This document shows, in pieces, positions 1-64,000 of a DNA stretch of 64,000 nucleotides. The notes beneath the pieces are model-generated. The model saw only the letters and a program-made list of their open reading frames with translations, was not told the DNA's origin and did not search any database. The DNA comes from Carposina sasakii (taxonomy: Eukaryota > Arthropoda > Insecta > Lepidoptera > Carposinidae), in contig CP053148.1 in assembly GCA_014607495.2 (NCBI GenBank), positions 10,850,001 through 10,914,000 of the forward strand, in the 5' to 3' direction. The position numbers and the translations under genes are program-made. Each line of letters starts with the position of its first letter. The stretch's first letter is position 1.

Positions 1-779
1 CTTTACCTATGTACATATTGCGCCGACAATTTGACGTGAAATCAAACAATAAGACAGAAAGAAAAGGAGACTAATTAATGATGTCAGAAAAAAGCTGTAG
101 CTAGATGTAGGCTTTGAAGTAGTAATTATAATCTAGTTCTACATCTAGAGCTTTTGCTGTACATATAATTATACATTTAAAATTTTATTTGGACACTATC
201 GGTTTGATTATGATATCTACTTAAGTCATGCTTTATAAGAGTTAAACAGTAGGTACCTTCATAGTGCGAATAGACTTCTAGATATAAAAGCTCCAACTTT
301 ACAATAGTATCATAAAGGATGGAAACGCTTTATGTATAAATTAACGAGAAATCTTTAAGGAAAAATTATTATAGTTTTTCCATTAATGAATGATTTTTTG
401 GCAAAACATAACGTAGGTAACACTCAATGTAATAATTACACAACACATGGCTAAGAAAACATAAGCTTCTTACAAAATACAATAGAATTCCTAATCAGTG
501 TTCACTGCATGCCGCGCTGTTGCGAAAAAGTTGTCAAAATTAACATTCGAGGTGATGGTTTCCACGCTGATGTGTTTGAAGGAAAAGGAAACTTATTTTG
601 TAATTTAAATAATAATCTTAACTAGACACATTATATCAGATGTACTCGGAATAATAACTTATCTAAATCGAGAGCTTACTGAGCCGAACCTTACCGAGAG
701 AGCACTTACTCGTACTTCACTTACCTACGCTAAGAGAAAACCGACCGCTGCAGTAATAAAGGAGTTTTTGTTTCAATAT
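1..779. other. AT-rich non-coding stretch, nothing recognised
   Basis: No reading frame, RNA gene or clear repeat boundary is visible here. The sequence is AT-rich with scattered short stops in all frames. Confidence 0.5.
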
Positions 780-804
780 TTTTAGAAATTTTACACTAAA
801 TTTT

Positions 805-925
805 AGTCTAAACCATTCTCGAACCCACTTGAACAAACACACAAAATTTCATCAAAATCGGTTCAGCCGTTTAGAGGGAAATCCATTACAAACACACGAA
901 CAGAAGATTTTTATATATACACTGG
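805..925 (+). repeat. Fragment of a dispersed repeat (family F-like)
   Basis: The stretch holds the phrase ATCGGTTCAGCCGTTT followed by an acaaacacacgaacag tail. A diverged version (ATCGGTTCAACCGTTT) occurs in the copy at 58938-59268. Phrases of this kind are very common in lepidopteran genomes. Class unknown; only the 3' half is present. Confidence 0.45.
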
Positions 926-1119
926 AATATCTAATTCTTTATTTACATGAATGCAATTTGCGAGAAAGGTGTACAGAAAAAAATTAAGATTTATTTTTGA
1001 TCGAATCACTTAATAAGTAAACTATTCGGTCGATATAAAGCAATGATCTTAATAATAATATATTAATGATGATATTACAATATTTGTATGTCCTAAATTG
1101 CAAGTTATTTTGACGTAGG

Positions 1120-1235
1120 TGGGAACAATGGCTCAGTGGTATGTCAGGGACAGAACGCGACTAATTCGGAGCTCCTGTTCCTCGAGCTCCATCGCACTTG
1201 ACCCACTCAGGATTAGAGGTCACTCAATTGTTCAT
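1120..1235 (+). repeat. Possible tRNA-derived SINE head, decayed
   Basis: An A-box-like TGGCTCAGTGG sits at about 1130 and a poor B-box-like stretch (gttcctcgagctcc) lies about 45 bases on. The A box is the same as in the SINE heads near 22 kb. The arms no longer pair as a tRNA, so this is at most a decayed SINE head. Confidence 0.3.
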
Positions 1236-2237
1236 CTGTGAGATAAACTAACTAGGTTCCTTAATGTAGATAATGTATTGGCCAAACTATATCGTTGAAT
1301 TGACCAAAATCTTCAGAAAAACAAAACATTTTTTAAAGTGGCCATAATGATAGGATATTATCTAATACATCACTTTCGACACAGAACAAACATAAATGTT
1401 TAAAATAACAATAATAAAAGCAATAAATGTCATAATCTACCCATTTACATATAATTTTTATTAGACTGGTTAAATGATTATTTTCTTATATGAGAAAAAA
1501 TATTATGGAAATTATGTTTAGGGATAAAAACTTTATGAAAAACAATGATAGGAGTTTTAACAAATTAACAGTAGTGATATTAAGAATTAAAATTTTCTGA
1601 AAGATAAGTGTTATGAACATCGTCTGTAGTACTACATAATAGTATAGGTATGACTGAAAACTTTAGTAGTAAAATTTTTAGGAAGAGCGATCATTCGGAT
1701 TACAAATCAGTTGGAATAGCAATTTCGGGTGAAAAAATTTAGGTGAGCCAATATGGACCCCTTTGAACCAGCTTCGGTACGTACTTAGGTTTACCTAACG
1801 CACTTAAGACAATTTACATCCCTCTACTTGCGCCTAGTTTTTTTTTATCTTATATTATATTTTCGCAGCATGGTTGAAGATCAAAAGGCGACTTTTCATA
1901 AATCAACCTTATCTGTCAATTTAGCTCAAAATTAGTCTCGGTTGATGCAGTTCAGTGGCATGCAGTCTGGTGTCACGCGCGGCTATTTCGGCGAAGAGAT
2001 AAACCCACATCGACATCTTTGCAGATAAGAATACAATTTTAAACGAGCTGATTCTGCAAATTGACATATAACGTTTTCCACACAAATCTAGATGAGGTAA
2101 ACTTGTTAAATTAACGGTAGGGTACGAGACAAGAACGCGTGACTTTATTTTTACACTTGAAAACGGTACGTGCAGGGCATTGCTCGTGGACTCGTGGTTC
2201 GTGCACACGTAGGTGGCAGTTTACTAGACTTGCCACA
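1236..2237. other. Non-coding stretch, nothing recognised
   Basis: AT-rich sequence without a convincing gene or repeat boundary. Short open frames near 1921-2208 have no recognisable motif. Confidence 0.4.
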
Positions 2238-2298
2238 TACCTGGCACATAGTTTACGAACGTAGCCCGAGATTGCGTAGGTTCCCCTAACTCCACCCA
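2238..2298 (-). other. Weak candidate exon, minus strand
   Basis: On the minus strand an acceptor-like cagtttcccaacag is followed by an open stretch ending CCAG just before a GTATGT donor. It lies downstream, in transcription order, of the stronger candidate at 2365-2432. The junction could keep one frame open, reading through WVELGEPTQSRATFVNYVPG. No family is recognised. Confidence 0.15.
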
Positions 2299-2364
2299 CC
2301 CTGTTGGGAAACTGACCTCGGTATAGGAAATTGTATTCTTAACACTTTGCGTTTTAATACTTAC

Positions 2365-2432
2365 ATGGTTCTCTGTAATCGGTTTCAAACCTACTCTTGT
2401 GCCTATAATCCCTTTCGGCGTGATCAAAGGTA
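2365..2432 (-). other. Candidate 68-base internal exon, minus strand
   Basis: Read on the minus strand, a branch-like ctaac and an acceptor (attatcttactcatcag) are followed by 68 open bases and then a perfect GTAAGT donor. Two of the three frames are open; one reads PLITPKGIIGTRVGLKPITE, another TFDHAERDYRHKSRFETDYR. Neither is a family I recognise. Good splice signals occur by chance in long non-coding DNA, so this stays tentative. Confidence 0.25.
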
Positions 2433-2630
2433 CTGATGAGTAAGATAATGTTAGGACGACTAAGTCGTGGTACCTACCTCTATTGTTAATTTATTAAATA
2501 TGATGGAAGCAACCTTACATTGCACCTCATGTGGGAACTCCATAAGTAGAATTTTCTATCCCGGGGTTAAAAGTAAATAATTCTTTTTAAATGTTTTGAC
2601 TGAAGGATTCATTTGTTTGCCGAGATTTGG

Positions 2631-2859
2631 CTAGTGTATAGCTATCGAGATGAAAAATAATCTTGCCAATATGTAATTTATAAAAGAGATGGTAAAATTT
2701 TCCGAGTAATTGATGTCTTGAAGTGGTCGTGGGTTCGAACGGGTGAACAATTCCATTTTTCCATTTGTTTATTAATAATTTTATAAAATGTCTTTTATAA
2801 AACTTTTTTTATCAATCTTACTTAATAATAATTAAAAAAGCTCTTTTGTGAAATTAGTT
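2631..2859 (+). repeat. SINE-family copy spanning a unit junction (G1)
   Basis: This copy shares three blocks with the SINE array at 21.9-22.2 kb: the gagatggtaaaatt block, the following ccgagtaattga, and the B-box block gtcgtgggttcga followed by a ccattt...tttattaataatttta body. Its A-box part is missing. It also shares its start, middle and end blocks with 3032-3688, which carries extra internal sequence. The order body, head, body suggests it came from tandem SINE units. Confidence 0.5.
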
Positions 2860-3031
2860 ATGCTGAAGGACAGATAAAGTTTAATAAGTAAGTACCTATT
2901 ATTATGGTACTTAAGAGTTTTTGGCAAATGTTGAACTTATAATGGGATGAACATAATTAAAGATTGCATAATTTTTGTTGAATGAAATATTACGACGAGA
3001 TTCAGATCTGAAATCAGATTTTTTGTATCAG

Positions 3032-3688
3032 CTAGTGTACTTTAGCTATCGAGATGTAGTCCGCCATCATGTTGGCATTCCAAAATCCGAATATCTTGAT
3101 GGAAAACCTTGCCAATATGTAATTTATAAAAGAGATGGTAAAATTCTTTTTAGAGATATATTGAAAACAATCATTCTTGTTCAGAGCGAGTTTCATGAGC
3201 CCAAATGCAAAGGTGGCAGACCCGGTAGTTCATTTATCACATTCTCCCGGAACCAGTGGCCATTCTTTTTAACCCAGTGCTGAGCGCTCTGCTGTCCCAC
3301 AGACAAATAAAACAAGGATATTTTGTATAGCCTCCTTGTTGTCCTAGAAGAAAATTCACCATTTTTAAATCTACACATATCAGTTTGCACTTGATTCTAT
3401 TCATGGTATCATATTCTTCTTTCGTGGGTTCGATTGCCGTTTCATAAGTACCACTCGGGTGATTCTTTTGGACAATAATCCATTTTTACAGGAATATTGA
3501 ACAATGTTTATTCAGAAAAAAATGAAAGCAATTCTGTCTCTCTTTTTATAAATTCTTGTTTCTCGATGTCTTTTCGAGAATAAATCTCTGACTTTTTTTA
3601 TCAAGCTCTTCTGATTAGGGCCGGGGCTCAGAAGAAATATCTGGATATCAGCTGTAATTAAAAAAGCGTGATCTTTTGTGAAATTAGT
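3032..3688 (+). repeat. Longer copy of the 2631-2859 repeat (G2)
   Basis: This copy begins with the same gctagtgtac...agctatcgagatg as G1. It shares the ccttgccaatatgtaatt block, the gtgggttcgatt B-box-like block and the final cttttgtgaaattagt. It is about 430 bases longer because of internal segments. One of these carries an open frame (2975-3283, 102 codons) with the readable stretch YVIYKRDGKILFRDILKT and a CKGGRPG motif. I do not recognise the protein. It may be a remnant of a parent element or chance coding. Confidence 0.45.
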
Positions 3689-3689
3689 C

Positions 3690-4377
3690 GCAGGAGTACA
3701 GGACTGGTCGGGTGGTTAGGGTAAAACCAGCTTATCCCGTTTATATCAACAACGCAAAAATAACAATCGCTGATGATATCGCCAGAATTGGTGCTTGGTA
3801 CTTATGGGGTCTTTTGATTCACCCATAATCTCAAAGTCGACGCATGTTTTACATACCATAGGCACCCAATACTTGTCGCTCCAAAGGAAACAGATAGTAA
3901 CCCGTTTAATCCGACACAAGTCTATACTCTTTAAGTATATTACCTATACAGAAATATTATCGTTTTTGATATTTCGTGACGACGACATTGTAAAAAAAAA
4001 TTTTTTTTTAATTGTACAACTAAGAAAATTAAGTTTACAAAAACCCGTTGGTATCTCATAAACGGGATGTTGAACTGCGGGTATAATGGACCTCGATGTA
4101 AACAACATAATTAAAGATTTTGTTCCCTTGTGTTATTTATTGTTCATTGATTTAAGGTATATTTTCTGTGAACACGTATCTACAACAAAAGGAGAAATGT
4201 GTAAGTATTTTGTGTTTTGCAAAGAGCCGACGTACTTAGTTACTAGTACTTAAATTTTATTCAAGGCACAACACTCTTTGCATAGCCGACACTCTCTTTA
4301 GATACCGCTCGCGATACAGTCTTCTCACTAAACAGTGTTTTTCAAAAATATAATTTTGTTATTTCTCATATCCCGGA
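3690..4377. other. Non-coding stretch, nothing certain
   Basis: An 88-codon open frame (3795-4061) is low-complexity and unsupported. Short inverted words (cccgtttat near 3736, ataaacggg near 4059) hint at a decayed element but are too short to call. Confidence 0.35.
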
Positions 4378-4600
4378 TCGCACAGCGAGCGATGGAGAGA
4401 GCTATGCTCAGGATGGATCTCTCTGTGTGATCGAATCAGAAAGAAAGTGTGAAGGCCACCCGCGAGATGGACGGACGACCTGGCCAAGGTCGCGGGCTTC
4501 GGTTGGATGCAGGCTTTTTCCGACCGGTCGGAGTGGAGGTTGTTGGGGGAGGCCTATGTCCAACAGTGGACTTCCCAGGGCTGGCAACAGGTAAATGTTG
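4378..4600 (+). pseudogene. 3' end of an RTE-type LINE, 5'-truncated and internally deleted
   Basis: The stretch encodes the C-terminal tail of an RTE-type non-LTR retrotransposon polyprotein. One frame gives RIAQRAMERAMLRMDLSV and then a stop. Another, from about 4459, gives RWTDDLAKVAGFGWMQ and then GEAYVQQWTSQGW. These are hallmark phrases of lepidopteran LINE open reading frames. Normally about 60 residues separate the two blocks, so there is an internal deletion as well as a stop. No catalytic domain remains. A MITE (family A) follows directly. Confidence 0.75.
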
Positions 4601-4628
4601 TTGATGATGAAGTAATCTATCTTCTATA

Positions 4629-5008
4629 TACAGGATGTTTTTTTGTGGCCACCATTAACGAAGGGTACGTACTGTATACATCAAATAAAGTAAGTTTATG
4701 GCAAAAAAATGCTGGGATTTTTTTTTTTTTTTTATATTTTTTTAATTACTTGATCGGGCGAAATTTATAGTGTCTAGTGTTTATGTTAGTTTTTTTATAG
4801 ACAGATATTAATTATTTTTCGTGAAAAAATCTTGCCACGCGCGTCGAAGTGCATTTATGCAGAAAAACGCAGTCTATTTACTCAACTTTGGACCCTAATA
4901 TTTTGGAAACCAGACACTTCCCAGGTATGCTTCCATGGAGAAATATGATCGTGATGACGAGGAGATTCCGTAGTTTTCGGGAACGTTGACGACCAAAAAT
5001 CACATCTA
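4629..5008 (-). mobile_element. MITE family A, copy 1
   Basis: This is an about 370-base non-coding element in reverse orientation relative to copies at 27954, 42863 and 56764. It starts at TA followed by CAGGATG and ends near gaccaaaaatca; the outer right end has decayed. Internal landmarks shared by all copies include gcagaaaaacgcagtctatt and catggagaaa.atgatcgtga. The TA-flanked CAGG ends suggest a Tc1/mariner-like parent, which is an inference. Confidence 0.8.
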
Positions 5009-5432
5009 CCTACTGGACTTAAATGTTACTGGTTGTTCGGAGAGCTTGAAGAATGGTTACTTTCTTTAATCATGAAGTTAATTTACGTACCAGGGATAAT
5101 TCTAAAGAGTTCACCAGGTACCCTGATACAAAAGAAGCACTAATGTAATAAGTTGTAGAATTTATTGCCTACCCACAATATTGACACCTCAGCTTACATA
5201 GTCGAATGTATAGCTCTTTTATCTCATGGAAAGCCAAGAAAACGTGCCAGAGATTATTGTGTAGTCTGAGTGGTCAACAAATTAAGTAGTTCTTCACATT
5301 GAATGTACTCCGTGCAAAGACACGCGCGTTACATATGTATGATTGTACGTGATGGGCAAAACAACATCCTGTGATATAGGTATTTCTTTAAATATTTCTC
5401 CTCGTGACTTTAGAAAACAAGCTACATTTTGA
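5009..5432. other. Non-coding spacer
   Basis: Nothing recognised between two MITEs. Confidence 0.4.
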
Positions 5433-5691
5433 TACAGGGCGTAAGAAAAGGGGTATATTAAGCGAACTGCTATGAAAATATGACTAGGGAATCTATTTAT
5501 AAAATTTGACAGTCGCAATGACATGTTTATTTTGCGCAGATAGTATGGATTATTCCAAAATAACTCGTGAATGTTCATACAATCTGAATAAATAAACATG
5601 TGATACTTTGTGTACTTATAAGTTCTTTACGAGTATAATAGGCTGTTTTAGTAGAATTTCGCTTAACATACCCTTTTGTTACACTGTGTAT
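5433..5691 (+). mobile_element. MITE family B, copy 1 (diverged)
   Basis: This is a diverged copy of the roughly 260-base palindromic family B. Recognisable parts are tacagggcgtaagaaaaggg at the left, aataaacatgtga in the centre and cgcttaacatacccttttgt at the right. Its arms no longer pair well, so it looks older than the copies at 43477 and 61287. Confidence 0.7.
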
Positions 5692-6170
5692 AATGGAGTA
5701 TGCAAAAAAGTTGAACCTATGTATATATTTACGACTAAAGCTCTATCTACCAAATCTTTACACGGAGAATTACATTCAATATTCCATTACCGGACGACCT
5801 GAGTACAGAAATCCATCAGGCTGCAAAACAACGAGAGATGTCTATGTCAAATGCAGCGACCACGACCTGACGACAGAACAGACAGGGCACACCTTCTACC
5901 GATAATTTAGCTTTGTGATGCGACCATGGGTGCAATGGACGACACGCTACCTTTGCATGATAATAACATGTTGTTAATCTGCCTGAAAACTTACAGGTTT
6001 TCTTGATAACTTTTAAATAGACTCTGAGGTTGTAACGAAATTGATCATAAATAAATATGTCACATGCCATATTGCCAACAGGTGTAATGCATAATTATTT
6101 ACCTACCTATATACCTATACTTAATATCAGAAATATTTTATTACAAACAAATTAAAATTGTTATAATGTG
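5692..6170. other. Non-coding stretch, nothing recognised
   Basis: No convincing gene. A slightly GC-richer patch (5795-5950) has short open frames in both directions but no recognisable motif. Confidence 0.35.
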
Positions 6171-7551
6171 GTCGATTCCGGCAGTCACACATTTAAACCT
6201 AAATTTGCGTAAAAATATCTAAATTAAAAATAAGTATAAATTTAGTAAATCTAAAGTCACTGTACGCGTAAATTCATGTATTTTGATCAAATTGAAGAAA
6301 AACCACGCCTACCATATTCTACTTTAAAAAAGGAACATCATGACATCATTCATCACGATAAAACCTATAATTTCTGCTTAAAACAATAAAATTGTTGTTT
6401 GAATTTTTAATCTTAGTCGCTAAAGCTATTCTGTCCGTATACTTTATCCTAAACCTAATAAAAAACAAACACTTGTAAATTTAATAATCTGTGTTGCCAG
6501 TATATGCGGTCAAAAAAAGAAAAGAGATCGAATGAAAAAGCAAAAAATTAATTATAAAAGAAAAAAATATACTATTTTTTTTTCAACCCGAAAGAAAGGC
6601 AAAGAAATCTATGGACCATTCGTCCATGTCCATATCTTTAGTAAAAAAAATATCAGATTATGAGTGATAGTAGTGAACGAAAACTTTGTAGAAAACATTG
6701 GAAACGGGTCTTATGTTCTTAAAACATCAAAATAAAACTGGCACAGAATGAGTTCTTGTAGGAGTGGATAATCACTGGATAATTTTGTCGTCTTTTTTTT
6801 ACCATTCTGGTGCTTCTCTAACAACGGTTATTATAATAACCTTACATTTTAACAACACATTATGTTCGCTGAAGCGCTGACGACTACAAGACGCCTCAAA
6901 AATTTATGTAATTTTACGCTTCTAATGTCAAAAACCTGACCACCAGAATAGCTTTTTACGAATAAACCTAAAGTGAATTGAAAAAAAAAAAGTTGAAACG
7001 TCAATTTAAATTAAATTTAGTTGCCACGATTCGGCGGGAAAAGCTGGAAGGGTGCAGGTGTAATTTTCTTGTGAAAATCAAAAATTGTTTGTAAATGGCT
7101 TGCATGAGTCCGTAAAGTGATGTTTTCTGGTAGATAAGTTATATTTTGATTACTTGTGCTGTGAATCTAGTGCGTGTGCATGGTTTTATACGCAGGTAAG
7201 CCGAGTGAAACTTTAGCCGGATTACGATCTTTTCATGGGCGCATGTAAGTTGTTTCTGCAATAATTTTTCATTTTCACTAACTTTACACTTGTTCTTGAG
7301 GATTTTCCCGACGTTTCCATTCATCACCATCATTATCATCCATCATTATGTTCAGAAATCATTTACTAAAGAAAATGGCTGTATGGGCTTAGTTCCCCTT
7401 GCCTTTCCTTCGGGATAAACTAAACAAAAAAAAAAAAAAAATAGTTGCCACCTGTCAGTAAAGTGACTGCTATAATAGATTTTGACATGCTTTAACCTAA
7501 TTTTTTAGGTTTAATTACGTTTAGGAATAAGTTGTGACTGCCGGAATCGAC
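6171..7551. mobile_element. DNA transposon remnant with 19-bp inverted ends
   Basis: The left end GTCGATTCCGGCAGTCACA (6171-6189) is matched exactly in inverted orientation at 7533-7551. Subterminal words aaagtcactg and cagtcacttta also mirror each other. Subtracting the family C retroposon inserted at 7028-7441 leaves about 960 bases of AT-rich, non-coding interior. No target-site duplication is obvious, so the superfamily is undecided. Confidence 0.6.
7018..7451 (+). mobile_element. SINE-like retroposon family C, copy 1 (with target duplications)
   Basis: The element runs from 7028 (gattcggcgggaaaagctgg) to an A-rich tail ending at 7441. It is flanked by a perfect 10-base duplication TAGTTGCCAC at 7018-7027 and 7442-7451. 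A constant 5' end, A tail and variable-length duplications are the marks of LINE-mediated retroposition. No tRNA A or B box is visible. It sits inside the inverted-end element at 6171-7551 and is therefore younger than it. Confidence 0.85.
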
Positions 7552-8189
7552 GTTAATATCACGTTAGTTAAAGATAATGTCTACAAGTAAGCCTTATCTT
7601 CAAAATAAAATGTAATAATTATTAAAGAACTGAATTTGATGACTACTCGGTACATATACCAACTTATTTTTACGTACTCATGTAAAACTGTACCTAACCT
7701 ACCTAGGTATTCGTTGTTATGTTATGTATCGTACAATTTAAAGCTCTTTTCTATAAATACTTTAAAAAATCTTGTAAGAATGTTCATCTGTAGACTGCGC
7801 GTTCCTAATTAATGTAGAGATACTTATGTACAATTACTTAGTAACGTCGTCCTTGTAACATATAGCAGGCCAGTGGTTCAATTGTACCACATTGTCGTGA
7901 ACACGCCACATGACATGTGTCAGATACGACTTTACAACGCGAAACACTAGCGGTAGCTTGTATGTAGTAGGTCTTCCGACAATATGACGTGATTAGATTT
8001 AGGGGTGGTGCACCCCAGCATATACGTCTTATAGTTAATTCTCCCCCCCCACAAAAATCCAGGATGCGTCACTGCCCATACCATGCTTATAAATATTTGG
8101 TTTTATTTGAATATAGTAAACCTACTTATATGGTATTAGCAAAAAAGGCTTGAAGAAAAGTATCGTTCAGCCAGTTTTTTTTTCGATCA
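7552..8189. other. Non-coding stretch, nothing recognised
   Basis: AT-rich with a C run near 8041; no gene or repeat boundary seen. Confidence 0.4.
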
Positions 8190-8315
8190 CAGTGAAGAGA
8201 TCACTAGGCACACCCAAACATATTAATTGTACAGGCCCATGTCTGTGATCGAACCTTCGCTGTCCGACTGGAAGGCACAAGTCTAAACAACTTGATGAAT
8301 AGGTAGTGAAATATC
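8190..8315 (-). repeat. tRNA-derived SINE/LINE head (family U), copy 1
   Basis: On the minus strand the sequence runs gtttagacttgtgccttcca and later GGTTCGATCAC, a B-box match. The tRNA-like form resembles the widespread lepidopteran 'gcctagtggtt...ccttccaatcgg...ggttcgatcc' module. A related copy is at 62640-62995. The A box is decayed. Confidence 0.5.
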
Positions 8316-9201
8316 GAATCAATATTGTGGTAGTGGTACTAAGAGTGAGATGTGCATCTCAGAATAAGGCAAACCTACTAAGTTTAATAATAATTATAGT
8401 AGTTGCGTATTACTACTAATTTTAAATTAATTTTATAATGAGTGCTTGTCTGATTACGAGTAAAAGCACAATCCTCCAACCGTTATACGAGTACTACAAT
8501 TTATAAAACACAAAAATAAATTTCTCTTGTAGTACAGCTAATGCTGTATGTTGGAGTCAAGACACGTCCTGTCTTATTGTCGGACATAGTCACCCGCCGG
8601 AAGGATGTCCCGCGAGTGTGTTGCATCACACACGACCATTTAGGCGGTTATAGTTGCACGAAGTGTGCTAATCAACGACAGGTCAGCCTCAGAGGTCAAA
8701 GGCTGTGCTGTTCAGTGCATCTTACTGACAAAAATCTAAATGTATTTTAAAAAAGAGGTTAAGCACATTTTATATCGAGAAGAGAGGTGAGAGTTTAATA
8801 AAATTATAGTATAGGTACTTAAATGTTATATTCGAAAACTAATTATTTGGTAATTTTGAATAGTTAAGTATAAATAAACAAAACTGTACTTATATTTTAT
8901 ATCAGTGTAAGAAAACATAGAGACGGAGCTGTACCCAAATAAAATTGTAATGTGTATTCTAAAAAGCGGATTCTGGTCGCCTTCTATAATTTTTGAATAC
9001 AATTCCCATAAACACGTGTTAAAATCCGCGACCATCTGCCACGTGTGGTGGTCCCGCCACACGTACTTACTCCACCACAGTATAAAATTTTGTCGAAATC
9101 AAGATATGCACTTTAAAGTGATAAAGTTCCATAGATTCACGCGTGCCTCGATTACCAGGGGAAATAGAAGAGAAAATAAAGAGAATAAATAAAGAGAAAA
9201 T
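8316..9201. other. Non-coding stretch with a GC-richer patch
   Basis: The patch 8541-8720 is GC-richer and open for 69 codons on the plus strand but shows no family motif. The rest is AT-rich and unremarkable. Confidence 0.3.
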
Positions 9202-9526
9202 ATTCACTATGGGTGCGCCCACCTCTAAAACCCAACACATTACTGTGTTGTAATGTGTTTGGTTTTAGAGGTTCATAATAATTAGTGGTTTACTAATTTC
9301 TATAATCCTGAGGATGCCACGGTTGTTGGCGAAACATATGTAGATTATTTATCTAGTTTTTGATTTCGGAATGGTGCAATGTATCGTCTTGCATGCTAGG
9401 TGCTCGGGTCTGGTTTCTCATGGCGATTGTAGTTAGTACAAGTGCCTGTTGTCGCAATTATGAGTTATCAGATCCGAGGGTCAGTGGAGGGTGTAGGGCC
9501 CGGTGGTGGGCGCACCCATAGTGAAT
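9202..9526. mobile_element. MITE with CACTATGG inverted ends
   Basis: The left end ATTCACTATGGGTGCGCCCA (continuing CC) starts at 9202 and is matched in inverted orientation, ending at 9526. The interior is about 270 bases and begins with a strong hairpin formed by two cctctaaaacc / ggttttagagg arms (about 9222-9270). No reading frame is present. Transib transposons have ends starting CACWATGG, and 9205-9212 reads CACTATGG, so a Transib relation is possible. However, the five bases flanking each side do not match. Confidence 0.75.
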
Positions 9527-12170
9527 GTTTGAACTTCCGAATTGTAACGCCTAATACAATTTCATTTATAAAGAGAAAATAATTCGATTTCCATTTTTGC
9601 GTAAATTTACACATCTGCAAGTTGGTATACTGTGTTGCTATTGAGCGGATTCGCTGACTTCTCGTAAACAGTTAGGAAACGTCAGTCACGGAGTTTGGAG
9701 CGCAATGCGTAGGCGCATTGTTATTGTCGCCAAACATTGCTTTCCAGTGAATTATTAATATTATTATTGATAGTAAACCTTCTTTTACTCTACCTTTATG
9801 ATTCCCTTCTCTTTGGATTGTGATCAAGCCAAAGTGATTTTACTTTTTTTTTGTTTAACAGAATCACGTTTTTCTACCTGATAAATTAATGTAATTTAAC
9901 TTTAATTTTTTTTACCTTACGCATGTGATAAAATGGCCGTCCCATATACAGTAAGGTTAGTGTTTGTAAAGTTAGGCCTTACAGAGTTAGAAGGGCGAGT
10001 GAGAAGCTTGGTTCTTACATTTCATAAGTTAACTTTTTGTCAATGCAAATCATAATTAAAATATAGGTATATTTGGTGGGATAGGTACTCGTATATATTC
10101 GTTTTTGAATTTGCAACATATTTATGTACTTTCAGCCACTTGCCAGAGACTTGTGTTAGCTGTATAACCCTTTGTATCAACATACAAAAACCTTTCTCAA
10201 TAAACAACGAATGTAGAGTCGGTGTTCATAGAATATTACGTCGCCTAGTCTAAATCATCATAACTATTACGCTTGTCCTTCCCCTCAAATAGATGGAGAA
10301 AGTGTAGTTGAGCAGTGCATAGATTTGTGGGCACCACCACCGGGTGGCTGACCTGTGTGTGGCACATAAAGGTTTCCCGCCAGCCCCTGCTTCCGACGGG
10401 TTCTCCCACGCCGGGACCATAGAGCACAGCCCACAGCTCGGGCCCTTTCACAATTCATGGACATACATAGTTTGATCCACTTTGGACTCGATATAAAGAT
10501 ATCGTTTAGTGCGGCATCGTTGTGTCTCCCTAAGGTTAGATACGGCTAATGCAGCTAGTCGTAAAGTTTTAATATACTGAATGTTTAATTTACACGTATA
10601 TCATATAAAATAATTTTTATCCACATACCTATAGGTATATTATATTCATAGTAATAATTTCACCAGGAAAGTTTGTGCTATTTGCTATATTTTACTCTAC
10701 CCATTTAAAATACAGAGTTAGGAGACTTTCGTTATTCATACGAGTAAGAATGAGGTCATATAAGTTCTTCCAAAGTTTTATAATAACGTGCCTTTGATCC
10801 AGTAATACTTGGTTACACAAATATTACGTTGCGGGTAAGTCCCGATACATGGTATCAATGCTGTGTGTTTATGTTGAACAACAAATCAATAAACGGTATC
10901 AAATATTTACAATAGGTAACGGAAAACTGACAAAGAGATGTTGTGGGGATTGTTTGGAGTACCCACAAAAATATTATTTCCTTTGCCTTTACATGGAGTC
11001 TTCAATCAATACTACACTTGAATATCACGTAAAACAATGATTCTGTATTTCGTACGTATATTATGCCACGCACGGCAAAAGTTAGGAAATGGGGTAATTT
11101 GGGTAGATTACCCATAGCAGAAAACTTGGGTATAATATACTATAAGTTCACCCAGGCAAACCTGGGTTTACTTCATCTTATGGCATTACCATATAAGTAC
11201 ATTGTCACTTGGCAGACTACATATGGGCAGACCGACACCAGTCTGAAGGGGCATTTACTACCAAATAATGAGTGAACATTGCTGGCATGATTTCGAAAGA
11301 AAACAGTTCTCATTGAGTTTCCTTCTTTCGTTTTATACAGTCACAACAATAAAGACATTTTAGTCTTTAAGCACCTTACGATCTTTCTTGACAGTCATTG
11401 AGAGGTCAGATGTTTACGTCCCATACAATTAAATTCAATAATTGAAACTTAGATTTCCAGACTTTATCTTCTGACGTATATTTTCATCGATTAAATTTAG
11501 TAAAATTTAATTGATTTATACGTTTTACGGTTTATTATCAAACGTCATTGGTTATTTTTATACATGTATCTAGATACTGTTTTACATACTTACGTTAAAA
11601 TACAGACAGACAAAGTCCTTTGAGTTAAACATAGGTATGTAATCATGTAACATAAAAATTCAAAGAACGGTCGAAACTTATATTTTGTAAGTAGGTAATC
11701 TACTTTTTATTTTTCTAGGAATGGTAAATAAAAGATAACACAGTAATTTCCAGTATGATGCGTTTAATATTATGTATTGTATATCTAAAGCGAAATTATC
11801 GTTCCGATGACGCAATCACTTCCAATAGTAATAATTCTTTGTTATAGAGCTTATAGAATGCTAATATCTGTTAAGACAAAAAAAAAATTTGGTAAGTTAC
11901 CCGGTTGCGCAAGCGTCTACCAACTGACACCGATATGGTTGGCATTATAGTCATGTATTCACAATAGTCGTCCAACTAAATTAAATTGGGAGGGACTTCT
12001 GGGTAAACAAATTTAATAAGTATAGGAATGATCTAGTTCCAACCTTATTCTAATTGATGGATACCTACAAGGGCAAACGACGGGAAAAGACTCTATAAAC
12101 TGGCTATTTGATAAGACAGACAAGAAATTTCTTCAATGCTACTCTGGGAGTGAAAAAAAAAAGTATAATA
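9527..12170. other. Non-coding stretch
   Basis: No gene is recognised. The minus-strand open frame 10245-10451 is GC-richer (ggcgtgggagaacccgtcgg and a CCGGGTGG patch) and may be a worn retroelement piece. The 70-codon frame at 11063-11275 is full of small palindromes and has no motif. Confidence 0.35.
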
Positions 12171-12174
12171 CTAC

Positions 12175-12445
12175 AGCTGCTTCTCTTCCCGCGCATACTG
12201 TGCAAGTCAGTAGAGGGACAAGAGGGTCTTGGTGTTTAGTAGGCGATGGGCTGACCTTCTGTTACTACTAATCGAACTTGTACATCTCAACTATACCCTC
12301 AAAATTGGTCAGAAGTGGCACCATGTGGTTCTATCGGCCCTTGGTGCTCTGCCTACCCCGTAAGGGATAAAGGCGTGATTATATGTATGTATATATGTAC
12401 GATGTACATACATACATACAAATAATCACGTCTTTATCCCTTAGA
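12175..12445 (+). repeat. Probable LINE 3' tail ending in (ATGT)n and a hairpin
   Basis: The string ctctgcctacccc followed by taagggataaaggcgtgatt and an (ATGT)n run resembles the 3' end of common lepidopteran LINEs. At 12361-12443 the tail is followed by an inverted copy (aataatcacgtctttatccc), forming a hairpin with about 35-base arms around a tacgatgtac centre. Confidence 0.5.
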
Positions 12446-14811
12446 GAGGGATGTTAAATAGACTTTCTTGATTCGTTTGTTCTGTGTGGTTCTGTAATCA
12501 TCGTATACAACTAAATGTGTTACATTATTACAAAAAAAGGATATCTAGAACTGCAAGATCATGAGCTAGATCATAGGATGCAGAGGCTGCATATCCACGG
12601 AAGGTTGAGGAAACTTACTGAAAACTTTTAGATATTGCTGTTTCGTCACTACATATTTTTCAGTATTTGCAGTCGATTTTCTTGTCGGGGACAACCCTAG
12701 CTCTACTAGGAAGTGAGAACATTATAATACCAGCACTGAACCATAACGTCTATTTCGTAATTATTGACATGCCTCGATACGTATCAGTACATACAAACAT
12801 TATGTTTATCAATCAATTGCATTGACGATAATATCATTCGTAATCTGAATCTAAGTGCAGGAAAGCCGTATGTGAGATCGCTACCTACTCGCCATCATAA
12901 GTGTGATAATAATACAAGTACGGCTAGTTACATTATACAGTTATAAATACTGTAATTCTGAAGAAGTCCCTATCATTGCGTTGCCTAGCTGTCACTTATA
13001 CTCCAAACCATATAATTCGAGGGACTAGTTTGACAGTTCATTTTGCACAAATGTTTCCATGGTCGGGGTAATGCTGTTAATATCAATATTTAAAAAAATC
13101 AGATTGATATTTTACACAGTACCTATTTTTTTATTAAAACAATAACATTGTTAATTAATTTACAGTGCGAGATATAATATCGCAATATAATTTTAAAAAT
13201 GGTTGCTTGTATTTTTGGCGTTCGTAATATTATTTATTATTAATACTTTTACGTAAAGTTTTTGCAATTCGTACAACAGTATTTGGGTTCCAGCATGAAC
13301 ACTTATTCTTTATTGGAGTTAAAATGAAATATAATATTAAATTTTGTCAAATTAAACAATTTATACAGTCAAGTCTTATTTGATTATAATCATAACGACA
13401 ATTATCGATATCGACTATAACGTCGCTATAGTCGAATTACTTGTCAAATTAGTATCTCGAATTAAGGGTTTTAGTATACACCCTTTATTTAGGTATATCG
13501 TAGGTATCTATTTATTTTATTCTACTTTATTTCTATAAACTTATGTTCCAAAATGGGCTGATTTTTCCAAACCTATATAAAGTAAAAGTGGATGCTGTAA
13601 TGTCTCTATCATGAGCAAGTTTTAGAGAAATATTAATTTAATTTAATTCTTCAGATAGACTATCTGACGTACTTATGCAAAAATCTGCCCTAAATGAAAT
13701 GTATTTCTTATCTGGAGGTAATAAGTATATTATTCGTTAAGTAACGCGGTTGGAGTTGGTAGGTATAAGTTAACTATTACTTGCTCTAATAAAAAAATGT
13801 CTTATACATTTTCGTAGCCCTAGTAAATCTTCTACCTTTATTAAGCCAGTGAGTGTACTGTACTATGTATTAGTTAAGTACGTCAAAGAAACTTTAATTT
13901 GTCTGACGTTATTAGTTAATAGTAGGGTAGCTTAAGTACTGATTAAACAACTGACCGTAACAGAATCTTTTGTTTCCATAATTTACGTGAATGCTTGTAA
14001 ATGAAAATAAAATTATTTATTCGACATGAAAGCATACACAACGTATTTGACGATTGTCATTTTTTGTTACTTTATGGTTACTTTCTATATTTGTTATTTT
14101 ATTACTGCTAAAGGCAGTTTATTTAAATCCAATATTATGTTTGACAGACCGTATGATTCTACTGTACACTATTTCAGTGACTTACATAATACTTGGCGAT
14201 TTGAAATTGTTTAATAACTGATAATATTGTGGACTTAACAATAATTTCTTTAAAGGGCGCACAAAGTATGCAAACACGGGTGCTAACTAAGCAACTTTGC
14301 AGCTGTAACCTGAAACTTTGGGCCATTCATTGTAATACATTGTTACGTTGGCGGCGTTTTTTTAACGTAATTTGAGGAATGTGTGTATTTGTTCGTGCAG
14401 AATTCTTGCATATGATGATGTTTGCAATTTGTTATGCGTTTTAGCGCCTAGCAACAGTTTCAACTATGTACTTAGTACGTAAAATAACTAAGTATTTTTT
14501 TATTTTCGAATCATATCATAACGGTTTTTATAAATACCATTTCATTGTAAAAATATTTATTACCTATGGATTGATACAATCATTTGTCTTTTAAACCCAA
14601 TCTTAACCATTAATTACATTATAATTGGTATAAGATGCAATAAAATTAGTTACTCATACTATAGGTATTACTAGGTACTTCTTATCCCATAGTTTTTATG
14701 TCCTAAGTGCAGTTGTAAAGTTTGGTTTCTAACAGTGTAAAATACTACTAATCTTAACAAATTAAATGTAGTTATATTTATTTCTGTACTATTAAATTAT
14801 TTATGACTTTC
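12446..14811. other. AT-rich non-coding stretch
   Basis: Nothing recognised. Several short frames (for example 14026-14214, rich in hydrophobic residues) lack any supporting signal. Confidence 0.4.
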
Positions 14812-17290
14812 TTAACCCTTAACTTGGCAAGATTAAAAAAAATTGAAATTGCATATTTTTTTTATGAAAACCTATTTAAGTATTAGAATGCTGGTAAAAA
14901 TAGAAAAAAAAATCGCATTATTTTCAGTTTCATAATACCTAATGTATTCCAGATAATTCTAACAAATCACAGTCATATGTATATATTAAGATGTGCCAAA
15001 ATAAGGAAATAAATAAAATGCTTTTTTATTAATGAAATTCGCAAATACAAACTTAAGTGAATTATAATGAAAACTAAAAAAGCAATTTCTTGTTATGTTT
15101 GACCATTGATGCATAGCGCCTAGATCAACATAGTCTGAAGATGGTTCAATTTTCTTAATAAGTTTTAAAGGGATACTATGTTTTTAGATACCGATCTTGT
15201 ACCATACAGTATTTTTTCAAGTTTTGCCAATAAAGTTTCTGCGATACAATATCCAGCTGTTGGTCACGCATATGTCCAATAGCTGGGAAACTAAGATACC
15301 ATTTTAACTTTGTCCTGTATAAAGCTATTAGCATATCCGCTAAATTTAGTGCGAATCGGGAAAGGTACAGCGGATATCATACTCGTATCTTTGAATTGTT
15401 ATAGGATGTGCATCAACATAACTGCTTGCAGTTTCACACATTTATTGTCATACCACTTGACGACGCACACCTTATTTTTGTTGCAAACTACCTGCGAGTT
15501 GGAACCTCGTGGTTTCTTTTTTAATTCTTTTTCCGCAGTAAGTTTTTTCTCAGCACCACGTAGTCCATTGCTTCTAATAGTGCCGAGTGAAAAATATCCC
15601 ATCTCTTCCCGTAGATAATGAATCAGTTCAAGGCTGGTAAAAAAGTTATCGAAATAAACAACTTTACAAGCTGGGTCCGGTATAGTTTTGCATAAAGCTA
15701 TTACGATTTTAGCACCTAGTCCAAAACACGATTCTACCGGTGACAAATCAGCTAAGCGATAAGTATCTCCACCGCCGATAAAATCATCAAGCTCTTACAA
15801 AAACCTTGTAGCCCCACTTCTTCGGTTTATTTTTGATATATTGCTTACGGTTACCAGCTTTTTTCCCCTTATATGGCACCATCATCTCATCAATGCTAAA
15901 TTTGTTTTCGCGAGGAGTTTTTAAAAAGTTGTCACGTAGCTTTTCAATAAGTGATCTAATTTTGAAGTAGTGATTCATCCAACAAGTTATCGTTGAAATG
16001 GATGTACCGACGCAGTTGTTGAAATTTTTTTAATATCGGCTAATCTAATTCTAGGGACCAATAATCATATCATATTAATTCCCATAAGCATATTTATTGC
16101 AATAAAATCTTTTATGTAGTCAATAGTAACATTCAACGATTTGCCAGTTTCTTGAGTGGAATATAAGTTCGTTTGTTGTGTAATATAGTCTAGAATATAA
16201 TTTGTAGAAAGGTGGTTATTCGTAAGGAGTCTTAGGTTTTCTTCTGTTAAGTTATTGGTCGCTGTTTCGGCTCTATGTGCAAACTTATGTCGAGCAGTTT
16301 AGTGATGGCATTTTAAATCTAGTTATTCTAGGCTGTCTATACGAGTTAAACTCAGTAGCAGGAAATAGTGAAATGGTTAGGTGTATTACTGTTAGCAGAT
16401 TTAGCTTACTGGTGTCGAAGGAGAGGGTTGCAATGGAGATGCATTGACTGCTTCTTGAAAAGGAGCTATTTCCATCAGAAAGAAGGTTTAGGTTTTCCAA
16501 TGATGATGGCAACGGAGGCGCAGGTGACGAATTATCATCTGATGTCCGTAAAAGCTGAAAGTAGTATTTCATTTGACTCAGATGATGAATCATCATTTAT
16601 GGATTTTCTGCCTGATTTTGGTACTAGCGCACAATTTTTTTTTGCTCTTAAGATGGCTGTACTCCGCCCTGAAACAAACACCCAAAGCTCACCCTTCATG
16701 CAATTGTAAATGTTTATGTTATGTATTCAAAAGTTTCTACCAATTTTTCTCATATTTTTTCACGTAAAACGATTACTTATACTGTATATTAATTTAATCG
16801 TTATTTTTTCATCATTACTTAATTGCACTAACAGATGCATTATGTTTAATGAAAAGTAAATAGCTTACATGGCAATGTGCACTACAAGATACATTTTATT
16901 TTATTAGTAATGGTAATGCACAGCGAGATACATTTCAATATTTTTTAGTAAACAAGGCAGTGTGCACAGCGAGATATAACATCAGAGTTAATTTCCAAAA
17001 CAAAATGTTAATCAAAAAACCTCAGCCCCACACTAGACTATTATTCTAGTTTCTTATACCATGCACATATATACACCTAATAACAAAATATAATAAAAAG
17101 TAAAATTCTTACCTTTTTACGCGGGATGTAGTCCGTTCGGCATTTTGAACTAAATGAAGTAAGTTGAACAAATCAATTTGACATTTCTGAAATAATATAC
17201 AGTTTAAAAATAAATAACGTTTCGTTTAACGCACAAAATTTTTTATTTTTTAAAGTTATGTATCTACTACACTATCAAGAAAAGGGTTAA
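14812..17290 (-). mobile_element. piggyBac-type transposon fossil with TTAA duplications
   Basis: The element lies at 14816-17286, flanked on both sides by TTAA (14812-14815 and 17287-17290), the invariant piggyBac target. The ends are CCCTTAACTTGGCAAG and the inverted CCCTTTTCTTGATAG, sharing the piggyBac CCC/GGG termini. Near the right end a gcacagcgagata word is repeated at about 16919 and 16964, likely a subterminal repeat. The transposase inside runs on the minus strand and is broken (15200-16710). Confidence 0.85.
15200..16710 (-). pseudogene. Broken piggyBac (PGBD-like) transposase
   Basis: The encoded enzyme would be a DDE-class piggyBac transposase that cuts and pastes DNA at TTAA. 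Read on the minus strand, an N-terminal part (about 16280-16075) gives LDYITQQTNLYSTQETGKS and then IKDFIAINMLMGI before a stop. A middle part (15978-15787) includes FSIDEMMVPYKGKKAGNRK, containing the first catalytic Asp region. After a stop and frame change, 15746-15399 contains VVYFDNFFTSLELIHYL, the second Asp region. The third Asp region beyond 15399 is not readable. Stops and frameshifts occur at about 16071, 15787 and 15399. An acidic N-terminal region lies near 16600. A possible first exon with a GTAAG donor lies near 17120 (a plus-strand cttac motif), within the element. It cannot make an active enzyme. Confidence 0.85.
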
Positions 17291-19460
17291 TAAATAACTA
17301 GTTACAGCAGAAACTAATTGAATTACACCGGGCTAATAGTGCCCATACCTTGCAGACCTTTGTGCACGTTTCTGCAATGATGATTTCTGTATATGCTACA
17401 AAAGCATAAAGTGAATTGGAGACTCTGAAAGCACAGAATTCACTATCGACCAAATGATTCACAATTTCAAAGGGATCTAAGTTAATCTAGCTGAACTCGG
17501 CCCGTATAGTCTTTATAGGCTAGCTGCCACTAGCACCAGTTGTCAAAACCTCGGATTATTTGCTATCTCTGTACTGGCAGTCATGCTAGTTTTTACATAA
17601 ACTGAAAGGTGAACTGTCTATCTATAGAGAGGGAGTACCTACCTATTGTACTCTTGTTAACTGCCTTACGTAGGTAATTAAGTACTAAGCATGGAAGGCT
17701 TGACACAAACATATTGATCCCCCAAAAACATAAATGTAAAATGAAGAACCAATTTCGTATGCCTTGGTTTGGTTATTAACTTCAATGGCAAAACGAGTAA
17801 GGTCTAAATGGTTGCAAGTTCAATAGTCAGTCCTGTAGGCTCTCCTTATAGCATTAGTCAGTCCTGTAGGCTCTCCTTATAGCATTTTTTTGCATTATAA
17901 TTTATTATTGACTTAGCATAATATAGCTATTCAAGCCTAACCTCAGACTTGGCCTTGGCTAGGTAGGTAACTATTCAATTTTTAAACTCATATTACATAA
18001 ATTGGATATCAAAGTGTCAAAGAGCCATCCATACTAAGTACCTACCACAATAAAAATGTATGATTACTACTTATTTATTATGCCACAAAATAAATACCTT
18101 ATTTCCAACCTAATGGTTATTATAAATTTGCCCGAGCAAGCAAGTTGAACTTAGTTTTGAATAACAACTAACGTAGTTTGCAGCAAAGCAAGCATATTGC
18201 CAGGCTGAGATACTGTGCAGTCAAATAAAGCCGTGTGGGTAAAGTTGGTTGTTGGTTGGGTACAGCGAGTCATAGTAAAATAATACTAATACAGAAATAA
18301 TACTTACGTTTCAGTTTCATTTCAGAATATGATTGACAAGTTGCTCAATGCTGACCTCTATTTTCTTGCCGTTATTTGAGCTTTATATTAATAGTGTTAC
18401 CTATATTTGTTACGGTCTGTCTAGCATTTTGGCGTTTCGGGGTTTTGAACGCCTAAAGACGAAATCTATTAAACTCAGTTTTCCTTTATGTTAAAACAAA
18501 CATTGGGTTTTAGATAACGTACCTACCAATAAATTGTCTTATTTGCATGTTTTTTTTAGATGGTACGTATATTATTTATGGTTCACAGTAGGTATGAGGC
18601 GTATGCCAAGAGTGCCGCTCGATCTGATAGCTAACAAAAAGAAAGGTAAAGAGTCAGTATGAGATGTGAATCTATTCGGAGAAATTGTACAGTACACTTC
18701 GATATTGCTTGAGGATGAAGATCTACTGGTTTGACTGTACAATGATAGTTATCGGGCAAAGCCGCGTGGCCCCGATCGTCGGTCGACGCCCGGCGATAGC
18801 TCGGCTTATCTCTCGCTTATTCATTTAACTCACTTACTTCACCAATATCCATGGCTAATATACAATGTTTTTATTTATCTAACCTAACCAAGTTTATGAG
18901 AAACCACAGAGGTAGCGCTTGGATTAGTTTAAGACTGCATTTTGCTAGGTAACAAAATTAATTTTCATTTAACTTTAAGCATTTGAGGTACCCTCAGTCA
19001 ATATGATTCTAAGTAGAGTCTTTTTCATCTTAACACAACATTAAATAAAAAGGAAAAAATACATGCCAAAATGGAAAAAGATTAGTAATTTTCAGTAAAA
19101 AGTACCTATATAGCAGTAGTTCGCCCATGTCCCGTGTAATAAGCTATATAGCTATAAAATTATATAGCTAGTGCACCATCTGTACAAGAAAAAGAAAATC
19201 CTTTTGTGGTATTAAAACGGAATAGAAAGAATTCAGTGCGAGAGGCGGTGCATCGATTGCAGTGCAGTCTGCGACACTCCTCCGCAAATAGACTCAAGTA
19301 AAAATAGAGCTCGCAACTTCCTCTTATACACAAGGGAGGGTAAGCAACTAGGACGCTTCCTTTTACTGAATATATTGCAACTTACAACAACCATAAGGTT
19401 GTATGTCTTGAAGTATTTTTTTTGAAGAAAGAAAGAAAATTTTTAGTCGTACATCGCTGT
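17291..19460. other. Non-coding stretch
   Basis: No gene is recognised. It contains a 31-base tandem duplication (17824-17885, listed separately) and a GC-rich patch at 18740-18800 with GATCG/CGGGC words of unknown origin. Confidence 0.35.
17824..17885. repeat. Perfect 31-base tandem duplication
   Basis: The unit starting tagtcagtcctgtaggctct occurs twice head to tail without a mismatch (17824-17854, 17855-17885). The perfect match suggests a recent slippage or repair event. Confidence 0.95.
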
Positions 19461-19591
19461 AATAAAATGACAGGACAAATCCTAGAACGAGTGGGCTTCT
19501 AATGCCTGATTTCACCAACGTCTTCTTAGATTTAAATTTCTAAATCTTAGAAGACGTTGGTGAAATCAGGGATTTGTCCTGTCATTTTATT
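19461..19591. repeat. Nested hairpin (about 130 bases)
   Basis: The outer arms aataaaatgacaggacaaat and its inverted copy ending at 19591 enclose inner arms built from tgatttcaccaacgtcttc and its complement. The inner arms meet at an AAATTT-type centre near 19540. It sits at the outer end of the long inverted-repeat composite. Confidence 0.8.
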
Positions 19592-19605
19592 AGAGCATTG
19601 AACGA

Positions 19606-19625
19606 CTAACCTAACCTAACCTAAC
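19606..19625. repeat. (CCTAA)4 run
   Basis: Four CTAAC units in a row match the insect telomere repeat TTAGG read on the other strand. The run is far too short and internal to be a telomere. Confidence 0.9.
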
Positions 19626-20309
19626 GCATTTTAAGTATCAGTTTTGACAACATTCGATTTCACCAAAGTTTAAGGATTTCCTCACAGCTGAAAAGATCTC
19701 CTAAGATTAGAAGCTCGAATTTTGGGCTCTTAAGTTTAGGTGACATTTTCGTGTACCTATACCTTCACCTGAGACCTATACCTACGAGTGTTTGGATTTG
19801 TATTACCTACATACGAGTAGAATTCACGATTTCAAAGATATGGATACCATACATAACATAATTGATAGTTTTCACGCTATTGAAGCAGTCGAAGCACTAC
19901 AAAGACGTAGCTTGGTTCGGTTGCTCGAAGGCGTTTATGCCCATAGAAATGTATAGAGATACCAAATCCCTGTTTATGCCGACCGTGAAAGGCCTAATTT
20001 CTTTCAACAACAGTTGAAAGTGACAAGTGCAAAGGTCTGTGTTGTATACAGCCTCATTTTACATTTTTTGGACGTAATTAATAAATGTATTGACAAAATT
20101 TATAAGAAATAAGGTTTTTAACTATATTAAAACTGATTGTAACTTATTTAAATTTATTTCGTTGTAGACAATTTTCAAATATATTGTCAAACAAACAAAC
20201 ACACGATTTTATGAATTCGGTTTTCGACATCACTATTACGTAAGAAGTCCGTACTTTTTGAGTCCCTATGTTGGTGAAAAGCAATTTAAGTTAGAAGTTA
20301 GTTTAGGAG

Positions 20310-21895
20310 ATGTCTTTCTCTAATCGTTGTGGTCGTCTGTGTAAGAATGAAAAAAGACGTCACATTCATGAGTCTATTGAGAAGAACCACCCAAGTCAAG
20401 TCTGGAAATTCCTTAAGACTATTGGAATTGGGAAGTGCAATGATGACTCTCGGATTGGCGTTGATGTCAACAATCTTAATAAACACTTTTCTTTACCACC
20501 GGTGACTATCGACGCTAATCTGAAACACTCCACGCTTCTCAATTTGCGCAACTTGCCTGTACCTGACTGAAGTGCCTTTAATTTCACCTCTATCACTATG
20601 AGTGATGTTAAGAAGGCAATCCTAGCCATTTCCTCCAAAACGGTCGGTGACGATGAAATCTGTGCTCGGATGCTGCGCCCTATTATTGACGAGCCTGCAA
20701 TCCACCACATCTTCAGCTACTCTCTTGTTACAAGCGCGTTTCCGATTGCTTGGAAGAAGGCTCACGTTATCCCTCTACCCAAAACTCCTAATCCTACATC
20801 TTTCTCCCAATACCGCCCTATTTCCATTCTTCCTTTCCTTTCCAAGGCTCTTGAATCCCTAGTCCATAATCAATTGCCCACTTTCTTAAACAAGAACCAG
20901 CTTCTGTGTCCACTGCAATCTGGTTGGTTTTCGATCTGGACAAAGTACGGTTACTGCCTTAGTCAAAGTTACAGATAACATTCGCCTTGCCACTGATAAT
21001 AAACTACTGACGGTCTTAACTTTATAAGATTTTAGCAGTGCCTTTAATTCTGTGAACTTGATGTTCTACTCGGTATCCTTGCCTCTCTCAACGTTTCTCC
21101 TCTAGTGGTGGAATGGTTTGACTCTTACCTCAGGGGACGCCAGCAGCGTATACGCTCAGATGACGTGTCTTCACAGTGGTGCGATCTCGCTACTGGTGTT
21201 CCCCAGAGCGGTGTACTATCACATCTTCTTTTTTCTATTTTCATAGATTCAATAACTAAGGTGATATCATCCAGTTTTCATCTCTATGCAGACGACCTAC
21301 AGATTTATCGGCATTTTGAGGCAAATAATGCGGCATCGGCCATTGGGCTATTAAATGAAGACTTATCAAGGATTCTTTGTTGGTCTCAGTCCTTTGGTTT
21401 GTTGGTCAACCCTGTTAAATCACAAGCTATTATCATAGGTCGTAAAAATGTCATTGCTAATCTGGATCATACGACTTTGCCCAAAATCACATACAATCAG
21501 GTTACTATCCCTTTCTCTAATACCGTAAAAAACCTAGGGGTTACGTTTGATTGTAATTTTTCTTGGTCAGCCCATGTCAGTGAGGTTAGTAAAAAGGTGC
21601 ACTGGGCATTCCATTCACTTAAGCGTCTCTAAAACTTTCTCCCTTTTAAAACTAAAAAGAATCTTGCTCAATATCTAATCCTTCCAATTTTAGACTATGA
21701 GGATGCTTGCTACCCCGACGCCAAAGAGGAGCTGCTTAATAAACTCGAACGTCTTCAGAACTTAGGTATCCGTTTTATTTATGGATTACGTAAATTCGAC
21801 CATGTCTCCCATTTTTTAAAAGAGTTAAAATGGCTCCCAATCCGTCTTCGTCGCAATGCCCATATGCTTACTCTTCTTTTTAAAATTATTAATTC
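20310..21895 (+). pseudogene. Jockey/CR1-type LINE reverse transcriptase remnant
   Basis: This is a fragment of a non-LTR retrotransposon polymerase, which copies RNA into DNA at a nicked target. The first part (20310-20570) gives HPSQVWKFLKTIG. After a stop, 20598-20935 includes YRPISILPFLSKALE and a QSGW motif (block 2 region). Around 20940-21050 the frame shifts; DFSSAFNSVN (block 3 Asp) is readable. The part 21105-21632 holds ATGVPQSGVLSHLLFSIFID and the catalytic FHLYADDLQIY. After another stop, LEELLNKLERLQNLGIR-like text and ELKWLPIRLRRNAH continue to a SINE insertion at about 21895. At least three disruptions make it inactive. No endonuclease domain is present, so it is 5'-truncated. 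Confidence 0.85.
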
Positions 21896-22249
21896 CTCAC
21901 CCGGGTGGGAATCGAACCCACGACCTCTGCATTCCGCGTGCCAGTGCTCATACCACTGAGCCACCGGGTCAATTACTCGGATGACGAATTTTACCATCTC
22001 TTTTTGAAATTACATTATTGGAAACGTTATTTTTCATCCATCGGCAAACAAAGCTGAATCCCTCAGCACAATGTTTTAATGATGAAACGATCAACCATAT
22101 CCTAACGGATTATATTATGGAGAAGTGTTTTTATCTTAGTCAAGATAAAATTACTAATAAAGAAATGGAAAAAATTCCTCACCCGGGTGGAAATCGAACC
22201 CACGACCTCTGCATTCCGCGTGCCAGTGCTCTTACCACTGAGCCACCAT
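21895..22249 (-). mobile_element. Two tRNA-derived SINE heads in tandem (dimeric SINE)
   Basis: On the minus strand, head 2 (22249-22177) and head 1 (21970-21895) each carry the polymerase III A box TGGCTCAGTGG and B box GGTTCGATTCC (one base changed in head 2). Head 1 still pairs as a tRNA acceptor stem (gacccgg with ccgggtg), D arm (GCTC/GAGC) and T arm (GTGGG/CCCAC). The anticodon stem is imperfect, so this is not a working tRNA. The roughly 205 bases between them are the SINE body, also seen in 2631-2859. The insertion interrupts the LINE remnant on one side and the right inverted arm on the other. Confidence 0.85.
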
Positions 22250-22699
22250 TTAAATAAGTTACAATTATATCAGTACAATGTGTTTTAATATAGTCAAAAA
22301 CCTTTTTCTTATAAATTTTGTCAATACATTAATTACGGCCAAAAATGTAAAATGAGGCTGTATACAACTCAGACCTTTGCTTTAAATATTTTGTTGTCTT
22401 GTCACTGTCAACTGTTGTTGAAAGAAATTCGTTATGTATGTTATCCATATCTTTGAAATCATGAATTCTAGGTAGGTAATACAAATCCAAACACTCGTAG
22501 GTATAGGTCTCAGATGAAGGTATAGGTACACGAAAATGTCACCTAAATTTAAGAGCCCAAAATTCGAGCTTGTAATCTTAGGAGATCTTTTAAGCTGTGA
22601 GGAAATCCTTAAACTTTGGTGAAATTGAATGTTGTCAAAACTGATACTTAAAATGCGTTAGAAAACTTCTAAATCTTAGGTTGGTGAAATCAGGCATAA

Positions 22700-24056
22700 G
22701 GGTCTCTTTTTCTACTTACCTATTACAGATAACTTGTATAACGGTTGCTTGTTGAAAAATAACCCATGACATATAATTTTCTCTGCGCTCTCTCCTTACC
22801 GTAGCAGACATTATATAACGTGTCATTCTGTAAACTTGCGGATTTAAATGGAACTAAATAAATTAATAGAAATAGTGTTCCCGTTACAAAGACACTAGCG
22901 CTTGGAAGGTCTTCATTATTGTAATGAAGATTATCTACGATGAGCCGTGTTTGTATGAATGACTCAGACGAGCGCGCCGGAAGTGTGTTCCGGACATATC
23001 GTGCCTCGGCGACACGAATGCATATCGTGCTGTTTTACAACACCACCCCAACAAACCTACTCAAATGTATTCCAAATGCGTCCATCCACAATCATAGAAA
23101 CTTCATTTTAGGGCACATCCAGAAATATAATAGTTTGCTGTAATTTTTTAACATAAGAATCGACTTTTCTCTTGTTAATACATGATTTGATATCTAGGTT
23201 TTAAATGAAATACCTCATCAAAGTTGTTGTTATAAATAACTTCTACTGAAATGTTTTTATTTAAATTTCTACCACAGTATGTCTCCCAAAAGCTACCCTT
23301 ATGGCGGCGGCAGCGTGCCGTTTTTGCATAATTTATGTCAATCTTATAACAGAAATAAATAGTGGTCCAATAAATAACCTGAAAGTCACAATTTTTTGTA
23401 TTATTTGTATTATGTAGTGTATTATACTCCTTGATCAAAGAACACAAATTGTATTATCATACCTATAAATTTAATAAAGTATACCTACCTACGCCACAAA
23501 GCCAAACTTGATAATCGTTATAAAAAAACTTCGAAGAAAATACTGCAGCAGTAAACTCGCTTGAAATTGCAACGAAAATTGAAGTAAGAAATAAAATTCC
23601 CGTACCTATTTCGTCGACCTCGAGCTTAACCCGGATGTCTTTGATATTGGAGATAGGAATTCTGCCCATCGGAGATTTAGATTTACTGTATTTGTATGAA
23701 AGTATTCACAGGCCAAAAAACTATGAAAAGCAATGCAATAAAAATAAAGTATAGGTACTTACTGATTCTGATTTCATTTTTGGTTTGGAAAATCGACTTA
23801 ATTCTCCTCCAACCTTTTATTATGTGGTTTACAACCACTTAGGTTAACTAACGTTGGTTTATTAGTAAACTATTGTTTACGACCATCAGGGAGACAATTC
23901 CTTGGAAAGTTTGGCGGTTGATGGATTGATGCACACTATACCTACTAAATAAATAAACCTAAATCTAAACCTACAAGTCAAAATACAAGTACTAAAATAA
24001 ACCTACAAGTCTATCGCTTGCGTTATTTTGTAGGTGATTTCTTAATCCTTTTTAAC
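22700..24056. other. Non-coding stretch
   Basis: A GC-richer patch at 22940-23040 (gacgagcgcgccggaagtgt) has a 67-codon open frame without motifs. The remainder is AT-rich and unrecognised. Confidence 0.35.
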
Positions 24057-24195
24057 TAAGGGCCGATTTATCCAATGGTTAGATAGCCTTATCTGAAGGT
24101 TTGATGCCATTATTATCTTTATCAAGTTTTAGAGAAAGACGGCATTAATTTTATCCTTTACATATCTATCTGAACTTGAAAAAAATCGGCCCTAA
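24057..24195. mobile_element. PIF/Harbinger-like MITE with TAA duplications
   Basis: The element 24060-24192 (133 bases) has perfect 10-base inverted ends GGGCCGATTT / AAATCGGCCC. TAA lies on both sides (24057-24059 and 24193-24195). A three-base TAA/TTA duplication and G-rich GGGCC ends are typical of PIF/Harbinger elements. There is no coding capacity. Confidence 0.8.
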
Positions 24196-24947
24196 CCTTA
24201 GATGAAAACAAAAAAGCGGAAGATAGGTGACTCGTCTCCAGCGCGTGGACCACTTAAATTAGGCCGACGACGCCTGATTTTACTCATTTGTAGTTGAGAG
24301 TAGCAATAGCGCGCTCGTGCGACGGAAAAAATCTTTTTTTTTATTTTAAGCGGGGTAAAAGTTATCAAAATGCCTTCATGTGCTTTTGTGCGTAGTACTA
24401 ATCACTCAAAAAAAAACAAATCACATGGAATCACTTTTCACACATAAGTACACGAAAACTTTAATTTCTTAGGTCAATAATTGTAAATTCACTTATTGCT
24501 TTGATCGCCATTTTGCAGAGCGAGATAAAAATATATGATACATCTATGTGCGACAAGTTAAACAAGCAAACGCGTGCCGTGCGTGTGCGAATGCGCCCGC
24601 TGTATTCCGTTTTTGCAGCAGCTTCTTACCCTTTGACTATCGATCTGTACTAGTAATACCTATACTCTTTCTACGTTCTTAACATAGTTATTGTCTGGGA
24701 CAAGAGCGGACACGACTCAACCCGAAATTATTCCGATGATGCTCTATTAATTGAAACGCGCTTGTCTCGCTCGCGCTATTATCGAAATAAATAGGTTTGT
24801 CTCTATCGCCCAGTAGTGTACAACGTTAAATACAATTACAGTTGTATGTGTGTTCGTGAGTATAGTTGTGTAGCATGCCTAATTTCTAGTTGACGATTTT
24901 AAAGACGTGCTATCTTCCGCTATTTTGTTTTCATCTAAGGCCCTAAC
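24189..24947 (+). mobile_element. P-element-like transposon derivative, nested in the Harbinger-like MITE end
   Basis: The element spans 24197-24939 (743 bases) with about 30-base inverted ends (CTTAGATGAAAACAAAA... at the left; one mismatch). An 8-base duplication GCCCTAAC lies at 24189-24196 and 24940-24947. The match can be extended to about 10 bases, so the exact boundary is ambiguous. An 8-base GC-rich duplication and a THAP-type start codon region (24370) fit the P superfamily. The duplicated target includes the last bases of the Harbinger-like MITE, which was therefore there first. A second acceptor-like ttttgcag is near 24520. Confidence 0.7.
24370..24447 (+). pseudogene. Truncated THAP-domain start (P-like transposase)
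   Basis: Twenty-five codons are readable: MPSCAFVRSTNHS, then KKNKSHGITFHT and a TAA. The layout M-P-x-C, a second Cys position four residues on, Asn, then G-I-x-F-H is that of THAP zinc fingers, which bind the ends of P elements. The second zinc-binding Cys reads Ser here, and the frame stops after His, before the usual HRFP and the rest of the C2CH finger. It is therefore a decayed or internally deleted remnant without a catalytic domain. Confidence 0.6.
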
Positions 24948-24949
24948 CT

Positions 24950-25197
24950 AGGTCTTCTTTAGCCTTTTGCAGTTCAGTCCTGGACGTAGGCCTCCCCCGA
25001 GGCACGCTACAAGGGGATTTTGCCCACAGTCACCACGCTGGGCAGGCGGGTTGGTGACCGCAGTGTGATTTTCGGACTATGTTGTCAGTACGGGAGGCGC
25101 TGCTGCCCACCTCCCGGAAAGCCTTAATCGCCTCGTACGATACCCACGGGTAGGCAGGGGTGGTACAAACTCTACTCTGCCGGCACTACGCGGCTAA
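24950..25197 (-). repeat. LINE-tail repeat family D, copy 1
   Basis: On the minus strand it ends in gggggaggcctacgtccagg, the nucleotide form of the LINE C-terminal 'GEAYVQ' tail. Upstream are gcccagcgtggtgactgtgg and ggaggtgggcagcagcgcct. It shares about 240 bases with 56054-56307. It abuts the P-like element. Confidence 0.7.
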
Positions 25198-25610
25198 CCT
25201 AGGTAAACATCGCTTCTAGATAGTCTCTACTATTACCTTCTGACCATTATCAGTTATAATAATGATATTATACAGTAGAAGTGTACTATTATTTGCAAAA
25301 GTAACGGAAATTAACCCGGTATTGGTATCATGGCTGGGTGATCAATCATCAGCTTGACGTAACTTCTTACTTTAATGGCCGCCGGAAGGAGCCGGCTATC
25401 TGCGCAGGCGCACCAGTCGCGATATAGGTTCAGGGCTGACCTTTCATTGTTGTAGATAACAGGGCCTAATGTCAGTCCATTTCTAATGGACGCAATGTAT
25501 TGCGTATTGATACCTATCATTAAGAGAAGTTTTATCTCAACTATGTTGGCATCTATAAATAATGAAAGTGGAAAGTTTTAAAATATTTTTATTTAAGGTT
25601 ATTTTATTAT
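25198..25610. other. Non-coding spacer
   Basis: No gene seen; a 69-codon minus-strand frame (25311-25520) has no motif. Confidence 0.35.
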
Positions 25611-26020
25611 TGTTGTTTGTTTGTTTAGTTTATCCCGAAGGAAAGGCAAGGGGAACTAAGCCCATACAGCAATTGTCTTTAGTAAATGATTTCTGAATTT
25701 ATGATGGATGATATTGATGACGATGAATGGAAACGTCGGGAAAATCCTCAGGAACAAGTGTAAAGTTAGTCAAAATGAAAAATAATTGCAGAAACAACTT
25801 ACATGGGCCCATGAAGAGATCGTATTCCGGCTAAAGTTTTACTCAGCTTACCTGCATATGAAACCATGCACACGCACTAGATTCACATCACAAGTAATCA
25901 AAATGTAACTTATCTACCAGAAAACATCACTTTACGGACACATGCAAGCCATTTACAAATAATTTTTGATTTTCACAAGAAAATTATACCTGCACCCTTC
26001 CAGCTTTTCCCGCCGAATCC
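25611..26020 (-). mobile_element. SINE-like retroposon family C, copy 2
   Basis: This is a full-length copy in minus orientation. The 5' end GGATTCGGCGGGAAAAGCTG is at 26020 and the tail appears as tgtttgtttgtttag at 25611-25630. Its tail is an (AAAC)n-type run rather than pure A. Target duplications are not clear in this copy. Confidence 0.8.
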
Positions 26021-26734
26021 ATGAATAATAAACGACGTTCAGTGTTGCCGCCGATACAAAAATAGTTCCCGTGGTGCAGATTTTATAGTATGTATGTGAA
26101 TTTGTTATTATTATCTAAGAGTAAAAGATAGGTGCGCATTAGAAATTCCAATGAAATAGAGATAAATTAGTGCCAAGGGATAATGGGCAAAAATGTATGA
26201 GTACCGATTAGTAACGATCAGACCTATATCGTTTGAAAACTCTTTTTGTAACTATCAATTGTTACTATAAAGGTGATGCTCAAAGCGTTGAAAAAAGTTA
26301 TATTTAAAAGAAATCTTAAAAAACTAGCATAAAAAAATATTTTCCTTTTTTACTTTAAAGGAAAGTTTTTGTGAATTCATAGTCACAAAAATCGCTATCC
26401 AACGATATACGTCTGGTCCTTATTGGTCGGTGGGGATATTTTGCCCATCCTCCTTTTATCTATTTAGTAAGTTTTTGCATAAATATAGGTAAATAACTGA
26501 GTAACAAACATACAAAATTTCTTTGCTTGGTGCAGATTTCCTGCTCATCCAGTTATTTCTGATCGTTGGACTGCTGTAGTAGGTACAAATTAGTTGAGAA
26601 GAAAGGTGGTGGAAATCAGAAAAACTAAGTTATGGGATCTAATCTCGACGAGGATGCATTCTTTAATAGTTAATGTTTATGATATAATTTAAAAAAGTAA
26701 TATTAATAATTGTTTTATTGTCAGTAAAGTAAGG
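26021..26734. other. Non-coding stretch
   Basis: Nothing recognised. Confidence 0.4.
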
Positions 26735-26860
26735 TTCTCTTTCGTTAATTGCCTTATATCCATCTTCTCCAAATGACCAAACCATCGAAGCGTACCTTTC
26801 TCTATTCTTGTCACTACGAGTACGTCTTCTTTCACACCGCCCAATTCTCTTAATATCATA
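26735..26860 (-). pseudogene. RTE-type LINE fragment, minus strand
   Basis: The minus strand reads GVKEDVLVVTRIEKGTLRWF followed by GHLEKMD. This is the typical region after the reverse transcriptase domain in RTE elements of Lepidoptera. Only about 40 codons survive. Confidence 0.7.
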
Positions 26861-27316
26861 ATCAATTTTAATTTATTGCAAAAATTTAGTTCTGCATTAG
26901 TTTTCCTTCATTCGGGTAACAGTTAAGCAGTTGGCAACATAATCATTCACGCATACTAGCATCCTTGCAAATTGTCATTGATGATTGTCATTTTAGTCAT
27001 GTCATCAATCATGATAAAATTGCCGCATTCACGGAGCTATTGTTTATTGATAGTACTCCATCTAGTCAGAGCGGAGCGAAGACCTATCATTAATCTAAGA
27101 TATTCTTATAAATTTTAGGTAAGTAATTAAATATTTTTATTTCTTAATTATTTTTAAGCTCTTGATTGATAATTATTATTTTGTTAAAAGTGGATGCTCC
27201 GCTTAGGTTAAAGTTTAGTTGGAAAATCTATATTAATTTTATTACACTTGTGTCTGATCTTAAGTTCCTTATATCGTTTGCTATAACCTGATTTTCTATA
27301 TACCTACATATATAAA

Positions 27317-27318
<2 letters not shown>
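26861..27318. other. Non-coding spacer
   Basis: Nothing recognised. Confidence 0.4.

Positions 27319-27352
<34 letters not shown>
27319..27352. repeat. (TA)17 microsatellite
   Basis: Uninterrupted TA dinucleotide run. Confidence 0.95.
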
Positions 27353-27356
<4 letters not shown>

Positions 27357-27953
27357 TCTACTATGGTATCATTATATCATAAATCAAATAGTAATTAGTG
27401 AATAGTCTTAATATAAGGAGCACTCCCTCTGACTGATTTTCATTCGTGAGGAGATGGGGAGACTCATAGGGGAGACCATGGGGGCACACCCTAAGGACCT
27501 GAGCTGGGGTGGCATCGTGACTCATCCGAATGTCAGTTTTAATAAATTTACATCTTGACAAATCACTCCTGCCTGCCCCACAACTTATCGAAATGAAAAT
27601 AGAAGTGCATTCAATCTACACCCCTGAAAAGTATTTCTATACTTACATTTTATGCATTCATCTTCAGATAAGACGTTAACCAGGCTTTACTTTCGAACTT
27701 ATTCTCTTACATTTTGTTCTAACATATTTTATTAAATTATTATTTTTTCCATTTAGTTTTTCTTTGGCTTGTTTCATTAATAGTTTTTAACATTTTCCTA
27801 ATTATTGGATGGGTTAAACCTTATCTATAATTACCATAAGACACCTCGTTAACTGTATGTTTAAAATAATATTATATTTAAGTAATAAATAGATAAAATA
27901 GTAAGTACCTATAAAATCTCGTTCCATTTTTATAAAAAATATATCTTTATATG
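27353..27953. other. Non-coding spacer
   Basis: A 66-codon minus frame (27361-27561) shows no motif; nothing else seen. Confidence 0.35.
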
Positions 27954-28331
27954 TACAGGATGATTATTGGTCGTCAACGTTCCCGAAAACTACGGAATCA
28001 TCATCACGATCATTTTTCTCCATGGAAGCATATCTGGGAAGTATATTCCAAAATATTAGGGTCCAAAGTTGAGTAAATAGACTGCGTTTTTCTGCATAAA
28101 TGCACATTGACGCGTGTAGCAAGATTTTTTCACGATAAATAATTAATATCTGTCTATGAAAAAACTAGCATAAACACTGGACACTATAAATTTCGTCCGA
28201 TCAAATAATTAAAAATAAATTTTCAAAAAAAATTATATCGTTTCCCAGCATTTTTTTGACATAAACTTACTTTATTTGATGTATATATTAGGTACTCTTC
28301 GTTAAGGGTGGCAACGAAAAATCATTCTGTA
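27954..28331 (+). mobile_element. MITE family A, copy 2
   Basis: It starts TA-CAGGATGATTATTGGTC and ends near cattctgta. It shares the gttcccgaaaactacggaat, agactgcgtttttctgcata and actttatttgatgtata landmarks with the other three copies. Confidence 0.85.
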
Positions 28332-29589
28332 TAGACTGCTTATAGAGGTGGCTCTAAGATAAACGCCGGTCACACTTCCTAGGGGGTTAGCGCCAGTGAG
28401 CCGGACGATATGAATGATATTTAAAACGACCAGGGAAGTCATAAAGAGCAACCAATTGGCGGTAATTTGAACAGATCAAAATGCCGATTCGCAATCACAA
28501 TCCATCTTAATTAAGTCTGGTATCGGTCAAAGGAAGGCAGTGCCGGGCGTTCGTTCATTCAATCGGGCTAATAGGGCAGGCGCCGCAAACCAGTTTAACT
28601 AACAGACCATTTAAAACATGATAGGGTTGTTAGATCACTGTTAGAACATTTTTAGGTGCGATATTCAGTAACTTTTGACTTATGTTCCTGTGTCCCCTAG
28701 ATGGGACAGATAGCCTTCATATATCTCCGATGAGATCCTTAATGAGATATATCAAAAGGTATACTATAGGAGTTTCTACGAAACTTGAAGAAATATATAG
28801 ATGTAAGTACTCGTAGAGTCAAATAAAATTATTAAATTATTAATTAGCAGTTCTTTAATAGGGTTTAATACACTTCTTGAAGACATTTTAGAGTTATACC
28901 ATAAAAATAATAAAGCATCTCAATAGATTCTGACAGATATGTAGGTACATATTTCGCACTTACGTACACCAACAAGCTGAAATACCAGATACCCTAGACT
29001 GGAAATTCTGTGATGAAAATTCTCTACCAAATACGTTGATTGTCGATATATACCTGAATAGAATAGCTGACACTTGCCTTGTCTGTCTTATATCTACCTA
29101 CCTATATGTATCCACTGAAATAGCTACAGATTCCTGTATTATTCAAATATTAGGTCATGTAACATGGTTGCTAGGCTAGACTTAGGTAAAGTTTAAATAT
29201 GATTGATATTAACTGTTATGTTATGTATGACTGTTATGTATGAGATACCTAATCAAAGGAATGTGGGAAAATAGATAAGAGGACCAGAAAACAGATATTG
29301 TACTAAATTAGGGCTTAATAATTATGTTTATGAGAGTTTATGTTTTTTATGACATTAGCTTTTTGTTCTGTTTGCGTGCACAAATACTTTCCTCTGGTGT
29401 TCATTCCTCTTTCCCGACTGCTTTGCGTAAGAAAACTCTTTTGAAAACAAGCACCCATTTGCACATGTTCTTTTTAATTATTTTTTTAAACATTTGTTGT
29501 ATGTATGTGTACGTACGTAACGTACAGCAAAGAATAAAGGGATGAGTGGGGTTAAGAATACAAAGTACTTATTACCTATGACCACAGAG
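28332..29589. other. Non-coding stretch with a GC-richer segment
   Basis: The part 28340-28610 is more GC-balanced than its surroundings (ggaaggcagtgccgggcgtt, ggcaggcgccgc) and is not a repeat found elsewhere in the window. It could be a regulatory or untranslated stretch, but nothing decides this. The rest is AT-rich. Confidence 0.3.
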
Positions 29590-29675
29590 AAAAAAAAAAG
29601 TGTGGATAGTTATAGAGAAAGAGGTAAATCTTAGAAGTATTAGATGAACTGCGCGAAAGAGGATAAATTTATGCA
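29590..29675 (+). pseudogene. Small RTE-type LINE fragment
   Basis: It reads VDSYRERGKS, stop, KY, stop, MNCAKEDK. This aligns with the NVDGYKGRGRSKK..MDCVKDM stretch of the better preserved fragment at 59555-59985. Two stops and low length keep confidence moderate. Confidence 0.5.
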
Positions 29676-29724
29676 TATATGTACTGGGAGATAATAGGAA
29701 TAAATGAGGTAAAATATCTTAAGA

Positions 29725-29762
29725 TTTTTCTTCTGCCGTCATCATTGACGGCAGAAGAAAAA
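29725..29762. repeat. Perfect 17-bp hairpin with a 4-base loop
   Basis: The arms ttcttctgccgtca and tgacggcagaagaa, extended by T/A runs to 17 pairs, face each other across tcat. It is too short for a usual pre-microRNA. Confidence 0.9.
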
Positions 29763-30229
29763 GAAAACAAAAATGCAATACTCGTAAATATGCCTATTTA
29801 CGTTATATTATACATATAATAATAAAATTGTGTGTAATATTGAATACCTATTAGGTACCAGTAATGATTGCTTTTGTCCGTGAAAAGCCGCTGGGGTATG
29901 ATATGCGATATGCAAGACGATATCAGGCGGAGCGCGACCGCAAACGTGTAAAAATATACTCCTCCATAAAGCCATATTTACCCAGGGGCAGTCACTCTAT
30001 TCATGCGTGCGGTGCAGCTGAATTACACTGCATTTTTGCAATAAATGTTATTCTGTAGATAATTTTCATACACCAACAAATACGAACTCTTTCTTGCAGT
30101 TGCACCCGATTGTTAAATACTTATTTGTGTTACTTACCTAGGAATTATTATTATTATTTTTAGTGACAAGTAAGTAATCATAAAACTACGATAATGATTA
30201 GTATTATAAAAGTAATAATAAAAATACCA
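29763..30229. other. Non-coding spacer
   Basis: Nothing recognised. Confidence 0.4.
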
Positions 30230-30450
30230 ATTTATGTTGTAACTGCTATGAAAATAGCCCATTATAGAGAATCATCCATCTTCAAATCTATCTCTCTATA
30301 TTCCTATCTTCAAAATTTAAGACTAGAAATCGCAGTGTTTATTTTTCAGAATGAGAACTTTACATGTTTTTCATTCATAAGTTCCGATCAAATACCCCTT
30401 AGTAATTTAAAAAAGGTTCCATTATAGTCTATTATGGGTAATGTAACAAG
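30230..30450 (+). mobile_element. Decayed MITE family B copy
   Basis: The blocks aactgctatgaaaatagccc (followed by attatagagaa) and tctattatggg match the arms of family B. Ends and much of the centre are lost. Confidence 0.35.
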
Positions 30451-30529
30451 CAGACCAGATTGTTATTGAGATATTATATGTAGGTACTTAATTGCGAAGA
30501 TGAAAAATAAACAATTTGAAAAATCCAAA

Positions 30530-30900
30530 AACCCGACTGCGTAAATAAGAACCAAACTATGTAATAATAAAAAACTTGACACTTGAAAACAATTACTTAG
30601 ATGTCCGGTGGTCTAGAATTCTAAAATATTATTATGGAATGAATACTATTGAAGAAAATAAAATAAAATATTTTCTTATGATGTGACATAACAACTTGAT
30701 ATATGTAGTTTGTTGACTTTAATTTTTTTCATTTTCACAATATGGCGTCCAGTAGTCGCCATATTGAATTTTTACTAACGTCATGTTTTTAGTGACACTC
30801 GCCGGACTAAGAGGAATCGATTGACGTGTGAATAATAAAAATCGGCCTAGGCGTTTGGTCTATATAGTGCCTAAAAGGAACATACATACATACATAGGCT
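30530..30900. repeat. Probable dispersed repeat with ATGGCG hairpin
   Basis: The phrases aaacccgactgcgtaaa and cgccggactaagaggaatcg are of a kind widespread in lepidopteran DNA. In between is a hairpin CAATATGGCG...CGCCATATTG (30740-30768). A single copy is seen here, so the call rests on recall. Confidence 0.35.
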
Positions 30901-32395
30901 GTTAAACACATTACCACTGCTTTGCATCGCTCAGTCGGGTAAAAATGTGTTAGCCTCAATTTGTTTGTGTTGAGATAATTTCTTGATATTGAATCCTGTA
31001 AAAATATATCGAGTGCCTCTGTAGAGTATATGGCACATCTTGCTCTTTAAAGTCATAGGTAAATGCAAATCATTACAATTACATTTCTCACTTTTAAGAA
31101 CTAGAGGATCTTTAACGGCTACCAATATGTATTTGAGTAGGCATACCATCTCTACTCGACCGAAAGATTTTGTCAAAAATGGTAGAGCTATATTTAGTAT
31201 ATGAAGACATTAAAGAATATTATTTATCAATGATTTTCATAAATAAGAGAATATTAGATGTCGTCCAGCAGTGCATAATTGTCTCGCAGAGCGAAGTAGG
31301 AAGGTAGGTACACTTACCTTAGGCTGGTATTACGAGTGTTATGGGTTATGAGTTATGACACAGTTAAATCGCTGTCATGCTCATAACCCAGTGCATAATG
31401 TGAAATGTCTTATCTCAGGTGAAAAAAAGGATTGCGTCTTATTTTGTATTAAGATCGTGACCAAGCCATAGAATTTAGTTGTATAAGAGCTCTACATTTT
31501 CTTATAATGGTAACTAATATAAATTTACGTTACAGTTCACAATCCCGTTTCTTAACTGATATTGCATAAAAATAGCGACAAGTTAACTTGCCTATAAGTA
31601 AGTTTTACATAAATTACCTAATGCAAAATCTCGCTCGAGGACCAACTTGTTAGCTACAACAAGGAATTTCCAGACCGTAGTTTGTTTTTGCAGGTTGCTT
31701 TGTATGTGGTACAGTCGAGTATTTGAAGCTGGCTAGCGGAATACGCACTCAAATTATTATTAGGATCCTGCCTTGACATAATATCCAATGCATTATGTAT
31801 ATAAGAAAAAGGTTATAGAGAGCTGAATTTTATTGATTAGCTTATTACTTTACACTCAGCATCCTTTGACCACAGTATGAGATGCATAGTTGATCAATGC
31901 TGTTGTACAGAATCGGTTTTAATAACTAAAGCAGCTAGTAAGTACATAGTATACATAAAGGATATTTTCCACTTAGATACCTACAAGATAGTAGACCATA
32001 AACGTAGGTACGTCAATAAGTCGTAGTCTCGTAGTAGCTAAATAAAATGCAGTTTTTATAATAAATATGAAAAGCTCTGTCTTTGAAGTCGTGCACTTGC
32101 TTTAAAATGAAAATAAAATTCTAAATATAAGAACCTACTTATTTTGAATAAAGTTACGCATAGCAAATTATAAGTACATATAAAGATTTAGTTCAAAAAC
32201 TATCATAGTGCATAGCTACCAACCATAATATTGAACTCAAAACAATAAGACCACTCACCTGTTTATAGCCGGCTATTGCTCTCAGAAATTGTCGAACATT
32301 ATTTGTCCATTAAATACTTCGGTATTTAAATTTTGTTTAAACAAAAACTCTTACGATTACAACAGTGTCGAAACTGCTAGTATAATTGTTATTAA
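30901..32395. other. Non-coding stretch
   Basis: It holds a small hairpin at 31340-31390 (gggttatgagttatgacac against gctgtcatgctcataaccc). Otherwise nothing is recognised. Confidence 0.4.
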
Positions 32396-32548
32396 CGCGA
32401 GGCGCACATTCCGCCGATATTCATATCACACTGAAGTTGAATCGGAGTTACGGAGTGCGACCGTTTCTTCCGTACGTCCGTCGCGGCACCGAAGCCGGTC
32501 GGTATCCCGTGGCGTACGTCGGATACCTACTCAGAAACCTACAGTTGT
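32396..32548 (+). other. CpG-rich candidate 5' exon
   Basis: A sharp CpG-rich island (cgtacgtccgtcgcggcacc and neighbours) in AT-rich DNA ends at cctacagtt, followed by a GTAAGT donor at 32549. A TATAATT lies near 32380. It could be an untranslated first exon, but no initiator TCAGT and no partner exon were found. The overlapping open frame is arginine/serine-rich without a motif. Confidence 0.25.
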
Positions 32549-33416
32549 AAGTACGTATGTAGGCGGAAGCGTATGTAGGCAAAGCACTCAGAATAAATGA
32601 ACGTGATTGTTGCGCACTATAACGCTCTAGCGCCATCTATTCAAGCGTGGACGTGTTACTTGCGCGACTTGTGTTGAGTTCGTAAAAGCGTTTTTGCGTT
32701 TTTGCTACCTTTATAACTCTACCACGACCTTTTAGCAGTCCTATTCTTTATAAGGTTGCTTTATGAGTGGTAAACTGGTGTAAGTGGTGGGTGCGTTGAA
32801 ATAATTCTAATAGTTATGTCATTTAGTTGTACAAAGCTTTGATTGAATGAGGGTTAGTGTGGTTGATAAAGTAAAATGTATTTTTTTTATCCAGTTATCA
32901 ATATATGTAATATAAAAAATGTAGATAAAATATATATATCTTAAAACGTAAAATTATGGACATCCACAATAATGATGTACCTAAGCAGATAGATGTTCAA
33001 CTTTCAGCAATTATCCCTTTATGAGGCAATCTGCTATTTAGTTTATTAGTACATATTCGTTCATCATCTATCACCCTGCCATCTCTGTGCTGTCCGTGTT
33101 ACGATAAAATAGTTGGTAATCGGGCGGTGTTCTTAATTTACCGCTTGTGGTTTTACTGTTGCTGCTATAGAGAGGTAGAGCAGGTTTTATCAACCTTACC
33201 CCGCAGCCTCGTACGCCATTTTGTAAAGATACAAGTTAGTGTAATATTCCACTTATAGGTGGCGCTAAGAGTAAATATTCTGCTGCAGGTTCTATAGGCA
33301 TATATATTTTTAGTACCCTTTTAGTTAATGGTATGAGTATGACTGATGTAGTTTGACATGTCTACGGTCGCTTTTGGCTTCTGGTAGTATCGTGTTATTA
33401 TTACATATACCTATAT
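32549..33416. other. Non-coding spacer
   Basis: Two GGCGC words (agcgccatctatt near 32630, aggtggcgctaag near 33258) resemble CTCF cores but are too short to call. Confidence 0.3.
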
Positions 33417-33544
33417 ATGTCTGTAGGTACATTTATTATCCCCAGGGGCACCCTACCTTGGGTTCACATCAAATACCAAATAACACCTGATTCATGTCAC
33501 GGATTACCTACTCTCATGTACATTTTTTCATATTACCTTTTTGT

Positions 33545-33748
33545 GGAAACCAGCGACCCAGTCCGCGTGGACTGCAGAAAGAAGAAAATGTCGAAATTAT
33601 CCGGGTTAAAAATATTTTTTCCCGGGATAAAGAGTAGCCTATGTCCTTTCTCAGGCTCTAGACTACCCGTAGTGTTTCAAATTTCATTTAAATCATTTTA
33701 GTAGTAGACAGAGTTACTTTCGCATTTATAATATTAGTAAGGATGAGA
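33545..33748 (+). repeat. Dispersed repeat family F, copy
   Basis: It begins cagcgacccagtccgcgtgg, continues atccgggttaaaaatattttttcccgggataaa.agtagcctat-type text, and ends tataatattagtaaggatg. It matches 58938-59268 in its first half and is typical of a very abundant lepidopteran short repeat of unsettled class. Confidence 0.7.
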
Positions 33749-36700
33749 GTAAGAATTAAGCAAGAAAGAAGCACACAATTTTGGCGTTTATATATTTTTT
33801 TCATCGGTTATGTACTAGTACACGCAGGCTTCATAAATTAATGTACATAAATAAAATATGTTATGCTATACGAGATTGTGTACATTTTTTTTGCAAACCT
33901 AAATGCTAAAATTTTGTCAAGTAACAAGTGAAATATTTGTAAGGGCAATGCACTTTGGATAAGGTACGTTACCTCAAACCATTGTATATGCCAACAATGG
34001 CACAGCTATAACTGTTTAAGTGTAGGATTTAAATTCACATAATAAATCAAACTGGTTTTATAGCAATATGGTTTTAAGATGTATCTAAGTATATTAATAG
34101 ATAGATGAAAAAAAAAACACTATTGCTTGAGGCGAAAGTTTGCGAGAATGGATGTTAGTTTGTCATTTATACAAACTTAACTAGGGTTTTAATAGTGTAA
34201 AACTTGAATGGCACAGTTCGGTCATAATAAAATATATAAGAATCAATTAATTGATGGTAATGTAGCAATTTACAATGCCATTTTGCTACATTAATACATA
34301 TTGGCATAAAATGTATTAATTGTTCATTAGTAATATTAATGGTTTATAATAAAAGATTTTTATTAAGTTTAACTGATTTTAATTTTATAAAGAAGTTAGC
34401 AGAGCTACTTTATCAAAGACAAATCGACCCCACGCTGACGTGGCTGACCACAGTTTATAGTTTTGTTTCAGTGATGATGGATGATATACGAGTATCAAAG
34501 CGATCAAAACCACTTTTTGACATTTCGATTCTGACAAAAAATAAAAATCTAGAGTAGAGTTAGGGCGTGTAGAGTTTAATGTTGTACCTGAGATCTGACC
34601 TTTTGATAGTGCGAGTCATATGGTCTCGTCTTAGCAACTTGATAAGAATTTTTTGAAGGGACATCACTTCTGTTACTGTTGCTTTCAATAACAATATAAA
34701 TATACAATTTTTCAGACCCCTAGTTTAAGGGAGTGCGTAAATGAAGTCTATAGAATAGTTAGACCTGATTTTACTTATAGGTATTGATAGTCAACTATTC
34801 TAATATTGTGATTTCTATTCTCTATGGAATCCGACCAGTTTACCAATAAATTGTAAACACGATCTATGATCGCTTCGGAATAGATAAATATCATGGCGAC
34901 TGAGGATAGTAGCAAACGTCTTATGAATTTAAAATCACTTCCTTGGAGCAAATTTATTTCATTAAAACTTTACAATAATACAGTGTAGGGACACCAAGCC
35001 ACTGTAAAGTGCATAAAATAAAAACAATATCTATAAAATGGAACCAATATAAAAAAATACTCACCTAATTATATTCCTTATTCAGTTTTATGAATAATTC
35101 CTAGACTGAAACCTATTCAAGTGTTTTTTCATTGCTACATTCACTTTACTAGGCGTTTGTGAACGGTTTCTTAGATTTTACTTTATCTACTAATGTCCAC
35201 GAAAACTAATTCGTACATAAATGTTTCAGTTGCTTTTATATAAAATAGCAATTCAGAATCAAAATATCTGCCGCAAATATGCTATTGAACCAAAAAATAT
35301 CTTCACATTGACACTGAGTAGTTTTATGTTCATCAAACAAAGTCCTGTCCTAACCTAACAATAACATTATCACAATATAGAAAGGTTGTTATAAAGTTAG
35401 GAACCCTTCTCTGTCGATTGTTCAAATAATATTACTACCGGGTCTCTCTCGTAGGGAAATTAACAATGATATATTGGTGATTCCGAAGTTTGTATTCAGT
35501 GGTATGATAAATATTATGATCCCATAGAAGGTGGCCAATGCATTTATGGATACGAGTATGCTTTTAAATTTGGAATAGACTCTCTTTGATATCGGTACAT
35601 GGGGAACGTATTATTTTTAAATACTTATAATCATTTTAGCCATGACATTTTGAGTACAAAGCTTATTAGTAAAAGAAATTTCTATTGAAGAAGTAGTTGA
35701 TGGTGTTGCACACAAGACGGTAAAACTATGAATACTCGTATTCCTTTTATAGAGTTTTCTCATCAAGTTGACAAGACCTGTAATAGCCTGATGCATTGTA
35801 GATGCCACTTCAATGCAATTATCAAGTTACACTCTTTCAATGGAACCAGTGTCTCGAGTATTAAGTGTTTCTCTCATTGTCTCTTAATTTGATTTTTTTA
35901 CGGAGATGACAAAATTCATTAATGACATCAAGATACTTTACAAATCTGTATAACGCACGTGTGGTCATCAAGATTGACGTTCTAAGTAAATTAATATTAT
36001 GGACATTTTACAGGATAATAAGTAATAACATTAACATAATTATGGACTTTGGATAAGTTATTTTATTGTAACTAAGTTGCTAAGACTAACTAATGACCCA
36101 TAACTGTGTATAGTATTTGAATGTGAAATGTGATTTGTATAAATAATAAGCTTACTACGTAGTGTGTTTAATATAGGTATATGTACGAGTATACCTAATA
36201 GATGTGCATGATTCAGAGTTATAAGCACAAATAATGAGAGAATTGAGTTCAACTGAAATGTGAATTTGATATCTGAGAGTAATGTGTATGTAGATCAGAA
36301 TGAACAAGTAGTTGCACTCTGATCAGAGGGACGATGGACATCTACGTTTGTTTTGGAACCATGTAACTAGCGCACTGCTAGAGGACTTCTCTGGAGGAGG
36401 AGTTTTCACTTCGAACTCGTTCGCGTTAATGTAAACCAATCGCATGATGTAATAAAAGTGATAACAATACCTAACAACAGTCGAAGTTCAGTTCGTAGTT
36501 AAAACTCAAACTAAGGCCTCAGATTCGAAAAAATCCGTTTTTTTTGTAGAGTCGATATTTCGAGCAACTCTCGTAGCAGGATATGGGTATTATGAGACGT
36601 ATGAGATGAGCCTATAAACACGGCTAGAGCGACTTTTTACGTCTAAACGTCAAATCCATAGACCAACAAGAACGAGTAATAAGTTAAATTTTAAAGGCTT

Positions 36701-37193
36701 TTAGTGTAATTTCATTCAGTCCGCAATCAAAGGTTCTTGTTACATCGAAATTGCGCTGCACTTCTGATCTCAAAATCTTTTTCTTCTGATAAAATGATTA
36801 CTTAATATAGTTTTTTCTACTTCTGTATGTTATATGCAGTCAATAAGCTAATATTTTCTATAAACATAGCATGTTTTTTAAAAATATCTAAGTAATGTAA
36901 TTAATCGCCCTTTTATAACGGACAACGTTTGGACACCAGTCGACAGTTCATTACTTATTATGTTTTTTTCATAAAATGGTTGAATGGTTAAGAGAATGCT
37001 AGAATATTAATCCACGACAGTATATCACCGTTAATGTGTTTTCTGAGGCTTTATGTTTGAATTAACGGGTTTGTTTGTATACATTCAGAGTGTCCGACTT
37101 TAAACTGGCATGGCAGCTTTTTGCTCATAAGTTTCTTGACCTCATAGAAAAGAATCTATTTTTATAGGATATGTATTAGGATTTCTATGTAGT
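33749..37193. other. AT-rich non-coding stretch
   Basis: No gene recognised in 3.4 kb. A small hairpin aatgtagcaa/ttgctacatt lies at 34259-34292. The stretch around 36470-36500 (aacagtcgaagttcagttcg) has an initiator-like word but no TATA box. Confidence 0.4.
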
Positions 37194-38546
37194 GTCCACA
37201 ATAGACGTGTGCGCCGCGCCGGCGCGCCGCCGTCGCCGACTTTTTTCCACGTCGCACAGTGGGCTTGGATTTAAAAAAACGGAAATTACGAATCGAAATG
37301 TACGAATCGCGTCGAATTTTTTTCTGTGTACTCATTTTATCAAAACAATAGATATAATGATAGAAGAGATGACGGCTAATATTTTATGCTCTGGAGTCCA
37401 CTTAATAAGTCGTCCGCCTAGACCTCCACAGGAGTTATAAATTTCCCGTACTAAATGTATGAAAAGTATCGACTTCAGCAAATGTTGGCTATGGCGGCTA
37501 GTGGAAGTCATAGAAGAGATGACAGCTGATATTTCGTACCTTGGAGTCTCTGTAATAAGTCTGCCGCCTTGGACTTGATAGGACTTAAAAGTTCCCCAAT
37601 AGTAAATGTTGTATGGGAAGCATCCATTAAAATGTAATGTTAACTGTGGCGGTTAGTGGGAATTATAGAAAAAGTTACGGTTGATATTTCGTGCTTTGGA
37701 GTCTACTTAATAAGTCCACCACCTTGCCCTCAACAGGATTTAGAAGTTCCCCATACTAGATGTATGGGGAGTATCGACTTTATCAAATGTCGGCTATGGC
37801 GGCTAGTGGAATTCATAGAAGAGATTACGGCAGACCTTTTACCCTTAGAATCTCTGTCATAAGTCTGCCGTCTTAGCCGTTACAGGACTTTAAGTTCCCC
37901 AATGCAGCCAAAAAGCTCATATTAACCGCCACAGCTAACATTACATTTTAATGGATGCTTCCCATACAACATTTACTATTAGAGAACTTTTAAGTCCTGT
38001 CAAGGCCAAGGCGGCAGACTTTTTACAGAAACTCCAAGGCACGGAATGTCGGCCGTCATCTCTTCTATGACTTCCACTAGCCGCCATAGCCAACATTTGC
38101 TGAAGTCGATACTTTTCATACATTTACTATGGGAAATTTCTAACTCCTGTGTGTGCGGACGACTTGTCAAGTAGACTCCAAAGCATAAAATATTGATCGT
38201 CATTTCTTCTATCATCATATTTTCGCCGTATAATCGGCGTGATTTTTAAACGTTTGAAAACCACTTTTACACACTTTTGAGGGTCCAGCGCTGCTAGTAC
38301 AGCTACGGAGCCGGCAAATGTCAGCAGGAGCGTGTACAGCACATCCATTAGACTGCCCACTTTTGGGCACTTTTGAAGATCCAGCGGGTAGGCGCATCGG
38401 GTACCTACCTACCTCATATAACATCTATGGAGATATATCTGAATTCTTCACGCCGAAAAGACGCCGAAATCACGCCGCCGCCGCTGATTTTTGACTGGCG
38501 TCCGCCGCCGATAAATATATCATCGGCGCACACGTCTAGTCCACAA
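37194..38546. mobile_element. hAT-like foldback element with internal tandem repeats
   Basis: The element 37202-38538 has perfect 15-base inverted ends TAGACGTGTGCGCCG and an 8-base target duplication GTCCACAA at 37194-37201 and 38539-38546. Eight-base duplications are characteristic of hAT transposons. Inside, four head-to-tail units of about 150 bases start at 37361, 37511, 37665 and 37815 (each with tagaa.a.gat.acgg). They are followed by two inverted units (37925-38067, 38068-38215) most like units 2 and 1. The element thus folds into a hairpin with roughly 290-base arms. No transposase frame is present; short open frames here are by-products of the repeats. Confidence 0.85.
37361..37920. 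repeat. Tandem array of about 150-base units
   Basis: Four units with periods of about 150, 154 and 150 bases share ctatggcggctagtgg, agtctgccgcctt-like and agttcccca blocks. The last unit is incomplete. Confidence 0.85.
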
Positions 38547-39545
38547 AACTAAGGCTTTTATTGGGATATTGTTGTGCTACATTTAATTAAGACTATGTTT
38601 TAAGCCGACTAGAATGTATTTAATTTTACTGTCATGTAATTCGAAACACCTGCTAGAATGGATGAATGCTGAACAAATCTAACAAAACGTATATAATGAG
38701 CATTGACAACCTATTTTTGGTAAGTATATTGGTAACCGTTTAATTAAGTACGTATTTTAAAAGGAACTCACACCTACTTAATGTTAAAAAGATAGCATTT
38801 TTAAATAAATAACCATTGTTATTTTTACTAATTAAGTCAAAAGTATTGAGAAAATAATTGTAGGATTAAGAAATAATTTAATGAACGTCTTGAAAGAAAT
38901 GTAGAATTTAAAAATTTCGCTTTATAAAATGCGGGTATGTTTAACGTGTAAACTTTTTAGTTTATGTTTAGTTTAACAAAAACATATTTCAGTCAATCTA
39001 AAGTAACTAAGGTTTCCGACATTTTGAATTTAAAAACGACTAATTGTACGGATTATGAAATTTTGTTGTCGTCATGACTTCTAGTAGTCGGAACCTCAAA
39101 ACCTCTTTATAGGTACATACATACCTATATGCCTAAGTTATAATATGTATAGTCAAGTTTATTTTATTCTATTCTAATTAATGATGGCCGTAATATTTTC
39201 CAAGTTTGGACATCTGTCCCCGCAATGCTAAACACGGCTGTAGGATCTCATTTGCGATCCTGCAAATCTAACTAACGCATTTCGGTAACACAGCTATGTT
39301 GTACATCTTTTCATGCTTACTTTAGTTAGAGAGAGCGCAGACCGGACTCACGACAGTTTTAAGACAGACTATTACTTCTGTGTTCGTTGGTTCGTAGACA
39401 AAGTTGTCTATTGGCGACAAGAAGCACGCAGAGACACGACTGACTAATACCTGTGGGCTTCTGTTCAGTAAATGTATGCGGCCGCGCACACCAGCGACAA
39501 AACTGTTTAGCGACGACGAACAACTACCCCAGTAGTGTTGCCCAA
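38547..39545. other. Non-coding stretch upstream of the promoter
   Basis: Nothing recognised; the last 200 bases become GC-richer (gcggccgcgcacaccagcga). Confidence 0.35.
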
Positions 39546-39546
39546 C

Positions 39547-39725
39547 TATCGATAGTTGATCTTGAAAATCATCTACTCTCGATATGGCTATGTACGAGTA
39601 CCTATCGATAGTACATTCAATATTGAGTTTCGATACTATCGATAATATGGTTGTCTAATGATAGTAATATCGTACTCGTATTAAAGGACGAAGGAGCTAT
39701 CGATACTATCGATAGTCTATCGATA
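39547..39725. promoter_or_regulatory. Cluster of six TATCGATA octamers
   Basis: Perfect TATCGATA octamers lie at 39547, 39603, 39637, 39698, 39707 and 39718. Extra CGATA/TATCG halves lie between them. In Drosophila TATCGATA is the binding site of DREF, and CGATA clusters bind the boundary factor BEAF-32. The cluster lies 0.67-0.85 kb before the predicted transcription start. In moths such words can also belong to simple repeats, so function is inferred only. Confidence 0.6.
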
Positions 39726-40357
39726 CTATTGGTTTTGAACCCTTTTTATTCACACTAACGGACTTTTTTATAGGTCCAACGTTAAAGATTGCACTTGTAC
39801 CCACCAAGGTCCAAGACCGTACTGTTCTGTTAACGGGCACATGAGGAAGATTTTTGACGGTTTTAAGGTAAATTACCATGTTCGAATCTACTAAATGTGA
39901 AAGTAGCCTTTCTTTTCTGTTACTTTTTCATAAAAATAATGGATCATGAAGGGACTTTGGGGACCCGATTATCTGGGATTGCTGAAATATAGGAGCATTA
40001 CTCGAAAAATTGCTGTTCAGGAAGTTAAATTGCCTAAGCCAAAAAATGCTTACAAACCTAAAAAGGAGATAGGTACTTTTACAAGAGAAAAGTTGTAGTA
40101 TAATTTGATGTTATGTAGTAAGTTTAAGTTAAAGTAAAGTTTAGCAAGCCAAGGTCAGTAAAAATAACGATTATTTTACTCTATATAAGAATCTTTATAA
40201 CACTATCCAGAACTGGAAAAAAATGGACGGTATAGGACGGACACCAGCAACAGGCTGGTCTTGACCCGGGGAAGGTGGGTTAGCGGAGCGGACACCTCCA
40301 TCCTGGAGCCCGTTGTTTCACGAAAGAAAAATGCCAATCCCTCCATGAAGGGGCACG

Positions 40358-40393
40358 TATATAACTGAATGGTGGGTGGGCGCGCGACTCAGT
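40358..40393 (+). promoter_or_regulatory. RNA polymerase II core promoter (TATA plus initiator)
   Basis: TATATAA at 40358-40364 is followed by the arthropod initiator TCAGT at 40389-40393. The presumed start A is at 40391, so the TATA box begins 33 bases upstream, the normal spacing. The region turns GC-rich just downstream, as expected of a 5' untranslated leader. Confidence 0.65.
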
Positions 40394-40513
40394 TGCACGG
40401 TGACCCTCACTCGCACCCGACCGGCCGCACAGCGCGGCTCCCGCGACTGCAAGACACGCTGCAACGCATGCCGCCGCACAACCACATACAAAAACAACCC
40501 CTGATTCAATGAG
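40391..40513 (+). CDS. Predicted first exon of an unidentified host gene
   Basis: The exon runs from the initiator A to a GTATGT donor at 40514. The leader is about 118 bases, GC-rich, and holds a 14-codon upstream frame (ATG 40468, TGA 40510-40512). That TGA overlaps the main ATG at 40509 as ATGA. Only ATG AG of the coding sequence lies here, so the exon ends in phase 2. Starting a gene with a tiny coding tip in exon 1 is common in insects. The next exon with matching phase and strong splice signals is 57299-57349, and joining them keeps a frame open. The ATG context (ttca before it) is only fair. Product unknown. Confidence 0.5.
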
Positions 40514-41482
40514 GTATGTTCTCTTTTTTAGCTTTGCGAAAAACATTGCGATTTTTTAGACCTGATAGTTTTCTGGTGTACGAAATATTATAGAAATCCT
40601 ATAGTTCTGAATCAACAAGTGTCCATCAAAAAGTTTTGATTGATGATCGCAAAACTTTTATTCTGGAATTTGTCACGTTATAACTGTACTATCTCTTTAA
40701 AACGTGATTTTATATCTATTATTATAGTTTATTATGAATAGATAGTTATAATGTATTCACCGAATACCTGATTACACCGTACAGCTTCCATCTCGTTATC
40801 AAAGTTAATTCATTTGGGAAATCAGAGTACATAGTAGATTATTCTGTAGAATACCTAATTCCATAAGTGAGTTTGTGCCTAATTGTTGTTTATGAATACG
40901 ATATCGCAACAGATAGTAGTATATGTAACATTGTAATTCAGTGTGCTCGAGTATGAGAAAATAAAAATACCTACTACATATTATATTAACTTGATAAGGG
41001 TCGAGTTTTAACAAATGACAAAATTAATTCTAAATTAAAACAACCGTTAAAATATAAAAGTTTGTATGTGGTTTATGTACCATAGATACTAAATGTACAA
41101 TATCTTTATTGTACCGAAGTTAATGCTTAAGTAATGGGTTCTGAGCACTCTACAGCCTTCATATCTATATATTTACATAGAGTAAAACGCTTTCGAATCG
41201 GGGTAAATCGTCAGTGATCTCATTCGGCATAACGTTCACCCGATTACACCCGGAGATCGCTTTTAGCCCTTCGCTACCCCTGCCTCTACGTCTACAGAAT
41301 GTGACCAATTTTCTTTGATCTTTTCCTATAAATAAAGTTTATATAAATCAATGTTATTTATTTATCGTTTAACAAAATAGATTTTTTTTAAATTTTCGGG
41401 ATATGGATAATTTTGAAAAGAAACTGAAAGTTTAATTAAACAAACTTGCTCTAGCGAATAGGTATTTTACGCAGCTCTAGTA

Positions 41483-41738
41483 TACAGGATGTAACAAAAG
41501 GGGTATGTTAAGCGAAAAGCTGTGTAAATAACCCTCTGAAAGGAACCTACCCACAAAATTTCAGACTCGAAATCACATGTATATTTTTCCAGATAGTATG
41601 GAGAATTTCTAAACAACTCAGGAATGTTCATACAATCTTGAAAAATAGACTAGTGATTTAAGTCTCTGGGAATAAGTTTTTTATAGTAGGCTATTAATAC
41701 AGCGTTTCGCTTAATATACATTTTTGTTACATCCTGTA
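41483..41738 (+). mobile_element. MITE family B, copy at 41.5 kb
   Basis: TA-CAGGATGTAACAAAAGGGG at the left is mirrored by catttttgttacatcctg-TA at the right. The 250-base element is one imperfect palindrome with its centre near gttcatacaatcttg. Confidence 0.9.
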
Positions 41739-42862
41739 TAAAGTAAAACCTCCGCGCAAAAACTAAAACCACTTTAATCCGCCTTGTTCTTGTGCACACA
41801 AAGTCGCGGGACAGAGTGAGTTATAATATAGTATTGTACACGTCTAAGTGTATTTGTAAATAGTGTTATGTTTCACCTCTACGAGTCGTTCTGTTTATTT
41901 ACCAATCAACGACTTGCGAATTGGTATATCCACGTCTGCGTCTTCGCTGACAGTAATTTTCCGTGTTATACATCTTTCTAAAAAAGGTATATAAATAAAC
42001 CTGTCCCTTTAAGAACATTTTCTTAAAGTCGCAGTTAAAACTAAACTGTCGGTTAACTAACATAATAATACGTGAAGCGAAAACTTTGTACCGATATTTA
42101 TAATTTACTCGAATTCATTCAGGTGACATTTGAGGAAGATATAAACCAATTTTTTTAACTCATAATTTAAAAGAAATATCCATAACTACTTATTAAATTT
42201 TATTAACTCTAATATGGTCGAAGTTCGACCACAAGACCACGAGGCGATCACTTTGTAATTCTATGTGACGTCAAAGTAATTGTATTTAAAGTCATTATTA
42301 ACTAGTATTATATATTAAGGTACGTTATTTCGTCATTTAATTTGTTAATAAATAATTGGCAGAGATAACAGTTGCCCTGTTTGTGGAAGTCATTGTGTTC
42401 ATGATCATATTATTTTATGTGTTTCGGTCATTAATCGAGATTCTATGAAGTTATTTTTTTTTTTTATATTGACTGTTTTTAACATTTGTAATATCATTTT
42501 AAGTTTTAATATTTTGCGATCCCCCCTAGCATGACCACGCATCGTGGATATCGTATCGTACGATATCGTATCGTCTCTATACAAAATTCAACATGGCGGC
42601 TATATTTATCGTATTTTGACAGGCTAAATGTCGATAAATCGGTTTATCATATTGTATTTCGCAGGTTATGCTCGGCATGCAGGTCAATGAATTAAATGAG
42701 GTAATATTGGTATATCATATCAGTATAGCATTTATAGACAATGTTACAGTAAAGAGTAGAAATGATACCATCTTCATGCATGTACCATGCATCACATATG
42801 TACTTACCGACTCTAACTTAAGCAGGGGTTCTATTATGTTTAAATGTTTGAATAAAAACATA
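41739..42862. other. Non-coding intron sequence
   Basis: It includes a compact palindrome gatatcgtatcgtacgatat (42546-42575). Nothing else is recognised. Confidence 0.4.
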
Positions 42863-43229
42863 TACAGGATGATATTTTGGTCGTCAACGTTCCCAAAAAC
42901 TACGGAATCTCCTCATCATCACGATCATTTTTCTCCATGGAAGCATACCTGGGAATTGTCTGGTTTCCAAAATATTAGGGTCCAAAGTTGAGTAAATAGA
43001 CTGCGTTTTTCTGCATAAATGCACATAGACGCGCGTAGCAAGATTTTTTTCACGAGAAATAATTAATATCTGTCTATAAAAAAAACTAGCATAAACACTA
43101 GACACTATAAATTTCGCCAGATCAAGTAATTAAAAAAAAAAACCAACATTTTTTTGGCATAAACTTACTTTATTTGATGTATAGAGTACGTACCCTTCGT
43201 TAATGGTGGCCACAAAAAAACAACCTGTA
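42863..43229 (+). mobile_element. MITE family A, copy 3
   Basis: TA-CAGGATGATATTTTGGTCG starts the copy and caacctg-TA ends it. It shares all family landmarks and is the best-preserved copy at both ends. Confidence 0.9.
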
Positions 43230-43476
43230 TGTACTACTAATAGAATACATATTCATATTTTAATAAAACAAGTCCACATTGTATGGATGAGAAGTTTCTA
43301 AACGTTCCTAATAAAGAAAACAAAATAAAAAATGAAATAGTAATGGCACTGCTATTGATAACTACTAAAATCAATAATATTTTACACCATAACGCCGGAA
43401 AGTTATGTATGACTTTAAATTTTTTTGGTCAAGTACCATCAGTTACGTTCACATAGATAGAATAAACGTCTAATTA
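43230..43476. other. Short spacer between two MITEs
   Basis: AT-rich, nothing recognised. Confidence 0.4.
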
Positions 43477-43740
43477 TACAGGATGTAACAGAAAGGATAT
43501 GTTAAGCGAAAAGCTGTATAAATAGCCCACTATAGAGAACCTATTTCCACAACTTGAAACTCAAAATCACATTTTTATTTAACAAGATTGTATGAAAATT
43601 CCTGAAATATTTAAAAATTCTCCATACTATCGGGAAAAATAAACATGTGATTTCAGATTTCAAATTTTGTGGATAGGTTCTCTATAGTGGGCTATTTACA
43701 TAGCTTTTCGCTTAACATACCCTTTTTGTGACATCCTGTA
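43477..43740 (+). mobile_element. MITE family B, copy at 43.5 kb
   Basis: TA-CAGGATGTAACA at 43477 and tgacatcctg-TA at 43740 are inverted ends. The arms (gttaagcgaaaagct... and agcttttcgcttaac) pair over about 110 bases, so the element is a long hairpin. Confidence 0.92.
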
Positions 43741-44968
43741 TATGAATTATACACTTACGTACTTACATATGTCACATGCGTAATATGTGTGTATTATAGT
43801 TGTATTAAAATCCCATTATAATACCAAGACATTTCTATACCTACCTACCTACCTACCTAACAAGAACTATGATCGGTGATGGTGCGATTTTCAGTTCTTA
43901 TAACTACAACGCGCTTTAGAAATAAACACATAGTTTTACAAAAAAAATTGATGTGTTACATTAACATTAAAAAAATAACAATTTTAGAGCGGATAGTCTG
44001 TCTGTAGTAAGTTGAATAAGACGCAAAAAGTTTAGCTGTTTATTTATCTATACCACAAAGAATTGAGCATCAAGGTCAAAAATATCATGATAATCATAAA
44101 GTTTGAAAGGTTATTGCAGTTTATTTAAATTTTACCACTTGAGATGTGAATCTCCAGCGTTCGAGCGTCATACATCAAACTAATACCTTTTCGGCCATAA
44201 AAATGGGTACATCTAGCTGTAGCAGCCACCCGGACGGCCATCATCGTAAACTCTTCGGCTGTAAAACATCCGTGTCCTGAAAGTCGAAAACACATCTGTG
44301 GGTCGCGACCGATGGAGGAAAAACCACTTTAACAAGGGTGTTATTTTAATTCCAATGAGTTAAGGACAAGGGGGTAAGAGGGTCTGCCTAATTAGATGGG
44401 TAAATGCCATAACATTTTTTTCATCTAAAAATAGCTAGATAACTTGCTCCATTAGAAAATTTAAAATCCATTTGGTGATTAGAAACCGCCAGAAATGGTT
44501 AACGAGTTAAATACTCAGTAAATACCTACCTACTTAATAAATAATGTATTTTAAAATTGATAGGGCACATATTTCCAAAATTTTCTGAGAACTTTAACTT
44601 GACGAAATGCGTCTTTCTCTACATGTTTCAGCGCTCCTCGAAAGCTACCTATATCATAAATCTCTGAAACTCTCTGGTGAAAGATCCTTGCGTTTTATTA
44701 TTTCTTCAAACTCAATGGCATTAAAGTATAATAGATAGATAGCCAGCGGCTACGAGGAAGGTATTAAGAGTTTACCTTGAAACCACTATATCTTATAAAG
44801 TAAAAATCCTCCTTTTATGGCAAAGTTCTATACCCACGCATTGTGCGAAGAATGCAAGCATCTGTCTATAACCTAGAAAGCTGCCAAGTATTTTGCTTAC
44901 AAATTAGAACAAAATTTTAAAGAGCACCTAGAGGATTTAAGGCCCTACGTTCTACTACCCAATAGGTA
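43741..44968. other. Non-coding intron sequence
   Basis: It contains a (TACC)4 run at 43842-43858. The GC-richer patch 44150-44330 has no recognised feature. Confidence 0.4.
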
Positions 44969-47623
44969 TAGGGGAAAGTGGGGTATGACGGGGAAGCGAG
45001 GTAAGATGGGGACCATAATAAAATAGATGATAGAATGTCGTCAGAAAATTTGTTATAACGCCATCTAACGGCATTTAGCAAGAGTTTTTAGTGTCACAAA
45101 CAGTTTGGTCGATAGTGTGCACGATATAATTTCGTAAGTATTTTTTTTAATTTTGAGTAGTTTTATGTAATTTTTGATGTTTACTAAGTGCGTGAATGTT
45201 CATAATGTATGGTACACAAGATGTGTGTTATATTTTTTTATTGATAGTTGCCTATTTTACTACTCTAAACTCATAAAATCGTTCCGGTTTTGTTATTTTT
45301 ATAACCTCAAAATATTTTACGCATCTTGCGAGACTACTTTGGGAAAGATGGGGTACCTACCTGAGGGCAAGACGGGGTGGTACCCCATCTTACCCGCTCA
45401 TGGGTCATTTCTTTTATTTCGATTTAGTTAAATATGATCGTCACTTTTTCATTTTTTCTTTTCATTCTTTCAAATTTCATTTTTTTTATAGATTATGGTC
45501 CGAAATTACCAAAGAAAAACTAACAGAGGAGGGTGGAGTGAAAATCAAATGAAGTTAGCTATTCAAGAGGTTTTAGAGGGAAAAAAGGGTTGTAAATTAG
45601 CTAGTAAGACTTATAATGTACCACAAACGACTCTCGAGCGCAAAGTTAATCAAGCAAGAAAAAATAAGAATAGTATACAAAATGTCAAAGTTCCCTTGGG
45701 TTCAATTTCCACTGTTTTTTCCGCAGAAGAAGAACAAGAACTTGTAACTTATTTAAAGGAAATGGAAGGAAGGTTATTTGGTTTGTCAACTTCTGAATTG
45801 CAGAAATTAGCCTATGAATTAGCAGTTCGTAACAACAAACAGCATAAATTCGATCATTTCAAGGAAAAAGCTGGCAAGGACTGGCTGCGTGGATTTCTCA
45901 ACCGCCATCCCGACTTGAGTTTGCGAAAGCCGGAAAATACATCAGCGGCTCGTGCTGCTGGGTTTAATAAAGTGTCTGTTAGTAAATTTTTCGAACTGCT
46001 AGGCAAATCACTTGATGATATACCTTTTACTCCGGACAGGATTTATAACTGTGACGAGACAGGAGTTTCGGTTGTGCCAAAATCGCGATCCAAAGTGATC
46101 GCTGCAACTGGTAAAAAGCAAGTGGGAGCTTTGACGTCGGCCGAACGAGGTACAACTATAACGATTGAAATTTGTTTCAACGCTTCAGGGACATACATTC
46201 CACCTATGTTTATTTATCCCAGAAAACGTATGAAGTCCGAATTGCTCAATGGGGCTCTACCGAACTCATGGGCTGAATGTTCAGATTCTGGGTGGATTAC
46301 TGCAGAAATTTTCTTAAGATGGTTTCAGAAGTTCATTAAACTCACCAACGCTTCTAAAACCAACCCAGTCATGCTTATTTTAGATGGTCATGCCTCTCAC
46401 ACCCAAAATTTGCAGCTAATCGATGAAGCACGTGAACATGGTGTGACAATAATATGCTTCCCACCGCACACCACGCACAAACTTCAACCAGCAGATGTTG
46501 GTTTTATGCGACCGTTGAGTATCTTTTATGATCAGGCCATAACAGCATGGTTAAGGTCAAATCCTGGGAAAGTAGTAACCCAATTTCAAGTAGCTGAACT
46601 TTTCGGGCAAGCATTCATTCGAGCAGCAACAATGCCAACTGCAATAAATGCATTTAAAGCATGTGGGATTTCGCCTTACAATGCACACATTTTTACTGAA
46701 GACGACTTTATTGCTGCAGAGGCCACCGATATCATATTGGACGCTGAAATAGAACCCGTTGCTGATATATCTTGGACACCATCGATAGCAGCAACATCAC
46801 AACCAACACCGACAGTCATACCATCAGTAATATCGTCAGCTCATGATAACCAAACTGCCACCTGCACCGCCTCAAATTCTACAACGAACACAGAAACACC
46901 TCAGCCAACTCCACAAACCTCATCTTTAGTACAGCAAACAATAGTAAATGATGCTCTGGATAATGCAGCATTTCATTTGGTTAGCCCAAAACAGTTAATG
47001 CCTTATCCACGAATAGGAAAAAGGACAAGACAAATTAGAAGAAGAGGAAAAGCGGCCATTATCACTGCTTCACCTTATAAAGCCGAGTTAGAAGAAAGAC
47101 AAAACAGTGAAAAACAGAAACCAAACAAAAAGAAATTGAAAAAAAAACAAATAAAAGAACCAAGAAAGCTGACGAAGAATCTCAGACATCAGATGATGTA
47201 TCTTACCACAGAATGTCTGTACTGTCACGGTCTATATTCCGAGTCTATTGAAGGTTGGATCACATGCCAGACTTGCGGTAAGTGGGCACATTGTGGCTGT
47301 GCAGGAGTGGAAGATAACGACGATGAAGCCGTCCATATCTGCCCTGATTGTGAAGATAAACACGATTAAATATGTCATACCCCATCTTACCCTAGGGGGT
47401 ACCCTGTCTTGCCCTATAGGTGGGGCAAGACGGTTTATTTTGTTATTTTTTTTAAGTTGATATTTCTATGAGAAGACTTTTATATTTTTGTTTTGACTGA
47501 TTATAATTAAAGAAAGAAAGACTGATAGTTTACATAATAAAAGTTCCTGATTTGTGCAATAAAAAAATAGAGGTTTTATTGATGAATTACCTTAAAGTCC
47601 CCGTCTTACCCCACCTTCCCCTA
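44969..47623 (+). mobile_element. Complete pogo-type DNA transposon
   Basis: The element 44971-47621 (2651 bases) is flanked by TA on both sides (44969-44970, 47622-47623), the Tc1/mariner/pogo target. The inverted ends are GGGGAAAGTGGGGTATGACG and, from the right, GGGGAAGGTGGGGTAAGACG, continuing to about 24 bases with two or three mismatches. Variants of TAAGATGGGG recur inside both ends (44999, 45341, 45365, 45382, 47378, 47400, 47421), probably as transposase binding sites. A 5' untranslated intron is likely (donor GTAAGT at 45134, acceptor TTTATAG at 45491). AATAAA signals occur at about 47538 and 47559. The single gene is intact. Confidence 0.92.
45495..47369 (+). CDS. pogo/Tigger-like transposase with C-terminal PHD-like finger, 624 aa
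   Basis: This is a DDE-type transposase that would bind the element's ends and move it to TA sites. Residues about 10-55 form a Pipsqueak/CENP-B-type helix-turn-helix (GGWSENQMKLAIQEVLEGK...NVPQTTL). Residues about 75-155 form the second CENP-B-like DNA-binding helix domain (DWLRGFLNRHPDLSLRKPE). The catalytic core has D187 (YNCDETGVS), D297 (LILDGHASHTQN) and D334 (QPADVGFMRP), 36 residues after the second Asp. Residues 430-490 are Ser/Thr/Pro-rich and 505-560 strongly basic, a likely nuclear signal. The end (574-619) is a C4HC3 finger with C574, C577, C591, C594, H599, C602, C616 and C619, like a PHD finger. The start Met follows an acceptor-like TTTATAG. No stop or frameshift interrupts it, so it may still be active. 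Confidence 0.93.
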   Translation: MVRNYQRKTNRGGWSENQMKLAIQEVLEGKKGCKLASKTYNVPQTTLERKVNQARKNKNSIQNVKVPLGSISTVFSAEEEQELVTYLKEMEGRLFGLSTSELQKLAYELAVRNNKQHKFDHFKEKAGKDWLRGFLNRHPDLSLRKPENTSAARAAGFNKVSVSKFFELLGKSLDDIPFTPDRIYNCDETGVSVVPKSRSKVIAATGKKQVGALTSAERGTTITIEICFNASGTYIPPMFIYPRKRMKSELLNGALPNSWAECSDSGWITAEIFLRWFQKFIKLTNASKTNPVMLILDGHASHTQNLQLIDEAREHGVTIICFPPHTTHKLQPADVGFMRPLSIFYDQAITAWLRSNPGKVVTQFQVAELFGQAFIRAATMPTAINAFKACGISPYNAHIFTEDDFIAAEATDIILDAEIEPVADISWTPSIAATSQPTPTVIPSVISSAHDNQTATCTASNSTTNTETPQPTPQTSSLVQQTIVNDALDNAAFHLVSPKQLMPYPRIGKRTRQIRRRGKAAIITASPYKAELEERQNSEKQKPNKKKLKKKQIKEPRKLTKNLRHQMMYLTTECLYCHGLYSESIEGWITCQTCGKWAHCGCAGVEDNDDEAVHICPDCEDKHD

Positions 47624-50600
47624 CCTAATTGTTAACTCTTTTATTTTTTAAAATCCTCAATATAGAATGGTGCTAAACGATATCGACAAGCTATAAAAAA
47701 CGAAAATAGATACCTACCGCGTATTTGCGTTCTTTCTTTCTAATTATTAGTACGATTCTAAGGAAGTTTACAAGTAGATAATAATAAAATGCTGTCAGGT
47801 TTTAATGTATAAGTATTTCTTACTTGGCTATGGCCTGTTACAAACCATTATTACTTACATACATTACACGTTCACAAGAGTTAGAGAGTGCGATATTATG
47901 CAAGCTTTTTACGACTCAAGGGTTACCTAATATTTACAATTCCTATGCTAGTCAGCGGGTTCTAATAATATGTTTTGGCTAGACATAAATTTTTAGATAA
48001 CAAGTTTCATTGTTCATATTATAGGTGCACAAATAAAGTTTTGTTGAAAATGGAGATGCAACTTATACAATGCCCAAGGTTGAAACGATACCTACGAGTA
48101 CGAGTAGAAAACACAATTACGAGTAGGTAAGATATCTTATGGAAAGGAATACTGTCAATTTACTACGTCTCATAAAAAAGTGTCATCTAACAAAGATTTT
48201 TATACGAAAAAAGTACAAGTTAAAACAATCGATATTTCTGACTCAATTCATTCATAAAATATATATTAATATAAATGAGCTTCTCAATTGAGCATTATTG
48301 GGTAGAGTAGTACCTAATGTTTTATAAGTGAGTATCGACGTGGGGACTGCGCAAAAAAGATGGTATATTCACTCACATGCCATTAAAAGTTGAGCTTTGA
48401 TCTCAAGTTATAAGTACTTTGAAACTAACTTCGTTAGTAACAAGAAAAATATTACCTTCTGTAAAAAAATTACAGATTACCTAACACTTATTAGCTTGTT
48501 ATAGTTGATCAATGCGATATTTTTAAAGAATTATATATTAAGTTGTTAAGAATGGCAAGTAGATACAAAAAAAATGTAAGTAAGTATTCCTATATGTAAA
48601 AGAGTACATACTTTAAATCGAGGGTAGGACGAGAGCATGTTGCAGGTAAGGAGGACATGGAAGGAAAGTAACAAGTGTCCGGCTGTATATGCTATCAAAT
48701 AATAGGTCTGAATTCTAGTGGTGCTAGAGTAACAAGATGGTATTAACTTAGCAGCCATTGGCAAGTGAAGATTATTTTTTGGCAGACTGTACTGACCTTC
48801 TTGCGGCAGCGTTACTCTTTAACTTTTTGACACACTTGCAAACAGCTTAGGTTCTCGTTACCCGCCATTAAGTTGAACCTTTAATAATAAGCGATAGTCA
48901 TAGCCTAACCTAGTTTTATGTCAGTTAGACACTTAAGATGTGCAAACTATTAATAACTTGAGCGAAATTAGTTTAAGTTTAGTCTATCGATGGCACAAGA
49001 GCTAGACACCGATACGGCCGGGAAAGCTGGAAGTGCAAACTTGTATGACACCGTTTCTCCGCTCTTACTTCCTATGAAAATGCATAATTAGTTCGATCCA
49101 TTCATTTTAGGTTTATTGGAGACTTTGTAGCTTGATATGGTTAGTTATCGGATATTAATATTTAAAATAAATTATCTTGTGAATACATTTTCATTTACAA
49201 CCGAAGAAGAATTACACCTAGTCGGTAACCCGAGAGAGAATTAATCTACAAACCTTACACAGTTTATTTTATTGTTAATAGGTAGTTAACAATCGTACCT
49301 AAAATTTTAATTATCGATTTGGTCTTAGCGCAGCGAAGACTCATATTATTAATCTAGGGATATGGTAATCAAACTTTAATGTGTTATGGAAGAAATAATT
49401 TTTTTATTTGCTATTATTTGAAATGAAATTGAATAAAAATATTTTATTGTGTACTTTTAGTATGAAAATGTATAAAATGAATGCGGAGCTATTTTCATTG
49501 TTATATATACCTATATAGTCATCTGAGTTTTAACGGACTTTTCACGGCCAAGCATCACAAGAGATAGAGATGATTTTTAGTTTAAATTTTAGTTTCCAAT
49601 AATAAATCGCGGATTAATTTATTATTGCTATTAATAAAATTTGTCAAAAGATATACCTACTTAATGAACGCGGCCCTTTATTTTTTATCAGCCCAAAATT
49701 CTGACTGTTAGTAGTAATATATTTGCATTGCCTGGAAAATGAAGCTTGGCTGAAATAGGCTAGTAATGTAAGACCTTAGATACTGGACTCTAGTTAGTAA
49801 ATAAATATTTGACTCGATTTTCATGATGCCACAACAATACTTATGATGGAAAATTCAATCATAAGTTTGGATTAGTATAGTAAACTCACACAACAGTCGT
49901 TTGAGCGTCGTAATGATTTAGGTACAGAACTATAAACTAGAAAATGTGGAATAATGTCAGTTCCAGTGAACTTCTGACACGTGTAGTGTTAATCAAGAGC
50001 CTGCTATAATAACAACGTCAACGCAACAACTTGTATTCAATTGAAACGATTATAGACATAATAATTATCGGCTTAGTGTAAGACTGGCTTCAAGCCATGG
50101 GAGTTTAGACAATGTTACAATTATGAGCGACAGCACATTTCCACCAATAGCGAAATTGGACTTCATCACTTCATTTAATGAACTCGCCAAATGACATCTT
50201 CCTATTGGAGGAACATATACTTCAAAAACCTCACTCGTGAAGTTACAATGAAACGCATATAAATGTCATTGTACTGAATTTGATGAAGACAATTCATAAT
50301 GGCGGGATTAAAAAAGGAAGTGCGTCGAGCCTAAATGAACTGTGCAGTAAAGTGCGAATTGTGTATTTCCTTGAAAAGGTGACGTGTAGTCCACTATATC
50401 TGTGTATTCTACACACACATAGTAATAGTGTACAAACAAAGGTCGGTTAACAGGTTTAGACCAAAACAGATAATGCTCATTTTGCTAATCTGCACAATCT
50501 AAGTATTATCTCTAAGTCAATACAAGCCTCCTAGGAGCATATTGCACTAGACTACTTACTACCTATCATAACACATACACAGAGTACATTGCTGCTATTT

Positions 50601-50751
50601 TAAGAGTCGTCTAGGAATTTTGGGGTCGTTCTCTCAGGTGATCAATTAGCGATTAGTTACAAATTTTTTTGGTAGAGGAAAGGGCTACATATAATGTATT
50701 TCACCGCAAATATACCAAGCAGAAAAACAGAGTTTTTCATGAAACTCAAAC
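47624..50751. other. AT-rich non-coding intron sequence
   Basis: No gene or clear element in 3.1 kb; short frames such as 48546-48764 (minus) lack motifs. Confidence 0.4.
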
Positions 50752-50971
50752 AGAACTCGGATTCGGTGGGAAAAGCTGGAAGGGAGTGGGTGTAATTTTC
50801 TTGTGAAAATCTAAATTTATTTGTAAATGGCTTGCATGTGGCTTGCATCATCAATATCATCCCTCATAAATTTAGAAATCATTTACTAAAGACAATGGCT
50901 GTATGGGCTTAGTTCCCCTTGCCTTTCCCGAAGGATAAACCTAAGCAAAAAAAAATAATCAAAGAGAACTC
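50752..50971 (+). mobile_element. SINE-like retroposon family C, internally deleted copy
   Basis: The 5' end GGATTCGGTGGGAAAAGCTG starts at 50759 and the A-rich tail ends near 50964. AGAACTC on both sides (50752-50758, 50965-50971) is the target duplication. About 200 internal bases are missing compared with copies 1 and 2. Confidence 0.8.
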
Positions 50972-53249
50972 CACTTAAAATCATTGAGAGCTAGTAGTAC
51001 GTTAAACTTCAATGCTTAAAATCAATAGAATTATGTATAACGCCTAGGTTACAGGTTTACACAATGTTACATTGTTTCGCGTTAATGTTCGTCGCTGTAA
51101 CATTCACACCAATAGCGGTGAGACTTCATCACGTGATTTGGCGAACGCGCGAAAATGGAAATATTTTGACGACGATTCGATTGAAAAATAATGTTACTAT
51201 GACTAAACCCTCTAACCTGTGATGTACTAAATTACTCTAGTCACAGACACTTGACGACGATTACGAGAATGTACCGGTTATTTAATTGTTTTGATCTTCG
51301 GTCATTTTCATTTTGGACAAAAACAATTTTTGGTAGGATTAGGGTAATTCAATTCAATGCACTTGACCTTAGGTCACTTGAGAATGAATAATGCTAGTCG
51401 GGTCATAAATAAAAAACCCTATATAATATCCGCTATTGCAGCTAACGTCAATGGGAAACGATGTTACATTGTCTAAAAACCTATATATTTATAAAAAAAA
51501 GGTTTATTAATGTTTTTTACTAGAAGACCCTAATGGATTGATGTCGCAATAATAGTTAGGTAGCAATCTATAAAAAATTAATTTATACCTACTCATTTAC
51601 TGCGCAGATAACATGATTTGATTGAAACTAAAATTGGAAACAAAATTAAAGATAAAAAAATTGTGATCAGAGGTTTAATAAGGTTTAATAAGGATTTTCA
51701 TCTTAAAACATCGTATCCTAACGGTAGTAAAAAGTTTCTATGATTGTTAGCTATAGGCTGTTAATTAACCGCTGGTTTCTCGAACGCTAATTACTGGTAT
51801 TTTAATGGATTGTTAACGTGAATTTGCGTTGACACTTGACAAGTCTTCGAAAAACCAGCGATATTGGTACTCAGCAGAATTTATTGTGTGCGTTCCCATT
51901 GAGGGTCCACATTGGAGTTCAGAGCTTTTGAATGCATCAAACTTTAGTAAAAGTTCTCAAACAATTGTAAATTCAACCATTAATTTGTAAAAGTTGGCAC
52001 CTAAAAGTTACATTCGGTTAAATGTGGACCCTCAGTCGTGACTGCCAGGTAACCATATCTTGCAATGTAGTTAAAATTTTGAACTCCTGTAAATTACTAC
52101 TCTTAGTAAAAGATTTGTAAAACTAATTCTATACTATATCACCCCTTTTTGTCCACTCAATAATAATATATTGCAGTTAGAAATTTGTTGCTATAATATA
52201 GAATTGAGTCCACTGACTTGTAAAAGCGATGAAAATTTTGTGAAAAATATTTTATAACTCAGTTTTTAACAATTTTCTTATAATTAGTTCTAAAATATTA
52301 TGCCTAAAACATTTCATTAAAGCTTATCTATTGAGACAGTTTTCTGATTCAATAATTTTGTGGCGAATATTTCAATAAGCAATTCAGAAATTTCAATTAT
52401 TAATTTTAATAATTAATAATTTAAAATAATTAATTTTTGTAAAAGTAGCTACCTACAATCATACAATCGAATGGGGTAGATTATATAAAATTATAATATA
52501 ATTTTATATTATATTTATATATTTATATATTATATATTTTTATAAATTTATTATATTTATTATAATTTTATTTATTTATTTCTTTTATTATAAAGAAACG
52601 ATGAATTTAGGGCGGGTTTTTTCAATTCTATTTGATGGATAAATTTTCTGCTGGCTTAATCAAGTTTAAGACAAGAGAAAGACAACATTCAGTTACTATC
52701 TGTCTATTGCCCTTAGTTGAAGTGAACATACATACATATATATTTGGATGGTAGCCCGTTATGCATAATATAAAGTATAAATAATACCTACCTACTCGTA
52801 CTAAATCCATATCCAAAATTGCCATCCATGCGTAAAATGCAAATCCATTGAAATTAAATTACTTTTATTACTTTAAAATACAGTGATATAAACTGAAAAT
52901 GCTCTTAGGTTTACGCGGCCACAATAAAATTATTGTTGACTATTATCATTCTCATAAATAAATAATTTCACAGTATAAAAATTCTTTGAATAAATATTTT
53001 TATCACATTCCTTAAAACAATGATATTTATTATCACATAAGTATTATTATTGCATCCTGTCATAAAAATCAGCAAGATAATGATCACCATCAATATTATC
53101 ATTTCATCTACTTACGGTAATCGTACTCGTATAGGCACCTAAACCTAAAGGAAGCTCTTCATTTCCGATAAAGACTTTACTAGCATATGTACCTAGTGGT
53201 CTAAATTTATATCGGTTTACTACTACCTTGCTTTTACTTGAGGTTTTAC
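50972..53249. other. AT-rich non-coding intron sequence
   Basis: The stretch 52380-52600 is nearly pure A/T with many small palindromes. No gene recognised. Confidence 0.4.
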
Positions 53250-53682
53250 TACTACCTTAGATTTTATTTGTTTAGTTTATCCAGAAGGAAAGCAAGGGGA
53301 ACTAAGCCCATACAGCCATTGTCTTTAGTAAATTATTTAGTAAATGATTTCTGAATTTATGATGGATGATATTGATGATGATGAATGGAAACGTCGGGAA
53401 CTACCTCAAGAATGGATGTAAAATTAGTAAAGATCAAAAACAACTTAGGTACATGAGCCCATGAAGAGATCGCATTCCGATTAAAGTTTTACTTAGCTTA
53501 CCCGCATATAAAACCATGCACACGCACTAGATTCACATCATAAGTAAATAAAATATAACTTATCTACCAGAAGACATCACTTTACGAAGACATGCAAGCC
53601 ATTTACAAATAAATGTTGATTTTCACAAGAAAATTACACCTGCTCCCTTCCAGCTTTTCCCGCCGAATCCTACTACCTTAGA
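53250..53682 (-). mobile_element. SINE-like retroposon family C, copy 4
   Basis: The element 53262-53670 is in minus orientation. A perfect 12-base duplication TACTACCTTAGA lies at 53250-53261 and 53671-53682. The constant end reads cccgccgaatcc on the plus strand. Confidence 0.9.
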
Positions 53683-53691
53683 CTTAGTTTT

Positions 53692-54027
53692 GCGGCATAG
53701 ACATATTTTTTTGTTTAGTTTATCCCGAAGGAAAGGCAAGGGGAACTAAGCCTATACAGCCATTGTCTTTTGTAAATGATTTGCAGAAACAACTTACATG
53801 AGCCCATGAAGAGATCGTATTCCGACGCAAATTTTACTCTGCTTACCTGCATATAAAACCATGCACACGCACAAGATTCACAGAACAGGTAAACAAAATA
53901 TAACTTATCTACCTGAAAACATCACTTTACGGACACATGTAAGCCATTTACAAATAAATTTTGACTTTCACAAGAAAACCACACCCGCACCCTTCCAGTT
54001 TTTCCCGCCGAATCCGCGCCATAGACA
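53692..54027 (-). mobile_element. SINE-like retroposon family C, copy 5
   Basis: The element 53704-54015 is in minus orientation with an internal deletion of about 90 bases. The target duplication GCGGCATAGACA / GCGCCATAGACA has one mismatch. It lies only about 10 bases from copy 4's right duplication, an unusually close second insertion in the same orientation. Confidence 0.88.
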
Positions 54028-56053
54028 ACGCTACCAAATAAGATAAATTTGACAAAGATTTACTAGTCCAATCTATCCAGATGATCGTTAACAAGTTCAA
54101 TAAACGTTAACCGTTAAAAACACTATACAATTAGTCCTATCTATAACAGTAAGTAAGTAGCAGCTCGCTTAATATAATGGTCTCGATAGGGCGGTACTCT
54201 CGGAGCACGATTATCATGCACCGCTATACTTACCTTGGCTACGAGGAAACTGGCGGCTAAATGAGGAAGCTCCTTATTACTGATATTTGCACATCTCTCC
54301 CACTCTAGGGCAAGTAAATGGATTACTGGATTGAGGTCCAGGTGCCTTGACGGAAGTCATATTTAACTTTGTTATAGAAATCAGAGTGCTAAAGTGCTTA
54401 GATTGGACCGGGACGGGGGATTAATGCAATTTTTTTCTTAATAAAGCCATTTGAGTTCGCGTTTCTTTATAACTTTTTGGATTTATTAGAAGCGTTTATA
54501 CCTACCTCAACGTTATTTTTGCTTATCCTTGGCCATGCAGACGTAAAATATATTAAAGATGTTAATAAAATTGCATTATCATTTCGTAATTTTGTTATGT
54601 AATTACCTATTACTCGTATGAAGTTGACAAAACATCTGACATAGTATATTGATTCTACCATTTATATGCACATATTGTTCACGAGTAGGTATTGCGTTAT
54701 TGTGCACGTCGATAATAGGTACCTTTTAAAATAATAAGCTAGTTTAAACTCTACATTTCTGAAGTTTAAACGACTATGTTTTTAGCCATAAGATAGAAAA
54801 GATGGATGAACAAATGTTTCTATTAAAAAATAATAAACCCGCCTGTATCCTGCAAGCGATCAAGGATAAACGTAAATACAATCATAAAATGTCTCCTACT
54901 TAATTGGGTACTTATGGTTTTCCTATCAAATACAAAGAAATCATGAGTCGCCTCATGAGTTTCCATGACAAAACCTGTTCTGTTGGAATCCTGTGACGGG
55001 GGCGACGTCAAAAAATAACCGGACGTGTACTAGAACATCAGGATTCATAAACAGTTTTAAACGTAGGAGCTTACGAGATGAAAGCTTATTTGACCTCAAT
55101 TTAAAAACGGTAAAGTATGGGTATATTATCTTATTCATAATTATTACTATAAAAATCGTATTAATTTTACTGTCAAAGGTCTCCTTTTCGCGAAGTTTTA
55201 TGTTTTTTTACTTATAAAATGATTAGGTGTGTATGAATATAATTTGTAACAGAAAAATGACTGGTTTTTTAGATTTAATCCATAACATTTTTGATTGATT
55301 TAGAGCACATGATAATGCTAAACCCATGCTGAATATTGCTAAAGTATTTTTATGGGGTAATTAAATGCAGTTTATTCATTAGAGTCTCATATAATTTAAT
55401 TTATGCACAAGTTTTTGCACCATTGTTTATCTATGCAAATGCTTGTCTATCTATGAAAATTCCGATATGATCTAACTTAAGAAATAGGTTTGAGTTTGTC
55501 CAATTAGTTTACTAGATATCATACTGACATTATAAATAATCAATTAAAATCTCATTAATGCTAGTGTTTACAATTTATCGTAGTTTAAATCTGTGGTATC
55601 TACTGTTTCAATAAATTTGAATATTTGTTGGTACATTACTTACTTATTTGTTAACCTATACTTTGGGGAAGTCCTTTGTAATCTGTATAACATGTAAATA
55701 TATCTGTATATTTACGTCCTTAAAGGCATTTTAATTCATTGGTTTTCCTGCTTATCAGTTCAAACGTTTAAATCAGAAGGTTTATAGATAGAAATTTGTA
55801 TTTTTTTTTATAAATAACTATAAAGTCTTTTCATTTTTCTCAACCTAACCGCCTAAATATCCTAAACTCAATACCTCGTACATTGTCGGTTTAGTTATTT
55901 TATATAGGTTCGTAAAACATTGTTCAGTAGCTAAATAAAAATAATTACGTTACCTACTTAAGACAGCAACGATTAATAAATTGATTTGACATGAATGCTA
56001 TAATAAGGTTGTAAGTCCTCTAATATACCGCATCCAAAACGTAACATACCTAA
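54028..56053. other. AT-rich non-coding intron sequence
   Basis: Nothing recognised. Confidence 0.4.
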
Positions 56054-56307
56054 CGTCTTCAGACTATTGCTGTCCATTGCTGGACGTAAGCCTCCCCCAG
56101 GACATGCCACAAGGCTACTTTTGGGGGGGTTTATGCTCATAGTTACCACGCTGGGCAGGCGGGTTGGTGACCGCAGTCTGATTTTCGGACTATGTTATCA
56201 GCACGGAAGGCGCTGCTGCCCACCTCCCGAAAACCCTTAATCGCCTCGTACCCACGGGCAGGCATGGGGTGGTACAAACTCTACTCTGCCGGCACCACGC
56301 GGCTGAC
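56054..56307 (-). repeat. LINE-tail repeat family D, copy 2
   Basis: It shares ccacgctgggcaggcgggtt, gattttcggactatgtt and ctctactctgccggcac with 24950-25197, in the same orientation. On the minus strand its end corresponds to the LINE coding tail 'EAYVQQW'. Confidence 0.72.
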
Positions 56308-56763
56308 GCCGCTATACGTATTCCACCAGCTATAGACAACAATTAGTTAGTTCCGACCATGACCAGTCATCTGCGACTGCAGCTATTGTTTCCTTATATT
56401 ATAATTAGTGGATATTGCAAAGCGACCGAAAAACACAGTTAACTCAAGGACCATGCTGACTTCCGGTTGAAAAGACAACAGCTGTCGACTTCTCGTTCTG
56501 TACCAGAAAATATATACTTTGACCTAAAGATACTATTGCATTCGAGTTTTACAATGCGTACGACCATCGCTAGCTGAAAAACTTGTAATCTCTCCTCTAC
56601 TTGTCTTTACTTAGGTATCATTTCGAATTATATTAGGTAGGTAGAGTCTAAAATTCGTGTCAATATCAAATAATTTTGTGAATTTTATAATTACATATTG
56701 CGAACTATATGCTTTTGTCCTCTAATATCACTAGTTCGGCTGTAAATCTGGTTGACCGAATTA
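56308..56763. other. Non-coding spacer
   Basis: Nothing recognised. Confidence 0.4.
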
Positions 56764-57142
56764 TACAGGATGATTTATGGTAGTCAACGGTCCCGAATAC
56801 TACGGAATATCCTCATCATCACGATCATTTTTCTCCATGGAAGTATACCTGGGAAGTGTCTGGTTCCCAAGATATTAGGGCCCAAAGTGAAGTAAATAGA
56901 CTGCATTTTTTCGCATAAATACACATAGACGCGTGTAACAATATTTTTCACGAAAAATAATTAAAATCTATAACAAAATTAACACAAATACTGGACACTA
57001 TAAATTTCGCCCGAACAAGTAATAAAAAAAAATAAAAAAAATTATATCGTTTCCCAACAATTTTTTTGGCATAAACTTTACTTACTTATTTGATTATAGA
57101 GTACGTACCCTTCGTTAAAGGTGGCAACGAAAAAATACCTTA
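56764..57142 (+). mobile_element. MITE family A, copy 4
   Basis: TA-CAGGATGATTTATGGTAG starts it; the right end has decayed to taccttata. Internal landmarks are intact. It ends only about 155 bases before the predicted exon 2. Confidence 0.85.
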
Positions 57143-57298
57143 TATATTAGGGCAACTTTTGAGTTTTTTATTACATGATGGATCCAAATTTGATGATATT
57201 TAAAATGTATTATTACAAGCTTTTTTATCTTATTCGTTCTGTATTTGTTATAAGATTATTTGTGACGTACCTACCTAATGTTATTTTTATTGTTTCAG

Positions 57299-57349
57299 TG
57301 GGGACGCAGAGTATACCCCGACAAACTTCAATATGAGGAACAACGTGAA
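57299..57349 (+). CDS. Predicted 51-base second exon of the host gene
   Basis: A near-ideal acceptor (ttatttttattgtttcag) precedes 51 bases and a perfect GTAAGT donor follows at 57350. Joined to exon 1 (ATG AG plus T), it reads MSGDAEYTPTNFNMRNNV followed by a codon split across the next junction (phase 2). A second frame (WGRRVYPDKLQYEEQRE) is also open, so the phase match with exon 1 is what selects the first. No membrane segment, signal peptide or known motif is visible in so short a piece. The remaining exons must lie beyond the window or be too short to see. I do not recognise the protein. Confidence 0.55.
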
Positions 57350-59554
57350 GTAAGTAAACTTTTTGCTCGTTATGCCAATTTATATTAAGCTTAAAAGATT
57401 CACAGAAAAAAAAACAGTTAAACCATAAGTAGTTAAATCATTTATTTTAAAATATTTGCCTGAAGAACCAAAACAATAAAGTTTGTCTTCGTTAAGTTAC
57501 ATTAAACGTACGTTATATTAATAAGTTTGGCAAATTACCGAAGTAGGTATGTCTATTAGATAATGGCCGGTTATCGAGTGCTCGCGTTTTGTATTTATGT
57601 AATAATAGGAAAGGAATTCTTAATTTTAGTTCATTATTACGTATTAGTTTGCAAATATCGTACTACATAATTTCTGATTTATGCGGTAATCTGTTATTTA
57701 ACCTGAATCTATACTTATATATCGATGGGTCTTATATATTACTGAAGATTTTGCCCATATTATCATGATCGGCTGCATGGCAACCAAAACAAAAAAATAA
57801 AAAATAATGTGGTATTTATTTCGACACGAAGTTTGTGCGTATTATATTATGAAGCCCTATTTAGATAGCTATCACCTCACCTACCACTGATTGATTTTTT
57901 GCGTCATATACTTAATTGTGACATAATACGAGTATACAAAGAGTAAGAAGTATGTACTACAAAACGAAGATGGTATAAATATTGCAATAAATAAATCTTA
58001 CTTTTAAAATAAAAACACTGCTGATGCGGGACATCACTAGTATATATCAGTTGCAATCAGCTGCATTGAGGCTGCATTTCTTTCAGAGCATGACGTAAGG
58101 AGTCGACCAAGGAATTCAGATGCGTTCTCTCAGGCAACTTGTCACTGATTTTTTTATATCCGCGGTATTCTAAACGTGAAATAATACATTTTTAAAATTT
58201 TGATTCAGCCATAAATGAGGGGTAGACTTCTGAAAATTAGTGCGAACTTGTCCTAAAATTATATGAACACAAGTACCTATATAGGTAAAGTTATACTAGT
58301 CAATCACACGTGCTTACTACTCCTTTGTACGTAATTGTAATCTACGTATAAGATACAACACAACATGGAATATGTTAAAGGTACTAATGTTTAGTGTGAT
58401 ATTAAACATTGGTCCAAACACAATAATGTTAGCGTGATTCTATCTTAAGTGTTAACAGTTCAAGCACACTTTACGTCAGTGTTTTTCACACAGTTGCGTT
58501 CCACGATATGATTTGTTCCTTGTTTTTTTGTATAGGTTTTTATAAAAATGACGTTGAACGCAATTATAATTGAGGAAAATCTTCAATTTTGTAATTTTTT
58601 ATCTTTACATAATTTGTACGTATAAAATGTGTAGTATGTGCTTTTGTATTATAGGACATTCACTGTGAAATCGGCATTTAATATTGCTTAGATATTCCCA
58701 AGAATTTAACAAATGAATCTTCTATTTCCTTCGTGATTTTATCTTAGGCATCTATCGATAAAACGTTTACGATACATAGTGAAATCTACGCAGTAAAATC
58801 ATTCCTGTCTAGTGAGTCTACCTAAGTAGTGAGTGCAGTAAATGACACCATGACCCCAAATTTCAACACTGTTGAGCTACTACAGCTCAAATGTAGTACA
58901 AGTATTTAAATTATAGTATTGTAGGATATTATTATAGTACTAGTGGACGCCTGCGACTCCGTCCGCGTGGACTACAGAAAAAACAAAATGTCAGAATTAT
59001 CCGGAATGAAAACATTTTCCCGAAATAAAAGGTAGCCTATATGTTAAGTGGGACCTGTCACAATATATTCCTGAAAACTGCATCGAAATCGGTTCAACCG
59101 TTTCTGAGATTAGCGTGCACAAGCGCACAGACAAACAGACAAAAATTCCAAAAATAATCGTTTTGGGTTCTATTGCGTTGATAAAGGTCTCCTATAATAT
59201 TTTTTCTCATATATCTTCCATGTACAGACAGCGATCCGTTACATTTTTATTATATGTATAGATAGTTAGGTATTGCAGGTATATTTCCCTTCATTTGACA
59301 TTTGGAAACTTTGGCGCAGTATGCCCGAATCTACTATTTACAGGAGGTTCAGTTCAAAGAAAAGTTTTTTTATCAAATATGGTAGACGTGGTATGATAGG
59401 TGGTAGGCGAATGGCTAGAAATATTGTATGATCTTTGCGAAAAAATCTATAACGTGAAATATAAACTTACATCACATATTGAAACACTCACATGGAGGAT
59501 GAAATATAGGTAAGTAGGTATGCAAGTTATTTTTTTTATAGTAGGTAGGCATAG
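57350..59554. other. Non-coding stretch, putative second intron
   Basis: It includes a worn repeat at 58080-58135 (gcatgacgtaaggagtcgac...gttctctcaggcaac) similar to the end of 62640-62760, and a family F repeat (listed separately). No further exon was identified. Confidence 0.35.
58938..59268 (+). repeat. Dispersed repeat family F, longest copy
   Basis: It starts ggacgcctgcgactccgtcc and runs through ggtagcctatatgttaagtg, atcgaaatcggttcaaccgt and agacaaacagacaaaaattc to a tail near atgtatagatag. Its second half is repeated in inverted orientation at 62008-62160 (ggatcgctgtctgtacatgg). Confidence 0.75.
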
Positions 59555-59985
59555 TTATTACGTATTATTCATGGACATGAATGCTGGGCCGTAAAGAAGG
59601 ATGAAAATCAACTGTATGTAAGCGAGTTGAGAATGTTGAGATGGATGTATGGACTTACTGGAATGGATAAAATAAGAAATGAGTATATAGTAATAGGAAG
59701 TTTGAAAGTTGCGCCGATCACAGACAAGTTACGAAGCAACCGTCTGTCTTGGTACGGGCATGTAAAGCGACGGGATGAAAGGCATATTTTACAGAGAGCG
59801 TTGTGTTTGAATGTGGATGGATATAAAGGGAGAGGTAGATCAAAGAAGTGTTAGATGGACTGTGTGAAGGATATGCGTGTGCTGAGAGTAAGCAATGAGA
59901 TGACGGAATGAATTGAAGAAAAGTACCAACCTATTCATATTACGCCGACCCCAAATAAATGGAAACAAGCCAGAAAGATGATGAT
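59555..59985 (+). pseudogene. RTE-type LINE C-terminal fragment
   Basis: This is the C-terminal part of a non-LTR retrotransposon polyprotein, downstream of the catalytic domain. It reads HGHECWAVKKDE, then SELRMLRWMYGLTGMDK, RNEYIVIGSLKVAPITDKL and RLSWYGHVKRRDE. A stop follows at KKC, then MDCVKDMRVLRVSNEMTE and another stop. The order matches the standard RTE tail (cysteine-rich end, Arg-rich GRGRSKK). It is 5'-truncated and inactive. It lies in the same strand as the host gene, within its putative second intron. Confidence 0.8.
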
Positions 59986-60539
59986 GGACATAAAAATATA
60001 CTCTGGTAGTTTTTTTTTAATACTCTACATTATATGCATGAACTAAACAAAACTGTAACAGAGTGAGAAAATTCAATTTTTTATATAAACTGAAATAGAT
60101 AATGGATACATTTTGCACCTCAGATATATGAATATTGTTAATATACGTGACAATAGAGAAACATGTGACAATAGACAGTGTTTATGGCCGTAAACTGATT
60201 ATTATATTTTTCTATTTATTTATTTTTTTATCACAGAGGCCCACATACCTACGTAATGAGTTGTTGTGGTTCAGTGTTTTCAATAGTTGGACAAATATTA
60301 TAAATTCGAAAAACTAGTCTTATGGGATCATTATATTACGTACCTAGGTTAACGTCTCATACAGAAATGACTTATTATTTTTTGAAATGGTAGAGCTGCC
60401 CAGGAGGGCATATTGAAGAATAATTTAAAAATACATATTTAGTGAATATGTAAAAGACAATACAAAGTTTAAGTGACAGCGAGGAAAATATTGATATAAT
60501 GGCTACAAATCATGATTCTGAAGCAAAATCCACTGAAAA
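59986..60539. other. Non-coding spacer
   Basis: Nothing recognised. Confidence 0.4.
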
Positions 60540-60680
60540 GTTTTCAGCCATGAGAAGTTAACTGCTGAACATAGACCTTTCCCAAGTACCTCTCAAAAAA
60601 CAGCAATACCTACATCACACAATTCCTGATAAGCCCATTTGGCGATTTTGGTTTGCATTGGTTGGTCCGACAAAGTTTCT
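60540..60680 (-). repeat. LINE 3'-tail fragment, minus strand
   Basis: The words aactgctgaacatagacctt and tcccaagtacctc resemble the complement of lepidopteran LINE tails (standard form 'ctgctggacataggcctcccccaag'). It is short and diverged. Confidence 0.4.
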
Positions 60681-61286
60681 TGATTCACAAATACAATTCA
60701 ATAATTTAAATGAACTTTGAAATATTTTATTTCCTTTGGCATATCGTCACATTTCAAATACCGTCTCTATATTTTATAGAATATAGCTAGGTAGCTGTAG
60801 GTAAGTACCTACATCAATATTATTGAATTATGCATTATACAACTAAGTAACAGTAAGAATAGAATAGGTTTATTATTGTAAAGTTATATAAATACAGAGA
60901 TGGTTATTTACTATCTAAATTAACAGTTACTATTTGAGCTAAATAGAATAGGAAGCAAAGTTTAAACATGCTACGCATTTTTTCTCTTAAACAAATAGTT
61001 AATACACAAGTGTTATCTTCAGCAGGGTCATGAACGTTTTTTTTGCACTTTTGCCCTTGTTGATATTGAGAATAATAGCGTAATTATAAGTTAAAACTTG
61101 ATATTCATTGAAAGGGATTCCTTGTTTTAACTTTCGAAGTTAGGTACTTACGTCTTAAAAATTAATACCAAAAATGTTATGAGGAAAGAGTCAACCATCG
61201 GTTAAAACTTCTGTCATAGAGATAGTGCCGACTATGTAGTTTTCAGTTTTTAAAATGGGTTTTTCACTTTATTTACATTTAATGTA
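60681..61286. other. Non-coding spacer
   Basis: Nothing recognised. Confidence 0.4.
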
Positions 61287-61550
61287 TACAGGGTGTAACA
61301 AAAAGGGTATGTTAAGCGAAAAGCTACGTAAATAGCTCACTGTAGAGAACCTATAAATAAAATATGAGACTCGAAATCACATGTTTATTTTTCCCGATAG
61401 TATGGAGAATTTTTAAATATCTCAGGAATTTTCATACAATCTTGAAAAATAAACATGTGATTTCGAGTATCAAATTTTGTGGATAGGTTCTCTACAGTGG
61501 GCTATTTACATAGCTTTTCGCTTAACATACCCTTTTTGTTACACCCTGTA
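61287..61550 (+). mobile_element. MITE family B, best-preserved hairpin copy
   Basis: TA-CAGGGTGTAACAAAAAGGG at 61287 is mirrored almost exactly by ccctttttgttacaccctg-TA at 61550. The arms pair along about 110 bases with few mismatches around a ggaattttcatacaatcttg centre. It is the youngest-looking copy. Confidence 0.93.
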
Positions 61551-62007
61551 TATGTATGTAGGTAAGTATATGGCCATAAGAAAATACAAAGCGACACCTT
61601 CCCACAGAAATAACTATTTGACAACATTCATGCTGTTTTCAAGGCATAATTTAAAGCTCTCTTAGATAAATACCTAATGATAGGTTATGGAATATATTTC
61701 GGCATAATGACTGAACTGTAATTCAAGTAGCCTAGACAACCACGCAAGGGCTTATGAGCCTAAGTTCATTGCAATACAATGGTCGGAAACTGAGAAATAA
61801 TGGATTCATTATTATTCCTATTATGTTTTTATGTACTTGTGGACGTATCAATAGAACTAGGTAACCGTAGGTGCTAGCGTACTGAAAATGACAATTTATT
61901 ACTAAACTCGACACGCAGAAAATCGTCGAATGAAAAATATAGTACCTTAGATTGCTCTTTTCGATGGGAGGTGGTCAAAATGCTTTCTTAATGATTCTTA
62001 ATCTGTA
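61551..62007. other. Non-coding spacer
   Basis: Nothing recognised. Confidence 0.4.
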
Positions 62008-62160
62008 CATATAATAAAAATGTAACGGATCGCTGTCTGTACATGGAAGATATATGAGAAAAAATATTATAGAAGACCTTTCTCAACGCAATAGAACGCA
62101 AAACGATGATTTTTTGAATTTTTGTCTGTCTGTTTGTCGGTTTGTCTTGCTCTCCGACCT
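62008..62160 (-). repeat. Dispersed repeat family F, partial copy
   Basis: This is an inverted match to the last 150 bases of 58938-59268 (gtctgtacatggaagatata, caacgcaatagaacgcaaaa and gtctgtctgtttgtc). Confidence 0.75.
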
Positions 62161-62639
62161 TTGTCGATGAACTATGTATTTATCTGATTTCTTGATTATA
62201 CCTTGATTGTACTAAGTACAGTCTATTTATTAGCCCTCGAGCCCACAATAAGTCCCGCGGGGCCTAAACACATAAGATACTGTTTGAAAATGACATTTGA
62301 CAACATGAAATCCGTTATTTAATTGACGATATTATCCGTATTGCTCGTATGACACGAAGTGCTGTTTATTGATTATTTATTAAATCGTGGTCTATTTCTG
62401 CGCACTTAGGTTTTACCCGTGGATCGATGAGATTAAGTATTAAAATTTCAAATTACATATTACCTATGTGGACACGGCCACGTGTTGTTGTAGTATCGTA
62501 GAATGCAGTACCTAACTTGTGAATAATTTATAATGCGCTTATTTTCAAAGTCTTACAAATAAATTCAATCATACTTGATAAACAGTCGTATTAGCACGAT
62601 ATTTTGTCTATTTCTAATTAGTCCGATTAGTATTGTACT
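62161..62639. other. Non-coding spacer
   Basis: Nothing recognised. Confidence 0.4.
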
Positions 62640-62995
62640 GATATGGGGCTTCACTAGAAAACATCAGGTGAATTTCCTTCCAGGCATGTCGTAAAAGTTT
62701 AAACTCAGGGGCGTCCTCTCAGGCGATCACAAATATTTTACATTTGTCGTCGCTATGATAAACGTGGCTGTATAATCTCCGTCGTGATCCCGCAGTTCGG
62801 TCTGCGGTGCGATATGATAGGTGCGTACACTCTCTAATCCATTACTCTCATAATCGGATAAGGCAGAAAGCCGACACGACCGGAGCGAGATCAGGCGCAG
62901 GATCAACGTGCACGAGCTAGATGACAGTTTGACTACAGACATGACTGTGATCGAATCTTATCGCCCCGATTGGAAGGCGCACTAAACAAATGGGC
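62640..62995 (-). repeat. Retroelement fragment with tRNA-like head (family U), copy 2
   Basis: Read on the minus strand it starts gcggtgatagcc, then gcgccttccaatcgggg and GATTCGATCAC (B-box-like). It continues ccgattatgagagtaatgga and ends with gatcgcctgagaggacgccc. The arrangement matches a common lepidopteran retroelement with a tRNA-like start. A minus-strand open frame over 62727-62942 is part of this repeat, not a gene. Confidence 0.5.
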
Positions 62996-64000
62996 TATCA
63001 CCGCTTTAAAAAATGAAAATAAAATATATAGATAAAGCAGCCAGCGAAGCGTAAATCACACTTTGCCTTGCAATAAGCTACCTAATTTTAAATTGGCATT
63101 AGAACGCATTTTAAGGTGGACATTATAAACGTACACTACCGTTTGATCGAACATATTTTAGCATAATCAGCTCTGTCGGTTGATGAAGTGATCAAGGTCA
63201 TTCAACCTGAAGGCAAATGTCAAGCAATCGTTTGTTCCAAGCAATCGTATGTAACGGTGCTTCGTGTCCTGCTAGTCGCCTATCTGGTCCTGCCCATACC
63301 GTTACAGCTGCGCCACCACAGAGAATAAGTACTGCTCCTTAAGGGGACGGTGCGGTAGTATTGCATGTGTTTTAACGTTTATGTATCGGTTGCTAAAGTT
63401 TTTTTTTATCTGGATCTGATGCTTTATCTATTAGTTCCTATGTGTTGATTGATCTTTAAGTATCTTTCCGTAGTATATTTCCTATGTTTTGCATTAGTAG
63501 CACTTACTGTGATTGAGTACCTCCTTTCAGGGTTCGATACTAACTACGATATTATGAATTACACAAAATATAATATTGTAAAGGAGGATGCAAAACTGTG
63601 TATGGGCACAGTCCCCACCCATCAACAGACATGGCACAATTTTTAATATTATTTTGACTATGTCTTCAAAGATCTGTGGACTTTGTTTCATGTTACCTAC
63701 TCCGCATAAGTTTTATTCACTTCGGTAACTAATAACAAATAATAAGTTTACAGTACATTTTGATAGTCGAATCTGTAAACGTATAGGATTTTTAAAAAAT
63801 GCAAGATATTTCGTATGAGTTTCACATGTTTGGACCAGTTCCAAGTTTAGGTACACGTGAAAGTACATGCAGGTTTCGATTTCGAATGTGCAATAGGTAT
63901 GCGAAAGTTGATTTTATTCGTGGCTTAAAATTATACACCTAACAATAAAAGGCTCTAAGTAACAATAGCAATCGAAACCATCCACAAAACAAAGGTATAG
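62996..64000. other. Non-coding end of window
   Basis: No exon or repeat boundary is convincing. A 65-codon frame at 63449-63646 has a hydrophobic start but lacks splice or promoter support. Confidence 0.35.

What the first reader, a model, noticed from the sequence alone, without database searches (positions are those of the whole stretch)
40358..57349. A hidden host gene start: TATA plus TCAGT promoter, tiny coding tip, 16.8-kb intron and a phase-matched second exon
No long reading frame marks this gene. TATATAA and TCAGT are at the correct spacing. The first exon ends ATG AG before GTATGT. A 51-base exon with an excellent acceptor and donor restores exactly that phase and reads MSGDAEYTPTNFNMRNNV. 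Promoter, start, splice signals and phase agree independently. The upstream frame whose stop overlaps the main ATG (ATGA) could add translational control.
Basis: partly seen in the sequence, partly recalled or inferred. Interest (0 to 1): 0.8.

Follow-up and report, generated by a model that had tools for sequence, protein, structure and literature searches.

The report
Probable ordinary insect gene 5' end
This stretch probably holds the start of an ordinary insect gene, with a small GC-rich first exon and a small second exon separated by a long transposon-carrying intron, but the gene could not be identified and nothing about its layout is unusual.

Summary
The letters are as described: TATATAA 40358-40364, TCAGTT with the A at 40391, a 14-codon upstream frame whose TGA overlaps ATG 40509 (ATGA), donor GAG|GTATGT at 40514, and a 51-nt segment 57299-57349 between a good acceptor and GTAAGT. 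Several supports are weaker than claimed. TATA/initiator pairs this good occur at 19 places in the window (shuffles: mean 11.7, largest 18). Ten of those 19 have an ATG open to their best donor. Two of three frames of exon 2 are open. Best reading: an ordinary host gene 5' end with a repeat-loaded 16,785-nt first intron. No homologue of the N-terminus was found in two searches of limited reach, no convincing third exon was found before 64000, and the gene is unidentified. Translational control by the upstream frame is possible and untested.

The parts
40358..40364 (+). TATA-box-like TATATAA (GTATATAAC at 40357-40365, one mismatch to STATAWAWR)
40389..40394 (+). initiator-like TCAGTT, predicted cap site A at 40391
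   Evidence: consensus TCAKTY from passages of PMC6483594
40391..40513 (+). predicted exon 1 (123 nt), in the most GC-rich 120-nt window of the 64 kb (40366-40485, GC 0.69)
40468..40512 (+). upstream open reading frame, 14 codons plus TGA overlapping the main ATG (ATGA)
   Evidence: by inspection; both ATGs of exon 1 have a pyrimidine at -3
40509..40513 (+). proposed start ATG plus AG, 5 coding nt, before donor GTATGT (score 5.5; reached by 15 of 3736 + strand GT sites, itself included)
40514..57298 (+). proposed intron 1, 16,785 nt, with dispersed repeats and a pogo-like transposon
57275..57298 (+). branch-point-like CTAAT and pyrimidine-rich acceptor ending TTTCAG
   Evidence: 26 of 224 pyrimidine-rich YAG sites have CTRAY in range
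57299..57349 (+). proposed exon 2, 51 nt, reads GDAEYTPTNFNMRNNV in the frame offered by exon 1; GC 0.47 against 0.27 in 300-nt flanks; GC3 0.75

Best explanation
This is the 5' end of an ordinary RNA polymerase II gene of the insect host, on the + strand. Inferred: transcription starts near 40391 at a small GC-rich promoter; a 123-nt first exon, mostly 5' UTR, ends five bases into the coding sequence; a first intron of 16,785 nt, enlarged by mobile elements, is removed; exon 2 (57299-57349) continues the frame as MSGDAEYTPTNFNMRNNV, then a codon split across the next junction. The remaining exons lie beyond 64000. The upstream frame ending in ATGA may modestly limit translation by leaky scanning or termination-reinitiation. 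Shown: the sequence features and their statistics. Not shown: transcription, the junction, translation, the identity of the protein.
For: Features present as stated. Exon 1 lies in the top 120-nt GC window of 64 kb. Of 19 TATA/Inr sites, 40391 alone joins high GC (0.57 over 150 nt; the next has 0.40) with a donor score above 5; one other site, 59293, has a better donor (6.5) at GC 0.37. Exon 1's donor score is reached by 15 of 3736 + strand GT sites and exon 2's acceptor score by 31 of 3441 AG sites, each including itself. Exon 2 alone of 23 exon-like 45-60-nt structures has an open frame with GC3 of at least 0.70, in the predicted frame, hypergeometric P 0.015. At acceptor and donor scores of at least 3, the only other segment in phase is 24 nt (47396-47419), just past the transposon's right inverted repeat. 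A CTAAT lies 20 nt before the acceptor end. The intron holds a transposase and dispersed repeats; long, TE-rich introns are described in butterflies (PMC10497600, passages). First coding tips of 3-36 nt in genes with TATA and Inr are described for mosquito cuticular proteins (PMC2259329, passages).
Against: No homologue of the N-terminus: padded searches covered proteins of about 275-875 aa (2 candidates, none at E<=10) and about 86-275 aa (3 candidates, none at E<=10), in a database that does hold lepidopteran proteins. No convincing exon 3 before 64000; the one candidate at the cut-offs used is weak (63308-63349). The motif pair recurs at 19 places. GC is not unique: 10326-10445 has 0.67, and CpG o/e over 40370-40513 is 1.12 against 0.99 for the window. 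Three other pairs on + and two on - have an equal or better summed splice score. The ATG has T at -3. No transcript evidence was available.
Confidence: 0.6

Rival explanations
1. Exon 2 is a real exon, but its usual partner is a different first exon, possibly in another frame (for instance WGRRVYPDKLQYEEQRE, open and phase 0 at both ends), while exon 1 at 40391 belongs to another isoform, a non-coding RNA or a different gene.
For: Frame 0 of exon 2 is also open. Another exon-like segment ending in phase 0 at a GTAAGT donor exists at about 32400-32546. Genes with long first introns often have several first exons (general knowledge, recalled).
Against: GC3 is 0.35 in frame 0 against 0.75 in the proposed frame. 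The frame 0 peptide was in the query and brought no match. The 32400-32546 peptide had no Pfam match alone or joined to frame 0, only matches at E 0.98 or worse among solved structures alone and none joined.
Confidence: 0.2
2. Chance assembly: a GC-rich stretch with motif-like letters and an unrelated splice-like pair 16.8 kb away, with no such transcript.
For: TATA/Inr pairs recur at 19 places. An equally strong phase-open exon occurs in 14 of 150 Markov sequences of the downstream region. No homologue found.
Against: Coincidence of GC contrast (1 of 150 Markov sequences, cut set after the fact), GC3 in the right frame (1 of 23), top GC window at exon 1 and a branch-point-like site.
Confidence: 0.15
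3. The two exons are spliced as proposed but ATG 40509 is not the start: both are 5' UTR, or translation starts at the ATG within exon 2 or in a later exon. (The odds given here are rough and the rivals do not exclude one another.)
For: The ATG has T at -3 and is overlapped by an upstream frame. An in-frame ATG lies in exon 2 (sequence).
Against: Codon-position GC signal across exon 2 in the ATG frame.
Confidence: 0.15

Closest known systems
Insect Pol II promoters with TATA and arthropod initiator (TCAKTY)
   Same: TATA-like box and TCAGTT at an accepted distance, GC-rich leader
   Different: TATA with a consensus Inr is said to co-occur relatively infrequently in Drosophila, and TATA promoters have G at +2 in 26% of cases (PMC6483594, passages). 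No DPE with up to two mismatches; MTE and PB only with two mismatches.
Genes with a very short first coding exon, such as Anopheles CPR cuticular protein genes (PMC2259329, passages)
   Same: TATA plus TCAGT-type Inr and a coding tip of 3-36 nt in exon 1
   Different: The N-terminus here is hydrophilic and does not look like a signal peptide (by inspection, no predictor run), so it is not a cuticular protein start.
TE-expanded long introns of butterflies (PMC10497600, passages)
   Same: Intron of 16.8 kb with repeats and a transposon
   Different: No difference noted; host order not established here

Membership tests
Protein-coding gene with TATA/Inr promoter | TATA and Inr motifs at proper spacing | tested here: met
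   the pair recurs at 19 places in the window (shuffle mean 11.7)
Protein-coding gene with TATA/Inr promoter | Mapped cap site | not testable with these tools
   no transcript data held
Spliced exon pair 40513/57299 | Donor, acceptor and branch-point-like signals | tested here: met
   (weight matrices recalled, not trained on this species)
Spliced exon pair 40513/57299 | Junction reads | not testable with these tools
   no reads held
Coding exon in the frame MSGDAEYTPTNFNMRNNV | Codon-position bias in that frame | tested here: met
   P 0.015 for 16 codons, not corrected for three frames
Coding exon in the frame MSGDAEYTPTNFNMRNNV | Homologous N-terminus in other insects | tested here: inconclusive
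   none at E<=10, two length classes only, and the word filter favours near-identical relatives
uORF-controlled translation | Upstream frame affecting initiation at the main ATG | not testable with these tools
   overlap ATGA present; effect needs a reporter or ribosome profiling

The most novel reading that the evidence does not exclude
The gene is a lineage-restricted insect gene (or isoform) whose N-terminus is absent from present protein collections, whose translation is gated by a 14-codon upstream frame with a stop-start ATGA overlap, and whose two 5' exons are kept in phase across a transposon-carrying 16.8-kb intron.
Probability: 0.12. Interest if true: 0.3.

Novelty: new member of a known kind. 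Interest (0 to 1): 0.15.

Why it matters
If true, it is a gene start that ORF-based annotation would miss, and an example of judging a tiny exon by codon-position GC contrast. The biology (TATA/Inr promoter, tiny coding tip, long repeat-rich first intron, short uORF) is standard for insects, so the wider importance is small unless the protein itself proves to be of interest.

Tried and rejected
Identity of the gene: solved-structure search of the N-terminus (0 matches), paper text search for the peptide and for six fragments (0 papers), two padded protein searches (none at E<=10), and back-translated DNA patterns in viral contigs (0) and prokaryote genome contigs (0; little chance there for an insect gene).

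Exon 3 in the window: at acceptor and donor scores of at least 2, 24-400 nt and GC3 of at least 0.5, one weak phase-compatible candidate; no terminal exon of 35 codons or more at acceptor score 2.5. Not accepted.

Upstream neighbour: exon-like segments 39774-39867 and 39952-40098 join in phase to an open frame ending in TAG at 40098, which would place another gene's 3' end about 290 nt upstream. They show no GC3 signal and no Pfam family; the solved-structure search gave two weak matches (E 0.47 and 0.61), taken as chance; the protein search of about 86-275 aa gave none at E<=10. The second acceptor is weak by inspection. Left open.

Alternative first exon at about 32400-32546: no Pfam match, three solved-structure matches at E 0.98-3.8 taken as chance, none when joined to frame 0, no paper. 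Left open.

Promoter downstream elements, +15 to +36: no DPE with up to two mismatches; MTE and PB only with two.

Background paper searches: searches found 0 papers; some searches gave listings of 2, 6 and 3 papers, of which three were opened by passage search only. None was read whole.

Correction: an earlier count said 20 TATA/Inr sites; the list holds 19 distinct initiator positions (11 on + and 8 on -), and 19 is used here.

Cut-offs were set after seeing exon 2, so their P values are optimistic. In one search, at looser scores (3.5 and 3), two phase-open exons were seen (shuffle mean 0.48).

Full report
What was checked. I read 40000-41200 and 57000-57800 and joined the two pieces. The join reads MSGDAEYTPTNFNMRNNV plus AA. 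The intron would be 16,785 nt.

Promoter against chance. The exact spaced string occurs once against 0.14 expected (13 of 100 shuffles have at least one), but its spacing was set after the fact. TATAWA with TCAGT 24-36 nt on occurs 5 times on both strands against a mean of 2.6. With the consensus forms used for Drosophila (STATAWAWR, one mismatch; TCAKTY; passages of PMC6483594), 19 distinct initiator positions qualify on both strands, against a mean of 11.7 (sd 3.3, largest 18) in 40 Markov shuffles. The total is thus above the shuffles, but most such sites must be chance and the pair does not single out 40391. What marks this site is composition: 40366-40485 is the most GC-rich 120-nt window of the 64 kb (0.69), though 10326-10445 follows at 0.67, and CpG is hardly raised (o/e 1.12 against 0.99 for the window). 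Of the 19 sites it alone joins high GC with a donor score above 5; site 59293 has a better donor (6.5) at GC 0.37. No DPE was seen with up to two mismatches; MTE and PB matched only with two.

Start codon. Ten of the 19 TATA/Inr sites have an ATG open to their best donor within 400 nt, so this element says little. Both ATGs of exon 1 have a pyrimidine at -3. Control by the upstream frame is possible and untested.

Splice signals. Three other + strand pairs and two - strand pairs have an equal or better summed score. In the 23.5 kb downstream of exon 1, one phase-open pair reaches both scores, and 14 of 150 Markov sequences have at least one; asking also for a GC contrast of 0.15 leaves 1 of 150 (that cut was set after seeing exon 2). 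A CTAAT lies 20 nt before the end of the acceptor; 26 of 224 pyrimidine-rich YAG sites have such a motif in range.

Phase. Two of three frames of exon 2 are open, and 34% of random 51-nt window segments are open in a given frame, so an open phase is worth one to two bits. A better test is codon-position composition. In the proposed frame GC at positions 1/2/3 is 0.38/0.38/0.75 (P 0.015, not corrected for three frames), against third-position values of 0.35 and 0.31 in the other frames. Of 23 exon-like structures of 45-60 nt on both strands, only this one has an open frame with GC3 of at least 0.70. At acceptor and donor scores of at least 3, the only other second exon in phase for exon 1 is 24 nt at 47396-47419, just past the transposon's right inverted repeat.

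Homology. The protein collection holds Lepidoptera and other insects. The N-terminus, in a query padded with X to pass the length filter and holding the rival frame too, gave 2 candidates and no match at E<=10 among proteins of about 275-875 aa; a second query, holding the neighbouring peptide too, gave 3 candidates and none among about 86-275 aa. Larger proteins were not searched, and the word filter favours near-identical relatives, so this is inconclusive. No solved structure and no paper text of the held library matched the peptide. No convincing third exon was found before 64000 at the cut-offs used. The window's own assembly could not be searched.

The intron. It holds a pogo-like transposase of 624 aa with DDE_1 and psq-type domains, inverted repeats 44969-44989/47374-47394 and dispersed repeats shared with other parts of the window. 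Long TE-rich introns are reported for butterflies (PMC10497600, passages). A five-base coding tip is within the 3-36 nt range given for mosquito CPR first exons (PMC2259329, passages). The arrangement is ordinary.

Verdict. Probably a genuine host gene 5' end (0.6 for promoter, junction and frame together), of a known kind, unidentified.

Noticed in passing
window 44969-47394: Apparently intact pogo-like transposon: 624-aa transposase ORF 45495-47369 between 21-nt inverted repeats (86% complementary). Named relatives are about equally similar in moths (Spodoptera litura 79%, Pectinophora 78%) and a ladybird beetle (Coccinella 81% over 97% of the query), which hints at horizontal transfer; three listed relatives carry the source name 'MFS-type transporter clz9', which does not fit their DDE domain.
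   Followed up: partly
window 39774-40098: Two exon-like segments (39774-39867 and 39952-40098) join in phase to an open frame ending in TAG about 290 nt upstream of the proposed cap site; possibly the 3' end of a neighbouring gene, unidentified.
   Followed up: partly
window 32400-32546: GC-rich exon-like segment reading RRTFRRYSYHTEVESELRSATVSSVRPSRHRSRSVSRGVRRIPTQKPTV before a GTAAGT donor; no convincing match found.
   Followed up: partly
window 10326-10445: Second most GC-rich 120-nt window of the 64 kb (0.67), with no gene recognised there.
   Followed up: no
window 21897-21970 and 22179-22252, minus strand: Two tRNA-like sequences (one called tRNA-Pro CGG), 97% alike over 75 nt, near a reverse transcriptase fragment (21048-21629) and inside a pair of inverted repeats (19621-19857/22431-22661, 94%).
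   Followed up: no
window 15402-15794, minus strand: Transposase remnant matching DDE_Tnp_1_7 (piggyBac type, label recalled).
   Followed up: no
window 56762-57147: Dispersed repeat of about 380 nt (other copies at 4626-5002, 27954-28321, 42861-43220) ending about 150 nt upstream of proposed exon 2.
   Followed up: no
window 61285-61552: Palindromic repeat of 268 nt (87% to its own reverse complement) with relatives at 5432-5692, 41481-41740 and 43475-43742, perhaps a small inverted-repeat transposon family.
   Followed up: no
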